The position numbers were made by a program, and so were the translations under genes. DNA of 57,113 bases from the NCBI GenBank assembly GCA_014695325.1, contig JACJNZ010000090.1:1-57113 (forward strand), written 5' to 3'. Below the pieces are notes generated by a model. That model did not search any database. It saw nothing but the letters and a program-made list of their open reading frames with translations, and had not been told where the DNA came from. How positions within the stretch are numbered: the first letter of the stretch is position 1; every line of letters begins with the position of its first letter. Below, piece by piece: positions 1-57,113 of this stretch. The stretch comes from Cyanobacteria bacterium FACHB-502 (lineage in GTDB: Bacteria > Cyanobacteriota > Cyanobacteriia > Elainellales > Elainellaceae).

Positions 1-112
1 CTCATCTGCATAAGCTTCAGAAGTTGCCGGGGCGCATCGTGCGGTACTTTAAACATCCTGCCATTGCTTATGCTGCCTGACCTTATGCACTCTCTATACT
101 TGCCAGGTTAAT
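1..112. other. Window edge, no identified gene
   Basis: An open frame on the plus strand runs from the window edge to a TGA at 78-80 and reads like the tail of a basic protein ending in AIAYAA. It could be the end of a gene or transposase that starts outside the window. It is too short to assign. Confidence 0.2.
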
Positions 113-801
113 AAGTGGCGGCACCTTCTACCTGAAATCATCTTACTCAAGGGGCAGTGGTACTGTCGCTACTCCCTTAGCTACCGAGAGTTGGAGGAAA
201 TGATGCAGGAGCACGGCATGGGAGTGGAGCATTTAACGATCAGCCGTTAGTTTTGAAGTATGCCCCGGAATTGGACAAATGCAGTCGACCCCACCCCAGG
301 CCCACGAATCATTCCTGGAGGGTGGACAAAACTTATATCAAAGTCAGGGGAGCGTGAAAATATCTGTATTGCGCCCTGGATTCGGAGGGCAATGCCCTAG
401 GCTTTATGCTTAGTGCCAAGCGAGATGGCAAGGCAACCGCCCGATTTTTCGCAAAGTGCTCAAACCTCAGCACGATCAGGCTCCGCGCGTAATTACTGCC
501 GATAAAAAATGCTGCTTATTCGGTAGCAATTGAGGGGCTGCAGGAGGATGAGACAATCACCGAGGAGACCCAGTTGAGGCAGAGCAAGTATGTGAACAAT
601 ATTATTGAGCAAGATCATCGAACCAGCAGCGGATAGTGAGACCGATAAGGGGGTTCAGGTCATTCAACAGGGCAAGGAGTACCTTGAGTGGGATCGAAGC
701 GATGATATAGGGTTCATAAAGAATAAGTCAATGGCATTAATCGAGGGGAGATTGTATTCCAGGCCAGATTTATTGAAGCAATTTTTGGAGTAGCTGCTTA
801 A
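113..801 (+). pseudogene. Decayed IS6-family transposase
   Basis: Reading across frames gives an almost full-length IS6 (IS26/IS240-like) transposase of about 230 codons. It starts with a KWRHLLPEIILL segment, followed by YRELEEMM, the first catalytic Asp in WRVDKTYIKV (Asp codon 325-327), the second Asp in ALDSEGN, the Glu in IIEQDH (Glu codon 607-609), and a tail AIFGVAA ending at TAA 799-801. It is dead: TAG at 248-250 and TGA near 354 both replace a Trp codon, and there are several frameshifts. The terminal inverted repeats were not located. Domain order and motif spacing are seen in the sequence; the family name rests on known IS6 motifs. Confidence 0.8.
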
Positions 802-831
802 GACGATGAGATTGATAAAAATTGTTTGTCT

Positions 832-1779
832 TTAAAGAGTTTTTGCGACACAACCTGCTCGACTCCGAATTACTTCTACCATCTTTTCCGCAGCCAGGCT
901 TAAATGCTGTCTATGGTTTGTGATAAGAACTGCCGATCGCGACAAAGAACATTCTGACACTTCTATCACGATAAGTCTGCCAGCTTCTAAATCTTCTTGA
1001 ACCAAGGAATGGGGCGCGAATGTTGCACCGAAGTTAGAGAGTAAAAGTTGCCGGACTGACTGAAAACCTTTGACCTCGGCAACGATCTTGAAACGATGCT
1101 GATGAATTTGATAAATCTTCTCAACGATATTACCAATTCCACAAGGGCTGCTACCGAATGTTGATTTCTGCCGATGCAGAACAAGCGGTAATGTTTCAAT
1201 CTCCTCCAGGTAAAGTTTCTTAGAAGTGGCTAAAGGATGGGTTGCACCAATCACTAGCAGAATTGGTTCCTCGTAAAGCACTTCGCAGGTTACATTGTCC
1301 TGAGGAAAAGGGAGCGACAAAATTGCTAAATCAAGCAAGCCTTGCTCTATTTGCTTAATTAGCCCCTCTGTATAGTCTTCTAAAATTTTTACATGAACTT
1401 GAGGATACTGTTGATGATAACGGCTTAACATCTGAGACAAAAATCGCTGTGACGAGGAAGGAGTTAACCCTAGCGTTACAATGCCTGTCACCGCTTGAGA
1501 CATCCTTGCAACTGCAAATGCACCATCTTGCATTGCTTGTAAAGAATCTCGGCAATAGCGGATGAATACCCTACCTTCCTCTGTTAAATAAACCCCATTC
1601 GATCGCCGATGTAGAAGTTGAACTCCTAAAAATCGCTCAAGTCTCTGAATGTGCTGACTCACAGTAGGCTGCGATAAATTCAGCGCAACTGCTGCATCTG
1701 TAAAGCTATTTTTCTCCGCAACTTCAACAAATGAAATCAAGGCTGAAAAATCTAGATGCCCCACCTTGTGTTTATTCAT
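832..1779 (-). CDS. LysR-family transcriptional regulator
   Basis: A 315-residue LysR-type regulator. Residues about 10-70 form the winged helix-turn-helix (SFTDAAVALNLSQPTVSQHIQ), and the rest is the periplasmic-binding-protein-like effector domain (about 95-305). Length is normal for the family. It is divergent from the ABC transporter and amidase genes that start at 2272, the usual arrangement for a LysR protein and its target operon. Its promoter is a canonical NtcA-activated promoter (1884-1925), so it should be induced under nitrogen limitation, as the LysR activator NtcB is. The co-inducer is unknown. That it regulates the neighbouring operon is inference from divergence. Confidence 0.9.
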   Translation of the reverse strand: MNKHKVGHLDFSALISFVEVAEKNSFTDAAVALNLSQPTVSQHIQRLERFLGVQLLHRRSNGVYLTEEGRVFIRYCRDSLQAMQDGAFAVARMSQAVTGIVTLGLTPSSSQRFLSQMLSRYHQQYPQVHVKILEDYTEGLIKQIEQGLLDLAILSLPFPQDNVTCEVLYEEPILLVIGATHPLATSKKLYLEEIETLPLVLHRQKSTFGSSPCGIGNIVEKIYQIHQHRFKIVAEVKGFQSVRQLLLSNFGATFAPHSLVQEDLEAGRLIVIEVSECSLSRSAVLITNHRQHLSLAAEKMVEVIRSRAGCVAKTL

Positions 1780-1883
1780 TTTTCGGCTACTCTACAGGTA
1801 AATCTATTGGCTGGCAATATTTCTGCTCAGGGATAAAATTAACGCATTAAACTGAAATAGCTTCAGGCACGTATTTTCAGGAC

Positions 1884-1925
1884 AATCTAAATCTGCCAAG
1901 CCTACTTTTCTGTATTATTAACTAC
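1884..1925 (-). promoter_or_regulatory. NtcA-activated promoter of the LysR gene
   Basis: On the minus strand the NtcA box GTAGTTAATAATAC (GTA-N8-TAC, 1912-1925) is followed after exactly 22 bases by TAGATT (1884-1889), which fits the TAN3T -10 element. GTAN8TAC-N22-TAN3T is the canonical class II NtcA architecture. Transcription would start near 1877, giving a leader of about 100 bases to the LysR start. No matching -10 lies at that spacing on the plus strand, so the site appears to serve the regulator only. Confidence 0.75.
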
Positions 1926-2013
1926 ATTAAAGTCAGTGAACTCTTCTAAGCCAGGGAGCACTTATATTTCGCCACAATATTGCTCTGTTTGTTAAAAAAT
2001 ATACAGGCAAACC

Positions 2014-2244
2014 CTAAGATAGGTAATTCAGCATAGGTAATTCTGCGCCGGCCGAATGATATTCGATAAAGAAGGCGCTATTGGATTCACAAATAGCAGG
2101 AATTCTAGAACGTAATCGGAAATGTGATGAAAAGTACGATTCCAGCCGTCTCAATCCCCTAACTTGATTTTGGATTTCAAGGGTTGGAGGCAAAGAGTTG
2201 CTATCATTCCAGCCGCAGAACTCCTGTAGCGCATTGGGGTTCAA
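2014..2244 (-). pseudogene. Possible IS110-family transposase fragment
   Basis: The minus-strand frame contains PPTLEIQ, an LRRLES segment, and RIPAICES with a hydrophobic continuation. These resemble the middle of cyanobacterial IS110-family transposases, where PPT-x-IQxLQxLVRRLE precedes an S-I helix. The match is patchy and seems frameshifted, and no catalytic residues are present. The fragment fills most of the space between the LysR gene and the ABC operon. It could instead be chance coding potential in a promoter region. Confidence 0.25.
2019..2043 (+). repeat. Two 11-bp direct repeats upstream of the ABC operon
   Basis: ATAGGTAATTC occurs at 2019-2029 and 2033-2043, a 14-bp period. 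The repeats lie about 230 bases upstream of the ABC transporter start, in the LysR-operon divergent region. They could be activator sites, but the sequence alone does not show this. Confidence 0.4.
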
Positions 2245-2271
2245 CTCAAGTGTGTTCGGCAGGTTGAGTCG

Positions 2272-3132
2272 GTGTCACACAAGGGAACACGACGGAAGAT
2301 GAACTGGCTTTCTAGCAAAATAGAGCTACGTGAAATCAGCCATGTTTTTCAAAGCCACGATCGAAGGCCAGTCAATGCTTTGGAAGACATCAGTCTGCAA
2401 GTTTCAGCAGGTCGCTTTGTCAGCTTGATTGGACCCTCTGGAAGTGGAAAGACAACGCTGTTTAACATTATTGCGGGCTTGCAGCAGCCTACAGCAGGTC
2501 AAGTTTTAATTGACGAGCGGGATGTCACAGGCAAAATTGGGCTGGTAAGCTACATGATGCAGAAAGACCTGCTCCTTCCCTGGCGAACTGTTTTAGACAA
2601 CGTTGTATTGGGGATGGAACTTCAGGGGATTTCCATTAGTAAAGCCAGACAGTTGGCCCTGCCATATCTTTACCAGTATGGCCTGGGTGGGTTTGAAAAT
2701 CATTATCCGGCTGAATTGTCGGGCGGAATGCGTCAGCGAGCAGCGTTGCTACGTACTTTGCTGTGTCATACTGAGCTAATTTTATTAGATGAACCTTTTG
2801 GAGCATTAGATGCACAAACCCGCGCCCAGATGCAGGAATGGCTGCTTCAGCTCTGGAGTGACTTCGGCAAAACGGTTTTATTTGTGACACATGATGTAGA
2901 CGAAGCGGTTTACCTCTCAGATGAAGTATTTGTCTTAACGGCTCGCCCCGGAACAATCAAAGCGCGGCTTGAGATATCGCTCGATCGCCCTCGTTCTCGT
3001 CAAATTGTGACTGATCCAAGCTTCATTCGTCTCAAGGAAACCTGCCTTGCACTGCTGGCGGATGAAGACATTGCAGGATCAATTTTAAAGCTCAGTCGGG
3101 ATGTCGCAAGAAAAGGAAAAGCGCAGCGATGA
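2272..3132 (+). CDS. ABC transporter ATP-binding protein (SsuB/TauB/NrtD type)
   Basis: ATPase of a nitrate/sulfonate/taurine-type importer, 286 residues. Visible motifs are Walker A GPSGSGKTT (about residue 55), the Q-loop MMQKDLLLPW, signature LSGGMRQRAALLRTLL, Walker B LILLDEPFGALD, and the switch His in FVTHDVDEA. The frame opens at GTG 2272; an in-frame ATG at 2299 would give a 277-residue protein and is the main alternative. It overlaps the permease gene by 4 bases (ATGA), so the two are translationally coupled. Position beside amidohydrolases suggests an organic nitrogen substrate rather than a sulfonate. That is inference. Confidence 0.9.
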   Translation: MSHKGTRRKMNWLSSKIELREISHVFQSHDRRPVNALEDISLQVSAGRFVSLIGPSGSGKTTLFNIIAGLQQPTAGQVLIDERDVTGKIGLVSYMMQKDLLLPWRTVLDNVVLGMELQGISISKARQLALPYLYQYGLGGFENHYPAELSGGMRQRAALLRTLLCHTELILLDEPFGALDAQTRAQMQEWLLQLWSDFGKTVLFVTHDVDEAVYLSDEVFVLTARPGTIKARLEISLDRPRSRQIVTDPSFIRLKETCLALLADEDIAGSILKLSRDVARKGKAQR

Positions 3133-3992
3133 TTAGACTTCCAATTCCGGTTAACTCGATGCGCTGGGCAAGACAAGTTTCATGCCAGGGGCGCTCGCTA
3201 CCACACGAACGGATTTGGTCTAAACACATCATTGTACTCTGGCAGATCTGTATCACAATCGCTTTGTTGACAGTATGGGAATTGGGAACTCGCATCGGCT
3301 GGATCGACGCTTTTTTCTGGTCTTCCCCGTTCACCATTTTAAAAACTGGAATTGTTTTCTTTCGTCAGGGCAGTGCAGTTAGCGATATTTGGTTTACTTT
3401 TCGCTCAACGATCGCTGGATTTTTCATCGGTACAGGTCTGGGTGCAGCAATTGGGTTAACCTTCTGGTGGTCGCGCAACTATGCTGCAATTGCTCAACCG
3501 CTCATCATTGCTTTTCATGCGACTCCTAAATTGGCATTAGGTCCGCTCGTCATCCTCGTATTTGGGATGGGATTTGCTTCTAAGGTTGCAATGGCAGTTG
3601 CGTTGACAATCGTGATATCCGTCTTGACTACTTACAGTGGTATTCAAGCTGTCGATCCTGATTTACAGCAGCTCATGTACTCACTGGGAGCAACTCGGTG
3701 GCAGGTTTTTACAAAAGTTGTGATTCCGTCGGTGTTACCCTGGATTATTTCGTCCCTGCGAGTCAATATTGGGCTTTCACTTTCCGGGGCGATCGTCGGT
3801 GAGTTTCTTGGATCTCAAGCAGGGCTGGGTCGGCTGATTCTTTATGCTGGGCAAACTTACGACATTGCTTTGGTCTGGGTTGGCGTACTCGTTCTCGCTG
3901 CACTTTCAGTGGTGATGTACGCCTTTGTGCAACATTTAGAACAGCTTCTGTTGAAAGGAGTAATGCATGGAACTCAGCCAATCAAAGAGTAA
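3129..3992 (+). CDS. ABC transporter permease (SsuC/TauC type)
   Basis: Inner-membrane permease of the same importer, 287 residues. About six hydrophobic segments are visible, starting with IIVLWQICITIALLTVW near residue 38. The cytoplasmic coupling loop has the family form ATRWQVFTKVVIPSVLPWI (EAA-type, near residues 195-215), followed by GEFLGSQAGLGRLI. Length is typical. It starts inside the stop of the ATPase gene, and its last 26 bases overlap the binding-protein gene, so the three genes form a tight operon. Confidence 0.9.
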   Translation: MIRLPIPVNSMRWARQVSCQGRSLPHERIWSKHIIVLWQICITIALLTVWELGTRIGWIDAFFWSSPFTILKTGIVFFRQGSAVSDIWFTFRSTIAGFFIGTGLGAAIGLTFWWSRNYAAIAQPLIIAFHATPKLALGPLVILVFGMGFASKVAMAVALTIVISVLTTYSGIQAVDPDLQQLMYSLGATRWQVFTKVVIPSVLPWIISSLRVNIGLSLSGAIVGEFLGSQAGLGRLILYAGQTYDIALVWVGVLVLAALSVVMYAFVQHLEQLLLKGVMHGTQPIKE

Positions 3993-5142
3993 AACTGCCG
4001 TTCAGGGCAAAGGGCAGAAGGGATGGCTTTTTAGTGGGTGGAGCTTCAGGGGGTGGAACTTCAGTGGGTGGAGCTTCAACTTCTTATCGTGGAGATTAAT
4101 GAGTTTACGATCTCAATTGAAGTGCTGGAAGCAGTTTGGGCTTATTCTGCTTGCGTTTGCAGCTTTTAGCTGTAGTGTTGCGATCGCTCCTGGGGACAGC
4201 GGTGATTTAACCAAGCTTGTAATCGCGGAACCGTTGCATGGAACCGGATATTTGCCGCTTTATGTAGGGATACATCAAGGATTCTTTGAAAAAGAAGGGC
4301 TGAACGTTGAAGTTGTGACTTTTCAGGGCGGAGGAGCGCATACCAACGCAGTGCTTGCAGGAGATGCCTGGGCATTTATTGGTGGACCTGAACGCAATGC
4401 TTTAGCCAAAATAAAAGGAGCTGAATTGCGGGCGATCGCTCATGTAGTCGATCGTGGAAATGTGTATCTTGTTGCAGGGAATCATCTCAACTTTACCCCA
4501 GCTGAACTTCAGCAAAATTTAGCAGAGCTGCTGCAGGGGAAGCGAATTGCTGTCAGCCACTTTGGTAGCACTCCAAATTCTATCTTGCGCTATGTTTTAT
4601 CAAAGAAGGGGTTGGACCCGCAGAAAGACGCAGTACTGATTGAAGGAGAGCATACGGCAGCACTTGCCGCAGTGAAAACTAAACAAGCAGACTTTGCGAT
4701 CACAACAGAGCCAATCTTAACGCAAGGAATTCGTCAGGGAATCTGGGGCGAACCCGTCTACAGCATTCCAGAAGAGTTGGGTTCGTATGCTTTCTCTACG
4801 ATTAATGTCCACAAACAGACGATCGATCGGGAACCTGAAACCGTAGAGCGTTTTACCCGCGCACTGTATCGATCGATCCGATTTGTTTACGACAATCCAG
4901 ATGAAGCATTTGAGATTGCGACGAAAGAATTTCCAATGATGCCAAAAGATGACCTAAAGGCAACACTCGATCGAGCCTTTGCGGATCAGCTCTGGAGCTC
5001 AGACGGTATTGTTAAACCTGAAGCGTGGAAGACGGGACATGCGGTAGTGCGAAAGGCAAATATCTTAAAAGAAGATGTTTCCTATGATGCGGTGATTGAC
5101 ATGCGTTTTATGCAAGCAGCAATTTCTAGCTCCCGTTTGTAA
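3967..5142 (+). CDS. ABC transporter substrate-binding protein (NMT1/SsuA-like)
   Basis: Periplasmic binding component, 391 residues. The mature part begins LVIAEPLHGTGYLPLYVGIH and continues GFFEKEGLNVEVV, diagnostic of the NMT1/SsuA/ThiY fold. A strong AAGGAG site at about 3955-3960 supports the start at 3967, overlapping the permease end. This gives an unusual 44-residue N-terminal extension containing a GWSF repeat before the hydrophobic signal LILLAFAAFSC. The Cys could be lipidated, though AFSC is not a perfect lipobox. An alternative ATG at 4099 with GGAG upstream would remove the extension. Ligand unknown; the neighbours suggest a nitrogenous compound. Confidence 0.88.
   Translation: MELSQSKSKTAVQGKGQKGWLFSGWSFRGWNFSGWSFNFLSWRLMSLRSQLKCWKQFGLILLAFAAFSCSVAIAPGDSGDLTKLVIAEPLHGTGYLPLYVGIHQGFFEKEGLNVEVVTFQGGGAHTNAVLAGDAWAFIGGPERNALAKIKGAELRAIAHVVDRGNVYLVAGNHLNFTPAELQQNLAELLQGKRIAVSHFGSTPNSILRYVLSKKGLDPQKDAVLIEGEHTAALAAVKTKQADFAITTEPILTQGIRQGIWGEPVYSIPEELGSYAFSTINVHKQTIDREPETVERFTRALYRSIRFVYDNPDEAFEIATKEFPMMPKDDLKATLDRAFADQLWSSDGIVKPEAWKTGHAVVRKANILKEDVSYDAVIDMRFMQAAISSSRL
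4033..4077 (+). repeat. 15-bp tandem repeat, three copies
   Basis: Three consecutive 15-bp units (4033-4047, 4048-4062, 4063-4077) of consensus AGTGGGTGGAGCTTC encode SGWSF, RGWNF and SGWSF in the N-terminal extension of the binding protein. The first and third units are identical and the middle differs at two positions. In-frame length lets copy number change without breaking the gene. Confidence 0.85.
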
Positions 5143-5183
5143 GATAATCACCACGTTCATTTTATCCTTCAACGAAATTAACC

Positions 5184-5885
5184 ATGCAACCCTGGGACGG
5201 CATTATTTCAAACGTGGATATGATGAGCTTTCGTTCTGGTTTTCGGGGGATAGAATGCTCTCTGGAAGCCGGAGTAAAACCTGCTCTGATCATCGTAGAC
5301 ATGACACGAGCTTTTGTTGACAGTCGCTATCCAACGGGATGGAGTGAAACAGGGTATCCCGCAGTTGCAGCTAACCGCAAGCTATTGAATGTTGCCCGAA
5401 AAGCGACTATTCCTATTTATTTCACAAAGGGCTATGCAGAACCAGATTATAAACCTAAACCCGTCCAGCGAGGACGATGGAAAACTGGAAAACGACCTCT
5501 CGTTGATCCAGCTTTACCCCCTGGGGATGTTATTGTCGAGAACTTAACTCCACTTCCGGGAGAAATTGTAATTGACAAGCAGTCAAAGCCCAGCGGTTTT
5601 TTTGGAACCCCCCTAGCGTCTTATCTCGTTTATGAAGGAGTGGATACGGTAATCGTTACTGGAATGACGACGAGTGGCTGTGTGCGGGCAACGGTGCTAG
5701 ATGCTTTCCAGTACAATTTCAATGTCATCATTCCCCATGAATGCTGCGCCGATCGCAGTCAAATTTCTCACAAAGTAAGCTTATTTGATCTACACATGAA
5801 ATATGCAGATGTTGTTTCTGTGGATATCGCGATCGATTATTTGATGCAGGTTGCGGGAGCAATCTCAATCGCTGATCCAGTATAG
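5184..5885 (+). CDS. Isochorismatase-fold amidohydrolase (N-carbamoylsarcosine amidase-like)
   Basis: A 233-residue cysteine hydrolase of the isochorismatase superfamily. The catalytic triad is visible: Asp in IIVDMTRAF (about residue 37), Lys in KQSKPSGFFGTPL (about 135), and Cys in GMTTSGCVRATVLDAF (about 167). The SGFFGT and TSGCVRAT forms are closest to N-carbamoylsarcosine amidase and maleamate amidase members, which release ammonia from a carbamoyl or amide group. It lies 41 bases after the binding-protein gene and probably belongs to the same operon. It has no signal peptide, so it would act on the imported compound. The exact substrate cannot be read from the sequence. Confidence 0.88.
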   Translation: MQPWDGIISNVDMMSFRSGFRGIECSLEAGVKPALIIVDMTRAFVDSRYPTGWSETGYPAVAANRKLLNVARKATIPIYFTKGYAEPDYKPKPVQRGRWKTGKRPLVDPALPPGDVIVENLTPLPGEIVIDKQSKPSGFFGTPLASYLVYEGVDTVIVTGMTTSGCVRATVLDAFQYNFNVIIPHECCADRSQISHKVSLFDLHMKYADVVSVDIAIDYLMQVAGAISIADPV

Positions 5886-5929
5886 GCAGCTGTCTGATAG
5901 TGGTTATATAAAACTTACTTCAGAATTAA

Positions 5930-5982
5930 CAAGGCTTACGGAGCGAAACCGGGCAACGATCGCAAATGACCTGTAAGCCTTG
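5930..5982 (+). terminator. Long-looped 10-bp inverted repeat
   Basis: CAAGGCTTAC (5930-5939) and GTAAGCCTTG (5973-5982) are perfect inverted repeats separated by 33 bases, lying between the amidohydrolase and the MFS gene. A short T-rich stretch follows (CTGTTTGT). It may be a partial terminator or a structured leader of the MFS mRNA. Assignment as a terminator is tentative because the loop is long and the T tract weak. Confidence 0.4.
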
Positions 5983-6042
5983 CTGTTTGTCAGTAAAACA
6001 ATATATGTTTTCATGCGACATCATCCTGAAAGCACAGGGTTT

Positions 6043-7254
6043 ATGCTGGTTTTACGGCAACAGCCAGCCTTAATTCCTCTGCTTATCATTGTTATGTGCG
6101 TAATGATGGGTATGGGATTGCTTGTTCCCGTACTCTCTCTTTATGCCTCCAGTTTTAATGTCAGTACCGTAATGGTTGGGATGACCGTTACCGTGTTTGG
6201 ATTTGCTCGCTTATTAGTTGACATTCCAGCAGGAACACTTTCAGAACGGTATGGACGACGAAGATTATTGTGGAGTGGTCCCGGACTTCTGGCAATTGCA
6301 TCTTTTGCAGCAGGAGCAAGCCATAGTTTCACCTGGCTCCTGGCCTGGCGATTTGTACAAGGCGTTGGGTCAGCTCTTTACATGACTGCAGCAATGGCAG
6401 CCGTGGCAGACCTCAGCACCCCTGAAACTCGCGGTCGAACAATGGCACTTTACCAGACCGCGCTGCTAACGGGCACTTCACTAGGACCTGTTGTGGGCGG
6501 TTTTGCTGCCAGTACTTGGGGGTATGCGGCTCCGTTCTGGCTATTTGGTGTTGTCTCTGCAATCGCGGCATTGATTGCATTCTGCTCGGTTTCAGAAACA
6601 CTCAACCGGGACTTGACAGTCAACTCTGTTTCCGGAGAACGGAAATCTCTCGGAGGACTCAACGACCTGAAATTACTGATGTCCAGCCGCAAATTTTTGC
6701 TGATTACCGTTGTTTCGTTTGCTATCTTCTTTACCCGAACCGCTGCAAAGTTCACGCTGATTCCATTAATTGGACTCAATCGGTTTCAGATGAACTCAGA
6801 TAAGATCGGGCTAATCTTAACGATCGCAACACTGGCTAATTTTCTGGCCCTGCCGCTTGCCGGAAGAATGATGGACAGGTATGGCCGGAAAATTGTGATT
6901 GTTCCCGCTCAAACAGCTTGTGCCGCTGCTTTAATTCTCGTTGCCTGGTCGCCGATTCCCAGTCTTTTCTGGATTGCTATCGTTATTCTGGGAGTTGCAA
7001 TGGGAATTAGTTCTCCTGCTGCTGCTGCCTATGCTGCCGATGTTACGCCTCAAGCCAGATTCGGACCTGCAATGGGACTTTTAAGAGCTATCAGCGATTT
7101 GGGATTTATGGTTGGTCCCGTTCTCGTTGGCGCAGTTGCTGATTTAACTCCTTATACGCTTGCTGGTGGCCTGATGTTTAACAGCATTTTGGTGATTATC
7201 TCAACGCTGTTTTTTGCAGTCCTGACAAGAGAAACGCAGCCTACTGAAACATAA
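6043..7254 (+). CDS. MFS transporter
   Basis: A major facilitator superfamily permease with about 12 membrane segments. It has the family loop-2/3 signature in DIPAGTLSERYGRRRLL and the second-half repeat AGRMMDRYGRKIVIV. ATG 6043 is chosen because AGGG lies a few bases upstream and the first membrane helix follows at once; ATG 6013 gives a 10-residue longer form, and the frame is open back to TTG 5980. It has the same direction as the surrounding amide genes and may import or export the substrate or a product. It is drug-efflux-like in motif, so specificity is unknown. Confidence 0.85.
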   Translation: MLVLRQQPALIPLLIIVMCVMMGMGLLVPVLSLYASSFNVSTVMVGMTVTVFGFARLLVDIPAGTLSERYGRRRLLWSGPGLLAIASFAAGASHSFTWLLAWRFVQGVGSALYMTAAMAAVADLSTPETRGRTMALYQTALLTGTSLGPVVGGFAASTWGYAAPFWLFGVVSAIAALIAFCSVSETLNRDLTVNSVSGERKSLGGLNDLKLLMSSRKFLLITVVSFAIFFTRTAAKFTLIPLIGLNRFQMNSDKIGLILTIATLANFLALPLAGRMMDRYGRKIVIVPAQTACAAALILVAWSPIPSLFWIAIVILGVAMGISSPAAAAYAADVTPQARFGPAMGLLRAISDLGFMVGPVLVGAVADLTPYTLAGGLMFNSILVIISTLFFAVLTRETQPTET

Positions 7255-7302
7255 AAGATATTTCGCACCCTGAGCTTCACAAAATATTTCTAAATATATC
7301 AG

Positions 7303-7327
7303 TTTGTCTATTGTAATTTGTCTATTG
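7303..7327 (+). repeat. Two 11-bp direct repeats upstream of the asparaginase
   Basis: TTTGTCTATTG is present at 7303-7313 and 7317-7327, a 14-bp period, in the AT-rich leader before the asparaginase gene. The 14-bp spacing equals that of the different repeat at 2019-2043. No GTAN8TAC site was found here. Confidence 0.35.
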
Positions 7328-7467
7328 AGGAGCGGCATACCGTTCATTGCAAAATCCAATTAAATATGTTGCTATGTACACTACTTGCATTACTCTGTTT
7401 ACCCAATAATTACATTAATTTCTCAGAAAATCTTGGGTGCATGAGTTAAGTGAGGAGTAAATTAGAA

Positions 7468-8607
7468 ATGAACAAACTTATCCATCGTCTATTACCAGGA
7501 ATATTTCTGGTAAGTCCTGCTGCTCTTGCTGCCCCATTCGCGGTTTATTCTTTACCCGTTACTTCCTTAGCCACAAACTCTTCCGAAGTCAGGGTTGCTC
7601 AAGCCGAAACAGCTACCGAACTGCCGAAAGTAAAAATCTTGACAACGGGAGGAACGATCGCTAGCCGTGGAGCAACACCACTCACTTTGTCAGACTATAC
7701 AGCTGGTCGAGTTGAAGGGAATGCGCTGGTCGAAGCTGTACCAGAGATTCAAAACTTTGCCAACGTTGAAGTTGAAGAAATTGCCAATATCGGTAGTCCT
7801 GATATGACTAGCGAAATCTGGCTAAAAATGGCAAAGCGAATTAACGAAATTTTTGCCACCGAGCCAGACGTAGCAGGGGTTGTGATTACGCATGGAACCA
7901 ATACGCTGGAAGAAACTTCCTTCTTTTTGCATCTTACGGTTCAATCAGATAAACCTGTCGTTTTGGTAGGGGCGCAACGACCTGCAACTGCAATTAGTGC
8001 GGATGGTCCACTCAATTTAATCAACGCTGTTCGGGTTGCTGCGGCTCCTCATTCGCGAGGAATGGGCGCACTACTCGTCATGAACGACCAAATCAACTCT
8101 GCTAGAGATGTCACAAAAACAAATACGTTTCGCCTGGAAACTTTTCAATCTGGTGAATTAGGGTTTCTTGGCTATGCAGACTCCGATCGCGTTGTGTACT
8201 ACCGTTCTCCAATGCGTCGCCATACCGTGCGGTCGGAATTTGATATTACCAGTGTGACGGAACTACCGAGAGTAGACGTTGTTTACTCCTACGCTGAAGC
8301 ATCTCGTGACACAGTTGATGCGCTAGTCGAAGCAGGGACGAAGGGCATTATTTTGGCAGGAACAGGAGCGGGCGGAGCAGCACCCCGTGAGTTTGAAGGG
8401 TTAAAGGAAGCTGTTCAACGTGGAGTCACTGTGATTGCATCAAGCCGAGTTGGCAACGGGCGAGTTCTCGATCGCCAGAGATATGTCGATGCAGGGATTA
8501 TTCCCGGCGATAATCTACTGCCTCAAAAGGCCCGTATCTTGCTGATGTTAGCGTTAACGCAAACCAGTGATCCGGCTGAGATTCGCCGCATTTTTGAGGA
8601 ATACTAA
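7468..8607 (+). CDS. Secreted type II L-asparaginase/glutaminase
   Basis: Hydrolyses asparagine (often also glutamine) to release ammonia. From ATG 7468 the protein has 379 residues; GAGGAG at 7452-7457 supports this start over GTG 7450. A Sec signal peptide (LIHRLLPGIFLVSPAALAA) is followed by the first threonine motif ILTTGGTIAS (about residue 58) and the second, VVITHGTNTLEET, both carrying the catalytic Thr residues of the family. The HGTNTLEET form and signal peptide fit the periplasmic type II class. It is followed after 17 bases by the first amidase gene, so the two are probably co-transcribed. Confidence 0.93.
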   Translation: MNKLIHRLLPGIFLVSPAALAAPFAVYSLPVTSLATNSSEVRVAQAETATELPKVKILTTGGTIASRGATPLTLSDYTAGRVEGNALVEAVPEIQNFANVEVEEIANIGSPDMTSEIWLKMAKRINEIFATEPDVAGVVITHGTNTLEETSFFLHLTVQSDKPVVLVGAQRPATAISADGPLNLINAVRVAAAPHSRGMGALLVMNDQINSARDVTKTNTFRLETFQSGELGFLGYADSDRVVYYRSPMRRHTVRSEFDITSVTELPRVDVVYSYAEASRDTVDALVEAGTKGIILAGTGAGGAAPREFEGLKEAVQRGVTVIASSRVGNGRVLDRQRYVDAGIIPGDNLLPQKARILLMLALTQTSDPAEIRRIFEEY

Positions 8608-8624
8608 TCAACAGGAAATCTACC

Positions 8625-10829
8625 ATGATAACGACAACCCGGCTATCAGCCCCCACTTCATTCAAGCTGATAGAGGCAACGATTGAGGAAATTACGAAAG
8701 CTTTTGAATTTGAAGCTCTGACGGCTGAACAGCTTGTACAGCTTTATTTAAACCGAATTGAAGCTTACGATCAGCAGGGACCGACACTCAACTCCATGAT
8801 TAGTGTCAACCCAAGCGCACTTGAAACGGCTCGACAATTAGATGAAGAGCGTCGGTCAGGAACGCTAAAGGGACCGTTGCACGGCATTCCAATCGTGCTC
8901 AAAGATAACTTTGACACCTTTGATTTGCCAACGACAGCTGGTTCTATCGTTCTGAAAGACTCGGTTCCGCCAGATGATGCGCGTTCAGTAGAGCTGTTGC
9001 GAGAAGATGGAGCCATCATTTTAGGTAAAGCTAATATGCGTGAGTTCGCTGCTAGAGGCGGGCTGGGCGTTTACACAGAGTATGGAGGCGAGACTCGTAA
9101 CCCTTATAACTTTAACCGGAACGCATCTGGTTCCAGTGGCGGCACGGGGGCAGCGATCGCCGCTAATTTTGCAGTTCTTGGCACTGGAAGTGATACTGGT
9201 GGTTCTATTCGTGGGCCTTCCTCTTTCAATGGTTTGGTGGGTATTCGTCCTACACGTGGATTGATTCCCCTGGATGGTATTGTTCCTTTTGCCCTTTCCC
9301 GTGATGGAATTGGGCCAATGGCACGAACCGTCACCGATGCTGCTGTTGCTCTAGGATCGATGGTGCAATACGATCCTAACGACCCTATTTTTAAAACTCC
9401 TATTCCAGCTCCTCAAGCACAACCCGACAAATTTTTTGAGGATTACACCCAATTCCTACAGCCTGATGCATTGAAAGGGGCACGGATTGGGGTAGGTCGT
9501 GTCTGGTTTGGGGGTGATCCGGAAGTCGATCGCCTGATCGATGAGGCTATTCAGGTAATGGAAGATCTGGGAGCCACGATCGTTGAACTCGATTTATCAA
9601 ACGAGTTGCTAACCACCATGATCAATGCCTCACGATCAATTGGGTTAGCGGAGTTCCCATCTCAGCTCGCTGAGTACCTGTCTACTTTGGAGGAGGGCTA
9701 TCCTAAGACGCTGGATGATATTATCGCGATCGCAGAATCGCCAGAATTTGCGGATTTAGTGCCACCCTCCAGATTGCAAGGGTTAAAGAATATTCGAGAT
9801 TACGGTGGACTGGAAAATCCTGAGTACATTGACGTAGTGCAGAATGTTATTCCTGCATTGCGAGAGACGTTCTTTGATATTTATGAAAGCAATGATATTG
9901 ACACGATTGTCTTTCCAACAACCAGAACGTTTGCTTCCCCCTTTGAAGGAGTGACCGATCCCACTTTCGTAGAAGTGTTACCAGCACCGCCAATTCGTGG
10001 TGTAGAGATTGCTAGTCTGCTTGGTTTCTCAGATATCACGGTTCCAGCAGGCTTGAGTGAAGACGGCTTACCAATTACCATTTCCTTTACAGGAGTTCCT
10101 TACAGTGAGCCGGCCTTACTGGGTTTAGCCTATTCCTTTGAGCAAGCAACCCAACACCGAGCTGCCTCTCCGCTATTGCCCGCACTTGAAGGTGAAGAAT
10201 TTGAGTACGTGACAGAAGTGCTGGTTGCAGGGGATGCCGCAAATGACGTTATTGTTGCAAAGCAGATTACTGATTTTGACGGTAATGGGGATATTGTTTT
10301 CTCAGGCGATGGTAATGACTCGATCGATACAACTCCAGCCTTAACAGGTCGCAATCGTCTCTATGCAGGAAATGGTGCGGATAAGGTATTGGCAAGCCGA
10401 AACGATCAGGTCTTTGGAGAAGCGGGAGCAGATATTTTAGATGCCTCAAAAGGACGAGGTGACAACTTACTTTACGGCGGCTTAAACAATGATGAACTTT
10501 TTGCAGGAACGAGAGATCAGCTTTTTGGTGATGAGGGAGACGACAAACTATACGTTGGTGAATTAGGAGATAATTTACTGACAGGAGGCACAGGAACAGA
10601 CCAGTTTTGGATTGCTAAGGCAAAACTACCAATCAGCAAAAACACGATCGCAGATTATGAGATTGGAACGGACGTGATTGGAATTAGTGATTTAAGCCTG
10701 CGTTTCACAGATTTATCCTTCAGCCAGGTCGGGCAAAATACAGATATCCGTGTGGGCGATGCAGTTGTAGCAACGCTGTTGAATACTGAGGCAGATGCAT
10801 TAACAGCAAATAACTTTGTGTTTGTTTAG
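8625..10829 (+). CDS. Amidase-signature enzyme with RTX C-terminus
   Basis: A 734-residue two-part protein. Residues about 15-515 form an amidase-signature domain with the catalytic Lys93 (VLKDN), cis-Ser170 (SGSSGGTG) and nucleophile Ser194 (SDTGGSIR). Residues about 535-660 carry degenerate RTX nonapeptides such as GNGADKV, GEAGADIL, GDEGDDKL and GGTGTDQF. The end (about 660-734) resembles the C-terminal tail of cyanobacterial type I secretion substrates, finishing LTANNFVFV. No N-terminal signal is present. The enzyme should therefore be exported by an HlyBD-TolC-type system, which is not in this window. Substrate unknown. AGGA upstream supports ATG 8625. Confidence 0.9.
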   Translation: MITTTRLSAPTSFKLIEATIEEITKAFEFEALTAEQLVQLYLNRIEAYDQQGPTLNSMISVNPSALETARQLDEERRSGTLKGPLHGIPIVLKDNFDTFDLPTTAGSIVLKDSVPPDDARSVELLREDGAIILGKANMREFAARGGLGVYTEYGGETRNPYNFNRNASGSSGGTGAAIAANFAVLGTGSDTGGSIRGPSSFNGLVGIRPTRGLIPLDGIVPFALSRDGIGPMARTVTDAAVALGSMVQYDPNDPIFKTPIPAPQAQPDKFFEDYTQFLQPDALKGARIGVGRVWFGGDPEVDRLIDEAIQVMEDLGATIVELDLSNELLTTMINASRSIGLAEFPSQLAEYLSTLEEGYPKTLDDIIAIAESPEFADLVPPSRLQGLKNIRDYGGLENPEYIDVVQNVIPALRETFFDIYESNDIDTIVFPTTRTFASPFEGVTDPTFVEVLPAPPIRGVEIASLLGFSDITVPAGLSEDGLPITISFTGVPYSEPALLGLAYSFEQATQHRAASPLLPALEGEEFEYVTEVLVAGDAANDVIVAKQITDFDGNGDIVFSGDGNDSIDTTPALTGRNRLYAGNGADKVLASRNDQVFGEAGADILDASKGRGDNLLYGGLNNDELFAGTRDQLFGDEGDDKLYVGELGDNLLTGGTGTDQFWIAKAKLPISKNTIADYEIGTDVIGISDLSLRFTDLSFSQVGQNTDIRVGDAVVATLLNTEADALTANNFVFV

Positions 10830-11065
10830 AAGATGCTTTGAGAGTATTCAATGTGCTGCATTCATCTTGCAGCCTGTAATTCCAGAGGATTCCTGACTCA
10901 GTTTCCATTTAAAGTTTCTCAAGTTTAGGGAACTTTGGAAACGGTTCGAGTCACCCTTTGCCTCAACCTTCATTTTGAAAATTCAAGACTTTCTAGAAGT
11001 TGTAATGAGGCACACTTTTCTGCTGCTTTTAACTACTAGTATTTCCAATTGAGGAGATTTGTTCT

Positions 11066-12904
11066 ATGACATCTAAGCCTTCATTGCTAGACTTAACCAT
11101 TTCAGAAGCACAAGCTGCAATGGCGAGCGGAGAACTCTCAGCTGTAGAGTTAACTCAGTACTATCTCGATCGAATTTCGGTATATGACGATGAACTCACT
11201 GGAACCTATCTCAACTCCGTTGCCACTCTCAGTCCCGATGCGCTTGAACAGGCTGAAAGACTAGACCAGTTGCGCGCCGAAGGCACAATTCTTGGACCAC
11301 TGCACGGCGTTCCTATAATGGTCAAGGATTCATACAACGTAGCAGGATTAGCAACCACAGGTGCAGTTCGAGGTTTTGAGAATTTTGTTTCAGACGACGA
11401 TGCATTTGTAGTAGAGAAATTGCGAGAAGCAGGCGCGATTATCCTGGGCAAAACAAACATGGACAGCTTTGCCAGTGGTGTTCGCGGCTTTAGCAACTTG
11501 TTTGGTGGCACTCGCAATCCCTACAATCTGAACAAGGAAACAGGAGGATCAAGCTCTGGTACTGGATCTGCAATCGCAGCAAACTTTGCAATTGCAGGAA
11601 TGGGGGGCGAGACGGGAGGATCAATCGTTATCCCCAGTGCAGCAAATTCGCTTGTCGGAATTAAGCCGAGCCGGGGACTTGTCTCAGTTGATGGAACTAT
11701 TCCACTTTCCCCATTTCGGGATGTGATTGGTCCCATGACGCGCAGTGTGACAGACACAGCAATCATGATGGATGTACTGGCGCAGGAAGATCCGGAAGAT
11801 CTCTGGTATTCCTATAAACCAGAGGGGGCTAACGATCGCCCAGAGTCCTACGCATCGCCAGAGGTTTTGAACGAAAAGGCATTAGAAGGAAAAGTTCTTG
11901 CCGTTCCCAAAATATATGTTGGTAAGGATCAAAAATTGGGAGAAGGATTTGAGCTTGATCCTGAAATTGAAAAGCTATTTGAGGATGCCAAGCAAACTCT
12001 GAAAGAGCAGGGCGCAACTGTAATTGAGGTAGACACAGCCCCTTACCTTTCTAAATGGATCAATCGTGAGGAAGAGTGGGATTATGGCTGGTCCGACGAA
12101 CAGTTTCCTAATTGGAATCGAGAAAGCGCTGCCTACTATCTGGAAGAATTTATCAAAGATCTCAACAATCCAGAAATTGACTCACTGCTAGATGTAAAAA
12201 CTGCGATTACTGGAGAGTTTTCCGATACTGCTCTAGTTCAAACTCTAGAAGCTCTTGAAAAAGGAACCCCTCGCTCATTTGAAGACGAAGCCCTACAGAC
12301 TGTTCTGAAAGCATTGGAGCAATGGCGCGTCAATGATTTTGAACCCTTTGTTAAAAAACAGGGTATTGATGCGTTTGTGTTTCCGACTCTACGTGCTGCA
12401 ATCCCAGATGAATCTGGACCAACAGGACCTATTCCCTTTAATCGAAACGCTGATGCTGAATCAAACGTGATGGGCTTACCCGTTGTCACAGTTCCAATGG
12501 GATATACGAAGGGCAGTGCTCCTGCTTCCCTCAGTTTTATGGGAGATTACTACGGTGAAGCAGAAATTTTAGGCTACGCTTTCGACTTTGAGCAAGCTAC
12601 AAAGTACCGCAAAACACCTGGTACAACACCCGATCTCACAGCTGTTGATAAATTACTTTATGGAGGAACTGGTAGCGATCGAAATATAGGGAAGACATTC
12701 ATTCTGAAGACAGGTTTGGGAAGAGATGTGATTGAAGATTACAAAGTTGAATTAGACCAGTTTAAGCTGAGTCAGGAAGTCCAATTTGATGATTTGATAA
12801 TTACTCAAGTTGGACAGAATACTCGTATTCTGCTGGATAAGGACGTGTTAGTAGTTTTGAAAGGAGTTGATGCTGATCTGATCACAGCAAGTGAATTCGC
12901 TTAA
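11066..12904 (+). CDS. Second amidase-signature enzyme with reduced RTX tail
   Basis: A 612-residue paralogue of the preceding amidase. The triad is intact: Lys87 (MVKDS), cis-Ser162 (GGSSSGTG) and Ser186 (GETGGSIV). The C-terminal region keeps a single RTX-like YGGTGSDRN and then a secretion tail parallel to the first enzyme (ITQVGQNTRILL against FSQVGQNTDIRV). Most calcium-binding nonapeptides are therefore missing while the putative export signal remains. The start at 11066 has GAGGAG about 9 bases upstream. It lies 236 bases after the first amidase, with a terminator-like hairpin downstream. It hydrolyses an amide bond; the substrate is unknown. Confidence 0.9.
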   Translation: MTSKPSLLDLTISEAQAAMASGELSAVELTQYYLDRISVYDDELTGTYLNSVATLSPDALEQAERLDQLRAEGTILGPLHGVPIMVKDSYNVAGLATTGAVRGFENFVSDDDAFVVEKLREAGAIILGKTNMDSFASGVRGFSNLFGGTRNPYNLNKETGGSSSGTGSAIAANFAIAGMGGETGGSIVIPSAANSLVGIKPSRGLVSVDGTIPLSPFRDVIGPMTRSVTDTAIMMDVLAQEDPEDLWYSYKPEGANDRPESYASPEVLNEKALEGKVLAVPKIYVGKDQKLGEGFELDPEIEKLFEDAKQTLKEQGATVIEVDTAPYLSKWINREEEWDYGWSDEQFPNWNRESAAYYLEEFIKDLNNPEIDSLLDVKTAITGEFSDTALVQTLEALEKGTPRSFEDEALQTVLKALEQWRVNDFEPFVKKQGIDAFVFPTLRAAIPDESGPTGPIPFNRNADAESNVMGLPVVTVPMGYTKGSAPASLSFMGDYYGEAEILGYAFDFEQATKYRKTPGTTPDLTAVDKLLYGGTGSDRNIGKTFILKTGLGRDVIEDYKVELDQFKLSQEVQFDDLIITQVGQNTRILLDKDVLVVLKGVDADLITASEFA

Positions 12905-12942
12905 ACGCGATAGATAACCTTGTAGCAAGCCTATCGTAACTA

Positions 12943-12961
12943 AGCCGGGCTTTGCTCGGCT
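12943..12961 (+). terminator. Terminator-like hairpin after the amidase cluster
   Basis: AGCCGGGC-TTT-GCTCGGCT forms an 8-bp stem with one G-U pair and a 3-base loop, 38 bases after the second amidase stop. The following CTGTTTAT is only moderately T-rich. It marks the likely end of the amide operon. Confidence 0.5.
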
Positions 12962-13058
12962 CTGTTTATCGGATGCAAGGAAACTGCCAGAACTGGGTAC
13001 TCAAATTGAGGGTAGGAGCCCCGGCTTGATAAACTGACTACTGCCCTCAACCTTCAAC

Positions 13059-13157
13059 TTCATTGAGGTGCCCGCTGATATCGTGTTCCAAGTGCTGCTG
13101 TGTCGGTTGCGCTACAAGCTCAGCTTTCGGGATATTGCCGAATTCTTCTTACTGTAA
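13059..13157 (+). pseudogene. IS6-type transposase N-terminal fragment
   Basis: A 32-codon open stretch reads VPADIVFQVLLCRLRYKLS then FRDIAEFFL before TAA 13155-13157. It matches the N-terminal DNA-binding part of IS6-family transposases (xxDIIxxxVRxxLRYxLSFRDxxE). Only this part remains. Its end overlaps the last codons of the cupredoxin gene on the other strand, so insertion and decay may have rewritten that protein's C-terminus. Confidence 0.55.
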
Positions 13158-13763
13158 AGGTTCGAGTCTAGGCATGAAACAGTGCGGGTTGGCTTCTGGA
13201 GAAGTCGATTGACGGTTTGAATTCACGACTTGAATCACACCGCGATACATATTCATGCCGCAGGTAAAGGGATAGTCACCGGGCTGCTGGGGGGTAAATT
13301 CGATCGCCGTGCGTTTATTGAACGGCAGGTCTTTCGCAATCCGAAAGTCTGGGATGAGAACCTGCTCTAAACAACGGGTGGGATCTTTGCGGAAGAAGTT
13401 GAGCCGCACCGGTTGCCCTGCCTGAACCACGATGCGATTTGGCTCATAGCCACCATCAACTGCAATATCAAGTTCCTGAATACCTTTTTGAGACTGTGCC
13501 TTTTGCGATCTGGGTTTCCTTCCCAAAAACCACCACAGTTCCAATCCGATCAAACCCACTCCGCCTGCGGTGACTCCCAGCTTTACGCCCAGAGGTTGCT
13601 CAATTTTCTGGAATTCTGGTGTAGAGGTCGAACCATGTGGCATTTCCATGCTGGCTTCAGGAGCGGCAACACCTGCTTCCACAACGGTTAATGCAATCGT
13701 CCCACCCCCTCCAAACACTAGCCCAAAGCCTGCCAGCGTTCCAATTAATCGACGGAATTTCAT
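13149..13763 (-). CDS. Membrane-anchored cupredoxin-domain protein
   Basis: A 204-residue protein: an N-terminal membrane segment (LAGFGLVFGGGGTIALTVV), a Met/His stretch (EMPHG), a second membrane segment (VGLIGLELWWFLG, about 72-85), then a cupredoxin domain (about 97-180). Candidate copper ligands are seen in DPTRCLEQVLIP and YPFTCGMNMYRG. It lies 15 bases after copA in the same direction and probably takes part in copper handling outside the cytoplasm. The last 25 residues (from about NSNRQ) are not cupredoxin-like and run into a transposase relic. A truncated homologous copy lies at 20521-20640. Confidence 0.8.
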   Translation of the reverse strand: MKFRRLIGTLAGFGLVFGGGGTIALTVVEAGVAAPEASMEMPHGSTSTPEFQKIEQPLGVKLGVTAGGVGLIGLELWWFLGRKPRSQKAQSQKGIQELDIAVDGGYEPNRIVVQAGQPVRLNFFRKDPTRCLEQVLIPDFRIAKDLPFNKRTAIEFTPQQPGDYPFTCGMNMYRGVIQVVNSNRQSTSPEANPHCFMPRLEPLQ

Positions 13764-13778
13764 CGTTCTATCATCCTT

Positions 13779-16046
13779 CTACTGAATGTGCTTAGGCTGA
13801 AAATTTCGCAGACGCAGGGCATTGCTGACTACAGATACCGAACTGAATGCCATTGCTGCACCTGCAATTACAGGACTGAGCAGCCAGCCGAAGAACGGAT
13901 ACAGGATGCCAGCGGCGATCGGAATGCCAGCGACGTTGTAGACGAAAGCAAAAAACAAATTTTGCCGAATGTTTCGCAGTGTGGCGCGCGAGAGTTGAAT
14001 GGCGGTCACGATTCCCTGCAAGTCGCCTGAAATGAGCGTGATGTCACTGGCAGCGATCGCCACATCGGTCCCAGTTCCGATCGCAATTCCGACATCGGCT
14101 TGAGCTAGGGCAGGCGCATCGTTGATGCCGTCTCCCACCATTGCAACAATCTTGCCTTCCGACTGGAGCGATTGAACAGTAGCGGCCTTCTGGTCAGGAC
14201 GGACTTCTGCCAGGACTCGGACAATTCCCACTTCGCGGGCAATCGCTTCTGCGGTGCGCTGGTTGTCGCCTGTGAGCATCACGACCTGCAAACCTAATCG
14301 CTTGAGGGCGCGTACTGCCGCTATAGAAGAAGGTTTCAGGGCATCTGCGATGCCGACTACGCCCTGCATTTTGCCATCCACTGCCAGCCAGACGGCAGTT
14401 TTTCCGGCAGCTTCGAGCTGATCTTTGTGTTCCTGGAGAGCTTGCGTATCAATGTTTAGTTCACGCATCCAGCGTCCCGTACCAATCTGCACCAGATGAC
14501 CAGAAACGTATCCCTCAACGCCACTTCCAGCGATCGCCTCAAACTCCTGAACGTCTTTTAGTTCAACCTGCTGAGATTCGGCATAGCGTACCACGGCTTC
14601 TGCGAGGGGATGTTCTGAATTATGCTCAAGGGATGCAGCAAGCTGTATGAGTTTTATCTCGTTGCCGTTCGCAATTCCGTTCACGGTGATGAAATTTGTG
14701 ACCGTGGGTTTACCCTGCGTCAGCGTTCCCGTTTTGTCTAACACGATCGTCTGAATTTTGTGTGCCAGCTCTAAACTTTCGGCTCCTTTGATTAAAATTC
14801 CGTTTTCTGCGCCTTTGCCCGTGCCCACCATAATCGAGGTTGGTGTAGCCAGTCCGAGTGCACAGGGGCAGGCAATAATCAGGACTTCAACCGTGGTGAT
14901 AATCGCCAGCGTCAGGTTGCCCATGACGTTAAACCAGATTAGGAAGGTGAGCAAGGCGATCGCAATCACCACGGGGACGAACCAGCCCGTCACCTGATCT
15001 GCAAGTCGCTGAATCGGAGCTTTTGATCCCTGCGCTTCCTGCACCAGTTTGACGATCTGCGCCAGAAATGTATCCTTTCCCACTCGCGTCGCGCGAAACT
15101 GAAAACTGCCTGTTTTATTAATGGTCGCGCCGATCACTTCATCGCCTGCCTGCTTTTTAACCGGAATGCTTTCCCCGGTCACCATCGACTCGTCGATCGT
15201 GGAGACACCGTTAACAATCTCTCCGTCCACCGGAATCTTCTCGCCAGGACGCACCGCAACGATATCACCTGGCAACACCTCATTGATTGGTACTTCCTGC
15301 TCTTTGCCATTACGAACGATGCGGGCAGTCCGCGCCTGCAAGCCCATTAGTTTCCGAATCGCTTCGGAGGTTTGTCCCCTTGCCCGGTTCTCAAACAGTC
15401 GCCCCAATAAAATCAGGGTAATAACGATCGCCGCAACTTCGTAGTAAACTGCCGGAGCCAGCCCCTGGGCGGTGAGAAATTCGGGAAAGATCGTGACGAA
15501 CAGCGAATAAAAGTAAGCAGCACTCGTTCCCAGAGCAATCAGAGTGTCCATTGTGGCGTTGTGGCGTTTGAACGCTTTCCAGCCATTCACAAAGAACTGT
15601 TGACCGCACCAGAACAGCACCGGAGCCGTCAGCACTGCCTGAAGCCAGAAGTTGTGCAGCCAGGCAGGAATCAACGGAAGATGCAGTCCCGTCATCGTGG
15701 GCAGTCCGCCAATCATCAGAATCGCGCTAATCATGCCGCCAACCCAGACTTTGCGCCTTAGGTCACGACTTTCTGCCAGTCGAGCCGCTTTTTCAGCATC
15801 GTCTTCACCCGTCACCATTTCCTGCTCTTGTAGAGAGAAGGAGGAATAGCCGGCCTCGCTCACGGCATTCTGAATTTTTCCCAGGTCGGTGTGCTGAGGG
15901 TCGTAGACGATGCTGGCTTGCTCGGCTCCGAAGTTGACGGAGCATTCCGTTACGCCCGGAACTGATTTGATTACCTGCTCAATGTTATTGGCACAGGAAG
16001 CGCAACTCATACCGCGTAGTTTTAACGTTGCTTGGTCTGATGCCAT
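13779..16046 (-). CDS. copA: Copper-translocating P1B-type ATPase
   Basis: A 755-residue heavy-metal ATPase. The N-terminal HMA domain has GMSCASC (Cys15, Cys18). Further motifs are the actuator TGES ([10 protein letters not shown]), membrane metal site [11 protein letters not shown], phosphorylation site DKTGTLT, SEHPLA, and the hinge [14 protein letters not shown]. The CPC motif plus the conserved membrane residues of the last helices (YNVAGIP) fit Cu(I) transport. AAGGAG precedes the ATG. It shares its direction with the chaperone pseudogene upstream and the cupredoxin gene downstream. Copper-responsive expression from the MerR operator at 16371-16401 is likely. PacS- or CtaA-type function cannot be separated by eye. 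Confidence 0.95.
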
Positions 16047-16090
16047 AAATCATCTCCTTCAAAAGCTTGTGCAGTATGGAAAGCGGACAA

Positions 16091-16312
16091 TCAAGCGATC
16101 GTGTATCCAGCAGTAACGATTGCGTCTCGAACGGCTGCTTCGTTTGCCTAAGTGTCGATGTTGACCTGTTTTGATTTGGGATCAGCGTTGATTTGGGCAG
16201 CAGGAGCGGTTCCTTGGGAGTTGCGTGAAGCGCTAACCGCCTTAACTGCCTTCGTGATTGTGGTTGCACAGGCAGAGCAAGCCATGTTAGGAACGGTAAG
16301 CTGTAGCGTCAT
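16091..16312 (-). pseudogene. Copper chaperone-like HMA protein broken by one stop codon
   Basis: The minus-strand frame from ATG 16310-16312 encodes a 73-residue HMA (CopZ/Atx1-like) protein, with the metal site MACSAC at residues 10-15 and a C-terminal AAVRDAIVTAGYTIA. The frame is intact throughout except for TAG at 16148-16150 (codon 55), where CAG (Gln) would fit the family. A single C-to-T change thus explains the damage. The 54-residue product keeps the CxxC but lacks the last strand and helix. It lies 44 bases upstream of copA and behind the MerR-type operator. A sequencing error or suppressed stop would restore a normal chaperone gene. Confidence 0.8.
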
Positions 16313-16370
16313 TGTGGTTATCCTCAAACGGTCGATGTCTCAAACTGTTGATATGAGTGGATAAATTTCA

Positions 16371-16401
16371 GTGTGATGCTTCCAGTAGACGGGAGAGTCA
16401 A
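16371..16401 (-). promoter_or_regulatory. MerR-type operator and promoter for the copper genes
   Basis: On the minus strand TTGACT (16396-16401) is followed by a 19-bp spacer containing CTCCCGTCTACTGGAAG, the imperfect dyad typical of MerR/CueR targets, and a weak -10 near 16371-16376. The long spacer is the hallmark of promoters that MerR proteins activate by DNA distortion. It precedes the HMA pseudogene and copA by about 60 bases. Confidence 0.55.
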
Positions 16402-16412
16402 GGGAGAAACGA

Positions 16413-16886
16413 TTAATTTTTCAAAGCAGTTTGCCAATGGGTTGGGTCAGAAAGAGAGTCTGGAACGGTATCGAGATTGGGGCAGATTGTTTCTTCCGTA
16501 ACTTCAGATTGGGGAAACTCCTGCCAGCCGTTGAGCAACTGAGTTAATTGCGATCGCAGGAGTTCGAGTGATGCAATCTGCTCATGGATTTGCTGCACTT
16601 TACGCTGAAGATTCTGTTTGACCTCATCGCAGGGAAGTTGCCCCGCGTCGTGAACCTGAAGGATATCCTGAATTTCGCGTAAGCTAAGTCCCAAAGCCTG
16701 GGATTGCCGGATGAATGCCAGCCGCTGAAGAACGCTTGGCTCAAACAGACGGTAGTTGGATCCTGAACGGCTCACAGTGGGGGTTAGCAATCCTAATTCT
16801 TCGTAGTAGCGAATGGTTTTAATCGGCAATTGACTGGTCTCAGCCACTTCACCAATTTTGAGTCGCTTTTCTGTAGTGACAAGCAT
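16413..16886 (-). CDS. MerR-family metal-responsive regulator
   Basis: A 157-residue MerR regulator. The N-terminal winged helix reads LKIGEVAETSQLPIKTIRYY and continues EELGLLTP. A long dimerisation helix follows, and candidate metal ligands are Cys in QLPCDEVKQ and in ICPNLD. The Cys arrangement is closer to ZntR/PbrR/CueR-type sensors than to organic-ligand MerR members. It is adjacent to the copper chaperone pseudogene and copA, all on the minus strand, and two MerR-type operators lie upstream of the gene and between it and copA. Copper sensing is inference from context. Confidence 0.88.
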   Translation of the reverse strand: MLVTTEKRLKIGEVAETSQLPIKTIRYYEELGLLTPTVSRSGSNYRLFEPSVLQRLAFIRQSQALGLSLREIQDILQVHDAGQLPCDEVKQNLQRKVQQIHEQIASLELLRSQLTQLLNGWQEFPQSEVTEETICPNLDTVPDSLSDPTHWQTALKN

Positions 16887-16936
16887 AACAGCACCTCCTG
16901 AACGCAGGACTAAAAGGGGTTAAGTCCTTAGCTTCA

Positions 16937-16967
16937 TCTTGAAGCTTCCAGTCCACTGGAAAGTCAA
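16937..16967 (-). promoter_or_regulatory. MerR-type operator upstream of merR
   Basis: Minus-strand TTGACT (16962-16967) is followed by a 19-bp spacer carrying the dyad CTTTCCAGTGGACTGGAAG (16945-16963) and a weak -10 (16937-16942). The right arm ACTGGAAG is identical to that in the operator at 16371-16401, so the same regulator probably binds both and controls its own gene. Confidence 0.6.
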
Positions 16968-16971
16968 GGGG

Positions 16972-17124
16972 TCATACACCAAGCTCTGTCTTAAGTTGGA
17001 CTATCCAGGATTTAATCTGTTCTTCGGTCAGTTCAGCCTGGTTGTCTGCATCTAACGTCAGCCCAACGAACTCTCCCTCCCGCACTGCTTTTTACGTAAA
17101 ATCAGACCAAGCTTCAAAGTAGCC
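16972..17124 (-). pseudogene. Flavodoxin C-terminal fragment
   Basis: On the minus strand the frame reads GYFEAWSDFT, stop (TAA 17092-17094), KAVREGEFVGLTLD, ADNQAELTEEQIKSW, IVQLKTELGV, then TGA 16972-16974. This matches the last third of cyanobacterial long-chain flavodoxin (GYxxxxxYDFxxSKAVRxGxFVGLALDxDNQ). The N-terminal FMN-binding part is absent and an in-frame stop is present. The relic lies just upstream of the merR promoter and may share the history of rearrangement seen at the nearby transposase relics. Confidence 0.65.
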
Positions 17125-17360
17125 GAACACTGGGTTAGAGCCGAATATCAAAGCCGACCAGTTAAGCTTGAAGATGAAGTGCGTCAGCTCAACTCTAGCG
17201 TTTTGCCGCTTGCGTTTCGGGTTGTGGCGGTTGCTTAAAACGGATCTGTTGGTGTCTGAGGGGGTGTCTGAGGCTAGTTGTTTTGAGGCTCTCAGTGAGA
17301 CAAAGTTTTGAAATGGTCGCTGAGCAGCAGATTTCATGCAGCCTCTTGATATTTAGAATA

Positions 17361-17374
17361 AGTGCATATACACT
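17361..17374 (+). promoter_or_regulatory. MarR operator 1 (palindrome)
   Basis: AGTGCATATACACT is one mismatch from the perfect palindrome found again at 17862-17875. It ends 7 bases before the ATG at 17382 and overlaps a possible -10 (TATACA 17367-17372, with TTGATA 15 bases upstream). This fits autorepression of the MarR gene. Confidence 0.6.
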
Positions 17375-17381
17375 TAAAAGT

Positions 17382-17840
17382 ATGAAGAAACACATCGACC
17401 CAATTAACTCAACTGAACTAGGTCAAGTGGTATCAACCTGCGCCTGTTTCAATCTCCGAAAAACTTCTCGTGTTATCACGCAACACTTTGATGAAATTCT
17501 CAAGCCGAGCGGATTGCTCATTACTCAATTCACAATTCTTGTAGCTGTAGCACTGGCGAAATCGGGAACGATCAATGAGTTGGCGGAGATTCTAGTGATG
17601 GATCGTACTACCTTAACCCGGAATCTCAAACCGCTTGAACGCGAGGAATGGTTGAAATCTGAGCCTGGGCAAGACCAGCGAACTCGGGTAGTTAGCCTAA
17701 CACCTAACGGAAAAGCTGCGTTAGCAAAGGCACTGCCGTTGTGGAAACAAGCTCAAGATAGTGTGGAGGAGGTGCTTGGGCAAGAGCGATGGAGTGCTCT
17801 GCTTTCACATTTAGCTGAGACGATCGCGCTAATTCGCTGA
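17382..17840 (+). CDS. MarR-family transcriptional regulator
   Basis: From ATG 17382 a 152-residue winged-helix regulator. DNA-binding helix: GTINELAEILVMDRTTLTRN, followed by the wing EPGQDQRTRVVSLTPNGKAA, both typical of MarR. The frame is open upstream to 17283, but the extension contains the putative promoter and operator, so the shorter start is preferred. Near-identical 14-bp palindromes sit before this gene and before the next one (17949), suggesting a repressor controlling itself and the neighbouring membrane protein. The Cys pair in STCACF (about residues 15-17) might allow redox sensing, which is speculation. Confidence 0.88.
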   Translation: MKKHIDPINSTELGQVVSTCACFNLRKTSRVITQHFDEILKPSGLLITQFTILVAVALAKSGTINELAEILVMDRTTLTRNLKPLEREEWLKSEPGQDQRTRVVSLTPNGKAALAKALPLWKQAQDSVEEVLGQERWSALLSHLAETIALIR

Positions 17841-17861
17841 GTCTAAAATTTTTCCACAAAG

Positions 17862-17875
17862 AGTGTATATACACT
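17862..17875 (+). promoter_or_regulatory. MarR operator 2 (perfect palindrome)
   Basis: AGTGTATATACACT is a perfect 14-bp palindrome between the MarR gene and the membrane-protein gene. It differs at one base from the copy before the MarR gene. Two matching palindromes 500 bases apart, each upstream of a start codon, make a strong operator candidate. Confidence 0.65.
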
Positions 17876-17948
17876 GAAAAAACCTTTGTTTCGTCTGAAT
17901 CTCCTGAAAAATTCCTGTCAAATCGTTCAATCAAATTTGGAGACTTCT

Positions 17949-18548
17949 ATGATTTCTCTATCCTTAAATCAACGTAATCAAATCACGCAACGGTTACTTT
18001 CCATCATTAGCGTTTGGGGATTGGGTGTGGCAGTCGGCAGCTATTTCGGACTCTTTAGCACATTTCCCCTACCGTGGTTTGCCTTGCTCGTTGCAATGGG
18101 CATCACTCTGCCTCTAGCAATTTATTACGGGAACTCAGTCTTCCAAACCTATATCCAGGGACTCCATCTCAATTACCTAACCCTATTTCACATTTGGCGC
18201 ATTCCAGCAGCGCTCATTTTCTTTTATTACGGTAGTCAACATTTGTTACCATCTACCTTTGTGCGAAATGCAGCTTGGGGGGATTTAGCAGCGGGACTGT
18301 TGGTACTCGTGGTAGTCGCATTGCCAAAGAGTGATTGGAAATACTGGGGCTTTCACCTCTTTGGTCTAGCAGATTTTGTGACTGCGGTTGGCACAGGTTT
18401 AACCTTTGCATTGCTTCAAGTTCCTATGATGGAGACAATTGCGACTTATCCTATTGCCTTGATTCCATTATTTGGAGTGGGTCTCTCAGGCGCATCCCAT
18501 GTCATGGCACTCGATATTCTGGTTCGAAAAGCCACTAGCGGCGAGTGA
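17949..18548 (+). CDS. Integral membrane protein of unknown function
   Basis: A 199-residue protein with about six hydrophobic segments. ATG 17949 is preferred over the longer frame from 17886 because GGAG precedes it and the extension covers the intergenic region. A central HIWRIPAALIFFYYGSQHLLP and AAWGDLAAGLLVLVV pattern (His-x-Trp-Arg, then Gly-Asp) occurs in a group of uncharacterised bacterial membrane proteins. It follows the MarR gene by 108 bases and has its own copy of the palindromic operator, so it is the likely target of that repressor. No catalytic motif is recognised. Confidence 0.8.
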   Translation: MISLSLNQRNQITQRLLSIISVWGLGVAVGSYFGLFSTFPLPWFALLVAMGITLPLAIYYGNSVFQTYIQGLHLNYLTLFHIWRIPAALIFFYYGSQHLLPSTFVRNAAWGDLAAGLLVLVVVALPKSDWKYWGFHLFGLADFVTAVGTGLTFALLQVPMMETIATYPIALIPLFGVGLSGASHVMALDILVRKATSGE

Positions 18549-18900
18549 AGCGAATTGTTAGCTAGCCCTGCTCCAAGTCCAAGCCCTTGTTCTGCGAGCT
18601 AATTAGCCATTCCCTATATGGCAGAAGTAGTGTTTCTATTGGAGAAAAAAGAACGATTTATAGAACGAGTTAATGAACGATAAGCGATCTTTCAAGCTGG
18701 TTAACAAAGAAAAAGGGAGAGAAGATATATTTATGAAGAAGAGATGGGATTTGAATACTCAGTTCTGACAATTTTGTCATTTTAGTTGCATGGGCTATTC
18801 CCGCGATAAGAACGCTGCTCCTCAAGTGATCGTCCGTTGCCTAAAACAATGTTTCACTCGCCTGAAGATGCAGCGATTCTCAAGGATCACGATCTTGCCG
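18549..18900 (+). other. Intergenic region, nothing clear
   Basis: 352 bases between the membrane-protein gene and the convergent acetamidase gene. Only short open frames occur, one of which (18790-18993) overlaps the end of the acetamidase gene and has no recognisable motif. No hairpin terminator, tRNA or repeat was found by eye. Confidence 0.4.
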
Positions 18901-20202
18901 TTAGCTCGGCATAAAAAGGCTCTTGGGCACCGCCGCATGACAGCCCTGACGCATATCCACCACTTGTGTTACGCCAAAGTCTACCCCCGCTGAAATCATT
19001 GTGTATGCTTCATCGGGATTCATGCGTCGCTTGTTCACCAGAAAATCCAACATCTGGTCTGCGGACTGACGCATCGCTTTGTTCAGGTCTTCGTTGAAAC
19101 CGTGGGTAATCCAGTGGCTTTCCGTTTCCAGAATCGGGTTCGTAATCGGGAAATCCTTCAGCACAAACACCTGGAAGTAGCCGTTCAGCGATGCCTCGAT
19201 CGCCGTTCCTGACAGTTCTGCGTCGCCCTGCGCCATGTGCGGGTCGCCCACAAAGAATTTCGCCCCCTGGTTAAAGACGGGATAATACATGGTGCCGCCT
19301 GCACCGATGCGCCAGTTATCAATATTGCCACCAAAATTTCCGGGCGGAATGCTGTTAATCCGTCCGCTTTCCCCAGGCGCAACACCCATGACGCCAAAGT
19401 GCGGACGCATGGGAATGGCGATTTTGCTCTGGAATGGCTGGCGTGCTGCCGGGTCAGGCGTGGAGATAAAACCTGGGGTATCATACTTGGGACGCGCCTT
19501 GAAGTCGAACGCAAAATCCGGACGTGCCAGATTTGCCTCAAAGTCGAGCTTGTAGATCGTGATGCGCTCCTTCTGAAATGCATCATACAAATAGCCCCAG
19601 TGAGCGGCGATGTTGCTGCCGTAGGGCAGGCGCGGCTGAGTCTTGAGGATGCGAACCATCAGGGTATCGCCCGGTTCTGCCCCTTTCACTTCGATCGGTC
19701 CGGTCATAATGTGAACCCCTGGACCCCGATCGGTGACTTGCTCATACACGGCTCGCACACCATCGTCCATCAGCACATCCGGCGCATCTCCGGCATGGTG
19801 CGTCAGTGCTTCAATGTAAATAATGTCTCCGGAGTTGACACTTAGAACAGGCGGCTGATCGCGATCGAAGTAACCCCAAAAGCAATTCTGTGGGGTTGCT
19901 TTCAAAATGTGCAGGTTGCCCGCATCACGGATCGTATCTGCCATTGCCATTAAATCGGCTTTCGCCTCAGCCGGATCACGACGAAAGCCGACCTGGCTCA
20001 ACCCCAGTGCCGTCGCTGCGCCTAGCGATGTGAGGAATGCCCGTCTGGACTGTTTCGAGAGGTAGCCGGTAAGGGGAGAAGGGGAGTCTTCCGGTTCATC
20101 CTCGATCGGGGAAGCTGGAGTGTGGGAATGAGCATGAGAATTAGCACGACCACAGGTTGGACAATGAGATGCGTGATGAGAATGCTCTTTGGGATCAGAC
20201 AT
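18901..20202 (-). CDS. Tat-exported acetamidase/formamidase family protein
   Basis: A 433-residue FmdA/AmdA-family amidohydrolase that releases ammonia from short amides. A Tat signal is visible at about residues 50-75 (SKQSRRAFLTSLGAATALGL). The family core follows: ALTHHAGDAPD, GPGVHIMTGPIEVKGAEPGD, IPMRPHFGVMGVAP, IPPGNFGGNIDN and KFFVGDPHMAQGDAELSG. Before the Tat motif lies an unusual 49-residue region with CPTC and nine His residues. The gene stands alone behind a canonical NtcA promoter (20237-20278), so it is expected to be induced by nitrogen starvation. Some relatives are amide or acetylated-sugar hydrolases of unknown substrate. Confidence 0.9.
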   Translation of the reverse strand: MSDPKEHSHHASHCPTCGRANSHAHSHTPASPIEDEPEDSPSPLTGYLSKQSRRAFLTSLGAATALGLSQVGFRRDPAEAKADLMAMADTIRDAGNLHILKATPQNCFWGYFDRDQPPVLSVNSGDIIYIEALTHHAGDAPDVLMDDGVRAVYEQVTDRGPGVHIMTGPIEVKGAEPGDTLMVRILKTQPRLPYGSNIAAHWGYLYDAFQKERITIYKLDFEANLARPDFAFDFKARPKYDTPGFISTPDPAARQPFQSKIAIPMRPHFGVMGVAPGESGRINSIPPGNFGGNIDNWRIGAGGTMYYPVFNQGAKFFVGDPHMAQGDAELSGTAIEASLNGYFQVFVLKDFPITNPILETESHWITHGFNEDLNKAMRQSADQMLDFLVNKRRMNPDEAYTMISAGVDFGVTQVVDMRQGCHAAVPKSLFMPS

Positions 20203-20236
20203 AGTTGTTTCGCGAAACCAGAAACAAAGCTACAAG

Positions 20237-20278
20237 ATCATAAAGAGGGGCTAACCCACAGTTTGTATTGCGGATTAC
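20237..20278 (-). promoter_or_regulatory. NtcA-activated promoter of the acetamidase gene
   Basis: The minus strand carries GTAATCCGCAATAC (GTA-N8-TAC, 20265-20278), followed after exactly 22 bases by TATGAT (20237-20242), a good -10 and a TAN3T match. Transcription would start near 20230, leaving a leader of about 28 bases. The architecture is identical to the promoter of the LysR gene at 1884-1925. Confidence 0.8.
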
Positions 20279-20410
20279 TTTAGCCATTCGAGACAGAATG
20301 AGCAGGAGGGTTACTTGATCAAGCAGAAGGTGTGTCGCAAAAAGCAGCGAATGGTAAGGTAAGCAGGACTATACTCTCCTCCCTGCCCTCCGATGTTTAC
20401 TCCTGCTCTG

Positions 20411-20514
20411 TTTAAATGGCGGCTTAAATGGCGGCATTTTTTGCCCAAATCATTCTGCTCAATGTTCGCTAGTATTGCCGCTACGCCTTCTACTGAGACC
20501 TGGCACTAGAGGAG
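20411..20514 (+). pseudogene. IS6-type transposase N-terminal fragment
   Basis: Across frames the sequence reads FKWR, a short duplication of TTAAATGGCGGC, WRHFLP, then QIILLNVR stop YCRYAFY stop DLALEE. This is the N-terminus of IS6 transposases (FKWRHFLPEIILLNVRWYC followed by RYALSYRDLEE) and closely resembles the start of the relic at 113-801. Two stops and a frameshift show decay. The cupredoxin fragment begins 6 bases downstream. Confidence 0.6.
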
Positions 20515-20520
20515 TGATTG

Positions 20521-20640
20521 CCGTCCCAGAAACCGAAATCGAAAGAATCTCGATCGCAGCAGAGTAGTCAAGAACTTGATATTGCTGTGGATAGCGGGTA
20601 TGAACCAAATCGGATTATGGTTCAGGCGGGGCATCCGCTT
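20521..20640 (+). pseudogene. Truncated cupredoxin-domain fragment
   Basis: The plus-strand frame encodes QKPKSKESRSQQSS, QELDIAVDSGYEPNRIM and VQAGHP. This parallels residues of the cupredoxin protein at 13149-13763 (RKPRSQKAQSQKG, then QELDIAVDGGYEPNRIV, VQAGQP). The copy is cut on both sides: by the IS6 relic upstream and by the 3' end of tonB, which is read from the other strand across 20615-20640. It has no start codon or copper ligands and is a relic of duplication or rearrangement. Confidence 0.7.
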
Positions 20641-22075
20641 CAGGGGGGAGAACTGGTTCAGGCTCAGAAGCTGGTTCAGGAATCGGAACTGGTTCGGGTT
20701 CAGGCTCAGGAATTGAGATTGGTTCAGGTTCAGGCTCAGGAATCGCAATCGGTTCAGGTTCGGAAGCAGGGAGTGTGGAGTCTACCGGCTCAGAGGGAGA
20801 TGAAATTTCTGAAGGTGAGTCGGAAGCTGCTGCGGGTTCAGAGACAGGATTATTGTCTGCGGGTTCAGAGTTTCCTGTATCGGAAGGGCGCAGTTCCACA
20901 TCAGGAGCGATCGAGGGTTCTGGACTAATAGACGGCTCTGGAATTGGGGATGGCTCACTAGACAAAGTGGGTTCTGGAGATGGGGCTGTCGTGGCAGTCG
21001 GAGCAGGTGTTTCAATCGCAGGTTCAGGATCAGACACCGTGATACTGCGTCGATCGCCTCGTTCTCTAACTCGTTCTGCTGCTTCCGAGTTGGGCTGGAC
21101 AAAGTCAACATCGATCGGATAGCTCTCTCCGGCTCTAGCGTTGTTGAGCTGAACTTGACGCCTTGCTTGCTCTAAAGCAGCCTGATCCAGCGCAGCATTA
21201 CCGCTAGAGCGTGAAAGCATTACAGAAACAACGCGCCCTTGGTCATCGGTTTCCACAATTACCTGAGCCGTTCCTTCTGCACCATCTGCTTCTTCCGGAT
21301 AGTCAAAATCACAGCCGCGACAGGAAACTTCACGCGATCGGCTGCCTTGGGTTGCAGGCGGGGTGATCGGTTCCGGACGAGGGGGTGCAGCAACAGTTGC
21401 TGATCCATTCCCGGAACCATTCCCGGAACCATTCCCGGAACCATTTCCAGAACCGTTCCCCGTACCACTTCCCAAACCATTTTCCAAACCGAATTGACCT
21501 GCGGCGGTTGCGGATTCGCCTGTCTGCTGTCTTGCCCGCCGTATCTCTGAGAGCAGATCGCTCAAGCTACGAGGATTGGGGGCTGGGCTAGCGATCGTTT
21601 GTGAAGGTGCAGGGGGCGATTCTTCTACAGTTTCGGTAGGTGCTTCTGCAGGTGTAGCGGGTTCTGGAATCACGTCTTCTGCAAGCGGCACAGGGATGCG
21701 TTCTTCTGGAGGTTCTTCTGAGAGTGGTTCTTCTGAGAGTGGTTCTTCTGGAAGTGGTTCAATGGCTGGAGCAGGAGCAGCAGGCTGATCAACAGCGGCA
21801 GATTCGTTGAACTGCATGGAGGGTTCTGACGCTGCGAACCCTGAGCCACCCGACTCGTCTTCAGGCGCGATCGAGGTTTCCGTTTCGTCCTCTTCAGTGA
21901 CCACGATCGTTATTTCTTCGGATACTTGCTTATCTGGCTTCCAAAGATCGCTGATTTTAAGAAACAAGCCGCCGCTATGCAGGGTAACTGATCCCGCGAG
22001 GCTGACCATAATGAATCGCCTGAGCGTTCTTGCTTGCTTTTCGCGCTGTTGAGCGACTGTATCTGAAAACGTCAT
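20615..22075 (-). CDS. tonB: TonB-family energy transducer
   Basis: A 486-residue protein. An N-terminal membrane anchor (FIMVSLAGSVTLHSGGLFL, about 22-40) is followed by a Pro/Glu/Ser-rich periplasmic linker, a (GNGS)n stretch near 205-230, and a TonB C-terminal domain at about 245-325 (SCRGCDFDYPEEADGAEGTA, then ALDQAALEQARRQ). A further Pro/Glu/Ser-rich tail of about 150 residues follows. In proteobacterial TonB the C-terminal domain ends the protein, so the tail is notable. The last codons overlap a cupredoxin relic on the other strand, and the tail end may have been rewritten there. Divergent from exbB; it powers the TonB-dependent receptor at 29825. Confidence 0.85.
   Translation of the reverse strand: MTFSDTVAQQREKQARTLRRFIMVSLAGSVTLHSGGLFLKISDLWKPDKQVSEEITIVVTEEDETETSIAPEDESGGSGFAASEPSMQFNESAAVDQPAAPAPAIEPLPEEPLSEEPLSEEPPEERIPVPLAEDVIPEPATPAEAPTETVEESPPAPSQTIASPAPNPRSLSDLLSEIRRARQQTGESATAAGQFGLENGLGSGTGNGSGNGSGNGSGNGSGNGSATVAAPPRPEPITPPATQGSRSREVSCRGCDFDYPEEADGAEGTAQVIVETDDQGRVVSVMLSRSSGNAALDQAALEQARRQVQLNNARAGESYPIDVDFVQPNSEAAERVRERGDRRSITVSDPEPAIETPAPTATTAPSPEPTLSSEPSPIPEPSISPEPSIAPDVELRPSDTGNSEPADNNPVSEPAAASDSPSEISSPSEPVDSTLPASEPEPIAIPEPEPEPISIPEPEPEPVPIPEPASEPEPVLPPEADAPPEP
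21405..21464 (-). repeat. 12-bp tandem repeat in tonB
   Basis: Five 12-bp units (CCATTCCCGGAA on the plus strand; first three identical, last two diverged) encode the (GNGS)n linker of TonB. Copy number changes would keep frame and alter linker length. Confidence 0.85.
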
Positions 22076-22120
22076 TCGCTCTACCTACCGACTGTTGAGA
22101 ATATTTACTACAACTTGCTC

Positions 22121-22149
22121 ATCCTAAGATTGGGCTGTCTTCCTGTCAA
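22121..22149 (-). promoter_or_regulatory. Sigma-70-type promoter of tonB
   Basis: On the minus strand TTGACA (22144-22149) and TAGGAT (22121-22126) are separated by 17 bases. Transcription would start near 22114, about 40 bases before the tonB ATG. No clear Fur box overlaps it. Confidence 0.6.
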
Positions 22150-22295
22150 TATAATTATTTATTTCGCTAATTCGGCTACTTTTTTGCAGTTTTGCAGACC
22201 TTACTACCTAATCGGTTTGAGGATCGTGCACAGTTCAAAGACTGCCTTAGATTAGAAAATCGCCCGGTAAATTGGTAAGTACATTTTGAGAAGTA

Positions 22296-22344
22296 TTGAC
22301 ATAAGATGCGCCATCCTATACTCTCTTCTTGAGATTAATTATCA
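22296..22344 (+). promoter_or_regulatory. exbB operon promoter with Fur-like box
   Basis: TTGACA (22296-22301) and TATACT (22317-22322) are 15 bases apart. Directly downstream, TGAGATTAATTATCA (22330-22344) matches the Fur 7-1-7 consensus TGATAATNATTATCA at 12 of 14 positions, with a perfect right arm. Placement over the expected start site fits iron-dependent repression. The short spacer is a weakness. Confidence 0.5.
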
Positions 22345-22402
22345 GTAAGCAATCCTTAGTCTGCCAGCTCTCTGAGTTGGCTGTAGCCAATGGAAGTTTG
22401 AA

Positions 22403-23062
22403 ATGCTAATTATTGAACTGTTTTGGGCAGGCGGAATTGTGATGTTTCCCCTGCTGGCATTTTCGATCGTGGCGATCGCCCTCATTGTGGAGCGTCTTGT
22501 TTTTTGGTTTCGGATTACTCGTCGTCAACGGCAGGTTGCGCGTGACGTGCTGCGAATTTACCAGCATGATTTTGACGCAGCATTGTTGAAACTCAAGCAG
22601 AATGCTGATTTGCCCATTGCTCGAATCTTTCTAGAGGCGTTGGAAGTCGATCATTTTCCTCCCCATGCTTTTCGCCTCACCTTAGAAGGATCAACACAGG
22701 CAGAACTTCCGATCCTGCGACGATTCAACTCCATTTTTGACCTCATTATTACCGCAGCTCCCCTGTTGGGATTGTTAGGAACGGTCTTGGGGTTGATTCA
22801 ATCCTTTGGTGCGATTGATCTGGGTGGAGGAGGTAGCGAGAGTGCATTGCAAGTGACAGGAGGCATTAGCGAAGCATTAGTGTCTACCGCAGCAGGCTTA
22901 ATCGTGGCGTTATTTGCCTTATTTTTTAGCAGTCTGTTTCGAGGATTTTATCGACGGCAGGTTGCCATGATTCAGGAGTTTGGCAGCCAGCTTGAAGTTT
23001 TGCATCTAGGCCGCTATGAAGGATTTGGTTCTGCATCGAAAGCAATGAGTGAATCGCTATGA
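22403..23062 (+). CDS. exbB: ExbB/TolQ-type proton channel subunit
   Basis: A 219-residue MotA/TolQ/ExbB-family inner-membrane protein with three hydrophobic segments: about 8-28, 112-135 (IITAAPLLGLLGTVLGLIQS) and 150-175 (ALVSTAAGLIVALFALFF). The conserved Gly/Thr-rich channel helices are intact. With ExbD it converts proton motive force into motion of TonB. It is first in an operon with exbD, whose start overlaps its stop by 4 bases, and it faces tonB. Confidence 0.93.
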   Translation: MLIIELFWAGGIVMFPLLAFSIVAIALIVERLVFWFRITRRQRQVARDVLRIYQHDFDAALLKLKQNADLPIARIFLEALEVDHFPPHAFRLTLEGSTQAELPILRRFNSIFDLIITAAPLLGLLGTVLGLIQSFGAIDLGGGGSESALQVTGGISEALVSTAAGLIVALFALFFSSLFRGFYRRQVAMIQEFGSQLEVLHLGRYEGFGSASKAMSESL

Positions 23063-23457
23063 ATATTCCTGAAGAGCCTGATGATCTGCCTTATATCAAC
23101 ATCGTGCCGATGATCGATGTTGTCTTTGCAATTCTGACGTTTTTTATCATGTCATCGTTGTTTTTGAGTCGTTCTGAAGGGCTTCCTGTCAATTTACCGC
23201 AAGCACAAACGGCTCAATCTCAGCAGCAGAGTAAGCTTACTGTCACGATCGATCGTGAGGGAGATGTATTTCTCGATCGTCAGCCCATTCAGGTGAATGA
23301 TTTAGCCAATCGCGTGAAAGCATTAATTGGTAATCAAGAGCGACTAGTGGTGATTAATGCTGACGAAAAAGTCGAACATGGACAGGTGATTGCAGTGATG
23401 GATCAGTTGCGATCGGTTCAAGGAGTAAAGCTAGGCATTTCAGCTCGTCGTCCTTAA
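23059..23457 (+). CDS. exbD: ExbD/TolR-type proton channel subunit
   Basis: A 132-residue protein with one N-terminal membrane helix carrying the essential Asp (NIVPMIDVVFAILTFFIM) and a periplasmic domain from about residue 45. It overlaps exbB by 4 bases (ATGA) and is followed 14 bases later by the iron-siderophore permease gene. This couples energy transduction and inner-membrane uptake in one transcript. Confidence 0.93.
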   Translation: MNIPEEPDDLPYINIVPMIDVVFAILTFFIMSSLFLSRSEGLPVNLPQAQTAQSQQQSKLTVTIDREGDVFLDRQPIQVNDLANRVKALIGNQERLVVINADEKVEHGQVIAVMDQLRSVQGVKLGISARRP

Positions 23458-23471
23458 AGCGTGGATCAGTG

Positions 23472-24488
23472 ATGGATAAACGGGTAAACGGCAATCAACT
23501 TGTGACCATGCGGTTGCTGGGTTTGGGGCTTAGCGCTGTGCTGCTGGTCGGCTGCCTTGTGATTAGCGTGACCCTAGGCGCAGCAGACATTGATTTTGGA
23601 ACCGTTTGGGAATCACTCACCGCATTTGATGGTTCAACAAATCATCTGATTATTACAACCGTACGGCTGCCCAGAGTCCTAATTGCGCTAGTGGTCGGAG
23701 CCGCTTTGGGAGTTGCGGGAGCGCTAATGCAAGGGTTAACGCGCAACGCGCTGGCAGATCCGGGAATTTTGGGGATCAGTGCTGGAGCTACTCTTGCCGT
23801 GGTGGTTACGACTTTTCTGGCTGGAACTGGGTCGATCCAGGTTTACACCTGGGCTGCTTTTGCCGGAGGAGCGATCGCTGCAATTGCAGTTTATACCCTC
23901 GGTTCACTGGGACGAAGCGGGGCAACGCCGCTAAAGCTGATTCTGGCAGGGTCTGTTTTAACTTATCTGCTGTCTGCGCTCACCACGGGAATCTTGATTT
24001 TGAATCAGCGCACCCTGGACGAAGTTCGTTTTTGGCTAGCCGGATCGGTCGCTGGGCGAGACTTCAATGTGCTGCTGCAAGTTCTACCGTACCTTTGCAT
24101 TGGGCTGGTGGTTGCCTTTGGCATGGGCAAGCAAATCACGGCACTCACGTTGGGCGAAGAAGTTGCGAAGGGGCTGGGGCTGCGAGTCGGATGGGTTAAG
24201 GCGATCGCCTCTATCATCGTTGTTTTGTTAAGTGGCAGTGCAGTCGCTCTCGCAGGACCGATCGGCTTTATCGGTTTAGTCATTCCCCACGTGGTTCGCT
24301 TTTGGGCGGGGGTTGATTATCGCTGGATACTGCCCTATTCAGCAATCTGGGGTGCTGTGCTTTTATCGATCGCGGATCTCGTAGGACGACTCATCATCAA
24401 GCCGCAGGAATTGCCCGTGGGGATCGTGATGGCACTCATTGGTGCGCCATTTTTCATGTATCTCGCGCGGCTCAACGTAAAACAGTGA
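23472..24488 (+). CDS. fecC: FecCD-family iron-siderophore ABC permease (first)
   Basis: A 338-residue inner-membrane permease of the FecCD/BtuC family with about ten helices. Typical segments are TTVRLPRVLIALVVGAALG, GALMQGLTRNALADPGILG, the cytoplasmic LTLGEEVAKGLGLRV, and GPIGFIGLVIPHVVRF. ATG 23472 is preferred to GTG 23469. It pairs with the next permease to form the channel of a ferric-siderophore importer. Confidence 0.92.
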   Translation: MDKRVNGNQLVTMRLLGLGLSAVLLVGCLVISVTLGAADIDFGTVWESLTAFDGSTNHLIITTVRLPRVLIALVVGAALGVAGALMQGLTRNALADPGILGISAGATLAVVVTTFLAGTGSIQVYTWAAFAGGAIAAIAVYTLGSLGRSGATPLKLILAGSVLTYLLSALTTGILILNQRTLDEVRFWLAGSVAGRDFNVLLQVLPYLCIGLVVAFGMGKQITALTLGEEVAKGLGLRVGWVKAIASIIVVLLSGSAVALAGPIGFIGLVIPHVVRFWAGVDYRWILPYSAIWGAVLLSIADLVGRLIIKPQELPVGIVMALIGAPFFMYLARLNVKQ

Positions 24489-24501
24489 CAGGTTTAAATC
24501 C

Positions 24502-25548
24502 ATGCCTTCATCCTGGTTAGTGCTTCGCTCAAAACAAGTACCGCTGTCAATTCGAGTTGATCGAAGAGTGCCTGCGATCGTGTTTGCCCTTGCGGTGATC
24601 TCATTTGCTGTGCTGGTCTTGAGTTTGGGATATGGAGAATATCCAATTTCGCCGCTGAGTGTCATCAAGACACTTCTGGGATTCGATACAAGTAATTCTG
24701 ATTATGGCTTCGTCATTTATACATTACGGTTGCCGCGAGTTATTGTTGCCTTTTTAGTCGGAATGGCGTTGGCCGTTGCCGGAACGATTTTGCAGGGACT
24801 GACGCGCAATCCTCTAGCAGCCCCTGAAATTGTGGGCGTTGTGGCAGGGGCAGGATTAGCAGCCGTGACGCTCATTGTGCTGTTTCCTGCGATTCCGGTA
24901 TCTCTCCTACCGATCGTAGCTTTTACAGGAGCCTTGATTGCCGCTTTGCTAGTGTATTGGCTGTCGTGGAATGGCGGAAGTTTACCCATTCGCTTCATTT
25001 TGGTTGGTGTGGGCATCGAGGCAATCGCCTCCGCTTTTACTAGCTTGATGATCACCTTTGGCAATATAAACGATGTGAGTCAGGCGTTAGTCTGGTTAGC
25101 TGGAAGTGTCTACGGACGCACATGGGAGCATATTCAGGCATTGCTTCCCTGGCTGATTGTATTGCTTCCCCTCGCTCTGGTGAGTGCGCGTGAGCTAAAC
25201 ACCCTCAATTTAGGGGATGAGGTTGCACGGGGGCTGGGGAGCCGAGTGGAGTGGCAGCGGGGGCTTTTATTGCTCATCAGCGTGGCGTTAGCAGGGGCAA
25301 GTGTGGCAACGGCAGGAACGATCGGCTTTGTGGGGTTGATGGCTCCCCATTTAGCTCGTCAATTAGTCGGTACATCGCACGAAAGCTTGATCCCAACTGC
25401 TGCCCTGCTGGGAGGCTTGATTGTCGCCTTGGCGGATTTTTTAGGGCGATCGCTGTTTGCGCCGATCGAACTTCCGTGTGGTGTCGTGACAGCTGCAGTT
25501 GGCGCACCTTATTTTCTGTATCTGCTCTACCGCAACCGGAATGCGTAA
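24502..25548 (+). CDS. fecD: FecCD-family iron-siderophore ABC permease (second)
   Basis: A 348-residue FecCD-family permease, paralogous to the preceding one. It has [55 protein letters not shown] and [17 protein letters not shown]. It starts 13 bases after the first permease stop. Two distinct permeases imply a heterodimeric channel, as in Fec, Fep and Fhu-like systems. Confidence 0.92.
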
Positions 25549-25609
25549 GAACCTTTCCACTCCTGCACTCTGTCCTTCTACAATCAGCCCTCCAATATCA
25601 CCAATATCA

Positions 25610-26416
25610 ATGGAAACAGCATTCACCACTCGAAAACTCACCCTGTCATACGATCGCACGGCCATTATCCGGGAGTTAAACGTAGACATTCCGATTCATC
25701 GCATTACGGCTCTGGTCGGGGCAAATGGCTGCGGTAAATCGACATTGCTCAAAGGACTGGCACGACTGTTAAAGCCCCAAAGCGGCATCGTCTACCTGAA
25801 TGGAACTGCGATCGCCCAACTTGCAACCAAAGAAGTTGCCAAACAGTTAGGCATGTTACCTCAAAGTCCGATCGCCCCCGAGGGCTTAACGGTGCGAGAG
25901 CTAGTGGCGCAGGGACGCTATCCCCATCAAAGCTGGTTTCAGCAGTGGTCAAAGGAGGATGAGCAGTTCATGGAACAGGCTTTGGCAATGACCGGGATGA
26001 CAGAATTGGGCGATCGCCCGCTTGATAGCCTTTCGGGTGGACAGCGACAGCGTGCCTGGATCGCAATGGCTCTGGCGCAGAATACACCCATTTTGTTACT
26101 GGATGAACCCACCACGTTTTTGGATTTAGCGCATCAAATCGAAGTACTGGATTTACTGTATGACCTGAATCAAACCAGGGGACAGACGATCGTGATGGTA
26201 TTGCATGATCTGAATCAAGCCTGTCGCTATGCCGATTATCTGGTCGCAATGAAGCAGGGACACATCTATGCTCAGGGTTCCCCTGTTGAAGTGATGACCG
26301 GGGCAATGGTGCGGGAGGTCTTTGGGTTAGAGAGCCGCATTGTGCCCGACCCGGTCACAGGAACGCCGATGTGTATTCCGATCAGCCAAAGAACATTAGT
26401 CAGAGATGATTTGTGA
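25610..26416 (+). CDS. fecE: Iron-siderophore ABC ATPase
   Basis: From ATG 25610 a 268-residue ATPase of the FecE/FepC group. Motifs are Walker [11 protein letters not shown]-loop [13 protein letters not shown], signature [15 protein letters not shown], Walker [13 protein letters not shown] and the switch His in [13 protein letters not shown]. The open frame reaches back to 25499 inside the previous gene, but homology starts at METAF, so the shorter start is used. It completes the exbB-exbD-fecC-fecD-fecE operon. Confidence 0.93.
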
Positions 26417-26553
26417 AAGAACGTTTCTGCAACAAGATTGGTACGACAGAAACGATCGCCCGCGAAACCTATTGGCAACAGTGAAAAGAGAACCTTGAAG
26501 TGGGCAACGGAGAAATATGCCGATGATAAGGATGAATTCGATCGCATGGGCGT

Positions 26554-26592
26554 ATTATCAATTTTTAGATAACATTATCAACTTTTAGATAA
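26554..26592 (-). repeat. Two 19-bp direct repeats at the fecE/fecB convergence
   Basis: ATTATCAATTTTTAGATAA (26554-26572) and ATTATCAACTTTTAGATAA (26574-26592) differ at one position and are one base apart. Each contains TTATC-N8-GATAA, itself an inverted repeat. The second copy holds the stop codon of fecB. Located between converging genes, it might form an AT-rich bidirectional terminator or be a protein site; it is not a GC-rich intrinsic terminator. Confidence 0.6.
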
Positions 26593-27642
26593 TAAAGGGA
26601 GGAACATTTCAGGTAGCTGCTTTAAAATCAGTTCATCTGTAATTGGTCCACGGGTAACGCTACCCCAGAGTTGATAATTTACAAAGAAGACTCGACCGAA
26701 CTGGGACGCTGGAATCTTCTTTAGTATGGGGTTTTGATCCCATTTCGTTCTGAGCGGGTCTTTGGGATTATAAGGGTCTGAAAAATCCCAGGCAATCACC
26801 AAAACAATATCCGCGTTGAGGGTAGGCAAGAGTTCCACCGAAGTTTGCATCCATCGCGTTTCTCCTGCTGGAACAGCTTTAGGGAAAACCAGATGAAATC
26901 CGATTTCCTCTAGCAAACGCCCTGCGGTACTATCAGCAGCAATCGCTACATCATTCAACAATGTATTGACTGCCAGAATTAAAACATTAGGATAAGCGTT
27001 AACAGCGGGTTTTAGCTGCGATCGAACTGTTTCTAATTGTTCAGCATGGGCAGCTAATAACTGTTCAGCTTCTTGTTCCCGATCTAGTGCTTTCGCAATA
27101 GGCTGAATGTCATTAAACCAGACTTGCTTGTTGTCTTTCATGTCTGTAAACAACAAAGTCGGCGCAATTTGATTAAGCAATTTGTATTGGCTTTCGATTG
27201 ACCAATTCTCACCAAGAATCAAATCGGGTTTGATGAGAGCCAGTTTCTCTAGCGATGGACTTTTTCGATCGCCCAGGTTCACAGGCTGTGTTGTAACGCG
27301 ATCGCCCAGATAAGGAATCTGTTGACTTGGATTGTCAAATTTCTTCAGGTTCAGGGCAGTTACTTCGGCATAAGCCACAGGCTGTACTCCCAGTGCCAGA
27401 ATAGAATCCAGAATATGGGGACTGAGCGCGGCGACTCGCTGAGGTTGTCCACAGATTTCAGTTTCTCCTACCTCATGAGAGACCATCCGACAGGATGCAG
27501 GAGATTCGATTGATTGATTTGCTTGATCACGATTAACAGCTAGATTGCGAGGACCAGAACTTTGGCAAGCCGTGACCAGCGCAAATGTCATGCAGATTAA
27601 AAGCGATCGTTTAAGCCAATTCCACCATTGTCGAGTTCTCAC
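26578..27642 (-). CDS. fecB: Iron-siderophore-binding lipoprotein
   Basis: A 354-residue substrate-binding protein of the FecB/FepB type. A lipoprotein signal ends at LVTAC (Cys26), and the mature part has CGQPQRVAALSPHILDSILA and EKLALIKPDLILGENW, typical of siderophore-binding TroA-fold proteins. It starts at GTG with AGGAG upstream. It is convergent with fecE, so it has a separate promoter. It delivers the ferric siderophore to the FecCDE importer. The siderophore class is not determined. Confidence 0.9.
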   Translation of the reverse strand: MRTRQWWNWLKRSLLICMTFALVTACQSSGPRNLAVNRDQANQSIESPASCRMVSHEVGETEICGQPQRVAALSPHILDSILALGVQPVAYAEVTALNLKKFDNPSQQIPYLGDRVTTQPVNLGDRKSPSLEKLALIKPDLILGENWSIESQYKLLNQIAPTLLFTDMKDNKQVWFNDIQPIAKALDREQEAEQLLAAHAEQLETVRSQLKPAVNAYPNVLILAVNTLLNDVAIAADSTAGRLLEEIGFHLVFPKAVPAGETRWMQTSVELLPTLNADIVLVIAWDFSDPYNPKDPLRTKWDQNPILKKIPASQFGRVFFVNYQLWGSVTRGPITDELILKQLPEMFLPLLSKS

Positions 27643-28239
27643 AGCGATTTCTCCTAATTAGTAACGTATAGGAAACCTTCGCCCTCAAGTTGATTGGCGC
27701 GACTGGATAAACAATATCGGAATCCTGATAGGTTGTGGAAAATTTCTGAAATGTCTGTGGGGGACTGGTTCATAGGACTCTTTGCAGTTCTAGCCTTCCT
27801 GTTCTAGTCTTCCTATTGAAGTGACTTCTGCCTATTGCATCTAATTCGCATTAAATCATTGATACCTTACGGCAAATCTCTACTTCTGACAAGCTCTATT
27901 AGGAAATTTTTCTAGCAGCGTTCCGACTCGAACTGCAAAAGATCTAAAAAAACATTCTGGAAAATTAGATCATTAAAAACCAGTAGCCGTGCAGCCAGGA
28001 AATTTAAGAGCAAATCTTGAACAGAGGCAATGAACCTGCTATAAGTAGTTCAAGTATTGCAAATTGCTTGCAATAAGCTTTTATGGTTTCTAAAACTTGA
28101 CCCCCGGTTAGAATCGTCACTTAAGACTGTATGGTGCAACTTCCAATCCTTCAGGCTCGATCGCAATCAGACTCTTGCTTTTGCTGCACTTCGATCAGCC
28201 CCACTCCTCTCAATGTCATCTCTCGTTAGCTCACGGTAG
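27643..28239. other. Divergent intergenic region fecB / MFS exporter
   Basis: 597 bases between divergent genes. A perfect inverted repeat, ATTGCAA-attgc-TTGCAAT, lies at 28056-28074, about 165 bases before the MFS start. A 60-codon open frame at 28057-28239 has no recognisable motif and abuts the MFS gene. No Fur box of good quality was found. Confidence 0.5.
28056..28074 (+). promoter_or_regulatory. 7-bp-arm inverted repeat upstream of the MFS gene
   Basis: ATTGCAA and TTGCAAT are exact inverted repeats around a 5-base spacer. The dimensions fit a dimeric regulator site. It does not match the Fur consensus. Which protein binds it is unknown. Confidence 0.4.
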
Positions 28240-29607
28240 ATGCGTATTTTCGTCATTGTTTGGACTGGTCAGTTCGTTTCGACGATCGGTAGCTATATGA
28301 CTAGTTTTGCCATCACGCTCTGGGCATGGCAGCTTACCGATCAAGCAACTGCACTCACGTTGATTGTTTTTTTTAACCAAGCGGCAAGCCTTTTGGTTGC
28401 TCCTTTTGCTGGAGTCATTGTTGATGGTCTCCGGCCGATCTTTGGTCAACGGTGGAGCCGCAAACAGCTCATCATCTTAAGCGATACGGTTGCAGCCCTC
28501 TCTACTGTTGCAATTCTCTTACTCCACCTCACTGGACATCTTCAGGTTTGGCACTTTTATGTAACAAGTGCGATCAACGGCATCTTCAGCAATATTCAAG
28601 AACTTGCCTATTCTACGTCAATCGCTCTGATGTTACCGAAGCAACACTATACTCGTGCCAGCAGTATGGTTTCAATGCTGCATTATGGACCCAGTATTTT
28701 TGCTCCTGCCCTGGCAGGTGTCCTCTATTACATCATTGGGTTATTTGGCATTCTATGGATTGATCTATTCACCTTTAGCATTGCAATCTTCACTGTATTG
28801 CGAACTCAAATTCCCCAGCCAGTTGTTCCTGAAACCCAGCTTCAGAACCAGGCAAGTCTCTGGCAAGACATCTCTTCTGGCTTTCGCTATGTGTTTGCAA
28901 GACCAGGCTTGTTCGCTTTACTCGTGATAAGTTTGCTGTTTTGGTTTGCTCACGACTTAGGCGGTTCGCTTTACTCAGCCATGATTCTAGCTCGCAGCAA
29001 TAATAATGCAGCCATCTTAGCCAGTTTGTCTACGATGGCGGGTGTTGCTGGTGTCATTGGCGCAATCGCTGTCAGCATCGGGGGTGGTTTTCGGCAAAAG
29101 ATTCACGGGTTTCTCGGAGGCATGATTGGTGCAGGGATCAGCAAAACCCTATTTGGGCTAGGGCAGTTGCCGTCGATTTGGCTGCCGGCACAGTTTTGTT
29201 CGTCGCTTAACTTTCCATTACTGGGCAGTTCAAGTGAAGCAATTTGGTTGGCAAAAATCAAACCAGAAATCCAAGGGCGCGTGTTTGCTACCCGATCGCT
29301 GCTGCTCGTTCTAATTTCGACGATCGCTGCTTTAATTGCTGGACCGCTCGCTGATTTTGTCTTTGAACCTGCAATGATGCCAGGTGGTTATTTAGCCAAA
29401 ACATTTGGTGGAATATTCGGGACAGGTTCCGGTGCAGGCATGGCTTTACTGTACGTGATCACATCCGTAACTTTAATGCTGGTTGGCATGGGCGGATATG
29501 CCGTTGAGTCATTACGCATGGTAGAAATGAATGTTTCAGATCACGACACAGATCAGCAGGCAGCTTTATCCAACTCCAACTGTGAACGTGAAGCCGATCG
29601 AACCTGA
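28240..29607 (+). CDS. EntS-like MFS transporter, probable siderophore exporter
   Basis: A 455-residue major facilitator of the EntS/MFS_3 group with about 12 membrane segments. N-terminal FVIVWTGQFVSTIGSYMTSF and LTLIVFFNQAASLLVAPFAG are characteristic of that subfamily, which exports siderophores or macrolides. It is encoded between the siderophore-binding protein and the TonB-dependent receptor, so siderophore export is a reasonable inference. No siderophore biosynthesis gene is in the window. The start at 28240 lacks a clear ribosome site. Confidence 0.85.
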   Translation: MRIFVIVWTGQFVSTIGSYMTSFAITLWAWQLTDQATALTLIVFFNQAASLLVAPFAGVIVDGLRPIFGQRWSRKQLIILSDTVAALSTVAILLLHLTGHLQVWHFYVTSAINGIFSNIQELAYSTSIALMLPKQHYTRASSMVSMLHYGPSIFAPALAGVLYYIIGLFGILWIDLFTFSIAIFTVLRTQIPQPVVPETQLQNQASLWQDISSGFRYVFARPGLFALLVISLLFWFAHDLGGSLYSAMILARSNNNAAILASLSTMAGVAGVIGAIAVSIGGGFRQKIHGFLGGMIGAGISKTLFGLGQLPSIWLPAQFCSSLNFPLLGSSSEAIWLAKIKPEIQGRVFATRSLLLVLISTIAALIAGPLADFVFEPAMMPGGYLAKTFGGIFGTGSGAGMALLYVITSVTLMLVGMGGYAVESLRMVEMNVSDHDTDQQAALSNSNCEREADRT

Positions 29608-29668
29608 GACGACCAAATTGTTCTGACACAATTCTGATACTTTTAGACTTGGTTGCTTATTAGGAACT

Positions 29669-29685
29669 ATTATCAAGTAATATCA
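29669..29685 (+). promoter_or_regulatory. Possible Fur half-sites before the receptor
   Basis: ATTATCA (29669-29675) matches a Fur half-site exactly, and AATATCA (29679-29685) follows 10 bases later in the same orientation, about 140 bases before the receptor start. An unrelated perfect inverted repeat AATTGT-N6-ACAATT lies at 29616-29633. Both are suggestive only. Confidence 0.25.
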
Positions 29686-29824
29686 GATAGGATGTAGCAT
29701 TACTGACAGCTCCAACCAAAGATTTATCTAGATAGCTAGAAAGTAGCTCAACAGTAGAGCGTGCTTTCAGAAACTTTATTGTTTATTTCTTGTTGATTTC
29801 GGCTGTGAGGTTTGGAATTTTACT

Positions 29825-32368
29825 GTGAAAAATTTTCAACTGGTATTGATTCTCAAGTTAGTCGGTGTCATGTTGCTCAGCGTAGCGCAGTCTACCCTGG
29901 CTCAGGGTGTTGAGGAAGAAGGCAACCGTGCTGTTTCGATTTCGACTACATCAACTTCAGCTTCAGCAATTCCTCGTCTTAACGACATTGCACCTGCTGC
30001 AACAACTGTTGATGACTGGGTTGAGCAAATCGCGCAAGCCTCGATCGTGCAAGTAACAGGCGTGCAATTGAATGCAACAGCAGATGGGTTCGAGCTAGTC
30101 TTGGAAGCAGCAGAAGCCTTGCCACCCGTCGAAACCTCGGTGATTGGCAATGCATTGATTGCTGATATTCCAAACACAGTGCTGTCCTTGTCAGATGGCG
30201 ACGAATTTCAGCAGGTGAATCCTGCCGAAGGCATTGCACTCGTTACTGTAACCAACCGCAGAGATAACAGCATTCGTGTTGCGATTACCGGACTGAATGC
30301 ACCCCCTACAGCTGATGTGAGGGCAGAAGCACAGAATTTAGTGTTGGGTGTCACAACAGGTTCGGCAACAGAAGTTGCTCAAGATCAAGAAGCGATTCAG
30401 GTGGTGGCAACGGGAGACGAAACCGAGGACGACTACTATACGCCTGAGGCAACGACTGCGACTCGCACAGATACTCCCATTCGTGATATTCCCGCTTCAA
30501 TTCAGGTGATCCCACAACAGGTCTTGGAAGACCAGAATATTGTTGAATATCGGGATGCATTACAGAATGTAGGCGTTACAACCGATGGCAACTATGGCGG
30601 TACGGGAGCAGGCTCATTTATCCTGCGCGGCTTCACGCAAGATTTCAACTTCAGAAATGGCTTCCGCAGCAATGATTTCTACGGTCTTTCGGAAACTGCC
30701 AATATTGAACGCATTGAAGTTCTCAGAGGACCCGCTTCTGTGTTGTTCGGGCAGACGCAGCCTGGAGGTGTTGTCAATATCGTTACAGAGCAACCCTTGA
30801 GCGAGCCGTATTTTGCCGCCGAGTTTACCGTAGGGCAATTTAGCTTCTATCGACCGTCGATCGATCTCTCTGGACCTTTGACTGACAATGGCGACTTGCT
30901 CTATCGCCTCAATGTGGCATACCAAAACTCTGGCAGCTTCCGAGATGAGGTGCATACTGAGCGATTCTTTATTGCCCCTGTGCTGCGATGGAATATCAGT
31001 GACAATACATCCCTCACTTTTGAATTTGAGTATCTGTACAATGATCCCGTGTTCGATCGCGGTGTCACGGCTTTGAGCGATGGTTCACTTGTTTTGCCGA
31101 TCGATCGCTTTTTGGGATACCCCCAACTTGATGAGTATGAGCAACAGCAAGTTCGGGCAGGATACACGTTTGAGCATCAGTTTAATGATGACTGGCGAGT
31201 GCGTAATGCCTTTTCCTTCTTCAGTGATTTGCAAAATGGGACAAAAACAGAATCTACTGGTCTGCCAGAGAATGGCTTGCTGCCAATGGAGTATGTAGAC
31301 GATGATTTTCTGCGACAGGACTATGGACTGCAAACAGAAGTCATTGGAGAATTTGCCACAGGACCGATCGAGCATCAGCTGCTGGTTGGTTTAGATCTAA
31401 ACCGCAGAACCAGTGTTTATACTTCAAGAGACACTGACTTACCCTCTCTCAATATCTTCGATCCCAATTACGATATTGAAGTTCCAGAGCTACAGCCCAG
31501 CTTCTCTCAAAACGTTCGCACTGATAATTTAGGGATTTACATTCAAGATCAAATTGATTTGCTCGATAATTTACATCTGCTGGTTGGCGGGCGATTTGAT
31601 ATTCTTGATCAAGAAGGAGTGTCCTTTGGCAGCGTAGTTGATCAAGTCGATAATGCCTTTAGTCCTCGAATCGGGATTGTGTATCAGCCGATCGAGCCGC
31701 TGTCTCTCTATGCCAGCTACAGCCAATCTTTTGTGCCGCAGACGGGGCTGTCTCGGACTGGAGAAGCCTTCGTGCCAGAGCGGAGTACGCAGTATGAGAT
31801 TGGGATCAAGGCAGACATCACAGATGATTTATTTGCAACCCTTGCTGCCTATTACCTGACCAAAGCCAATGTGGCGACGAGCGATCCAGAAGATTCGGAT
31901 TTCCAAATTCAAGTCGGTGAACAGCGCAGCCAGGGAATTGAATTCAACATTGTTGGTGAAATTCTTCCCGGTTGGAATATCATCGGTGCTTATAACTATA
32001 CGGATGCGGAAGTCACAGAAGACAACGATATTGAGATCGGCAGCCGTTTAGATGACGTGCCAGAACACGCTGCTAGCCTCTGGACAACCTATGAAATTCA
32101 AAGCGGTGATCTGCAAGGCTTAGGATTTGGGCTTGGCTTACTCTATGTTTCAGAACGCAGTGGATTTTCGTTTGATCCACCAGGATTTGAGCTACCCAGC
32201 TATTTCCGCACTGATGCTGCCCTTTACTATCGAAGAGATAATTGGAGAGCGCAGCTCAACTTTGAGAATCTATTTGACACGGAGTACTATGAAACTAGCC
32301 AAACGGCTCGAATCGTGTATCCCGGCGCACCTTTTAACGTTCGTGCAACCATTTCCTACGAGTTCTAA
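29825..32368 (+). CDS. TonB-dependent siderophore receptor with AMIN domain
   Basis: An 847-residue outer-membrane receptor. A signal peptide (about 1-26) is followed by an AMIN domain (about 50-150), common in cyanobacterial receptors and thought to bind the cell wall. The plug starts at about 215 (DIPASIQVIPQQVLEDQNIV) and carries ERIEVLRGPASVLFGQTQPGG. A 22-stranded barrel ends in aromatic Phe (RATISYEF). It imports ferric siderophore across the outer membrane using TonB-ExbBD encoded upstream. The GTG start at 29825 is followed directly by the signal sequence. Confidence 0.93.
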   Translation: MKNFQLVLILKLVGVMLLSVAQSTLAQGVEEEGNRAVSISTTSTSASAIPRLNDIAPAATTVDDWVEQIAQASIVQVTGVQLNATADGFELVLEAAEALPPVETSVIGNALIADIPNTVLSLSDGDEFQQVNPAEGIALVTVTNRRDNSIRVAITGLNAPPTADVRAEAQNLVLGVTTGSATEVAQDQEAIQVVATGDETEDDYYTPEATTATRTDTPIRDIPASIQVIPQQVLEDQNIVEYRDALQNVGVTTDGNYGGTGAGSFILRGFTQDFNFRNGFRSNDFYGLSETANIERIEVLRGPASVLFGQTQPGGVVNIVTEQPLSEPYFAAEFTVGQFSFYRPSIDLSGPLTDNGDLLYRLNVAYQNSGSFRDEVHTERFFIAPVLRWNISDNTSLTFEFEYLYNDPVFDRGVTALSDGSLVLPIDRFLGYPQLDEYEQQQVRAGYTFEHQFNDDWRVRNAFSFFSDLQNGTKTESTGLPENGLLPMEYVDDDFLRQDYGLQTEVIGEFATGPIEHQLLVGLDLNRRTSVYTSRDTDLPSLNIFDPNYDIEVPELQPSFSQNVRTDNLGIYIQDQIDLLDNLHLLVGGRFDILDQEGVSFGSVVDQVDNAFSPRIGIVYQPIEPLSLYASYSQSFVPQTGLSRTGEAFVPERSTQYEIGIKADITDDLFATLAAYYLTKANVATSDPEDSDFQIQVGEQRSQGIEFNIVGEILPGWNIIGAYNYTDAEVTEDNDIEIGSRLDDVPEHAASLWTTYEIQSGDLQGLGFGLGLLYVSERSGFSFDPPGFELPSYFRTDAALYYRRDNWRAQLNFENLFDTEYYETSQTARIVYPGAPFNVRATISYEF

Positions 32369-32393
32369 GCGTTGACAAATAGGTTGTGAACAA

Positions 32394-32439
32394 GGGGTGT
32401 GTGGGCTGTGCCCCCAATTAGGGATAACCCCTGCACCCC
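32394..32439 (+). repeat. Hairpin-forming repeat after the receptor gene
   Basis: GGGGTG (32394-32399) pairs with CACCCC (32434-32439), and an inner GGGC-TGT-GCCC stem lies between. A related GGGGCTGTGCCCC core recurs at 32777-32791, on the other side of the IS630 relic. It may serve as the terminator of the receptor gene, although it lacks a T tract. Confidence 0.45.
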
Positions 32440-32485
32440 GTTTCAATCCAATCAAGGATGGCTGTATTTTTATTTACAGCAAATT

Positions 32486-32680
32486 TCAAGTGAATAGACC
32501 GCAGTGATTGAACCAACCAATGGCATCATCTTCAGTAATGAACTGAACCGCTTCGGTCATTGCTTGGTCGAGAGCTTCATCGGTGCGAGCCGCTTTTGAG
32601 CGAAGAAACTGCTTGAGTTTCGACCAACAGAGTTCAATCGGAGATAGGTCTGGTGAATAAGGAGGTAAAAAGCTCAAGGG
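32486..32680 (-). pseudogene. IS630-family transposase C-terminal fragment
   Basis: The minus-strand frame encodes FLPPYSPDLSPIELCWSKLK and a following helical region, about 63 residues, ending normally at a stop. LPPYSPDLxPIE with the catalytic Glu is diagnostic of IS630/Tc1-like transposases. The N-terminal catalytic Asp residues are absent, and a stop lies just upstream of the conserved block, so this is a relic. It could also be the 3' half of a frameshifted two-frame element whose first half is lost. Confidence 0.8.
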
Positions 32681-32776
32681 GTGACAAGGAGGTCAGAAGG
32701 AAACCTAAAAGATCTTAATCTTCCTATCGACCTTCTTTAATGCAGCGTTTTTCACTCCCGTAAGGTACGGGGGATG

Positions 32777-32797
32777 TGGGGCTGTGCCCCATTTTTT
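32777..32797 (+). terminator. Intrinsic terminator-like hairpin
   Basis: TGGGGC-TGT-GCCCCA followed by TTTTTT is a compact 6-bp stem with a T tract on the plus strand. No intact plus-strand gene ends directly before it; the nearest is the receptor gene 400 bases upstream, with the IS630 relic between. It may be a displaced terminator. Confidence 0.55.
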
Positions 32798-32889
32798 ATA
32801 CTTCAATCGTTCTAAGAGTGTGGCGTTGAGACGGTGTCCGGGTAGTCTTAGCTGTCAGCACGAAGATGAATGCTTTAGGATAGAGGCTA

Positions 32890-32912
32890 TATCAATAAAG
32901 CTTCATAAGATA
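32890..32912 (+). promoter_or_regulatory. Possible ArsR operator
   Basis: TATC and GATA flank a centre with AAGCTT, giving an imperfect palindrome 12 bases before the ArsR start. Its length and AT-richness fit ArsR/SmtB sites. Autoregulation is inference. Confidence 0.35.
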
Positions 32913-32924
32913 CGGTGAATCCGA

Positions 32925-33254
32925 ATGGTTAAGGCAGTCTCTTCTCCTTCTGAACTGGTTGTGGCTGGCTTTCATGCACTCTCAGAACCATTGCGCCTCA
33001 AAATCGTGGAGCTGCTGCGGGAGAATGAGCTTTGCGTTTGTGACCTCTGTGAGTTGCTGGATGTGGCTCAATCGAAGCTGTCGTTTCATCTCAAGACCCT
33101 GAAGGATGCAAGCTTAGTGCGATCGCGCCAGGAAGGACGCTGGATCTACTACAGCTTGAATCTGCCGCAATTTGTTGTCCTGGAGCAATACCTCTCGGAG
33201 TTTCGCCGCTACAGTCCCATTCTGCCTGCTCGTCCCTGCCCGGACAAAGACTGA
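32925..33254 (+). CDS. ArsR/SmtB-family regulator
   Basis: A 109-residue winged-helix repressor. The metal site ELCVCDLCELL places Cys residues in the DNA-binding helix region, as in arsenite-responsive ArsR (ELCVCDL form). The recognition helix is VAQSKLSFHLKTLKDASLV, followed by the wing RQEGRWIYYSLN. No arsenic resistance gene (arsB, acr3, arsC) is adjacent; the next gene, recJ, ends convergently 11 bases away. The target genes must lie elsewhere, or the regulator is an orphan. Confidence 0.9.
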   Translation: MVKAVSSPSELVVAGFHALSEPLRLKIVELLRENELCVCDLCELLDVAQSKLSFHLKTLKDASLVRSRQEGRWIYYSLNLPQFVVLEQYLSEFRRYSPILPARPCPDKD

Positions 33255-33264
33255 GACATTTAGG

Positions 33265-36200
33265 CTAACCACCCCCTAAAATAAACGATCGCAATAAATC
33301 AAATTGCCAGGAATACAGGCAAGCATCAGCATCTAAAGCAATGATTTGAAGCTGATCGATCTGACTCAGAATCGAAGCGGCTTGGGGATGCAGCAGCCAA
33401 AAAGCGATCGGGGTTTGCCATTCTGCCAGGAAAGCGTGAATTGTCTGGCGATCGGCTTCGTTCACTTCATCAGAGATTACATCGTCGTACCAGTATTCCT
33501 GAGGATATTCAGGAGAACACAAAATCTCTTCGCGCAGCACAGACCATTCGTTCGCTAGAAAGGGAGGCAGGTGATGAATTGCGGGGCTTACAGGGGGTAC
33601 GATCGATGCGAGCGGAGTTCTGCCATTTCGACCGAGGAAAGATTGCTGAAGTCGATCGAAAAAAGGCTGCACGATTTCGCGTTCGAGCAGTTCACACAGG
33701 CGTAGCCCGGATGCAGAGAAATCGATCGATTTTGCATTGGTTGAAAGCAGGTCTGCTTGATAGGCTTCTGCCGGATCGATGGAAATAATTTCGCGCTGCG
33801 CTCCAGCAGAGAGCACCGTCGCCAAAGCCGCGATTTGACCTTCAGAATTTGGGACAGGCTGCTTGAGAGCAGTCGAACTCGGAGAGACACGGATCACCGG
33901 AGCGGAAACGGCAGGCGATAGCGCAGAAACCTGACTTAGCTTTTGCTTCAGCGATTCGACTTGCTGTGTCAGCAGAGTAATTTGCCGATCCTTTTCCTGA
34001 AGCAACTGGTCTTTCTCGGCAAGCTCGACCGCGCAAAGAGCCGATCGCATCAGGTTAAAGTAAAACGCCTGAGCCAAATCAATCGCCTGCCCCGTTGCCT
34101 GACTGTCGCCCATCCACCCCTGCTGTCGATCGGGGTCGATCGTGAGCAGTTGTTCTTCAGCATTGCGAATTTTAAGTTCGCGTCCTGTTCCTGTTAGAGA
34201 TTGCTTAATACAGCAAACGTACTGGCGATGATTATAATCAAACGGAATAAATGAAGCGTCTGCCAGGTCATTCGCCGAATCGTATTTTTGATGAACGGTT
34301 TGATCAGCCTTTCGGGTAGAAGATTGATTATCTGATGTGTTAGAAGTTTTATTCACGCAATCGTTTACAGGTTGATCCAATAACGAATTAACAGATAACG
34401 CGATCGATTTCAGTTTACCGTTCGCTTTAACGCCTGCTTTCTGAGATGAACCGACCTCTACAGGTATTTCTGATTTTTCTGATAAATCGAGCTTTGTTTC
34501 GCTCGGGGCAAAGGCATCGGCTAAACCCAGCGATAAGGGATCAGTCTTCATTTCTACGGGACGAACACCGACCAGCTCTAGCTCGATCGACTGAACGCCA
34601 TTCCAATCATTCAACCGCAAACGATAAGCAATATCCACCCGATCTGGAAGCGGGTAGAATTCTCCCCATCGCCAAGCCAGGGCTCGAATGCCCATTGTCG
34701 GATCATCTGCCTCTGCTAGCGTCATTTTCAGGTGATTTTTATCGCGTCCGATCGTCTGCTGCTCAATCACGCGCACATTGGGTGTCCAGAAAACCGGATC
34801 GGGGTTTTCAATGCCACAGGGGTGCAGAGCATCAAGCTGTTCGTAGAGGTGATGACTCAGGTCGCGGAAGTTTGCCTGCACGTCGATCGTCACCAGGGGC
34901 TTGAGGTGCTGCGGTTGAAGCTGATTGTGGGCAAATAGGCGCAGTCGCGATCGCATTTCTTCCAGGTGAGCTGCCTTGAGCGAAAATCCGCCTGCCGCCC
35001 GGTGCCCGCCAAACTTTTCGAGAATATCGCCGCAAAACTGCAACGCCTCAAACACATTAAATTCAGGAATGCTCCGCGCCGAACCGCGAATCTGCTGTTC
35101 CGATTCCTCTTCATAAGTTCCAATAAACACGGGCACACCGTACCGCTCTACCAGCCGCGACGCGACAATGCCAATCACGCCATGATGCCAGTTCGGCTGC
35201 ACAATCACCAAAACCCGCTCCTTTTGCGGCTGAAATCGAGTCTGCTCACACCAGGCGATCGCTTCCTGCTCGATCAATTCACACAGCTTTTGCCGAAGCT
35301 GATTCACCTGCTCACATTTCATCGCCAGCTCTAACGCCCGTCCGTCTTCCTCGGTTGTCAGCAGCTCGATCACGATTTGCGGGTCAGCCAACCGCCCGAT
35401 CGCATTGATCCTTGGACCCAGGCGAAAACCGATCGCCTCTGGCTTCAGTGCCTTTTCGTTGCTCAAACCTGCGACCTGAACAAGCGCCTCAATGCCCGGA
35501 TTGCGCGAAGTCGGCAGTAGCCTTAGCCCCCGTTTCACCCAGCGACGATTCACTCCCGTCAGGGGAGCCAGATCCGCGATCGTCCCCAGCGTAAACAGTT
35601 CCAACAGCGGCGTGGTGAGATCCTGCGTTTTTTGCAGACATTGCGCCAGACAAATCGCCAGAATATAAGCAACCCCAACGCCAGCCACCCCTCGATACGG
35701 CGAATCTTCCCGAATTAGTTTCGGATTCAAAATTGCATTCGCATCGGGCAGCGTCGGCGGAATATCGTGATGATCGGTCACAATCACTGCTAAGCCCAAT
35801 TCCCGCGCCAGGGCGATCGGCTCATGAGCAGTAATGCCGTTGTCCACCGTGAGAATCACGCTCACCCCTTCCTGGTGAAACTCCTCGATGATGCGGCGAT
35901 TAATCCCGTAGCCTTCCTGCATACGGCTGGGAATCGCGTAGTCTACCACCGCTCCCAGGTAGCGCAGTGCCCGCATTAGCAGAGCCGTACTGGTCATGCC
36001 GTCTGCGTCATAGTCGCCACAAATCGCAATAAACTGTTTGCCAGAAATCGCATTGAGCAAAATCTCGATCGCGATCGTCAAATCGGGAAAATCGTCCAGC
36101 GGCGAAGGCAAAAACTGCTGCTCTGGCTCTAGAAACTCACGCGCTGCTTCAGGCGTAGCAACACCGCGATTGATTAGAATTTGTGCCACCAGCGGCGAAA

Positions 36201-36297
36201 GCTGGAGCGACTGCCCAAGCCGGGATGCACGATCGGGCTGGGCTTCTGCAATTTGCCAGCGTTGAATCGGATAGCGAGAGGAACGGGAAGAAGGCAC
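33265..36297 (-). CDS. recJ: Single-stranded-DNA-specific exonuclease RecJ
   Basis: A 1010-residue DHH-family exonuclease for recombination and repair. Residues about 75-560 are the RecJ core: ICGDYDADGMTSTALLMRAL (motif I), VTDHHDIPPT (DHH motif), GVAGVGVAY, and the DHHA1 motif KFGGHRAAGGFSL, followed by the OB-fold region (DLSHHLYEQLDALHP). The remaining 400 or so residues form an extension with a low-complexity linker, a coiled coil (about 780-815, LLQEKDRQITLLTQQVESLK), and a C-terminal domain with no recognised function. Cyanobacterial RecJ proteins often carry an extension. Start codon GTG at 36297. Confidence 0.92.
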   Translation of the reverse strand: MPSSRSSRYPIQRWQIAEAQPDRASRLGQSLQLSPLVAQILINRGVATPEAAREFLEPEQQFLPSPLDDFPDLTIAIEILLNAISGKQFIAICGDYDADGMTSTALLMRALRYLGAVVDYAIPSRMQEGYGINRRIIEEFHQEGVSVILTVDNGITAHEPIALARELGLAVIVTDHHDIPPTLPDANAILNPKLIREDSPYRGVAGVGVAYILAICLAQCLQKTQDLTTPLLELFTLGTIADLAPLTGVNRRWVKRGLRLLPTSRNPGIEALVQVAGLSNEKALKPEAIGFRLGPRINAIGRLADPQIVIELLTTEEDGRALELAMKCEQVNQLRQKLCELIEQEAIAWCEQTRFQPQKERVLVIVQPNWHHGVIGIVASRLVERYGVPVFIGTYEEESEQQIRGSARSIPEFNVFEALQFCGDILEKFGGHRAAGGFSLKAAHLEEMRSRLRLFAHNQLQPQHLKPLVTIDVQANFRDLSHHLYEQLDALHPCGIENPDPVFWTPNVRVIEQQTIGRDKNHLKMTLAEADDPTMGIRALAWRWGEFYPLPDRVDIAYRLRLNDWNGVQSIELELVGVRPVEMKTDPLSLGLADAFAPSETKLDLSEKSEIPVEVGSSQKAGVKANGKLKSIALSVNSLLDQPVNDCVNKTSNTSDNQSSTRKADQTVHQKYDSANDLADASFIPFDYNHRQYVCCIKQSLTGTGRELKIRNAEEQLLTIDPDRQQGWMGDSQATGQAIDLAQAFYFNLMRSALCAVELAEKDQLLQEKDRQITLLTQQVESLKQKLSQVSALSPAVSAPVIRVSPSSTALKQPVPNSEGQIAALATVLSAGAQREIISIDPAEAYQADLLSTNAKSIDFSASGLRLCELLEREIVQPFFDRLQQSFLGRNGRTPLASIVPPVSPAIHHLPPFLANEWSVLREEILCSPEYPQEYWYDDVISDEVNEADRQTIHAFLAEWQTPIAFWLLHPQAASILSQIDQLQIIALDADACLYSWQFDLLRSFILGGG

Positions 36298-36338
36298 AGG
36301 AATGATTGCTCGGCTGTAGTGAGGAACGACGATTGAAA

Positions 36339-36767
36339 CTACAAAATCGAAACTTTGCCGTCATTTTCGATGTAAATCGATCGATCGCCTGGAGGACGAC
36401 CCCCCGGACGAATTTCGATTCTAAGGGTATTTGGGGTTGGGCGAAACAGGATCGCGCTAAGTGGTAACGAAGTTTCATCCCAGAACACAACGGAGATATT
36501 TGGTTCGGTGCCAAAGTTGGGGTCAAGCTCAAGCTCCTGCCCCGGCAAAATTGGCACAGGACTTGTTCTAAAAACCTGCTCCACCAGAACCAAGCTGGCA
36601 GTTTGATTCACCATTTGCAAGCGAATTCGCTGCCCCGGCACAAACTGAATCTGCCTCGCCCGACAGTTTGCCGTACAAGTCTGCGAGATTGCCGGAAGCA
36701 TCGTTCCCCCCAGCACCATCACCCCGATCGCCAATCCCCCCAGCACCTTCTTGATCATTTTGATCAT
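36339..36767 (-). CDS. Secreted hypothetical protein
   Basis: A 142-residue protein with a signal peptide (VLGGLAIGVMVLGGTMLPAI, cleavage near AISQ) and a short mature domain predicted to be mainly beta. Cys pair CTANC follows the cleavage site. It lies 41 bases upstream of recJ on the same strand. No family is recognised; it looks like a conserved cyanobacterial periplasmic protein. Confidence 0.65.
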   Translation of the reverse strand: MIKMIKKVLGGLAIGVMVLGGTMLPAISQTCTANCRARQIQFVPGQRIRLQMVNQTASLVLVEQVFRTSPVPILPGQELELDPNFGTEPNISVVFWDETSLPLSAILFRPTPNTLRIEIRPGGRPPGDRSIYIENDGKVSIL

Positions 36768-37013
36768 GATTCTGCGCTAACTCCCACTTACTTAAGCATT
36801 GTGAACCTGATTCTGCTGCTTAAATATAAATACTTATGTTCTACCGCATCTTGGGACGATCGCATCACTTTCTGTATTTCTCAACTTTTCCTCTTTTCTC
36901 TCATCCACCCACCAACTCATCTATCCACCAACTCAGCCACCCATCACCCCACCCCCTACAATCGCCCCAACCCCTACAATAAATAAAACCCCGCCACTCC
37001 CGGAGTTTACCGA

Positions 37014-38048
37014 ATGAACCTGCTAACCCAACTCCCCCTCCCTCCCCATTTCGATCGCCGTCATGTGGATGGAGTCTGGCGAGTTCCCTATCAAGCGCGG
37101 GCAACTGAGGCAAAAACCTGGGTAAAACAGCATGGAATTCCGCCTGCCGGGTCCGATCGTCATCGTGTGGGGCTGCTGCTGATCGATGTGCAGAATACCT
37201 TTTGCATTCCCGAATTTGAACTATTTGTCGGTGGGCGATCGGGTTTGGGCGCAGTAGAAGACAACATCCGCCTATGTGAATTTATCTATCGCAATCTGGC
37301 AGCCATCAGCGAGATTGCTGTCACGATGGACACTCACATGGCAACGCAGATTTTTCATCCTGTATTCTGGATCAATGATGCAGGGGAGCATCCTGCCGCG
37401 ATGACCATGATCTCACTCAGCGATGTCGAAACAGGCGTCTGGAAAGTTAATCCAGCAATTCTGAATTACATTGCTGGAGGAAATCTCAATCGTTTGCAAA
37501 ACTACGCGTTGCACTATGTCCGTCAGCTTCAGCAGAACGAAAAATACCTGCTGACTATCTGGCCCTATCACTCAATGCTGGGTGGAATCGGACACGCGAT
37601 CGTTTCTGCTGTCGAAGAAGCCTGTTTTTTTCACGCGATGGCGCGAGACAGCCAAACCTACTTTGAACTCAAAGGCAACCATCCCCTGACCGAAAATTAC
37701 TCGGTACTGAAGCCGGAAGTCACCCATGATCATGAGCAAGAGGCTATCGGCGAAACCAACCATGCCTTTCTGCAAAAACTGCTGCGCTACGATGCCCTTA
37801 TTGTGGCAGGACAAGCAAAAAGCCATTGCGTCGCCTGGACGATCGAAGACTTGCTCAGCGAAATTGAAGCAATTGATCCTGCGCTCGCGCAAAAAGTCTA
37901 TCTGCTTGAAGATTGCTCGTCTCCAGTCGTCGTTCCTAATGTCATAGACTTCACTGACGCCGCCGATGCTACCTACCAACGCTTTGCCAATGCCGGAATG
38001 CACCGCGTCCAATCTACTGAAGCGATCGAGTCCTGGCTGAAACTCTAA
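37014..38048 (+). CDS. Isochorismatase-fold cysteine hydrolase (nicotinamidase-related)
   Basis: A 344-residue isochorismatase-superfamily protein, longer than the usual 180-230 residues. Catalytic Asp lies in [11 protein letters not shown] (about residue 60) and Cys in [15 protein letters not shown] (about 273). A nicotinamidase-like metal site is suggested by [14 protein letters not shown] long insertion (about 130-240) separates the core parts. It hydrolyses an amide or similar bond; the substrate is unknown. GGAG upstream supports the start. It is unrelated in arrangement to the shorter enzyme at 5184. Confidence 0.82.
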
Positions 38049-38074
38049 CCTCCTCATCCCTTCATTCCCTCACC

Positions 38075-38377
38075 ATGTCTCTCCTAAAACTTCTCCCTAC
38101 CTTCCTGCTCACCAGCACAATTGTCGCTCAACCTGCCCTGGCACTCCCGCCCCCCGAAGACCAGCCCGAAGAAGTACTGCGAACTGAAGTGATCACCGAA
38201 GCGCGATCGCCTGTGGACGGAAAGCCCTTGACGGCAAGGGAATACGCCGAACTGCAAGCCAGAGAAGAAGCCGCACGAGAAAATTTGGCAACGGTTTCGC
38301 CGGAGGTGCGTCGGGTGGTGAATCTGCTGAGGTTGCGCCGCACAATTCGGACGTTCTTTCCCTTCCTGATTCGGTGA
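38075..38377 (+). CDS. Small secreted hypothetical protein
   Basis: A 100-residue protein with a signal peptide (LLPTFLLTSTIVAQPALA) and a charged alpha-helical mature part containing LTAREYAELQAREEAARE, then a hydrophobic-basic C-terminus RTIRTFFPFLIR. It follows the hydrolase gene by 26 bases and may share its transcript. Similar small proteins are common in cyanobacteria; function unknown. Confidence 0.6.
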   Translation: MSLLKLLPTFLLTSTIVAQPALALPPPEDQPEEVLRTEVITEARSPVDGKPLTAREYAELQAREEAARENLATVSPEVRRVVNLLRLRRTIRTFFPFLIR

Positions 38378-38383
38378 GATGAC

Positions 38384-39250
38384 TTAACGCTGTTGGCGTT
38401 TTGCCCGTTGGCGAGCCCGTTTTTCGGGGGTGAGGCGATCGATACAGTACGGGCAAGAAATCCCCGCTTCATAATCAGCAGAGGCTTTGTCAGCTTCTGA
38501 AATCGGATGACCGCAGCTCAAACACATCTCATGGGTTCCCGGTTCCAAACCCTGCTGCACTGCCACTCGCTGATCAAACACAAAACATTCGCCCTGCCAC
38601 AGGCTCTTCTCTGGGGGCACTTCTTCCAGGTATTTCAGGATGCCGCCCTTCAGGTGATACACTTCCTCAAAACCTTGTGCCAGCAGGTAGGCAGTTGCTT
38701 TTTCACAGCGAATTCCCCCCGTGCAAAACAGGGCGACTTTCTTGTGCTGGGCAGGGTCAAGCTGCTGCTCAACGTACTGCGGAAACTGCCGAAACGTTGC
38801 CGTCTCAGGGTTTTTCGCGCCCTGAAATGTGCCGATATCAACTTCGTACTGATTGCGCGTATCCACCAGCGTCACTTCTGGATTGGTAATCAATTCGTTC
38901 CAGTCCTGCGGTTCCACATACCTTCCCACCTGCTCAGTTGGGTCAACTTCGGGAATTCCTAGCGTTACAATTTCCCGCTTCAGCCGCACTTTGAGCCGAT
39001 CGAACGGCATCTCATCTGCGATCGATTCTTTCTGTTCTAAATCGGCAAAGCGATCGTCCGACCGTAAACCTGTTAATACCGCATCAATTCCCTGGCGCGT
39101 TCCCGCGATCGTTCCATTGATTCCTTCGGCTGCCAATAGAATTGTGCCGCGAATTCCCTGAGCCAGGCAAAGTTCGAGCAAAGGCGATCGAAACTCAGCA
39201 TAGTCGGGCAGCTTGACGAATTTATAAAAGGCAGCAACAACGATCGACAT
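38384..39250 (-). CDS. trhO: tRNA uridine(34) hydroxylase TrhO (rhodanese-like)
   Basis: A 288-residue TrhO (YceA) protein that hydroxylates U34 of tRNA. An N-terminal acylphosphatase-like domain contains [12 protein letters not shown], and a rhodanese domain follows ([19 protein letters not shown], then [14 protein letters not shown] with the active Cys). The C-terminal Cys-rich segment has CLSCGHP and SCPYCID. Length and order fit the family. It converges on the small secreted protein gene with 6 bases between. Confidence 0.92.
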
Positions 39251-39556
39251 AGGGTGAAGTGAAAGATTGCCAAAATCTATCCTAGCTTCTCAAGCTGGCA
39301 TTAAACGTGCCTTTGTAACGTAGCGCATGAGCTTCAGGAGACCTGCGGCATCAATCAAGGCTGCATGAATCAGAGCTGCATTCGTCAGGCAGGAAATATC
39401 CGTTTGTAGGAGAGCGATGTACTTTAGTAATCTCTTCCACCTGAAGGAGGAAAAAAGAAGAAAAACGAAATACCTATTCCTTCTTACAGAATCAAGTGAT
39501 GACTGCTCAAATCTAGAATCAGAGCAAACAGACAAATCATAAAAGGAAAAAATTAA
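39251..39556. other. Intergenic region between trhO and the repeat protein
   Basis: 306 bases. It contains the near-repeat AATCAAGGCTGCATG / AATCAGAGCTGCATT at about 39352-39382. An 81-codon minus-strand frame at 39290-39535 shows no motif or ribosome site and was not accepted as a gene. AAGGA before 39557 serves the repeat protein. Confidence 0.4.
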
Positions 39557-39775
39557 ATGACTTACTCTCCGAACCTTGATCCGGCGATCGATCCAAATAC
39601 TTCTCCCTACACCAATCCCAATCCGGCTCCGGTGATTGACCCCAATCTTGACCCCTACACCGACCCCAACTCTGAACCGAGGGTTGACCCTAACACTGAA
39701 CCTTACACCGATCCGCGTCCAGAGCCGATGATCGACCCGAATACTGCCCCTTACACCAATCCAGAAGTCCGCTAA
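39557..39775 (+). CDS. 72-residue protein of four DPN repeats
   Basis: After nine leading residues the whole protein consists of four 16-residue units (10-25, 26-41, 42-57, 58-72) of consensus x(I/V)DPNxxPYT(N/D)PxxxP, for example AIDPNTSPYTNPNPAP and VIDPNLDPYTDPNSEP. It has no Cys, Trp or signal peptide, and is rich in Pro, Asp and Asn. AAGGA lies 9 bases before ATG. DNA units of 48 bp differ mostly at third positions and variable residues, which suggests selection on the repeat. Function unknown. It converges on apcD across a shared hairpin. Confidence 0.75.
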   Translation: MTYSPNLDPAIDPNTSPYTNPNPAPVIDPNLDPYTDPNSEPRVDPNTEPYTDPRPEPMIDPNTAPYTNPEVR

Positions 39776-39836
39776 TGTCCTGCTGATTTCCTGCTTGATC
39801 TAAATTTCCAGCATCTGAATTTCCAGCATTCAAAAA

Positions 39837-39863
39837 AAAGGGCAGGCATTACACCTCCCCTTT
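39837..39863. terminator. Bidirectional terminator between the repeat protein and apcD
   Basis: AAAGGGCAGG (39837-39846) pairs with CCTCCCCTTT (39854-39863) apart from one C/C mismatch, with a 7-base loop. A run of A residues precedes the stem and so gives a T tract on the minus strand for apcD. Confidence 0.55.
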
Positions 39864-39905
39864 CACAAAATAATTAAACTGAAGAATTGAATTTGCTGCG
39901 GGCAA

Positions 39906-40391
39906 TTAAGACATGGATTGAATGATGTAGTCGAAATAGGGAGCTGCGGCTACGCCATCTTCCTGGCTCAGCAAGGACAGCGATGCATTCTTCAGGCAGC
40001 GAATTGACTCCGCCATGCCCGGAACCGGAACACCTAGGGAGTTGTACATTTCACGCACACCGATTAAACCAATTTTTTCGATCGGCTCTTTGTCGCCTGC
40101 CAAGACTCCGTAGGTAATCAGGCGCAAATACCAGCCATAGTCGCGCAGACAGAGGGCACGCTGCTTGTCACCGTAGGCATTGCCGCCAGGAGCGATAAAG
40201 TCAGGGCGTTTCTTCCAGAGTTGCTTACTGGCTTCCTGGACGATTCGCTTTTCGTTTTCTGCTAAAACGCCAGCAATCCGAACACGCTGTTCGCCAGTTT
40301 GTAAAAAGTCTTGAATACTGTTAAGTTCACCGCTGCTGGGGTAACGGAGTTCTTCATCAGCGTTGAGAATAACTTTGGTTACTACACTCAT
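39906..40391 (-). CDS. apcD: Allophycocyanin-B alpha subunit ApcD
   Basis: A 161-residue phycobiliprotein that acts as a terminal emitter of the phycobilisome core and passes energy to the photosystems. The chromophore-binding Cys is in [16 protein letters not shown] (Cys81 region). The N-terminus [20 protein letters not shown] and the segment [16 protein letters not shown] separate ApcD from ApcA, ApcB and ApcF. It stands alone, as apcD commonly does, apart from the apcABC operon. Confidence 0.95.
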
Positions 40392-40766
40392 AGTTATCGG
40401 GTAATTATTGGGGATGACGATCGGTGATTCTGCTATCGCAGTATTGTATCCAGTTTGGGTGTCTGAAGGAAAGAGTGCGATCGGTAATTCGTCCCTGGGG
40501 ATTTGGGATTTGGCATTGCAAAACTGAGGGTAATTAAAGGTTTCCTGGCCTTGATCCAGAGTCTTGATCAGGCGAATAGGCCTGTCTCCAAACTTGTCTC
40601 AAAACTTCATTAAGATTAATGCGTGATTCAGGCAAAAAGACCGACCTTCCCTGAGCCTTGCATCAACCCCAACCCCCTGCTTGCCATGCCCCGATCGTCA
40701 GTTCCAGCGTTCGCAATTCCGAATTACCCATCTCGAACTTTGAATTCTAATTGAACTTTAAATGAA
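40392..40766. other. Intergenic region upstream of apcD
   Basis: 375 bases. A minus-strand TACAAT (40443-40448) is a possible -10 for apcD about 50 bases before its start; no clear -35 accompanies it. The remainder shows no gene or repeat that can be supported. Confidence 0.4.
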
Positions 40767-42371
40767 TTACCGCCACAACAGTTCGGGTTCGCTCTGGTCA
40801 CCAAACTCCTGCTGAAATTCGTCAAACACCCAGGCGATCGGCTTTCCCTGCTGCTGCTGAATGCGGGCCAGATAGTTTCGGTAAGCGGTCATCTCTTGTG
40901 GAGTGGGGTTAATGCCAAAAATTGAGCCGAGACACCAGTGTGGTTCTGGTAGATAACCGTATTCTCGATAAAAAACGTGCTTTGCCCAGTTAGGAGCCGC
41001 TCCTTCCCGATAAGCCTTCTGACGCTGCTGCCGAAAAAACGCAATTTGCTGTCGCAGTTCTGCCTGCCGCAACACTTCCTCGCTGTGAACTTCGACCAGT
41101 TCCTCGATGTGAACCTGGGCTTCGGTCTCCCACCGATGGCCACATCCGGGACAGGTCATGACAAAGCCCCACATCAGGCGGTTGCAGTCGGGGCATTGCT
41201 TGGTCGGCTGCGGTTCATGGGTTCCTGGCTCTTTTTGAGTCGGTAGGGAATAGGCCTTGATGTCTTCTGGAAATCCGAGCCGCTTGAGATTATTTGCCTG
41301 ATCAAGAATAATTCCGTCAGTTTTGCCTGTCTTAGGCGAAACTCGCAAAACCCGCCCTACCTGCTGATAGTGGAGCGCACGCGATTGAGTCGGACGCAGC
41401 AACAGCCCTACTTCAACGCTCGGTTCATCAAACCCGATACTGATCACATTACAGGAGGTCAAAACAAGCAGTTTTCCTTCGCCCAATGCCCGGTAGAGCC
41501 GCCGCCGTTCTCGGATTGGGGTACTGCCATCCACCACAGCAGCAGCAATGCCAGAGGCTTTAAACGCTTCAGCAACGTGGCGAGCGTGTTCCACATCCAC
41601 ACAAAAGGCAATTGTGCGTTTCCCCGGTGTGAGCCGCTGCCATTCTTCAACAATTCTTTGAACGAGTTCAGGACGATCGCAGGCATTCTTCAAATCGCGC
41701 TCATCGTAGTCGCCGGCGATCGTTTTTACGCCATCGAGATTAATTTGGCTATCGGGAGCAACCCCGTAATACTGCATCGGAGCCAGATAGCCCATTTGCT
41801 GAAGCGTTGACGGCACGGGCGATGCTACAAAAGTTTCCATGTGATCGCCCAACTGCTCTCGCCCAATACGGTAGGGGGTTGCAGTCATGGCGAGATGCAC
41901 GGCTTTCGGGTGAGTCTGGTAAATTATCTCTTGCCCAATTTGGCTAAATACCGTGGTGTGTCCTTCGTCAAAAAACACGACGTTGGCTTTCCAATCGCGC
42001 CACCACGATCGCTTCTCCATCGTTTGAATGCTAGCGATTTGAATAGGAGCCTCCGGGTCTTCTTTCCATCCGGCTTTGATAAACCCGCAACGCAGCCCAA
42101 ACGCCTGCATCTTCTCGTAGGTCTGCCCCACTAGCACATCCAAGTGCACCAGAAACATTAGTCGCAGCCCGCGAGCGACCGTATCTGCACAGATTTTGCC
42201 GCCAATCACCGTTTTGCCTGCCCCAGTTCCGGCAATAATGGCAATCCGTCGATGTCCCTGCCCCAACTTTACATAGAGATCTTTAATCAGCTGGTTCTGG
42301 TAAGGACGAAGCGTAGGAGGCTGCAACGGGGCTTGCGGCGGTTTCAAGTGCGTCAAAGTTTGCTCCTGCAA
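40767..42371 (-). CDS. DEAD/DEAH-box helicase with zinc ribbon
   Basis: A 534-residue superfamily 2 helicase. Motif I is AGTGAGKT (about residue 46), Ia IQIASIQTME, motif II DEGH, motif III MTATPYR, IV/V in TSCNVISIGFDEPSVEV and VI in YQQVGRVLRVSPKTGK. A zinc ribbon (CPDCNRLMWGFVMTCPGCG) follows at about 395-415, then a region typical of phage and cyanobacterial helicases of the RadD/SSL2 type. Motif set and zinc site resemble RadD, a repair helicase. No adjacent nuclease or methylase suggests a restriction or defence module. Confidence 0.85.
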   Translation of the reverse strand: MQEQTLTHLKPPQAPLQPPTLRPYQNQLIKDLYVKLGQGHRRIAIIAGTGAGKTVIGGKICADTVARGLRLMFLVHLDVLVGQTYEKMQAFGLRCGFIKAGWKEDPEAPIQIASIQTMEKRSWWRDWKANVVFFDEGHTTVFSQIGQEIIYQTHPKAVHLAMTATPYRIGREQLGDHMETFVASPVPSTLQQMGYLAPMQYYGVAPDSQINLDGVKTIAGDYDERDLKNACDRPELVQRIVEEWQRLTPGKRTIAFCVDVEHARHVAEAFKASGIAAAVVDGSTPIRERRRLYRALGEGKLLVLTSCNVISIGFDEPSVEVGLLLRPTQSRALHYQQVGRVLRVSPKTGKTDGIILDQANNLKRLGFPEDIKAYSLPTQKEPGTHEPQPTKQCPDCNRLMWGFVMTCPGCGHRWETEAQVHIEELVEVHSEEVLRQAELRQQIAFFRQQRQKAYREGAAPNWAKHVFYREYGYLPEPHWCLGSIFGINPTPQEMTAYRNYLARIQQQQGKPIAWVFDEFQQEFGDQSEPELLWR

Positions 42372-42460
42372 CAGTACAAACGAATTGATGAGGCATTAAA
42401 TTTTACAGCATCTTTTGCTGATCCGAGCAAGCCTTTAGTCAAATCGTCAGGATAAGAGTT

Positions 42461-42838
42461 TCACCCCTGCGGCTTCTGCCAAATCACCAAAATCACTCCG
42501 CAGACAATCAGCCCTACGCCAATCACACGGGCGATCGGGATTGTTTCACGAAACACAAAATAGCCCATAATGACTGCAAACACATAGCTCAACGCAATTG
42601 CCGGGCCCGCGATACTCAAATTCACCCGCGTCAGCAGCAAAATGTAGGCGATCGCCCCCAGGGCGTAAACCACTAAGCCACCGACCAGCTCAGGAATCGT
42701 GACAATTCCCAAAACATGACTCATTGCGTTTTCTGCACTCACTTTGCCCAGCTTTAAGGCACCTGCTTTCAGCAAAAACTGACCGATCACGCTCGACAGT
42801 ACCGCCCCTACAAGTAAGGCAAATTCGCTTAGAGCCAC
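42461..42838 (-). CDS. Small EamA/SMR-type membrane transporter
   Basis: A 125-residue protein with four hydrophobic helices, the size of a small multidrug resistance or half EamA unit. The last helices (PAIALSYVFAVIMGYFVF, then RETIPIARVIGVGLIVCGV) have the family form. Such small units act as dimers. Substrate unknown. Confidence 0.75.
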   Translation of the reverse strand: MALSEFALLVGAVLSSVIGQFLLKAGALKLGKVSAENAMSHVLGIVTIPELVGGLVVYALGAIAYILLLTRVNLSIAGPAIALSYVFAVIMGYFVFRETIPIARVIGVGLIVCGVILVIWQKPQG

Positions 42839-42898
42839 AGCAATCTCCTCGGCTTTGTTCTTCAGTAGTTTACCAGCAGAGCTGTTTTCTCTTTGCGG

Positions 42899-43966
42899 TT
42901 ATTTCTTCGCCAATTCTGCTTCCGGGTAGATCAAAATCTTCAGGGTTTCCGGGGTAGGAGAGACGGCTTTCTCGACCGCTGCTGACAAATCCTTGAGCGA
43001 GAATCGATCGCTCACCAGCGCATCCACATCAATTCGCTGGCTAAACACAATATCTGCTGCCAACGCCTGCACTCGATAAGAGGAGCTATAGCTGCCCATC
43101 AGGTCAATCTCGCGTCGATACAAAATATTTGGATTAATCGGGATTTCCAGCTCATCAGGGAATTCTGCAAAAAAGAGAATCTTGCCGCCTTTACGAGTAC
43201 AGTCAAGCGCCTGGAAAAAGGCTTTTTCGCTCGGAACCGCCAGCAAACTCACGTCTACGCCCATGCCATTGGTTATTCCCTGAATCTGGGCGGGCAGGTC
43301 TGGATCACGCGCATCGAATGCCGCCGTTGCTCCCACATTTAGAGCTTTCTCAATACGAGAAGGAATGAGATCGGTGGCGATTGCCTTTGCCCCAAAATAA
43401 TTCACCAGCATGATAAACATTAAGCCGATCGGACCTGCTCCGGTGATCAGCACTGTTTGCCCCGGCTGAATTTGCGCTTTTTTGACGGCTTTCAGGCAGC
43501 AATTCGTCGGCTCCACAAAGCTGGCTTGCTCAAACGTAATATTGTCCGGGATTTGAATCAGTCCACCATTTCGCACAATATGCCCCGGCACTTTCACATA
43601 GTCCGCAAAGCCGCCGCCACTTGGTGCAAAGCCAGCCGTGGTGGAAATGTTCTTATACACATCGCACATCGAGAAATTTTCGTTCAGACAATAGGCGCAG
43701 TGCATACAGGGAATGTGATGCAGCACCACCACCCGCTGACCGACCGCCCAGGATTTCACCTCAGAACCCACTTTGGCGATCGTCCCTGCCGTTTCATGCC
43801 CAAAAATACGCGGCGGTTCATAGAGGGGATAGCGAATCTTTTTAATATCCGACTGACACAGCCCCACCACATTGACCTGCACCAGCACTTCATCCGGCGC
43901 AATTTCAGGAATGGGAACCTCTTCGTAGCAAAGCTGATTCACTCCGCGAAATACCTGTGCTTTCAT
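42899..43966 (-). CDS. Zinc-dependent medium-chain dehydrogenase
   Basis: A 355-residue MDR-family alcohol/sorbitol/threonine-type dehydrogenase. Catalytic zinc ligands are in GLCQSDIKKI and FGHETAGTI, the structural zinc site is CMHCAYCLNENFSMC (four Cys), and the NAD(P) fold has ITGAGPIGLMFIMLV. The substrate is a polyol, alcohol or similar; context gives no further hint. The downstream SMR gene is on the same strand. Confidence 0.88.
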   Translation of the reverse strand: MKAQVFRGVNQLCYEEVPIPEIAPDEVLVQVNVVGLCQSDIKKIRYPLYEPPRIFGHETAGTIAKVGSEVKSWAVGQRVVVLHHIPCMHCAYCLNENFSMCDVYKNISTTAGFAPSGGGFADYVKVPGHIVRNGGLIQIPDNITFEQASFVEPTNCCLKAVKKAQIQPGQTVLITGAGPIGLMFIMLVNYFGAKAIATDLIPSRIEKALNVGATAAFDARDPDLPAQIQGITNGMGVDVSLLAVPSEKAFFQALDCTRKGGKILFFAEFPDELEIPINPNILYRREIDLMGSYSSSYRVQALAADIVFSQRIDVDALVSDRFSLKDLSAAVEKAVSPTPETLKILIYPEAELAKK

Positions 43967-44185
43967 CGCTTCATACCTCTAGCGTCCCTGCGAAAACTTT
44001 ACCATTTTCAGGGGAGGCGATCGGCTAAAACTCTTGAGACGACTCTTTTCTCTTTTCGCAGGCGCTTCCCAGTGCTGACAATGGGCTATCCAGCACTAAA
44101 GACATATTCATTGACCGTCTCTGCAAGCATGGAGATCTTCTACATCCATTGCAGAGAAATTGAGTTGATCAGGGCTAGATAAAGG

Positions 44186-45772
44186 CTACACCGCTCCCTG
44201 GATTACCTTTTCTCCTTCTCGCTTTTCCGTTTCCAATTTTGCCTCTTCTGCCAAATAAATGGCTAGCTGCGCCTCGATCTGATCCTTCACGATCTGGCGA
44301 TATTCCAGGAAGTGTTCGTTGATCGCGCAAATTGACAGATAATGCTCCCAAACACGGGGATTGGTCTGCCAAATTTTGATCAGATTGATCCAGAACTGAA
44401 AGCGAGTTTTTCGCAAGATGCCCTGTCGCCAGAAAACGATCAGCATTGCCCGGATACTGACCCAGCTTACTTTCCGCAAGCGTGACTTATGCTCAGGTGT
44501 GCCCAGCTTTTCAAAATGGCGATAGGTGCGGTTGAGATACGCCAATGGGTCATAAAGCTGCCAAAAAGCGTCGATGTATTCCTGTGCAATCTGCTCTAGT
44601 GGGCGGGTTGGCACATAGTTCATCAGCGTAGTCTGATTGATATTGCCGCTGCCTCTTAGTCGTCCTTCTTTTTCCAGACGATGCCAGAGTGCCGTATCGG
44701 GAAGTGCCTGCAGCATACTGAAGAAAGCAGTGGGAATCGCAGTCTTTTCGACAAACTGCACAATTCGATCGCCTGCCCCCGGTTTTTCGCCGTCAAAGCC
44801 GATGATAAAGCCTGCCATCACCCGTAGACCCGATCGAATAATCGCATCGACAGCATCAGAAAGCGAGTCGCGGGTGTTCTGGAATTTTTGCGTCAGGGCA
44901 AGGCTGTCTTCGTCCGGCGTTTCAATGCCCAAAAAGACAGCATTAAAGTTGCAGGCAACCATCAGATCCATGAGTTCCTGATCCTGCGCCAGATCGACGG
45001 AAGCTTCGGTATTGAAAGCGAAGGGATAGCCATGTTCTGCCATCCAGGGCTTAAGTTCCTTCAGCAGCAGCTTGACGTTGCGCTTGTTGCCAATGAAGTT
45101 GTCGTCTACCAGGAAGATTGTGCGTCGCCAGCCCAGTTCGTAAAGGCATTCTAGTTCGGCAATGAGCTGAGCCGGAGTTTTGGTGCGAGGTTTGCGCCCG
45201 TAGAGGACAATAATGTCGCAGAATTCGCACTGAAACGGACAGCCCCGCGAAAACTGAACCGACATATTATCGTAGGCGGAGAAATCCAGCAGGTCGAAGC
45301 GGGGGACGGGGGTTCCGGTGACATCCGGCTTCTCGCCATTCGATCGAAAGACTCCCTGCTGATCGCCTCGCTCGATCGCCTCAATAAAGAGCGGCAGCGT
45401 AATTTCGCCCTCGTCCAGAATCAGATAATCCGCTCCAGCCGTTTCCGCTTCATGAGGAAGGGCAGTCGCATAAGGGCCACCGACCGCAACCCGCTTGCCG
45501 CGCCGCTTGGCTTCCTGAATCTGCGCTAAAAAGTCTTCCTTCTGCACAATCATGGCAGACAGAATGACTAAATCTGCCCAATCCCAGTCTTCTTCAGCGA
45601 CCGAGCCAACATTGCGATCGACCAGCTTAAATTCCCAGGTTTGGGGCAAAATTGCCGCTACCGTTGCCAGTCCCAAAGGTGGGAGCAGTGCTTTGCGATC
45701 GACCAGTTCCAATGCCTTCTCAAAAGACCAGAAACTCTTGGGAAACAGGGGATAGAGCAGCAGCACACGCAT
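44186..45772 (-). CDS. B12-binding radical SAM protein (HpnP/DUF4070 type), copy 1
   Basis: A 528-residue enzyme. The N-terminal cobalamin-binding domain (about 1-150) is followed by a radical SAM core with the cluster motif SRGCPFQCEFCDI (CxxxCxxC) and a C-terminal DUF4070-type region. This architecture is shared with HpnP (hopanoid C-2 methylase) and related cyanobacterial methylases. The next gene upstream is a close paralogue. Whether this copy methylates hopanoids cannot be told by eye. Confidence 0.85.
   Translation of the reverse strand: MRVLLLYPLFPKSFWSFEKALELVDRKALLPPLGLATVAAILPQTWEFKLVDRNVGSVAEEDWDWADLVILSAMIVQKEDFLAQIQEAKRRGKRVAVGGPYATALPHEAETAGADYLILDEGEITLPLFIEAIERGDQQGVFRSNGEKPDVTGTPVPRFDLLDFSAYDNMSVQFSRGCPFQCEFCDIIVLYGRKPRTKTPAQLIAELECLYELGWRRTIFLVDDNFIGNKRNVKLLLKELKPWMAEHGYPFAFNTEASVDLAQDQELMDLMVACNFNAVFLGIETPDEDSLALTQKFQNTRDSLSDAVDAIIRSGLRVMAGFIIGFDGEKPGAGDRIVQFVEKTAIPTAFFSMLQALPDTALWHRLEKEGRLRGSGNINQTTLMNYVPTRPLEQIAQEYIDAFWQLYDPLAYLNRTYRHFEKLGTPEHKSRLRKVSWVSIRAMLIVFWRQGILRKTRFQFWINLIKIWQTNPRVWEHYLSICAINEHFLEYRQIVKDQIEAQLAIYLAEEAKLETEKREGEKVIQGAV
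45178..45436 (-). repeat. Near-identical segment shared with 46903-47161
   Basis: About 257 bases of copy 1 match copy 2 with roughly a dozen differences by eye, although the surrounding parts of the two genes are much more diverged. The block covers the end of the B12 domain and the radical SAM cluster motif. Gene conversion between tandem copies is the simplest reading. Confidence 0.7.
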
Positions 45773-45901
45773 CAGGCTTCACACCTCTATGATTGGAAGT
45801 TGAACGATTGAGTATTTTCGATGAGCTTACCATGCAGGCAGGAACAGGACATTGATTCCTGTTTTTCCTGGAAATCATGCCGAGCCTTTACAGGGCATTG
45901 A

Positions 45902-47497
45902 CTAGGCAGACTGCGCCAGTGCCTTTGCCGCGTTTGCCTCCACGCCGCTTTGAAGCCTGGCTTCGTCGGCAAAGAATTCCTGGAGCTGTACCTCGATTTC
46001 GTCTTTTACGATCTGGCGGTATTCCAGGAAATGCTCATTATGGGCGCAAACCGCGAGGTAATGCTCAAATACGCCGGGGTTCTGCCGCAGAATGCCAAAC
46101 AGGTGATGCCAAAATGCCCAGCGGGTCGATCGCTTCACGCCCTGTCGCCAGCAGACGATCGCCAACGCCCGCAGATCAATCCAGCTCGGCAGTTTGGCAG
46201 GAGCCTTGCACTTGGGCGCACCCAGAATCAGGAAATGGCGATAAACGCGATCGAGATAGGTCTTTGGCTCATAGAGCTGCCAGAAGGCATCCACATATTC
46301 TCGCGCAATATCTTCGAGCGGACGGGTGGGGATGAAGTTCATCAGTGTAGTCTGGTTGATGTTGCCATCTTTGCCAGAGCGAAGCCGTCCTTCTTTTTCC
46401 AGGCGATGCCACAGCGCGGTATTGGGTAATGCCTGAAGCATGGCAAACGTCGTGGTGGGAATCGTGGTCTGCTCCGCAAATCGCACAATCCGATCGCCTG
46501 CACCCTTTTCCTCCCCGTCGAAACCGATAATAAAGCCAGCCATCACGCGCAGTCCGGCTCTGGTAATTTTTTCGATCGACTCTGCCAGTGAGCCGCGGGT
46601 ATTTTGAAACTTTTTGGTGAGCGACAGGCTATCCTCGTCCGGGGTTTCAATGCCCACAAAGACCGCATCAAAGAAGCATTCCACCATCAGATCCATCAGC
46701 TCTTCGTCTTGCGCTAGATCGACAGAAGCCTCAGTGTTAAAGCGGAAGGGATAGCCATGTTCTTTTTGCCAGACCTTGAGTTCTTTCAGCAGCAGCTTGA
46801 CGTTGCGCTTGTTGCCGATGAAGTTGTCGTCCACCATAAACACGCTGCGTCGCCAGCCCAGCTCATAAAGATAATCCAGTTCCTTAAGCAACTGCTCCGG
46901 GTTTTTGGTGCGAGGTTTGCGCCCGTAGAGGACAATAATGTCGCAGAATTCGCACTGAAAGGGGCAGCCCCGCGAAAACTGGATTGACATCGAATCGTAG
47001 GCGGAGAAATCCAGCAGGTCGAAGCGGGGGACGGGGGTTCCGGTAACATCCGGCTTTTCGCCATTCGATCGAAAGACTCCCTGCTGATCGCCTCGCTCGA
47101 TCGCCTCAATAAAGAGCGGCAGCGTAATTTCGCCTTCATCCAGAATCAGATAATCCGCTCCGGCTGCCTGCGGTTCTTCAGGCACAGAAGTGGGAAAAGG
47201 GCCGCCCACGGCAACGCGCTTGCCCCGACGTTTTGCCTCCCGAATCTGGTCAAGCAAATCCGCTTTTTGCACAATCATTGCGGATAAGATGACGATATCT
47301 GCCCATGCCCACTCTTCTTCAGTAACCGATCGAATATTGCGATCGACCAGCCTAAACTCCCAGGTTTGGGGCAAAATGGCTGCCACGGTGACTAAGCCCA
47401 GCGGAGGCAGCAGCACCTTGCGATTCACCAGTTCCAGAATTTTTTCGTAAGACCAGAAGGTTTTCGGAAACTTCGGGTAGACGAGCAGAATCCGCAT
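45902..47497 (-). CDS. B12-binding radical SAM protein (HpnP/DUF4070 type), copy 2
   Basis: A 531-residue tandem paralogue of the previous gene, starting at MRILLVYPKFPKTFW; the frame extends 19 codons further upstream but without homology. It has the same cluster motif SRGCPFQCEFCDI. The central part, from GADYLILDEGEITLPLF to GRKPRTK, is nearly identical to copy 1, while flanks differ clearly. It probably uses cobalamin and SAM to methylate a lipid or other unactivated carbon. It is separated from copy 1 by 129 bases. Confidence 0.85.
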   Translation of the reverse strand: MRILLVYPKFPKTFWSYEKILELVNRKVLLPPLGLVTVAAILPQTWEFRLVDRNIRSVTEEEWAWADIVILSAMIVQKADLLDQIREAKRRGKRVAVGGPFPTSVPEEPQAAGADYLILDEGEITLPLFIEAIERGDQQGVFRSNGEKPDVTGTPVPRFDLLDFSAYDSMSIQFSRGCPFQCEFCDIIVLYGRKPRTKNPEQLLKELDYLYELGWRRSVFMVDDNFIGNKRNVKLLLKELKVWQKEHGYPFRFNTEASVDLAQDEELMDLMVECFFDAVFVGIETPDEDSLSLTKKFQNTRGSLAESIEKITRAGLRVMAGFIIGFDGEEKGAGDRIVRFAEQTTIPTTTFAMLQALPNTALWHRLEKEGRLRSGKDGNINQTTLMNFIPTRPLEDIAREYVDAFWQLYEPKTYLDRVYRHFLILGAPKCKAPAKLPSWIDLRALAIVCWRQGVKRSTRWAFWHHLFGILRQNPGVFEHYLAVCAHNEHFLEYRQIVKDEIEVQLQEFFADEARLQSGVEANAAKALAQSA

Positions 47498-47725
47498 GGA
47501 CAGTTCTTCCTCACACAATGCCTGGATCGTATTGCAATCACGACGGATAAGCAACCCGTTCTGTGCCCCTTGATTGAAAGTCGATCGAGCCAGAGTAACG
47601 AGATTTAAGTCTCAATCTGGGACTGTCAACCGTTTCTAGCCGAAGTCTGAAAAGTTAGATTTGCGATCGAAACGACTCCTTTCCCAATTGGGGCTGCGGG
47701 GTCTACACCCAGCACAGAAAATTCT

Positions 47726-48469
47726 TTAGGCGTCCTCGCTTGGAATTGCCGGAACAGGCTGGAGCTTCTTTTCTAAAGCGGAAGATCCGAGAACCGATCG
47801 CTGCTGCTCTTCGCCGCCCAGTGCAGGCAGATTATTTGCCCCAGGACTCACAATTCCGCCTGAAACAACAATCTTGAACGCATCCTCGATCGAGAGCGAC
47901 AGATTGACCACTTCGTCCTCCGGCACAACCGCATACCATCCGGTGGTGGGGTTAGGCGTCGTCGGGATAAAAACGCTCAGCATCGTTTCTGGCAAATGGG
48001 TTTGAATTTGGGGACTCATTGCCCCGGTAACAAAGGCGATCGCCCAAATCCCTTTGCGCGGATATTCCACCAAAACAACGCGCCGAAACTTATTATTAGT
48101 ATCCCGCAGTAGGGTTTCGAGCAGTTGCTTTAGCGTTTTGTAAACAGAACCCGCCAGGGGAATTGCTTGCAGCAGGCGTTCGCCAAAATCGAGTAGCCAG
48201 CGTCCGGCAATGTTGCGCGCCATTAAGCCAATCAGCAGAATAAATGCCAGCGGCACGGTTAACCCGATCGCAAAATCCAGCAAATCGCCCAGCAGCGGAT
48301 TTAGCCCATTAAACGGGTCAAGCTGTTTGGGAATTCGGGTTAAAAAGTCGATGACCCAGGTTGCGATAGTGTAAGTTAACCAGATTGTGGTTGCCAGCGG
48401 AATGACCACTAGCAGGCCAGCAATCAGATCATTTTTGAAGTCTTGCTTCAATCGTTGGAGTACAGACAA
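47726..48469 (-). CDS. DUF502 family membrane protein
   Basis: A 247-residue DUF502 protein. Two N-terminal membrane helices (LIAGLLVVIPLATTIWLTYT, and VPLAFILLIGLMARNIAG) are followed by a conserved domain with IPLAGSVYKTLKQLLETLL and VEYPRKGIWAIAFVTG, and STTPNP-like FIPTTPNPTTGW. It is widespread in bacteria and plants (COV-like); molecular function is unknown. Length is normal. Confidence 0.88.
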   Translation of the reverse strand: MSVLQRLKQDFKNDLIAGLLVVIPLATTIWLTYTIATWVIDFLTRIPKQLDPFNGLNPLLGDLLDFAIGLTVPLAFILLIGLMARNIAGRWLLDFGERLLQAIPLAGSVYKTLKQLLETLLRDTNNKFRRVVLVEYPRKGIWAIAFVTGAMSPQIQTHLPETMLSVFIPTTPNPTTGWYAVVPEDEVVNLSLSIEDAFKIVVSGGIVSPGANNLPALGGEEQQRSVLGSSALEKKLQPVPAIPSEDA

Positions 48470-48972
48470 CTTTCGCTCCTTTCAATACCTTGGGGGTAAA
48501 CCACCGCAATCGATCGCAACAACTGACCTAGCTAAATCCTATCCGGTAAAGGTCTTGTCCATTGATTTTTATTGATCGAGCGCCTGGAAGGATGCAGCCC
48601 ACTAGCATCGATCTTCATTGTCAATATTTATCAATATAATTTAATCGCAATTTTGTGAAGAATTGTTTCCATTTCTCATGTTCTCCACCTTCACATCAAT
48701 AGACCTGCTTTCTTGCCTGAGGACTCACCTGCAACGATTGCCCTCAAAATAGCTGCTGGGCGCTTCCTGTACGAGGTACCTTGTGATGGTCATCCTTGTG
48801 ACGGTTATTCCTGAATTGCCTTATCCCTAAAGTAGGATTTCAGCGTGAACTGATTTTATCGGAACTGGTGCTATCGCTGCTACCGATGAATTCTGTCGTT
48901 ATCTGTGCTGTCTTGCTGGTGCGCTGTATTGCGGGCGAGAGTCCTGCAGGCAAGAGCCTGAGCAATTCTTTG
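48470..48972. other. Intergenic region, short repeats only
   Basis: 503 bases between DUF502 and the glycosyltransferase. A direct repeat CCTTGTGAYGGT occurs at 48779-48790 and 48794-48805. An AT-rich stretch lies near 48620-48650. The 94-codon frame at 48868-49152 mostly overlaps the glycosyltransferase end and has no motif. Confidence 0.4.
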
Positions 48973-49803
48973 CTAGCGAACTATGTTCGTGGATGCCTGC
49001 CCAATTTCCCACACCTTAAGGACAATCAGATATTCATAAAATGCCTGAAGCGTACACCAGGCGAAGCCTGCTCGACCATCTTGCCACCCGCCCAGCAGCA
49101 AATACATATACAGAAATCGAATAAAAGGACGAAACGGAAGCCGCAGCGATAGATCCTTGAGGGCACGCCGCCGATCGACTTCGGTTTTTCCCAAAAATAA
49201 ATCCCGCCAATTGACGCTGCCTTGCTCAAGCTGGTGTAGGGTTTCGATCGCCTCATCCGTAGAATAGCGATTGTGTTTTTCGATCCAGCGGCTCAAGCCT
49301 TTGCTGCATGTGTAGTGCGGGTAAGTCTGCTGCAAAAATCCCGTTTGCCCCTCGTAAACCTCCCGCTCCGTGTGTCCATAGTCGCTGAACCAGACTTTGC
49401 CGTGCCGCAGCAGCCGAAGCTGATAGCGGGGGTATTGCGTGCTGCGACGAATCCAGCGCCCCATAAACATGACCCGCTCGGCAGCGTAGTAGCCCACAAA
49501 GCGATCGTCTTGAATTGCGCTCAGGCATTCCTGAAACAGTTCGGGTGTCATCCGCTCATCGGCTTCTAAAATGTAGACCCATTCATACTTGGGCGGAACC
49601 GATTCCAGCATCCAGGTGCGCTGCTTGCCGTGGCTTTCAAACGGATGCTGAACCACTCTCACCGGGTACTGGCTGGCAATTTCAACCGTGCGATCAGTGC
49701 TGCATGAGTCAATCACGATCACATCATCTGAAAGCAAGGCTGACTCAATACAGGCAGCAATATCAATCTCTTCATTGAAGGTCAAAATGTAAATCGAGAA
49801 CAT
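48973..49803 (-). CDS. Glycosyltransferase family 2 (WaaE-like)
   Basis: A 276-residue GT-A glycosyltransferase. The nucleotide-binding start FSIYILTFNEEIDIAACIES, DDVIVIDSCSTDRTVEIA, and EADERM (the DxD-equivalent) are visible. RLLRHGKVWFSDYGHTEREV resembles the acceptor region of WaaE/KdtX lipopolysaccharide glucosyltransferases. It adds a sugar to a surface glycan, probably lipopolysaccharide or exopolysaccharide. The C-terminus has a short hydrophobic segment (FIRFLYMYLLLGGW). Confidence 0.87.
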   Translation of the reverse strand: MFSIYILTFNEEIDIAACIESALLSDDVIVIDSCSTDRTVEIASQYPVRVVQHPFESHGKQRTWMLESVPPKYEWVYILEADERMTPELFQECLSAIQDDRFVGYYAAERVMFMGRWIRRSTQYPRYQLRLLRHGKVWFSDYGHTEREVYEGQTGFLQQTYPHYTCSKGLSRWIEKHNRYSTDEAIETLHQLEQGSVNWRDLFLGKTEVDRRRALKDLSLRLPFRPFIRFLYMYLLLGGWQDGRAGFAWCTLQAFYEYLIVLKVWEIGQASTNIVR

Positions 49804-50180
49804 AGCCCTGCATGAATTCAGAATGCGGAATGGAGAATTCGGAACTGTGAAGCCTGGAAGCAGGAGTTTTGGCGTTGCTGAATTTGAGTATGATTCGCCC
49901 CCTAGCCCCCAACATTGGGCAAACTAATCCTCAAAGTTCCCCAGCATTGGGAGATTTAGGGGCGATGCAGGAGCTCAATTGGGTTCTTCATATTTCGATT
50001 CAGTAAGGCTCAGGAGTTTTATCAGTTTCGTTTGCAGGCTTAAATGAGCGTAGTGGGGTTAGCCCAATTCACTCCGTTACGACTCCGAGTCGAAGCTCTC
50101 AGACGCAGACTGGTGAGGCGGTTTGTAGCTAGGAATTGCGAACTCCGAATCCGAATTGGCATTAGCCCCTTGCCGATCGC
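49804..50180. other. Intergenic region with a palindromic repeat
   Basis: 377 bases between the glycosyltransferase start and the HpsJ-like gene end. The main content is the hairpin repeat at 49895-49965. The 97-codon plus frame at 50044-50337 overlaps the HpsJ-like gene and is not supported. Confidence 0.45.
49895..49965. repeat. Dispersed cyanobacterial palindromic repeat
   Basis: TCGCCCCCTAGCCCCCAA is mirrored by GGGAGATTTAGGGGCGA with an inner CCCAACATTGGG stem. The segment resembles the CCCCCTAAATCCCCC / GGGGGATTTAGGGGG hairpin family seen between genes in many filamentous cyanobacteria. One copy was noticed here. Confidence 0.6.
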
Positions 50181-50966
50181 CTATCGCTGTGCCAGATTTC
50201 TGAGCCCCAGCCAGCCTACTGCACTAAAGCCGATCGCCAGCAGCAGACTGCTAATGCCCACGCGCAAGCCTGACTTGAGAGCTTCGGTCTTGATCGTGCT
50301 TTGCTGTTGCTCTTTGCGAACGCCAAGCTCAGTTTGAAGCTGATTTCTAAGTTCCCCTTCGCGCTGTTGCAGAAACGTATCCAGTGATTCAGGGTTTGCT
50401 TTGAACTGCTTGACCAGGTTTGCCTGCTCCTGGCTGAGCCGTCCGGCACTAACAAGCTGCTGGATCTGTTCGTCTGTCGCGCCTAAAAGCTGTTGGATCT
50501 GCTGTCGCTGCGACTGCACTTCGGTCTGAAGGCGAGTGCTTAGCTCACTTTGCGCCTGAGTCGCCTGCTGATCAATCTGCCCAATCACTTCCGTATTGCC
50601 TAACCGCACATTGTTGAGGTGCAGGGGAAACAGCAGCACAAACAGCAAACCCAAAAGGCTCGACAAAACACAAGCCCAAAAGCGAGGATCTTGCCACAGC
50701 CGCTTTCGCTCTGCCAGCGCTCCGGAAAGACTATCAACCCAAAAGCCTGCCATAAAAAGCACGATACCAACTAGCGGCACTACCCCCCGATCGACCATTT
50801 GAGCCGCAAAATTGATTTGCCATTGGCGATCGGCAATCTGGTAAGGAATCGGCAGAATCAGAATATCGATTAGGGCTGCCAGGGTGACTACAATACCCAC
50901 AATTTTGAGGGCGCGAGACACCAGAACCGAGTAGGGGCGTTGGTTTGGAGCTTGTTTCAAAGTCAT
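50181..50966 (-). CDS. HpsJ-like membrane protein
   Basis: A 261-residue protein: two or three N-terminal membrane helices (IVGIVVTLAALIDILILPI, VVPLVGIVLFMAGFWVDSL, FWACVLSSLLGLLFVLLF), a long periplasmic or cytoplasmic coiled coil rich in Gln (about 130-225), and a final helix SLLLAIGFSAVGWLGL. The helix pattern and DRQWQINFAAQMVDRGVVPL resemble HpsJ-family proteins linked to hormogonium polysaccharide and motility. Assignment to HpsJ itself is tentative. Confidence 0.6.
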   Translation of the reverse strand: MTLKQAPNQRPYSVLVSRALKIVGIVVTLAALIDILILPIPYQIADRQWQINFAAQMVDRGVVPLVGIVLFMAGFWVDSLSGALAERKRLWQDPRFWACVLSSLLGLLFVLLFPLHLNNVRLGNTEVIGQIDQQATQAQSELSTRLQTEVQSQRQQIQQLLGATDEQIQQLVSAGRLSQEQANLVKQFKANPESLDTFLQQREGELRNQLQTELGVRKEQQQSTIKTEALKSGLRVGISSLLLAIGFSAVGWLGLRNLAQR

Positions 50967-51264
50967 GGTTCAGTAATGTTTGACGGCAACGGACTTCATT
51001 CTGGAGTGCAAGGGGCTTCAAAGCAATCGGGATGCAACAGTGGAGCAACAGCGACTCTTCAGTGTAGCTTTCCCTGCCGTCTAAAAAACGCATCAGCTTA
51101 CAGGAAAACTGCGGTTAGAGCTGAAAGAATTGAGTACATCGTCACTCCTGCTTTAAAAATTTGCCTACACTATTGAGTAAATAAAATCATTCGGCACATT
51201 CAGTGCGGCTCATTCCGGGCTTAGACTGCATGACCGATCGCGATAGGGTGTCGAGGAGGATGAC

Positions 51265-51993
51265 GTGAGTAAGCACATTGAAGTTTTGCCAGACTCAAAA
51301 GCATTGATTCAACGATCGCTCGAGCTCGTGCTGGAAAAACTGCGACAGGCGATTGCTGAACGGAACACGGCGACGATCGCCCTCTCAGGGGGCAGCACGC
51401 CGAAACCACTTTACGAAGCTCTTGCCCGACAGGATTTGCCCTGGGAAAAACTTCAGATTTTTTGGGGCGATGAGCGATATGTACCCCACGACCATCCCGA
51501 TAGCAACGCTCTAATGGCACGACAGGCATGGCTGGATAAAGTTCCGATTCCGGCTGCAAATATTCATCCCATGCCAACTGACGAATCCGATCCAAATGAC
51601 GCAGCTGCCCGATACGATCGCGAACTGCGGCAGTTATTAAAGCTCGAGCAGGGTCAATTTCCTCAGATTGACGTGATGCTGTTGGGCATGGGTGACGATG
51701 GACACACCGCTTCTCTGTTTCCCCGTACGAATGCGCTGCAAGTGTGCGATCGGCTCGTCACCGTGGGCAACAAAGACGGCCAGCCTCGAATTACCCTGAC
51801 CATTCCAGTGATTAACGAATCGAAAGCAATCATTTTCGTCGTTGCAGGTGAAAACAAGCAGGCTGCCCTTGCCCAAATCTTTGCGCCTGACCCCGATACT
51901 GAAACTTATCCATCGAGCCTGATTCATCCTGAGCATGGCGAACTGTGGTGGTTGCTTGATCAAGCAGCAGGAGCAAACCTACCGCAAGCTTAA
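51265..51993 (+). CDS. pgl: 6-phosphogluconolactonase
   Basis: A 242-residue DevB-type lactonase of the oxidative pentose phosphate pathway that hydrolyses 6-phosphogluconolactone. Family motifs are IALSGGSTPKPLYEAL, IFWGDERYVPHDHPDSN, and LLGMGDDGHTASLFP. The GTG start at 51265 follows GAGGAGG at 51253-51259. In cyanobacteria this pathway supplies NADPH in the dark. Confidence 0.95.
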   Translation: MSKHIEVLPDSKALIQRSLELVLEKLRQAIAERNTATIALSGGSTPKPLYEALARQDLPWEKLQIFWGDERYVPHDHPDSNALMARQAWLDKVPIPAANIHPMPTDESDPNDAAARYDRELRQLLKLEQGQFPQIDVMLLGMGDDGHTASLFPRTNALQVCDRLVTVGNKDGQPRITLTIPVINESKAIIFVVAGENKQAALAQIFAPDPDTETYPSSLIHPEHGELWWLLDQAAGANLPQA

Positions 51994-52072
51994 AGGCAGT
52001 GATAAAGTACGTAGGATAAATAAGGCACAAAGCAAATAAGATAGAGTCAGCGTCACCACCGGGAGACAGGGC

Positions 52073-52828
52073 ATGATCGTTTGTCCGAACTGCAACCACC
52101 AGAATCCAGATGCCGCGATTCAGTGCGAAGCGTGCTACACGCCCCTGCCTGCCATGATGAGCTGCCCTAACTGTGGCGCGTCTGTTCAAACGGATGCAAG
52201 CTTCTGTGGTCAGTGTGGCTCTAGTCTTGAAGTAGGTTCAGCGCAAATGCCGCCCGACGCCGTGCCAGCAACTATTTCGCCTGATCTGGACATTCCTGAT
52301 CTGTCTGTCCTTGACCCCCTGGTGTCTCCTGACCCGCTTGTGTCTCCGGTGTCCTCTGCCGCAGCACCTCAGTCAGCTGCACCTCAGCCTGATAATCCTC
52401 CCCCGATAACACCGCCTGCGATCGCTGCAACCGAGCCATTTGTGACCCCGGCTTTCCCTGCAAGTGCTGCGGGAATCGGCTCTAAAACTCAGCTCCAGAC
52501 TCAAGCCGTCCGTTTACTGCACGTTCAGACTAATACTGCGATCGAGCTTTCCCCCGCTCTGACGGTTATCCACATCGGCAAACCCAACGATCGCATCCCG
52601 CCGGATGTAGATGTTTCAGGGTTTCCCAATTCTGAAGTTGTCTCTAGAATTCATGCAGATATTCGCGTCGAAGGCGACCTCTACTATATTGAGGATGTGG
52701 GCAGCTCGAATGGCACTTATATCAACAATACGCCCCTGCCCCCAGGCAATCGTCATCGGCTCCGATCGGGCGATCGCGTTGCGCTAGGAAAAGGAGATAA
52801 GGTTTCTTTTTTGTTTCAGGTTTCATAG
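52073..52828 (+). CDS. Double zinc-ribbon FHA-domain protein
   Basis: A 251-residue protein. Residues 1-55 hold two zinc ribbons (CPNCNHQNPDAAIQC-EAC and CPNCGASVQTDASFC-GQC); a Pro/Ala-rich linker follows; residues about 150-251 form an FHA domain with SRIHADIRVEGDLYYIED and VGSSNGTYINNT, which binds phosphothreonine. It probably reads Ser/Thr kinase signals. The next gene also encodes an FHA protein. Confidence 0.88.
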   Translation: MIVCPNCNHQNPDAAIQCEACYTPLPAMMSCPNCGASVQTDASFCGQCGSSLEVGSAQMPPDAVPATISPDLDIPDLSVLDPLVSPDPLVSPVSSAAAPQSAAPQPDNPPPITPPAIAATEPFVTPAFPASAAGIGSKTQLQTQAVRLLHVQTNTAIELSPALTVIHIGKPNDRIPPDVDVSGFPNSEVVSRIHADIRVEGDLYYIEDVGSSNGTYINNTPLPPGNRHRLRSGDRVALGKGDKVSFLFQVS

Positions 52829-52970
52829 GCGAGCAACGATGAAAGGCAAATCAACTCCTTTTTCTTTCTGCTGCTGTTCTTGCTCGTGCCGCCCCTCAAG
52901 GATGGAACCTTAATTTTGAATTTGCTATGATTTCTTCTCTAAGTGCTCTTACCCTCCTTTGTGTAGTTGT

Positions 52971-53429
52971 GTGATCATTCTGTCTCTTCTCCACCCCGTC
53001 AAGCAAATCCCGGTGCAGGTCTGGACATTTTCAGACTCGGAATCTGTGATTCGCATCGGTCGATCTAATGACAATCAAGTTGTTTTGTACAGCGCAGTGG
53101 TTTCTCGTCATCATGTAGAGCTGCACCGGGTTAAAGCAGGATGGGAAATGATCAACCTAGGCACTAATGGCACTTACTTTGAAGGCAAGCGGGTGACGCA
53201 GGTTCCTGTGATGGATGGAGCCGTGATTCGATTAGCGCGATCGGGACCCAACCTGCAAATTCGTCTGAACGAGTCGGCACTGGAAGAACTAAACCGCAAT
53301 CCGATGCTGGCTCGCCTCAGCCATTCTGGTCAGGATGCTTCTCATGCACCAACTGAAATCACTTCCCAGACCTATCCAGAATTCACAAACCAGGACACGC
53401 CCAAGCAATTTTTCTCAGCGGATAATTAA
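52971..53429 (+). CDS. FHA-domain protein
   Basis: From GTG 52971 a 152-residue protein with an FHA domain at about 10-100 (IRIGRSNDNQVVLYSAVVSR, HHVELHR, and LGTNGTYFEGK). TTG 52959 is a longer alternative. The C-terminal 50 residues are polar and low in complexity. It follows another FHA gene by 142 bases. The pair may work in the same phosphorelay; no kinase or phosphatase lies nearby. Confidence 0.82.
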   Translation: MIILSLLHPVKQIPVQVWTFSDSESVIRIGRSNDNQVVLYSAVVSRHHVELHRVKAGWEMINLGTNGTYFEGKRVTQVPVMDGAVIRLARSGPNLQIRLNESALEELNRNPMLARLSHSGQDASHAPTEITSQTYPEFTNQDTPKQFFSADN

Positions 53430-53563
53430 GTGGCTTAGCAGTTCAATCGGAAATTGCAAATAATTTGGCGATGCGCCGTGTTCAAAGAGAATTGGCAGTC
53501 TATCCTGAAAAAAGGAGAGCAGAATTGCTTGTCCTGTTCGCAGTCTGAGTGCCGCTCAATATC

Positions 53564-54739
53564 ATGCAAATCTATCTCGACTACAGTGCAACGACTCCGC
53601 CTCGATCGGAAGTTATTGAGCGAATGCAGCAGGTGATGCAGGAGCAGTGGGGCAACCCCTCTAGTTTGCATCAGTGGGGGCAGCGATCGGCAGTGGTTTT
53701 AGAGCAAGCCCGAATGCAAGTAGCAGCGCTGCTAGGTGCGTCTCCAGAGTCGATTGTCTTTACTTCCGGCGGCACTGAATCCAATAATTTCGCCATTCTG
53801 GGCGTGACGCGTCAGTATCGGCAACCGCAGCACCTAATCATTTCCAGCGTTGAGCATTCTGCCATTTCGGAGCCTGTGCAGTGGTTAGAGCAGCAGGGGT
53901 GGCAGGTCACTCGGTTGCCCGTGGATAGTCTGGGGCGGGTGAATCCGGCTGATTTGCAGGCGGCACTGCGTCCAAACACCGTTCTCGTGTCGATTATTTA
54001 TGGACAGAGTGAAGTTGGTACGGTTCAGCCGATCGAAGCTTTAGGGGAAATCGTCCGCGCTCATGGGGCAATCTTTCATACTGACGCCGTTCAGGTCGCT
54101 GGAAGACTGCCGATTCAGGTCGCTCAGTTACCTGTTGATTTGCTTTCGGTGTCCAGCCACAAGCTTTATGGTCCTCAGGGAGTGGGCGCGCTCTATGTCC
54201 GTCCTGGTATTGATCTGGTGCCGTTGCTGACGGGTGGCGGACAGGAGTTTCGACTGCGATCGGGAACTCAGCCCGTGCCGCTCATTGCAGGCTTTGGTTT
54301 AGCCGCAGAGCTCGCTGCTGCAGACCTGTTGACAGAATCCCTGCGCCTAATCCGGCTACGCGATCGGCTCTTTGACCAGCTTGCAGAGGTAGCAGATTTA
54401 ACTCCCACAGGCGATCGGCTGCATCGGCTACCCCACCATGTCAGCTTTTACTGGCGGTCGGGCGACGGTGAGCGATTAAGCGGCAAGACGCTGGTGCGGC
54501 AGATGAATCTTGCGGGAATTGCCATCAGTGCCGGGTCAGCCTGTCATAGCGGCAAACTGGTTCCCAGTCCGGTACTGTCGGCAATGGGGCTGAACGATCG
54601 CGCTGCAAAATCAGGAATCCGCCTGACGCTCGGACGACTCACAGCTGAAGCAGATATTGACTGGACTGCCTTGGTGCTGAAGCAAATTCTCGATCGCCTC
54701 ACGCCTCTACCCACGCTTTCAATTTGTCATTCTCTGTAG
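53564..54739 (+). CDS. Cysteine desulfurase
   Basis: A 391-residue PLP enzyme (NifS/IscS group) that takes sulfur from cysteine. From ATG 53564, PLP Lys200 lies in SVSSHKLYGPQG, His98 in SSVEHSAIS, and the persulfide Cys327 in SAGSACHSG. The frame continues 5 codons upstream, but homology starts at MQIYLDYSATTPP. A second sulfur-transfer gene, mnmA, lies 1 kb downstream on the other strand, so this enzyme may feed tRNA thiolation or iron-sulfur assembly. Confidence 0.92.
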   Translation: MQIYLDYSATTPPRSEVIERMQQVMQEQWGNPSSLHQWGQRSAVVLEQARMQVAALLGASPESIVFTSGGTESNNFAILGVTRQYRQPQHLIISSVEHSAISEPVQWLEQQGWQVTRLPVDSLGRVNPADLQAALRPNTVLVSIIYGQSEVGTVQPIEALGEIVRAHGAIFHTDAVQVAGRLPIQVAQLPVDLLSVSSHKLYGPQGVGALYVRPGIDLVPLLTGGGQEFRLRSGTQPVPLIAGFGLAAELAAADLLTESLRLIRLRDRLFDQLAEVADLTPTGDRLHRLPHHVSFYWRSGDGERLSGKTLVRQMNLAGIAISAGSACHSGKLVPSPVLSAMGLNDRAAKSGIRLTLGRLTAEADIDWTALVLKQILDRLTPLPTLSICHSL

Positions 54740-54852
54740 AATTACGGATAATGGCAGAGACGCAAGTACAACTTTAGGCAGATGTCCTGATTGAGCTAAC
54801 CTTGCTCAAAAGCCATCATGCTAACTATCAAACGTTGCGTCTACCAGCATTT

Positions 54853-55029
54853 ATGAGCTTCATCCTAAGTACCGTTTTTCTGCTAAGTTCTGTTGTATCA
54901 TCTGTTGCTGAACCCAAGCAGCTTCTCGAAGCGATCGGCCCCAGTGGGAATCAGCTTAGTGAGCAAACTATAGACCTGCTCGATTTCCAGGCAAAAAATC
55001 CTCCGTGTGACCCGATGCGCTGTTACTAG
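54853..55029 (+). CDS. Possible small secreted protein
   Basis: From ATG 54853, 58 residues with a signal-like segment (FILSTVFLLSSVVSSVA) and a short polar mature part ending NPPCDPMRCY with two Cys. The frame is open from 54802. No family is recognised and no strong ribosome site is seen. It may be spurious. Confidence 0.35.
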   Translation: MSFILSTVFLLSSVVSSVAEPKQLLEAIGPSGNQLSEQTIDLLDFQAKNPPCDPMRCY

Positions 55030-55060
55030 GAGCGACGCGATTCTTCCAAACGCAATTCTT

Positions 55061-55088
55061 CTAAAATAGTCTGACTAAAATAGTCTGA
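55061..55088 (+). repeat. 14-bp tandem repeat, two copies
   Basis: CTAAAATAGTCTGA occurs at 55061-55074 and 55075-55088, directly adjoining. It lies between the small open frame and the TM2 gene and may be a recent slippage duplication. Confidence 0.6.
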
Positions 55089-55251
55089 AATCCTGGTTCG
55101 AGTCGATCGCTCAGTTTATTTTCTTTTTGTTTCATTCGATCGAGACAAGCAAACTCACTAGTTCTTCAACCTACTACCTGGGTGGTTTAACTGGACTAAC
55201 TGGTGAATTGAAGATTGAAAGATTGATTGTGGAAGTTAATTGTGGAAGCGA

Positions 55252-55740
55252 TTAAAGCTCCAGAAAGTGATAGAGAACAACACCTGTTGCAGGATGGTTT
55301 TCGACCCCCACATAGCCCGATTTCACCATTTCCTGCAGGACAGCTTCCACTTCATCGAAATCAAGCCCTGTATCCAGAACCCCCTGCGTCACCGATAGTT
55401 TTCCCCCTCGCGCAACTGCCGCCTTGAGCAGCTTCAGTCGAGCTTCTTGTCGAGCCAGCTTTGAGTTTGATTGCACCATAACCTTCTCAGCTACGGGCTG
55501 AACCGCTCCGGTACTTGCAGACAGCAACTCCGAAAGTCGCCGATCTTTGCTTTTGACATTGTGCGACTCCACCATATCGGGAATCAGGAACAAATCGATC
55601 ACTTGTCCAATTCCAAATAAACCCCAAGTACAAAACCATAGCGCGCCTGTTATGGGCTTTCCGTTGTAGAAGCGATGCAGCCCAGAAATGCCAAACAGCC
55701 AACCTAACCACAGCAAGTAGCTTGTCCCGGATTTGTTCAT
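55252..55740 (-). CDS. TM2-domain protein with winged-helix-like tail
   Basis: A 162-residue protein. The TM2 domain (about 1-55) has the pattern YLLWLGWLFGISGLHRFYNG and a second helix ALWFCTWGLFGIGQVIDLFL. A linker leads to a C-terminal segment (about 105-162; SVTQGVLDTGLDFDEVEAVL, then KSGYVGVENHPATGVVLYHF) that reads like a winged helix. The pairing occurs in cyanobacteria; function is unknown. It lies 27 bases upstream of mnmA's stop on the same strand. Confidence 0.8.
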   Translation of the reverse strand: MNKSGTSYLLWLGWLFGISGLHRFYNGKPITGALWFCTWGLFGIGQVIDLFLIPDMVESHNVKSKDRRLSELLSASTGAVQPVAEKVMVQSNSKLARQEARLKLLKAAVARGGKLSVTQGVLDTGLDFDEVEAVLQEMVKSGYVGVENHPATGVVLYHFLEL

Positions 55741-55767
55741 CGCGGTTTCCTCTTGTGCTACAACCTT

Positions 55768-56838
55768 TTAGGACGCGGGAGCCTCTTGCTCAATTTGCTC
55801 AATCACACCACCGCCCAGGAGCAAATCGCCCTGATACCAGACGGCTGCTTGCCCTGGCGTGATACTAAACTGTGGCTCATCAAAGATAATTTTGGCGCGA
55901 GAATTCGTGAACGGCATCACCGTACAGGGCACAGCCGTCGATCGATAGCGAATTTGTACCTCTGCCCGAATCGGAGCCGTGGGTTCTGCGATCGATACCC
56001 AGTTCACGCGCTGTACCGTACAGTCTGTATTTTGTGCGTGAGTGCGATCGCCCACCACAACCTGATTCCTGACCGCATCAATGCCCACGACATAAAGCGG
56101 TTCTGAGTGGGCGATCCCAATGCCCCGCCGCTGACCGATCGTATAGTGATGAATGCCGTCATGCTCACCCAGCACTCGACCTGAAACATCCACAATTTCG
56201 CCTTTTTGAGGGGCCAGATACTTGTCGAGAAACGTCCGCATTGAGCCGTGTGCCTCGATCAGGCAAAGATCCTGACTTTCGGGTTTCTCAGCAGTGTGCA
56301 GCCCAAATTCTGCCGCCATGCGTCGAGTTTCAGTTTTGGGCTGGTTGCCCAGCGGAAACAGGACGTGAGCAAGAATGTCCTGGCTCAAGTCATACAAAAA
56401 ATAGGACTGGTCTTTGCTCAAATCAACTGCACGGCGCAGCTCATAGCGTCCATCAGGGGACTGGGTGATGCGAGCATAGTGCCCTGTTGCAATGCGATCG
56501 ATTCCCAACTCGGTCTGAGCATAGTCCAGCATTGGACCAAACTTGACCGCTTTGTTGCATTGAGAACAGGGCAGCGGAGTGATTCCAGCTCCGTAGCCGC
56601 TCACTAAGTAATCAACAATATTCTTTTCAAACGCTTCCCGGCTATCGACAACGTGATAGGGAATATTCAGCTCTTCACATAGCCGTGCTGCATCGACCAT
56701 GCCTTCAGAGCAGCATTGCCCCTTTCCTTTCATCAGCCATAGCGTCACTCCAACCACTTCATAGCCCTGGCGATGAAGCGTGGCAGCCGCAACTGAACTA
56801 TCGACTCCTCCAGAAAGACCAACAGCGACTTTATTCAT
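55768..56838 (-). CDS. mnmA: tRNA-specific 2-thiouridylase MnmA
   Basis: A 356-residue enzyme that makes 2-thiouridine at tRNA position 34. From ATG 56838: PP-loop GLSGGVDSS (about residues 7-15), first catalytic Cys94 in [19 protein letters not shown], second catalytic Cys in [23 protein letters not shown], and the C-terminal [14 protein letters not shown]. The frame extends 15 codons upstream, but homology begins at [11 protein letters not shown]. Sulfur probably comes from a cysteine desulfurase such as that at 53564. Confidence 0.95.
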
Positions 56839-57010
56839 GAGTCTGCAATGAAAAGAAAAACAAAGAGTACAGTGGGCAAGCACCCTGAGGCAGGAAGCTG
56901 AGAAAATTCATCAACCTCTAGACTAACATTTGGATTCGGGTTCATGCTTTCAGCGATTCTGTTGCTGTTATCGCGTTGGCAGGGGTTAAAGGGGCAAGGG
57001 CAGGGTTAAT

Positions 57011-57113
57011 TCATTGTAGGAGTAGGAAAAGAGCTTCGATGTCATTTGCGACTCGACGTTGGGCTTTGGTAATGGAAGGTTCTCCATTTAAGCGGAACAC
57101 ATTGATCGCCCAG
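57011..57113 (-). CDS. Partial C-terminal coding region at the window edge
   Basis: The minus frame is open from the window edge to TGA 57011-57013 and reads WAINVFRLNGEPSITKAQ, then RRVANDIEALFLLLQ: 33 residues with a plausible protein-like composition. It looks like the end of a gene that starts outside the window. Family not identified. Confidence 0.4.
   Translation of the reverse strand, partial: WAINVFRLNGEPSITKAQRRVANDIEALFLLLQ

Follow-up and report, generated by a model that had tools for sequence, protein, structure and literature searches.

The window analyzed here, a stretch of 57,113 nucleotides from Cyanobacteria bacterium FACHB-502, is contig C91 of a 6.6 Mb genome that is 99.99% complete. 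It holds a gene for an acetamidase/formamidase-family protein with a putative NtcA-dependent promoter before it and, 18 kb away, a LysR regulator divergent from a set of transport and amide-hydrolase genes with similar candidate sites (Table 1).

Table 1. Genes and predicted promoter elements in the window.
Feature	Coordinates	Strand	Description
NtcA-type box GTAATCCGCAATAC	20265..20278	-	GTAN8TAC, defining bases 6/6
-10 element TATGAT (TAN3T)	20237..20242	-	Exactly 22 nt past GTAATCCGCAATAC
Predicted transcription start	20230	-	Predicted from geometry, box centre at -41.5
Acetamidase/formamidase-family protein, 433 aa	18901..20202	-	Pfam PF03069, His-rich N-terminus, SRRAFL twin-arginine signal
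Second NtcA-type box GTAGTTAATAATAC	1912..1925	-	Upstream of LysR, with TAGATT following after 22 nt
-10 element TAGATT of the LysR promoter	1884..1889	-	22 nt past GTAGTTAATAATAC
LysR-family regulator	832..1779	-	Divergent from the ABC/amidase cluster
Weaker box GTGATGAAAAGTAC	2124..2137	+	TAACTT follows after 22 nt; the ABC operon starts 135 nt downstream
ABC transporter, biuret-hydrolase-like protein, MFS protein, type II asparaginase, two amidases	2272..12904	+	
Candidate box GTAATGAGGCACAC	11002..11015	+	TAGTAT follows after 21 nt; the second amidase lies 51 nt downstream

The promoter and its acetamidase-family gene

The initial annotation had described a perfect NtcA promoter before the acetamidase-family gene, and we found its geometry of box, 22-base spacer and TATGAT on the minus strand to be exact. 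From GTAATCCGCAATAC to the ATG of the gene, at position 20,202, is 62 nt. If transcription begins near 20,230, the box would be centered at -41.5, the canonical position in NtcA promoters according to the accessible part of one account (PMC3898017). The same partial source gives 22 nt between box and -10 element for ilvG and likens this to glnA (PMC3898017). The site thus resembles the class II promoters of glnA, urtA, nirA and ntcB in having GTAN8TAC near -41.5, relative here to a predicted start, and a TAN3T -10 element; it is unlike them in its target, an acetamidase-family gene with a Tat signal. NtcA itself is encoded in the same genome (C59:43534-44112), where a profile search matched TIGR03697 at 389.7 bits (cut-off 244.95). 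We also found seven lower-scoring matches to this model in the genome, all below the cut-off.

Next, we characterized the encoded protein. Its match to Pfam PF03069, which we take to be the same family as COG2421, scored 103.1 bits against a cut-off of 27 (E value 2 × 10−29). The closest solved chain was PDB 3b9t (E value 3.4 × 10−72, residues 95-430), itself named a twin-arginine signal protein, and the two have a GDPHxxQGDxE stretch in common. The protein was not over the cut-off of the NCBIfam FmdA equivalog NF045496 (62.3 versus 500 bits); it is unlike FmdA/AmdA family members both in this low score and in the His-rich extension that precedes its Tat motif. This motif, SRRAFLTSLGAATALGL in P0001, lies before a hydrophobic stretch, and TatC is present in the genome (PF00902, 227.6 bits). 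Among the 17 distinct orthologous loci defined below, window included, 14 had the QSRR motif, and 14 had a His-rich leader ahead of the Tat signal (20202-20050 on the minus strand in the window, L002-L012, L044 and L080), with 6-13 His within the 32-57 residues preceding QSRR. Three loci from one genus (L047, L081 and L082) had neither the Tat motif nor the promoter box. The acetamidase-family protein is probably exported, judging from its predicted signal. The earlier label of a Tat-exported acetamidase fits SRRAFL, TatC and PF03069, though these do not settle export or substrate.

The next listed open reading frames downstream (17886-18548 and 17283-17840) are on the opposite strand, so the acetamidase gene is probably transcribed alone. 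Its upstream neighbor (20615-22075, minus strand) encodes a TonB C-terminal-domain protein, and the 3' part of that gene, at about 20640-20760, is repetitive DNA.

Distribution of the box before orthologous genes

As orthologues of the acetamidase-family gene we took 11 cyanobacterial loci in named genomes (L002-L012), together with those obtained by searching 60 relatives, 36 genomes in the order and 388 in the class. Orthologues were found in 4 of the 36 genomes of the order (E value ≤ 1 × 10−100) and in 17 of the 388 genomes of the class (E value ≤ 1 × 10−130), own genome included in each case. Dropping eight duplicates that were identical from -100 to +600 yielded 17 distinct loci, the window among them. 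L043, L045 and L046 were left out because their contigs have the same lengths as those of L002, L003 and L012; also left out were an Alkalicoccus locus without a box (L013, 48% identity), a 111-residue fragment from genome G006 (L051), and distant homologues of about 50% identity or less (L048-L050 and L052-L071).

GTN10AC was present 59-84 nt ahead of the start in 12 of these 17 loci (window, L002-L008, L010-L012 and L044), and in 10 of the 17 TAN3T followed 21-22 nt past the box. The initial annotation had proposed looking for the box before close orthologues, and these counts bear out the sequence half of that check. At L002 and L003 the box stands without a TAN3T 18-26 nt past it. No box was found at the corresponding place in five loci, which form two supported clades in the protein tree, L009 with L080 (97/100) and L047 with L081 and L082 (100/100). 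The same tree joins L012 with L002/L003 (99/98); 9 of its 16 inner branches are unsupported, and the window stands on a long branch.

Counted by clade, box and -10 element occurred together in three of the five non-window clades. In dinucleotide shuffles, three of five clades at a spacer of 21-23 had P = 5 × 10−5 with the box 50-95 nt from the start and P = 0.005 at 20-236 nt, and with the spacer fixed at 22, where two of five clades count, P was 3 × 10−4 and 0.009 for the tight and loose distances; the tight range of 50-95 nt was chosen after the data had been seen. We also compared all 256 motifs of the form XY-N10-ZW followed by TAN3T. GT/AC alone reached three of the five non-window clades in the tight range, and two other motifs also did so in the loose range. 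Without the -10 element the box is unexceptional: GT/AC was found in four of seven non-window lineages, with L012 and L002/L003 counted apart, and ranked 8th of the 256 motifs by lineages. Because seven motifs outrank bare GT/AC, the conservation test rests on the box together with the -10 element.

The genes neighboring the acetamidase gene in the window were not found beside the other orthologues, within about 1.5-4 kb on each side and less at contig ends. No flanking gene recurs, and the promoter box therefore travels with the acetamidase gene. Two PF03069 paralogues lie on contig C49 of the same genome; no GTN10AC with TAN3T was present in the 250 nt upstream of their chosen starts, and one of them has a bare GTN10AC at 214 nt.

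The LysR/ABC/amidase cluster

The initial annotation had reported identical spacing at a second site upstream of LysR, and this site also proved exact, with the same 22 bases as before the acetamidase gene. Positions 832-12904 form a compact amide-use cluster. The first amidase (8625-10829) is extended at its C-terminus, and this part weakly matches RTX-type calcium-binding repeats (PF00353, 27.3 bits, cut-off 23), which would hint at secretion.

When 375 other genomes were searched for LysR orthologues (E value ≤ 1 × 10−90), two contained one; at most six candidates were scored per genome, so that an orthologue may be missed. A same-genus genome (L084/L107, 92% identity) retains the 22 nt between box and TAGATT and carries two tandem GTAN8TAC boxes in this region, the second perfect box lying 20 nt farther out. 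In L108 (79%) there is only a degenerate box with a spacer of 23, located 390 nt before the LysR start as counted from the first base of the box. Of the nine genes from LysR to the second amidase, eight were matched in L107 and six in L108, where the order of the amidases is reversed. A scan of L107 found no box like GTAATGAGGCACAC near the second-amidase gene.

On the ABC side, the counterpart of GTGATGAAAAGTAC in L108 is GTGATTGAAAGTAC, 22 nt before TAGCTT and placed relative to an ABC start taken from alignment; L107 has a different box there, GTATTGCTAAATAC, 21 nt before TAAGCT. In all three genomes the divergent region holds, in both directions, a GTN10AC box followed by TAN3T after 21-23 nt. 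The chance of boxes in both directions under shuffling (spacer 20-24) was 0.014, 0.022 and 0.028 for the genomes taken singly, the three being related. As to the common nitrogen-starvation programme claimed earlier for the two loci, the two-way boxes at the LysR/ABC region suggest it, and the sites of this cluster lend it moderate support.

Competing explanations and the proposed regulation

We weighed several other explanations for these sites. The acetamidase site may be a chance match, one of the roughly 20 occurrences of GTAN8TAC-22-TAN3T in the genome. By number the pattern gives such a reading some room: GTAN8TAC alone is not special in the window (5 observed versus 3.27 expected by shuffling), the full pattern is not enriched across the 6.6 Mb (20 matches versus 20 for a reversed control), and it is not in excess over the 36 genomes of the order (682 versus 1042 for the control, summed). 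Genome-wide enrichment, showing no excess over the control, was dropped as an argument. The earlier argument that two such sites in one window are unlikely to be chance is likewise weak, because the probability of finding 2 of the 20 matches in the window (Poisson P = 0.013) does not allow for the choice of window, and because two other pairs of matches, each about 5 kb apart, lie on contigs C8 and C67. Against a chance match stand the box in 12 of 17 orthologous loci, the clade-level shuffles, with P from 5 × 10−5 to 0.009 over the four settings, and the genomic context of the pattern. Specifically, 9 of the 20 matches versus 1 of the 20 control matches lay outside coding sequence and had a gene-like start 10-250 nt further on (Fisher p = 0.008), a comparison somewhat biased in that the TA-words of the NtcA pattern can form stop codons and the CAT/ATG of the control cannot. 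By context, the pattern exceeds chance; by count alone it does not. We consider a chance match at the acetamidase gene very unlikely. We find it just as hard to credit that the block was kept by shared descent or for some function other than NtcA binding, for example as the promoter of a divergent gene in a Stenomitos-type clade. In a seven-locus clade (L004-L008, L010 and L011) conservation is also good in the bases next to the box, and at five of these loci a shared divergent gene begins about 112-138 nt upstream, with an AAA-type ATPase match in L006, the single copy scanned. However, L005 and L007 keep the box even though their flanks show no divergent gene of this kind, and the separate box-bearing lineages share little around the box beyond GT, AC and single adjacent bases.

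A different question is which regulator would bind. The consensus for regulators of the cAMP-receptor type (CRP) is TGTGA-N6-TCACA. Another CRP-family regulator might bind, at least in some relatives, and the gene would then answer to carbon or cAMP and not to nitrogen. The boxes of L002, L007 and L008 match this consensus at 9/10 positions and NtcA at 4/6, those of L003, L004, L006 and L010 match CRP at 8/10, and we counted the seven sub-cut-off matches to the NtcA model in favor of such a regulator. The opposite holds for the window (NtcA 6/6, CRP 6/10), L012 (6/6 and 5/10) and L044 (5/6 and 6/10), and a perfect NtcA form sits at this position in the sister loci L005 and L011, the latter from Stenomitos frigidus ULC18. 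Across the 12 boxes, the NtcA fit was 6/6 in four (window, L005, L011 and L012), 5/6 in five and 4/6 in three. In Anabaena, as far as the accessible part of a ChIP study goes, GTN10AC is strongly kept in one group of sites and positions 3 and 12 less so (PMC3898017). On these base matches NtcA is the best reading for the window box, a CRP-type regulator is possible in some relatives, and we regard control by another CRP-family regulator as improbable overall. A further alternative concerns the LysR site alone, where the palindrome could instead serve LysR self-regulation; we consider this somewhat unlikely. The tandem palindromes in the divergent region of L107 resemble the operator arrangements of LysR-type regulators, and the box before LysR in L108 is degenerate and more distant; against this, L107 keeps the exact 22-nt spacing to TAGATT even though the middle of its box has changed.

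The nine contextual matches include glnA for type I glutamine synthetase (L020), with the same 22-nt box-to-(-10) spacing in this genome, type III glutamine synthetase (L030), the acetamidase gene, uroporphyrinogen-III C-methyltransferase (L027), two substrate-binding proteins (L019 and L022), an OmpR-type response regulator (L028), and two LysR regulators (L021 and that of the window). L021 may be NtcB and L028 may be NrrA, for which NCBIfam gave matches below cut-off only. A word at L028, GTTAC-AAAA-CC-TGACAAA-N-GCT-TGTTA (G000:C60:15272-15313), lies 79 nt before the OmpR-type response regulator, and at least seven further genomes in the order (G006, G011, G012, G021, G025, G031 and G034) have a very similar promoter-like word.

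The preferred reading is therefore the one proposed by the initial annotation for this site, and the box/-10 geometry, the NtcA gene and the conservation before orthologues all point to a putative NtcA promoter. We think it likely that the acetamidase-family gene has a class II NtcA-activated promoter and that its product, probably exported by Tat, yields ammonium from amides. Under nitrogen shortage, 2-oxoglutarate-bound NtcA, with which PipX acts, would bind GTAATCCGCAATAC centered at -41.5, substitute for the missing -35 element and recruit RNA polymerase to TATGAT. Transcription from about 20,230 would then lead to synthesis of the acetamidase/formamidase-family protein, which would fold, probably leave via Tat, and split small amides outside the cell, releasing ammonium that can be taken up. 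The linked LysR/ABC/amidase cluster, with its similar boxes, may join the same starvation response. A broader proposal, which we put forward tentatively and consider rather unlikely as a whole, is that NtcA runs a two-layer amide regulon made up of the Tat-exported acetamidase, with a His-rich leader that helps load its metal before export, and both arms of the LysR/ABC-asparaginase-amidase cluster. Starvation would then start hydrolysis outside, uptake, hydrolysis inside, and LysR feed-forward.

The available part of one study has a table row in which FmdA of Arthrospira PCC 8005 is up under nitrogen limitation as protein and/or mRNA (2.16 and 2.53; PMC4509649), and the available part of another labels this FmdA COG2421 (PMC8400943). 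It is like the protein described here in being an amide hydrolase, a likeness drawn from the COG2421 label only. Among the matches listed for the literature on NtcA and cyanobacterial amide hydrolases, including the accessible part of PMC10781810, an acetamidase-family gene was not named as an NtcA target. The mechanism proposed here is textbook; the target is new. If the reading is true, external organic amides would join the nitrogen sources opened by NtcA in filamentous non-model cyanobacteria, and an exported enzyme and an uptake/amidase cluster would come under one signal.
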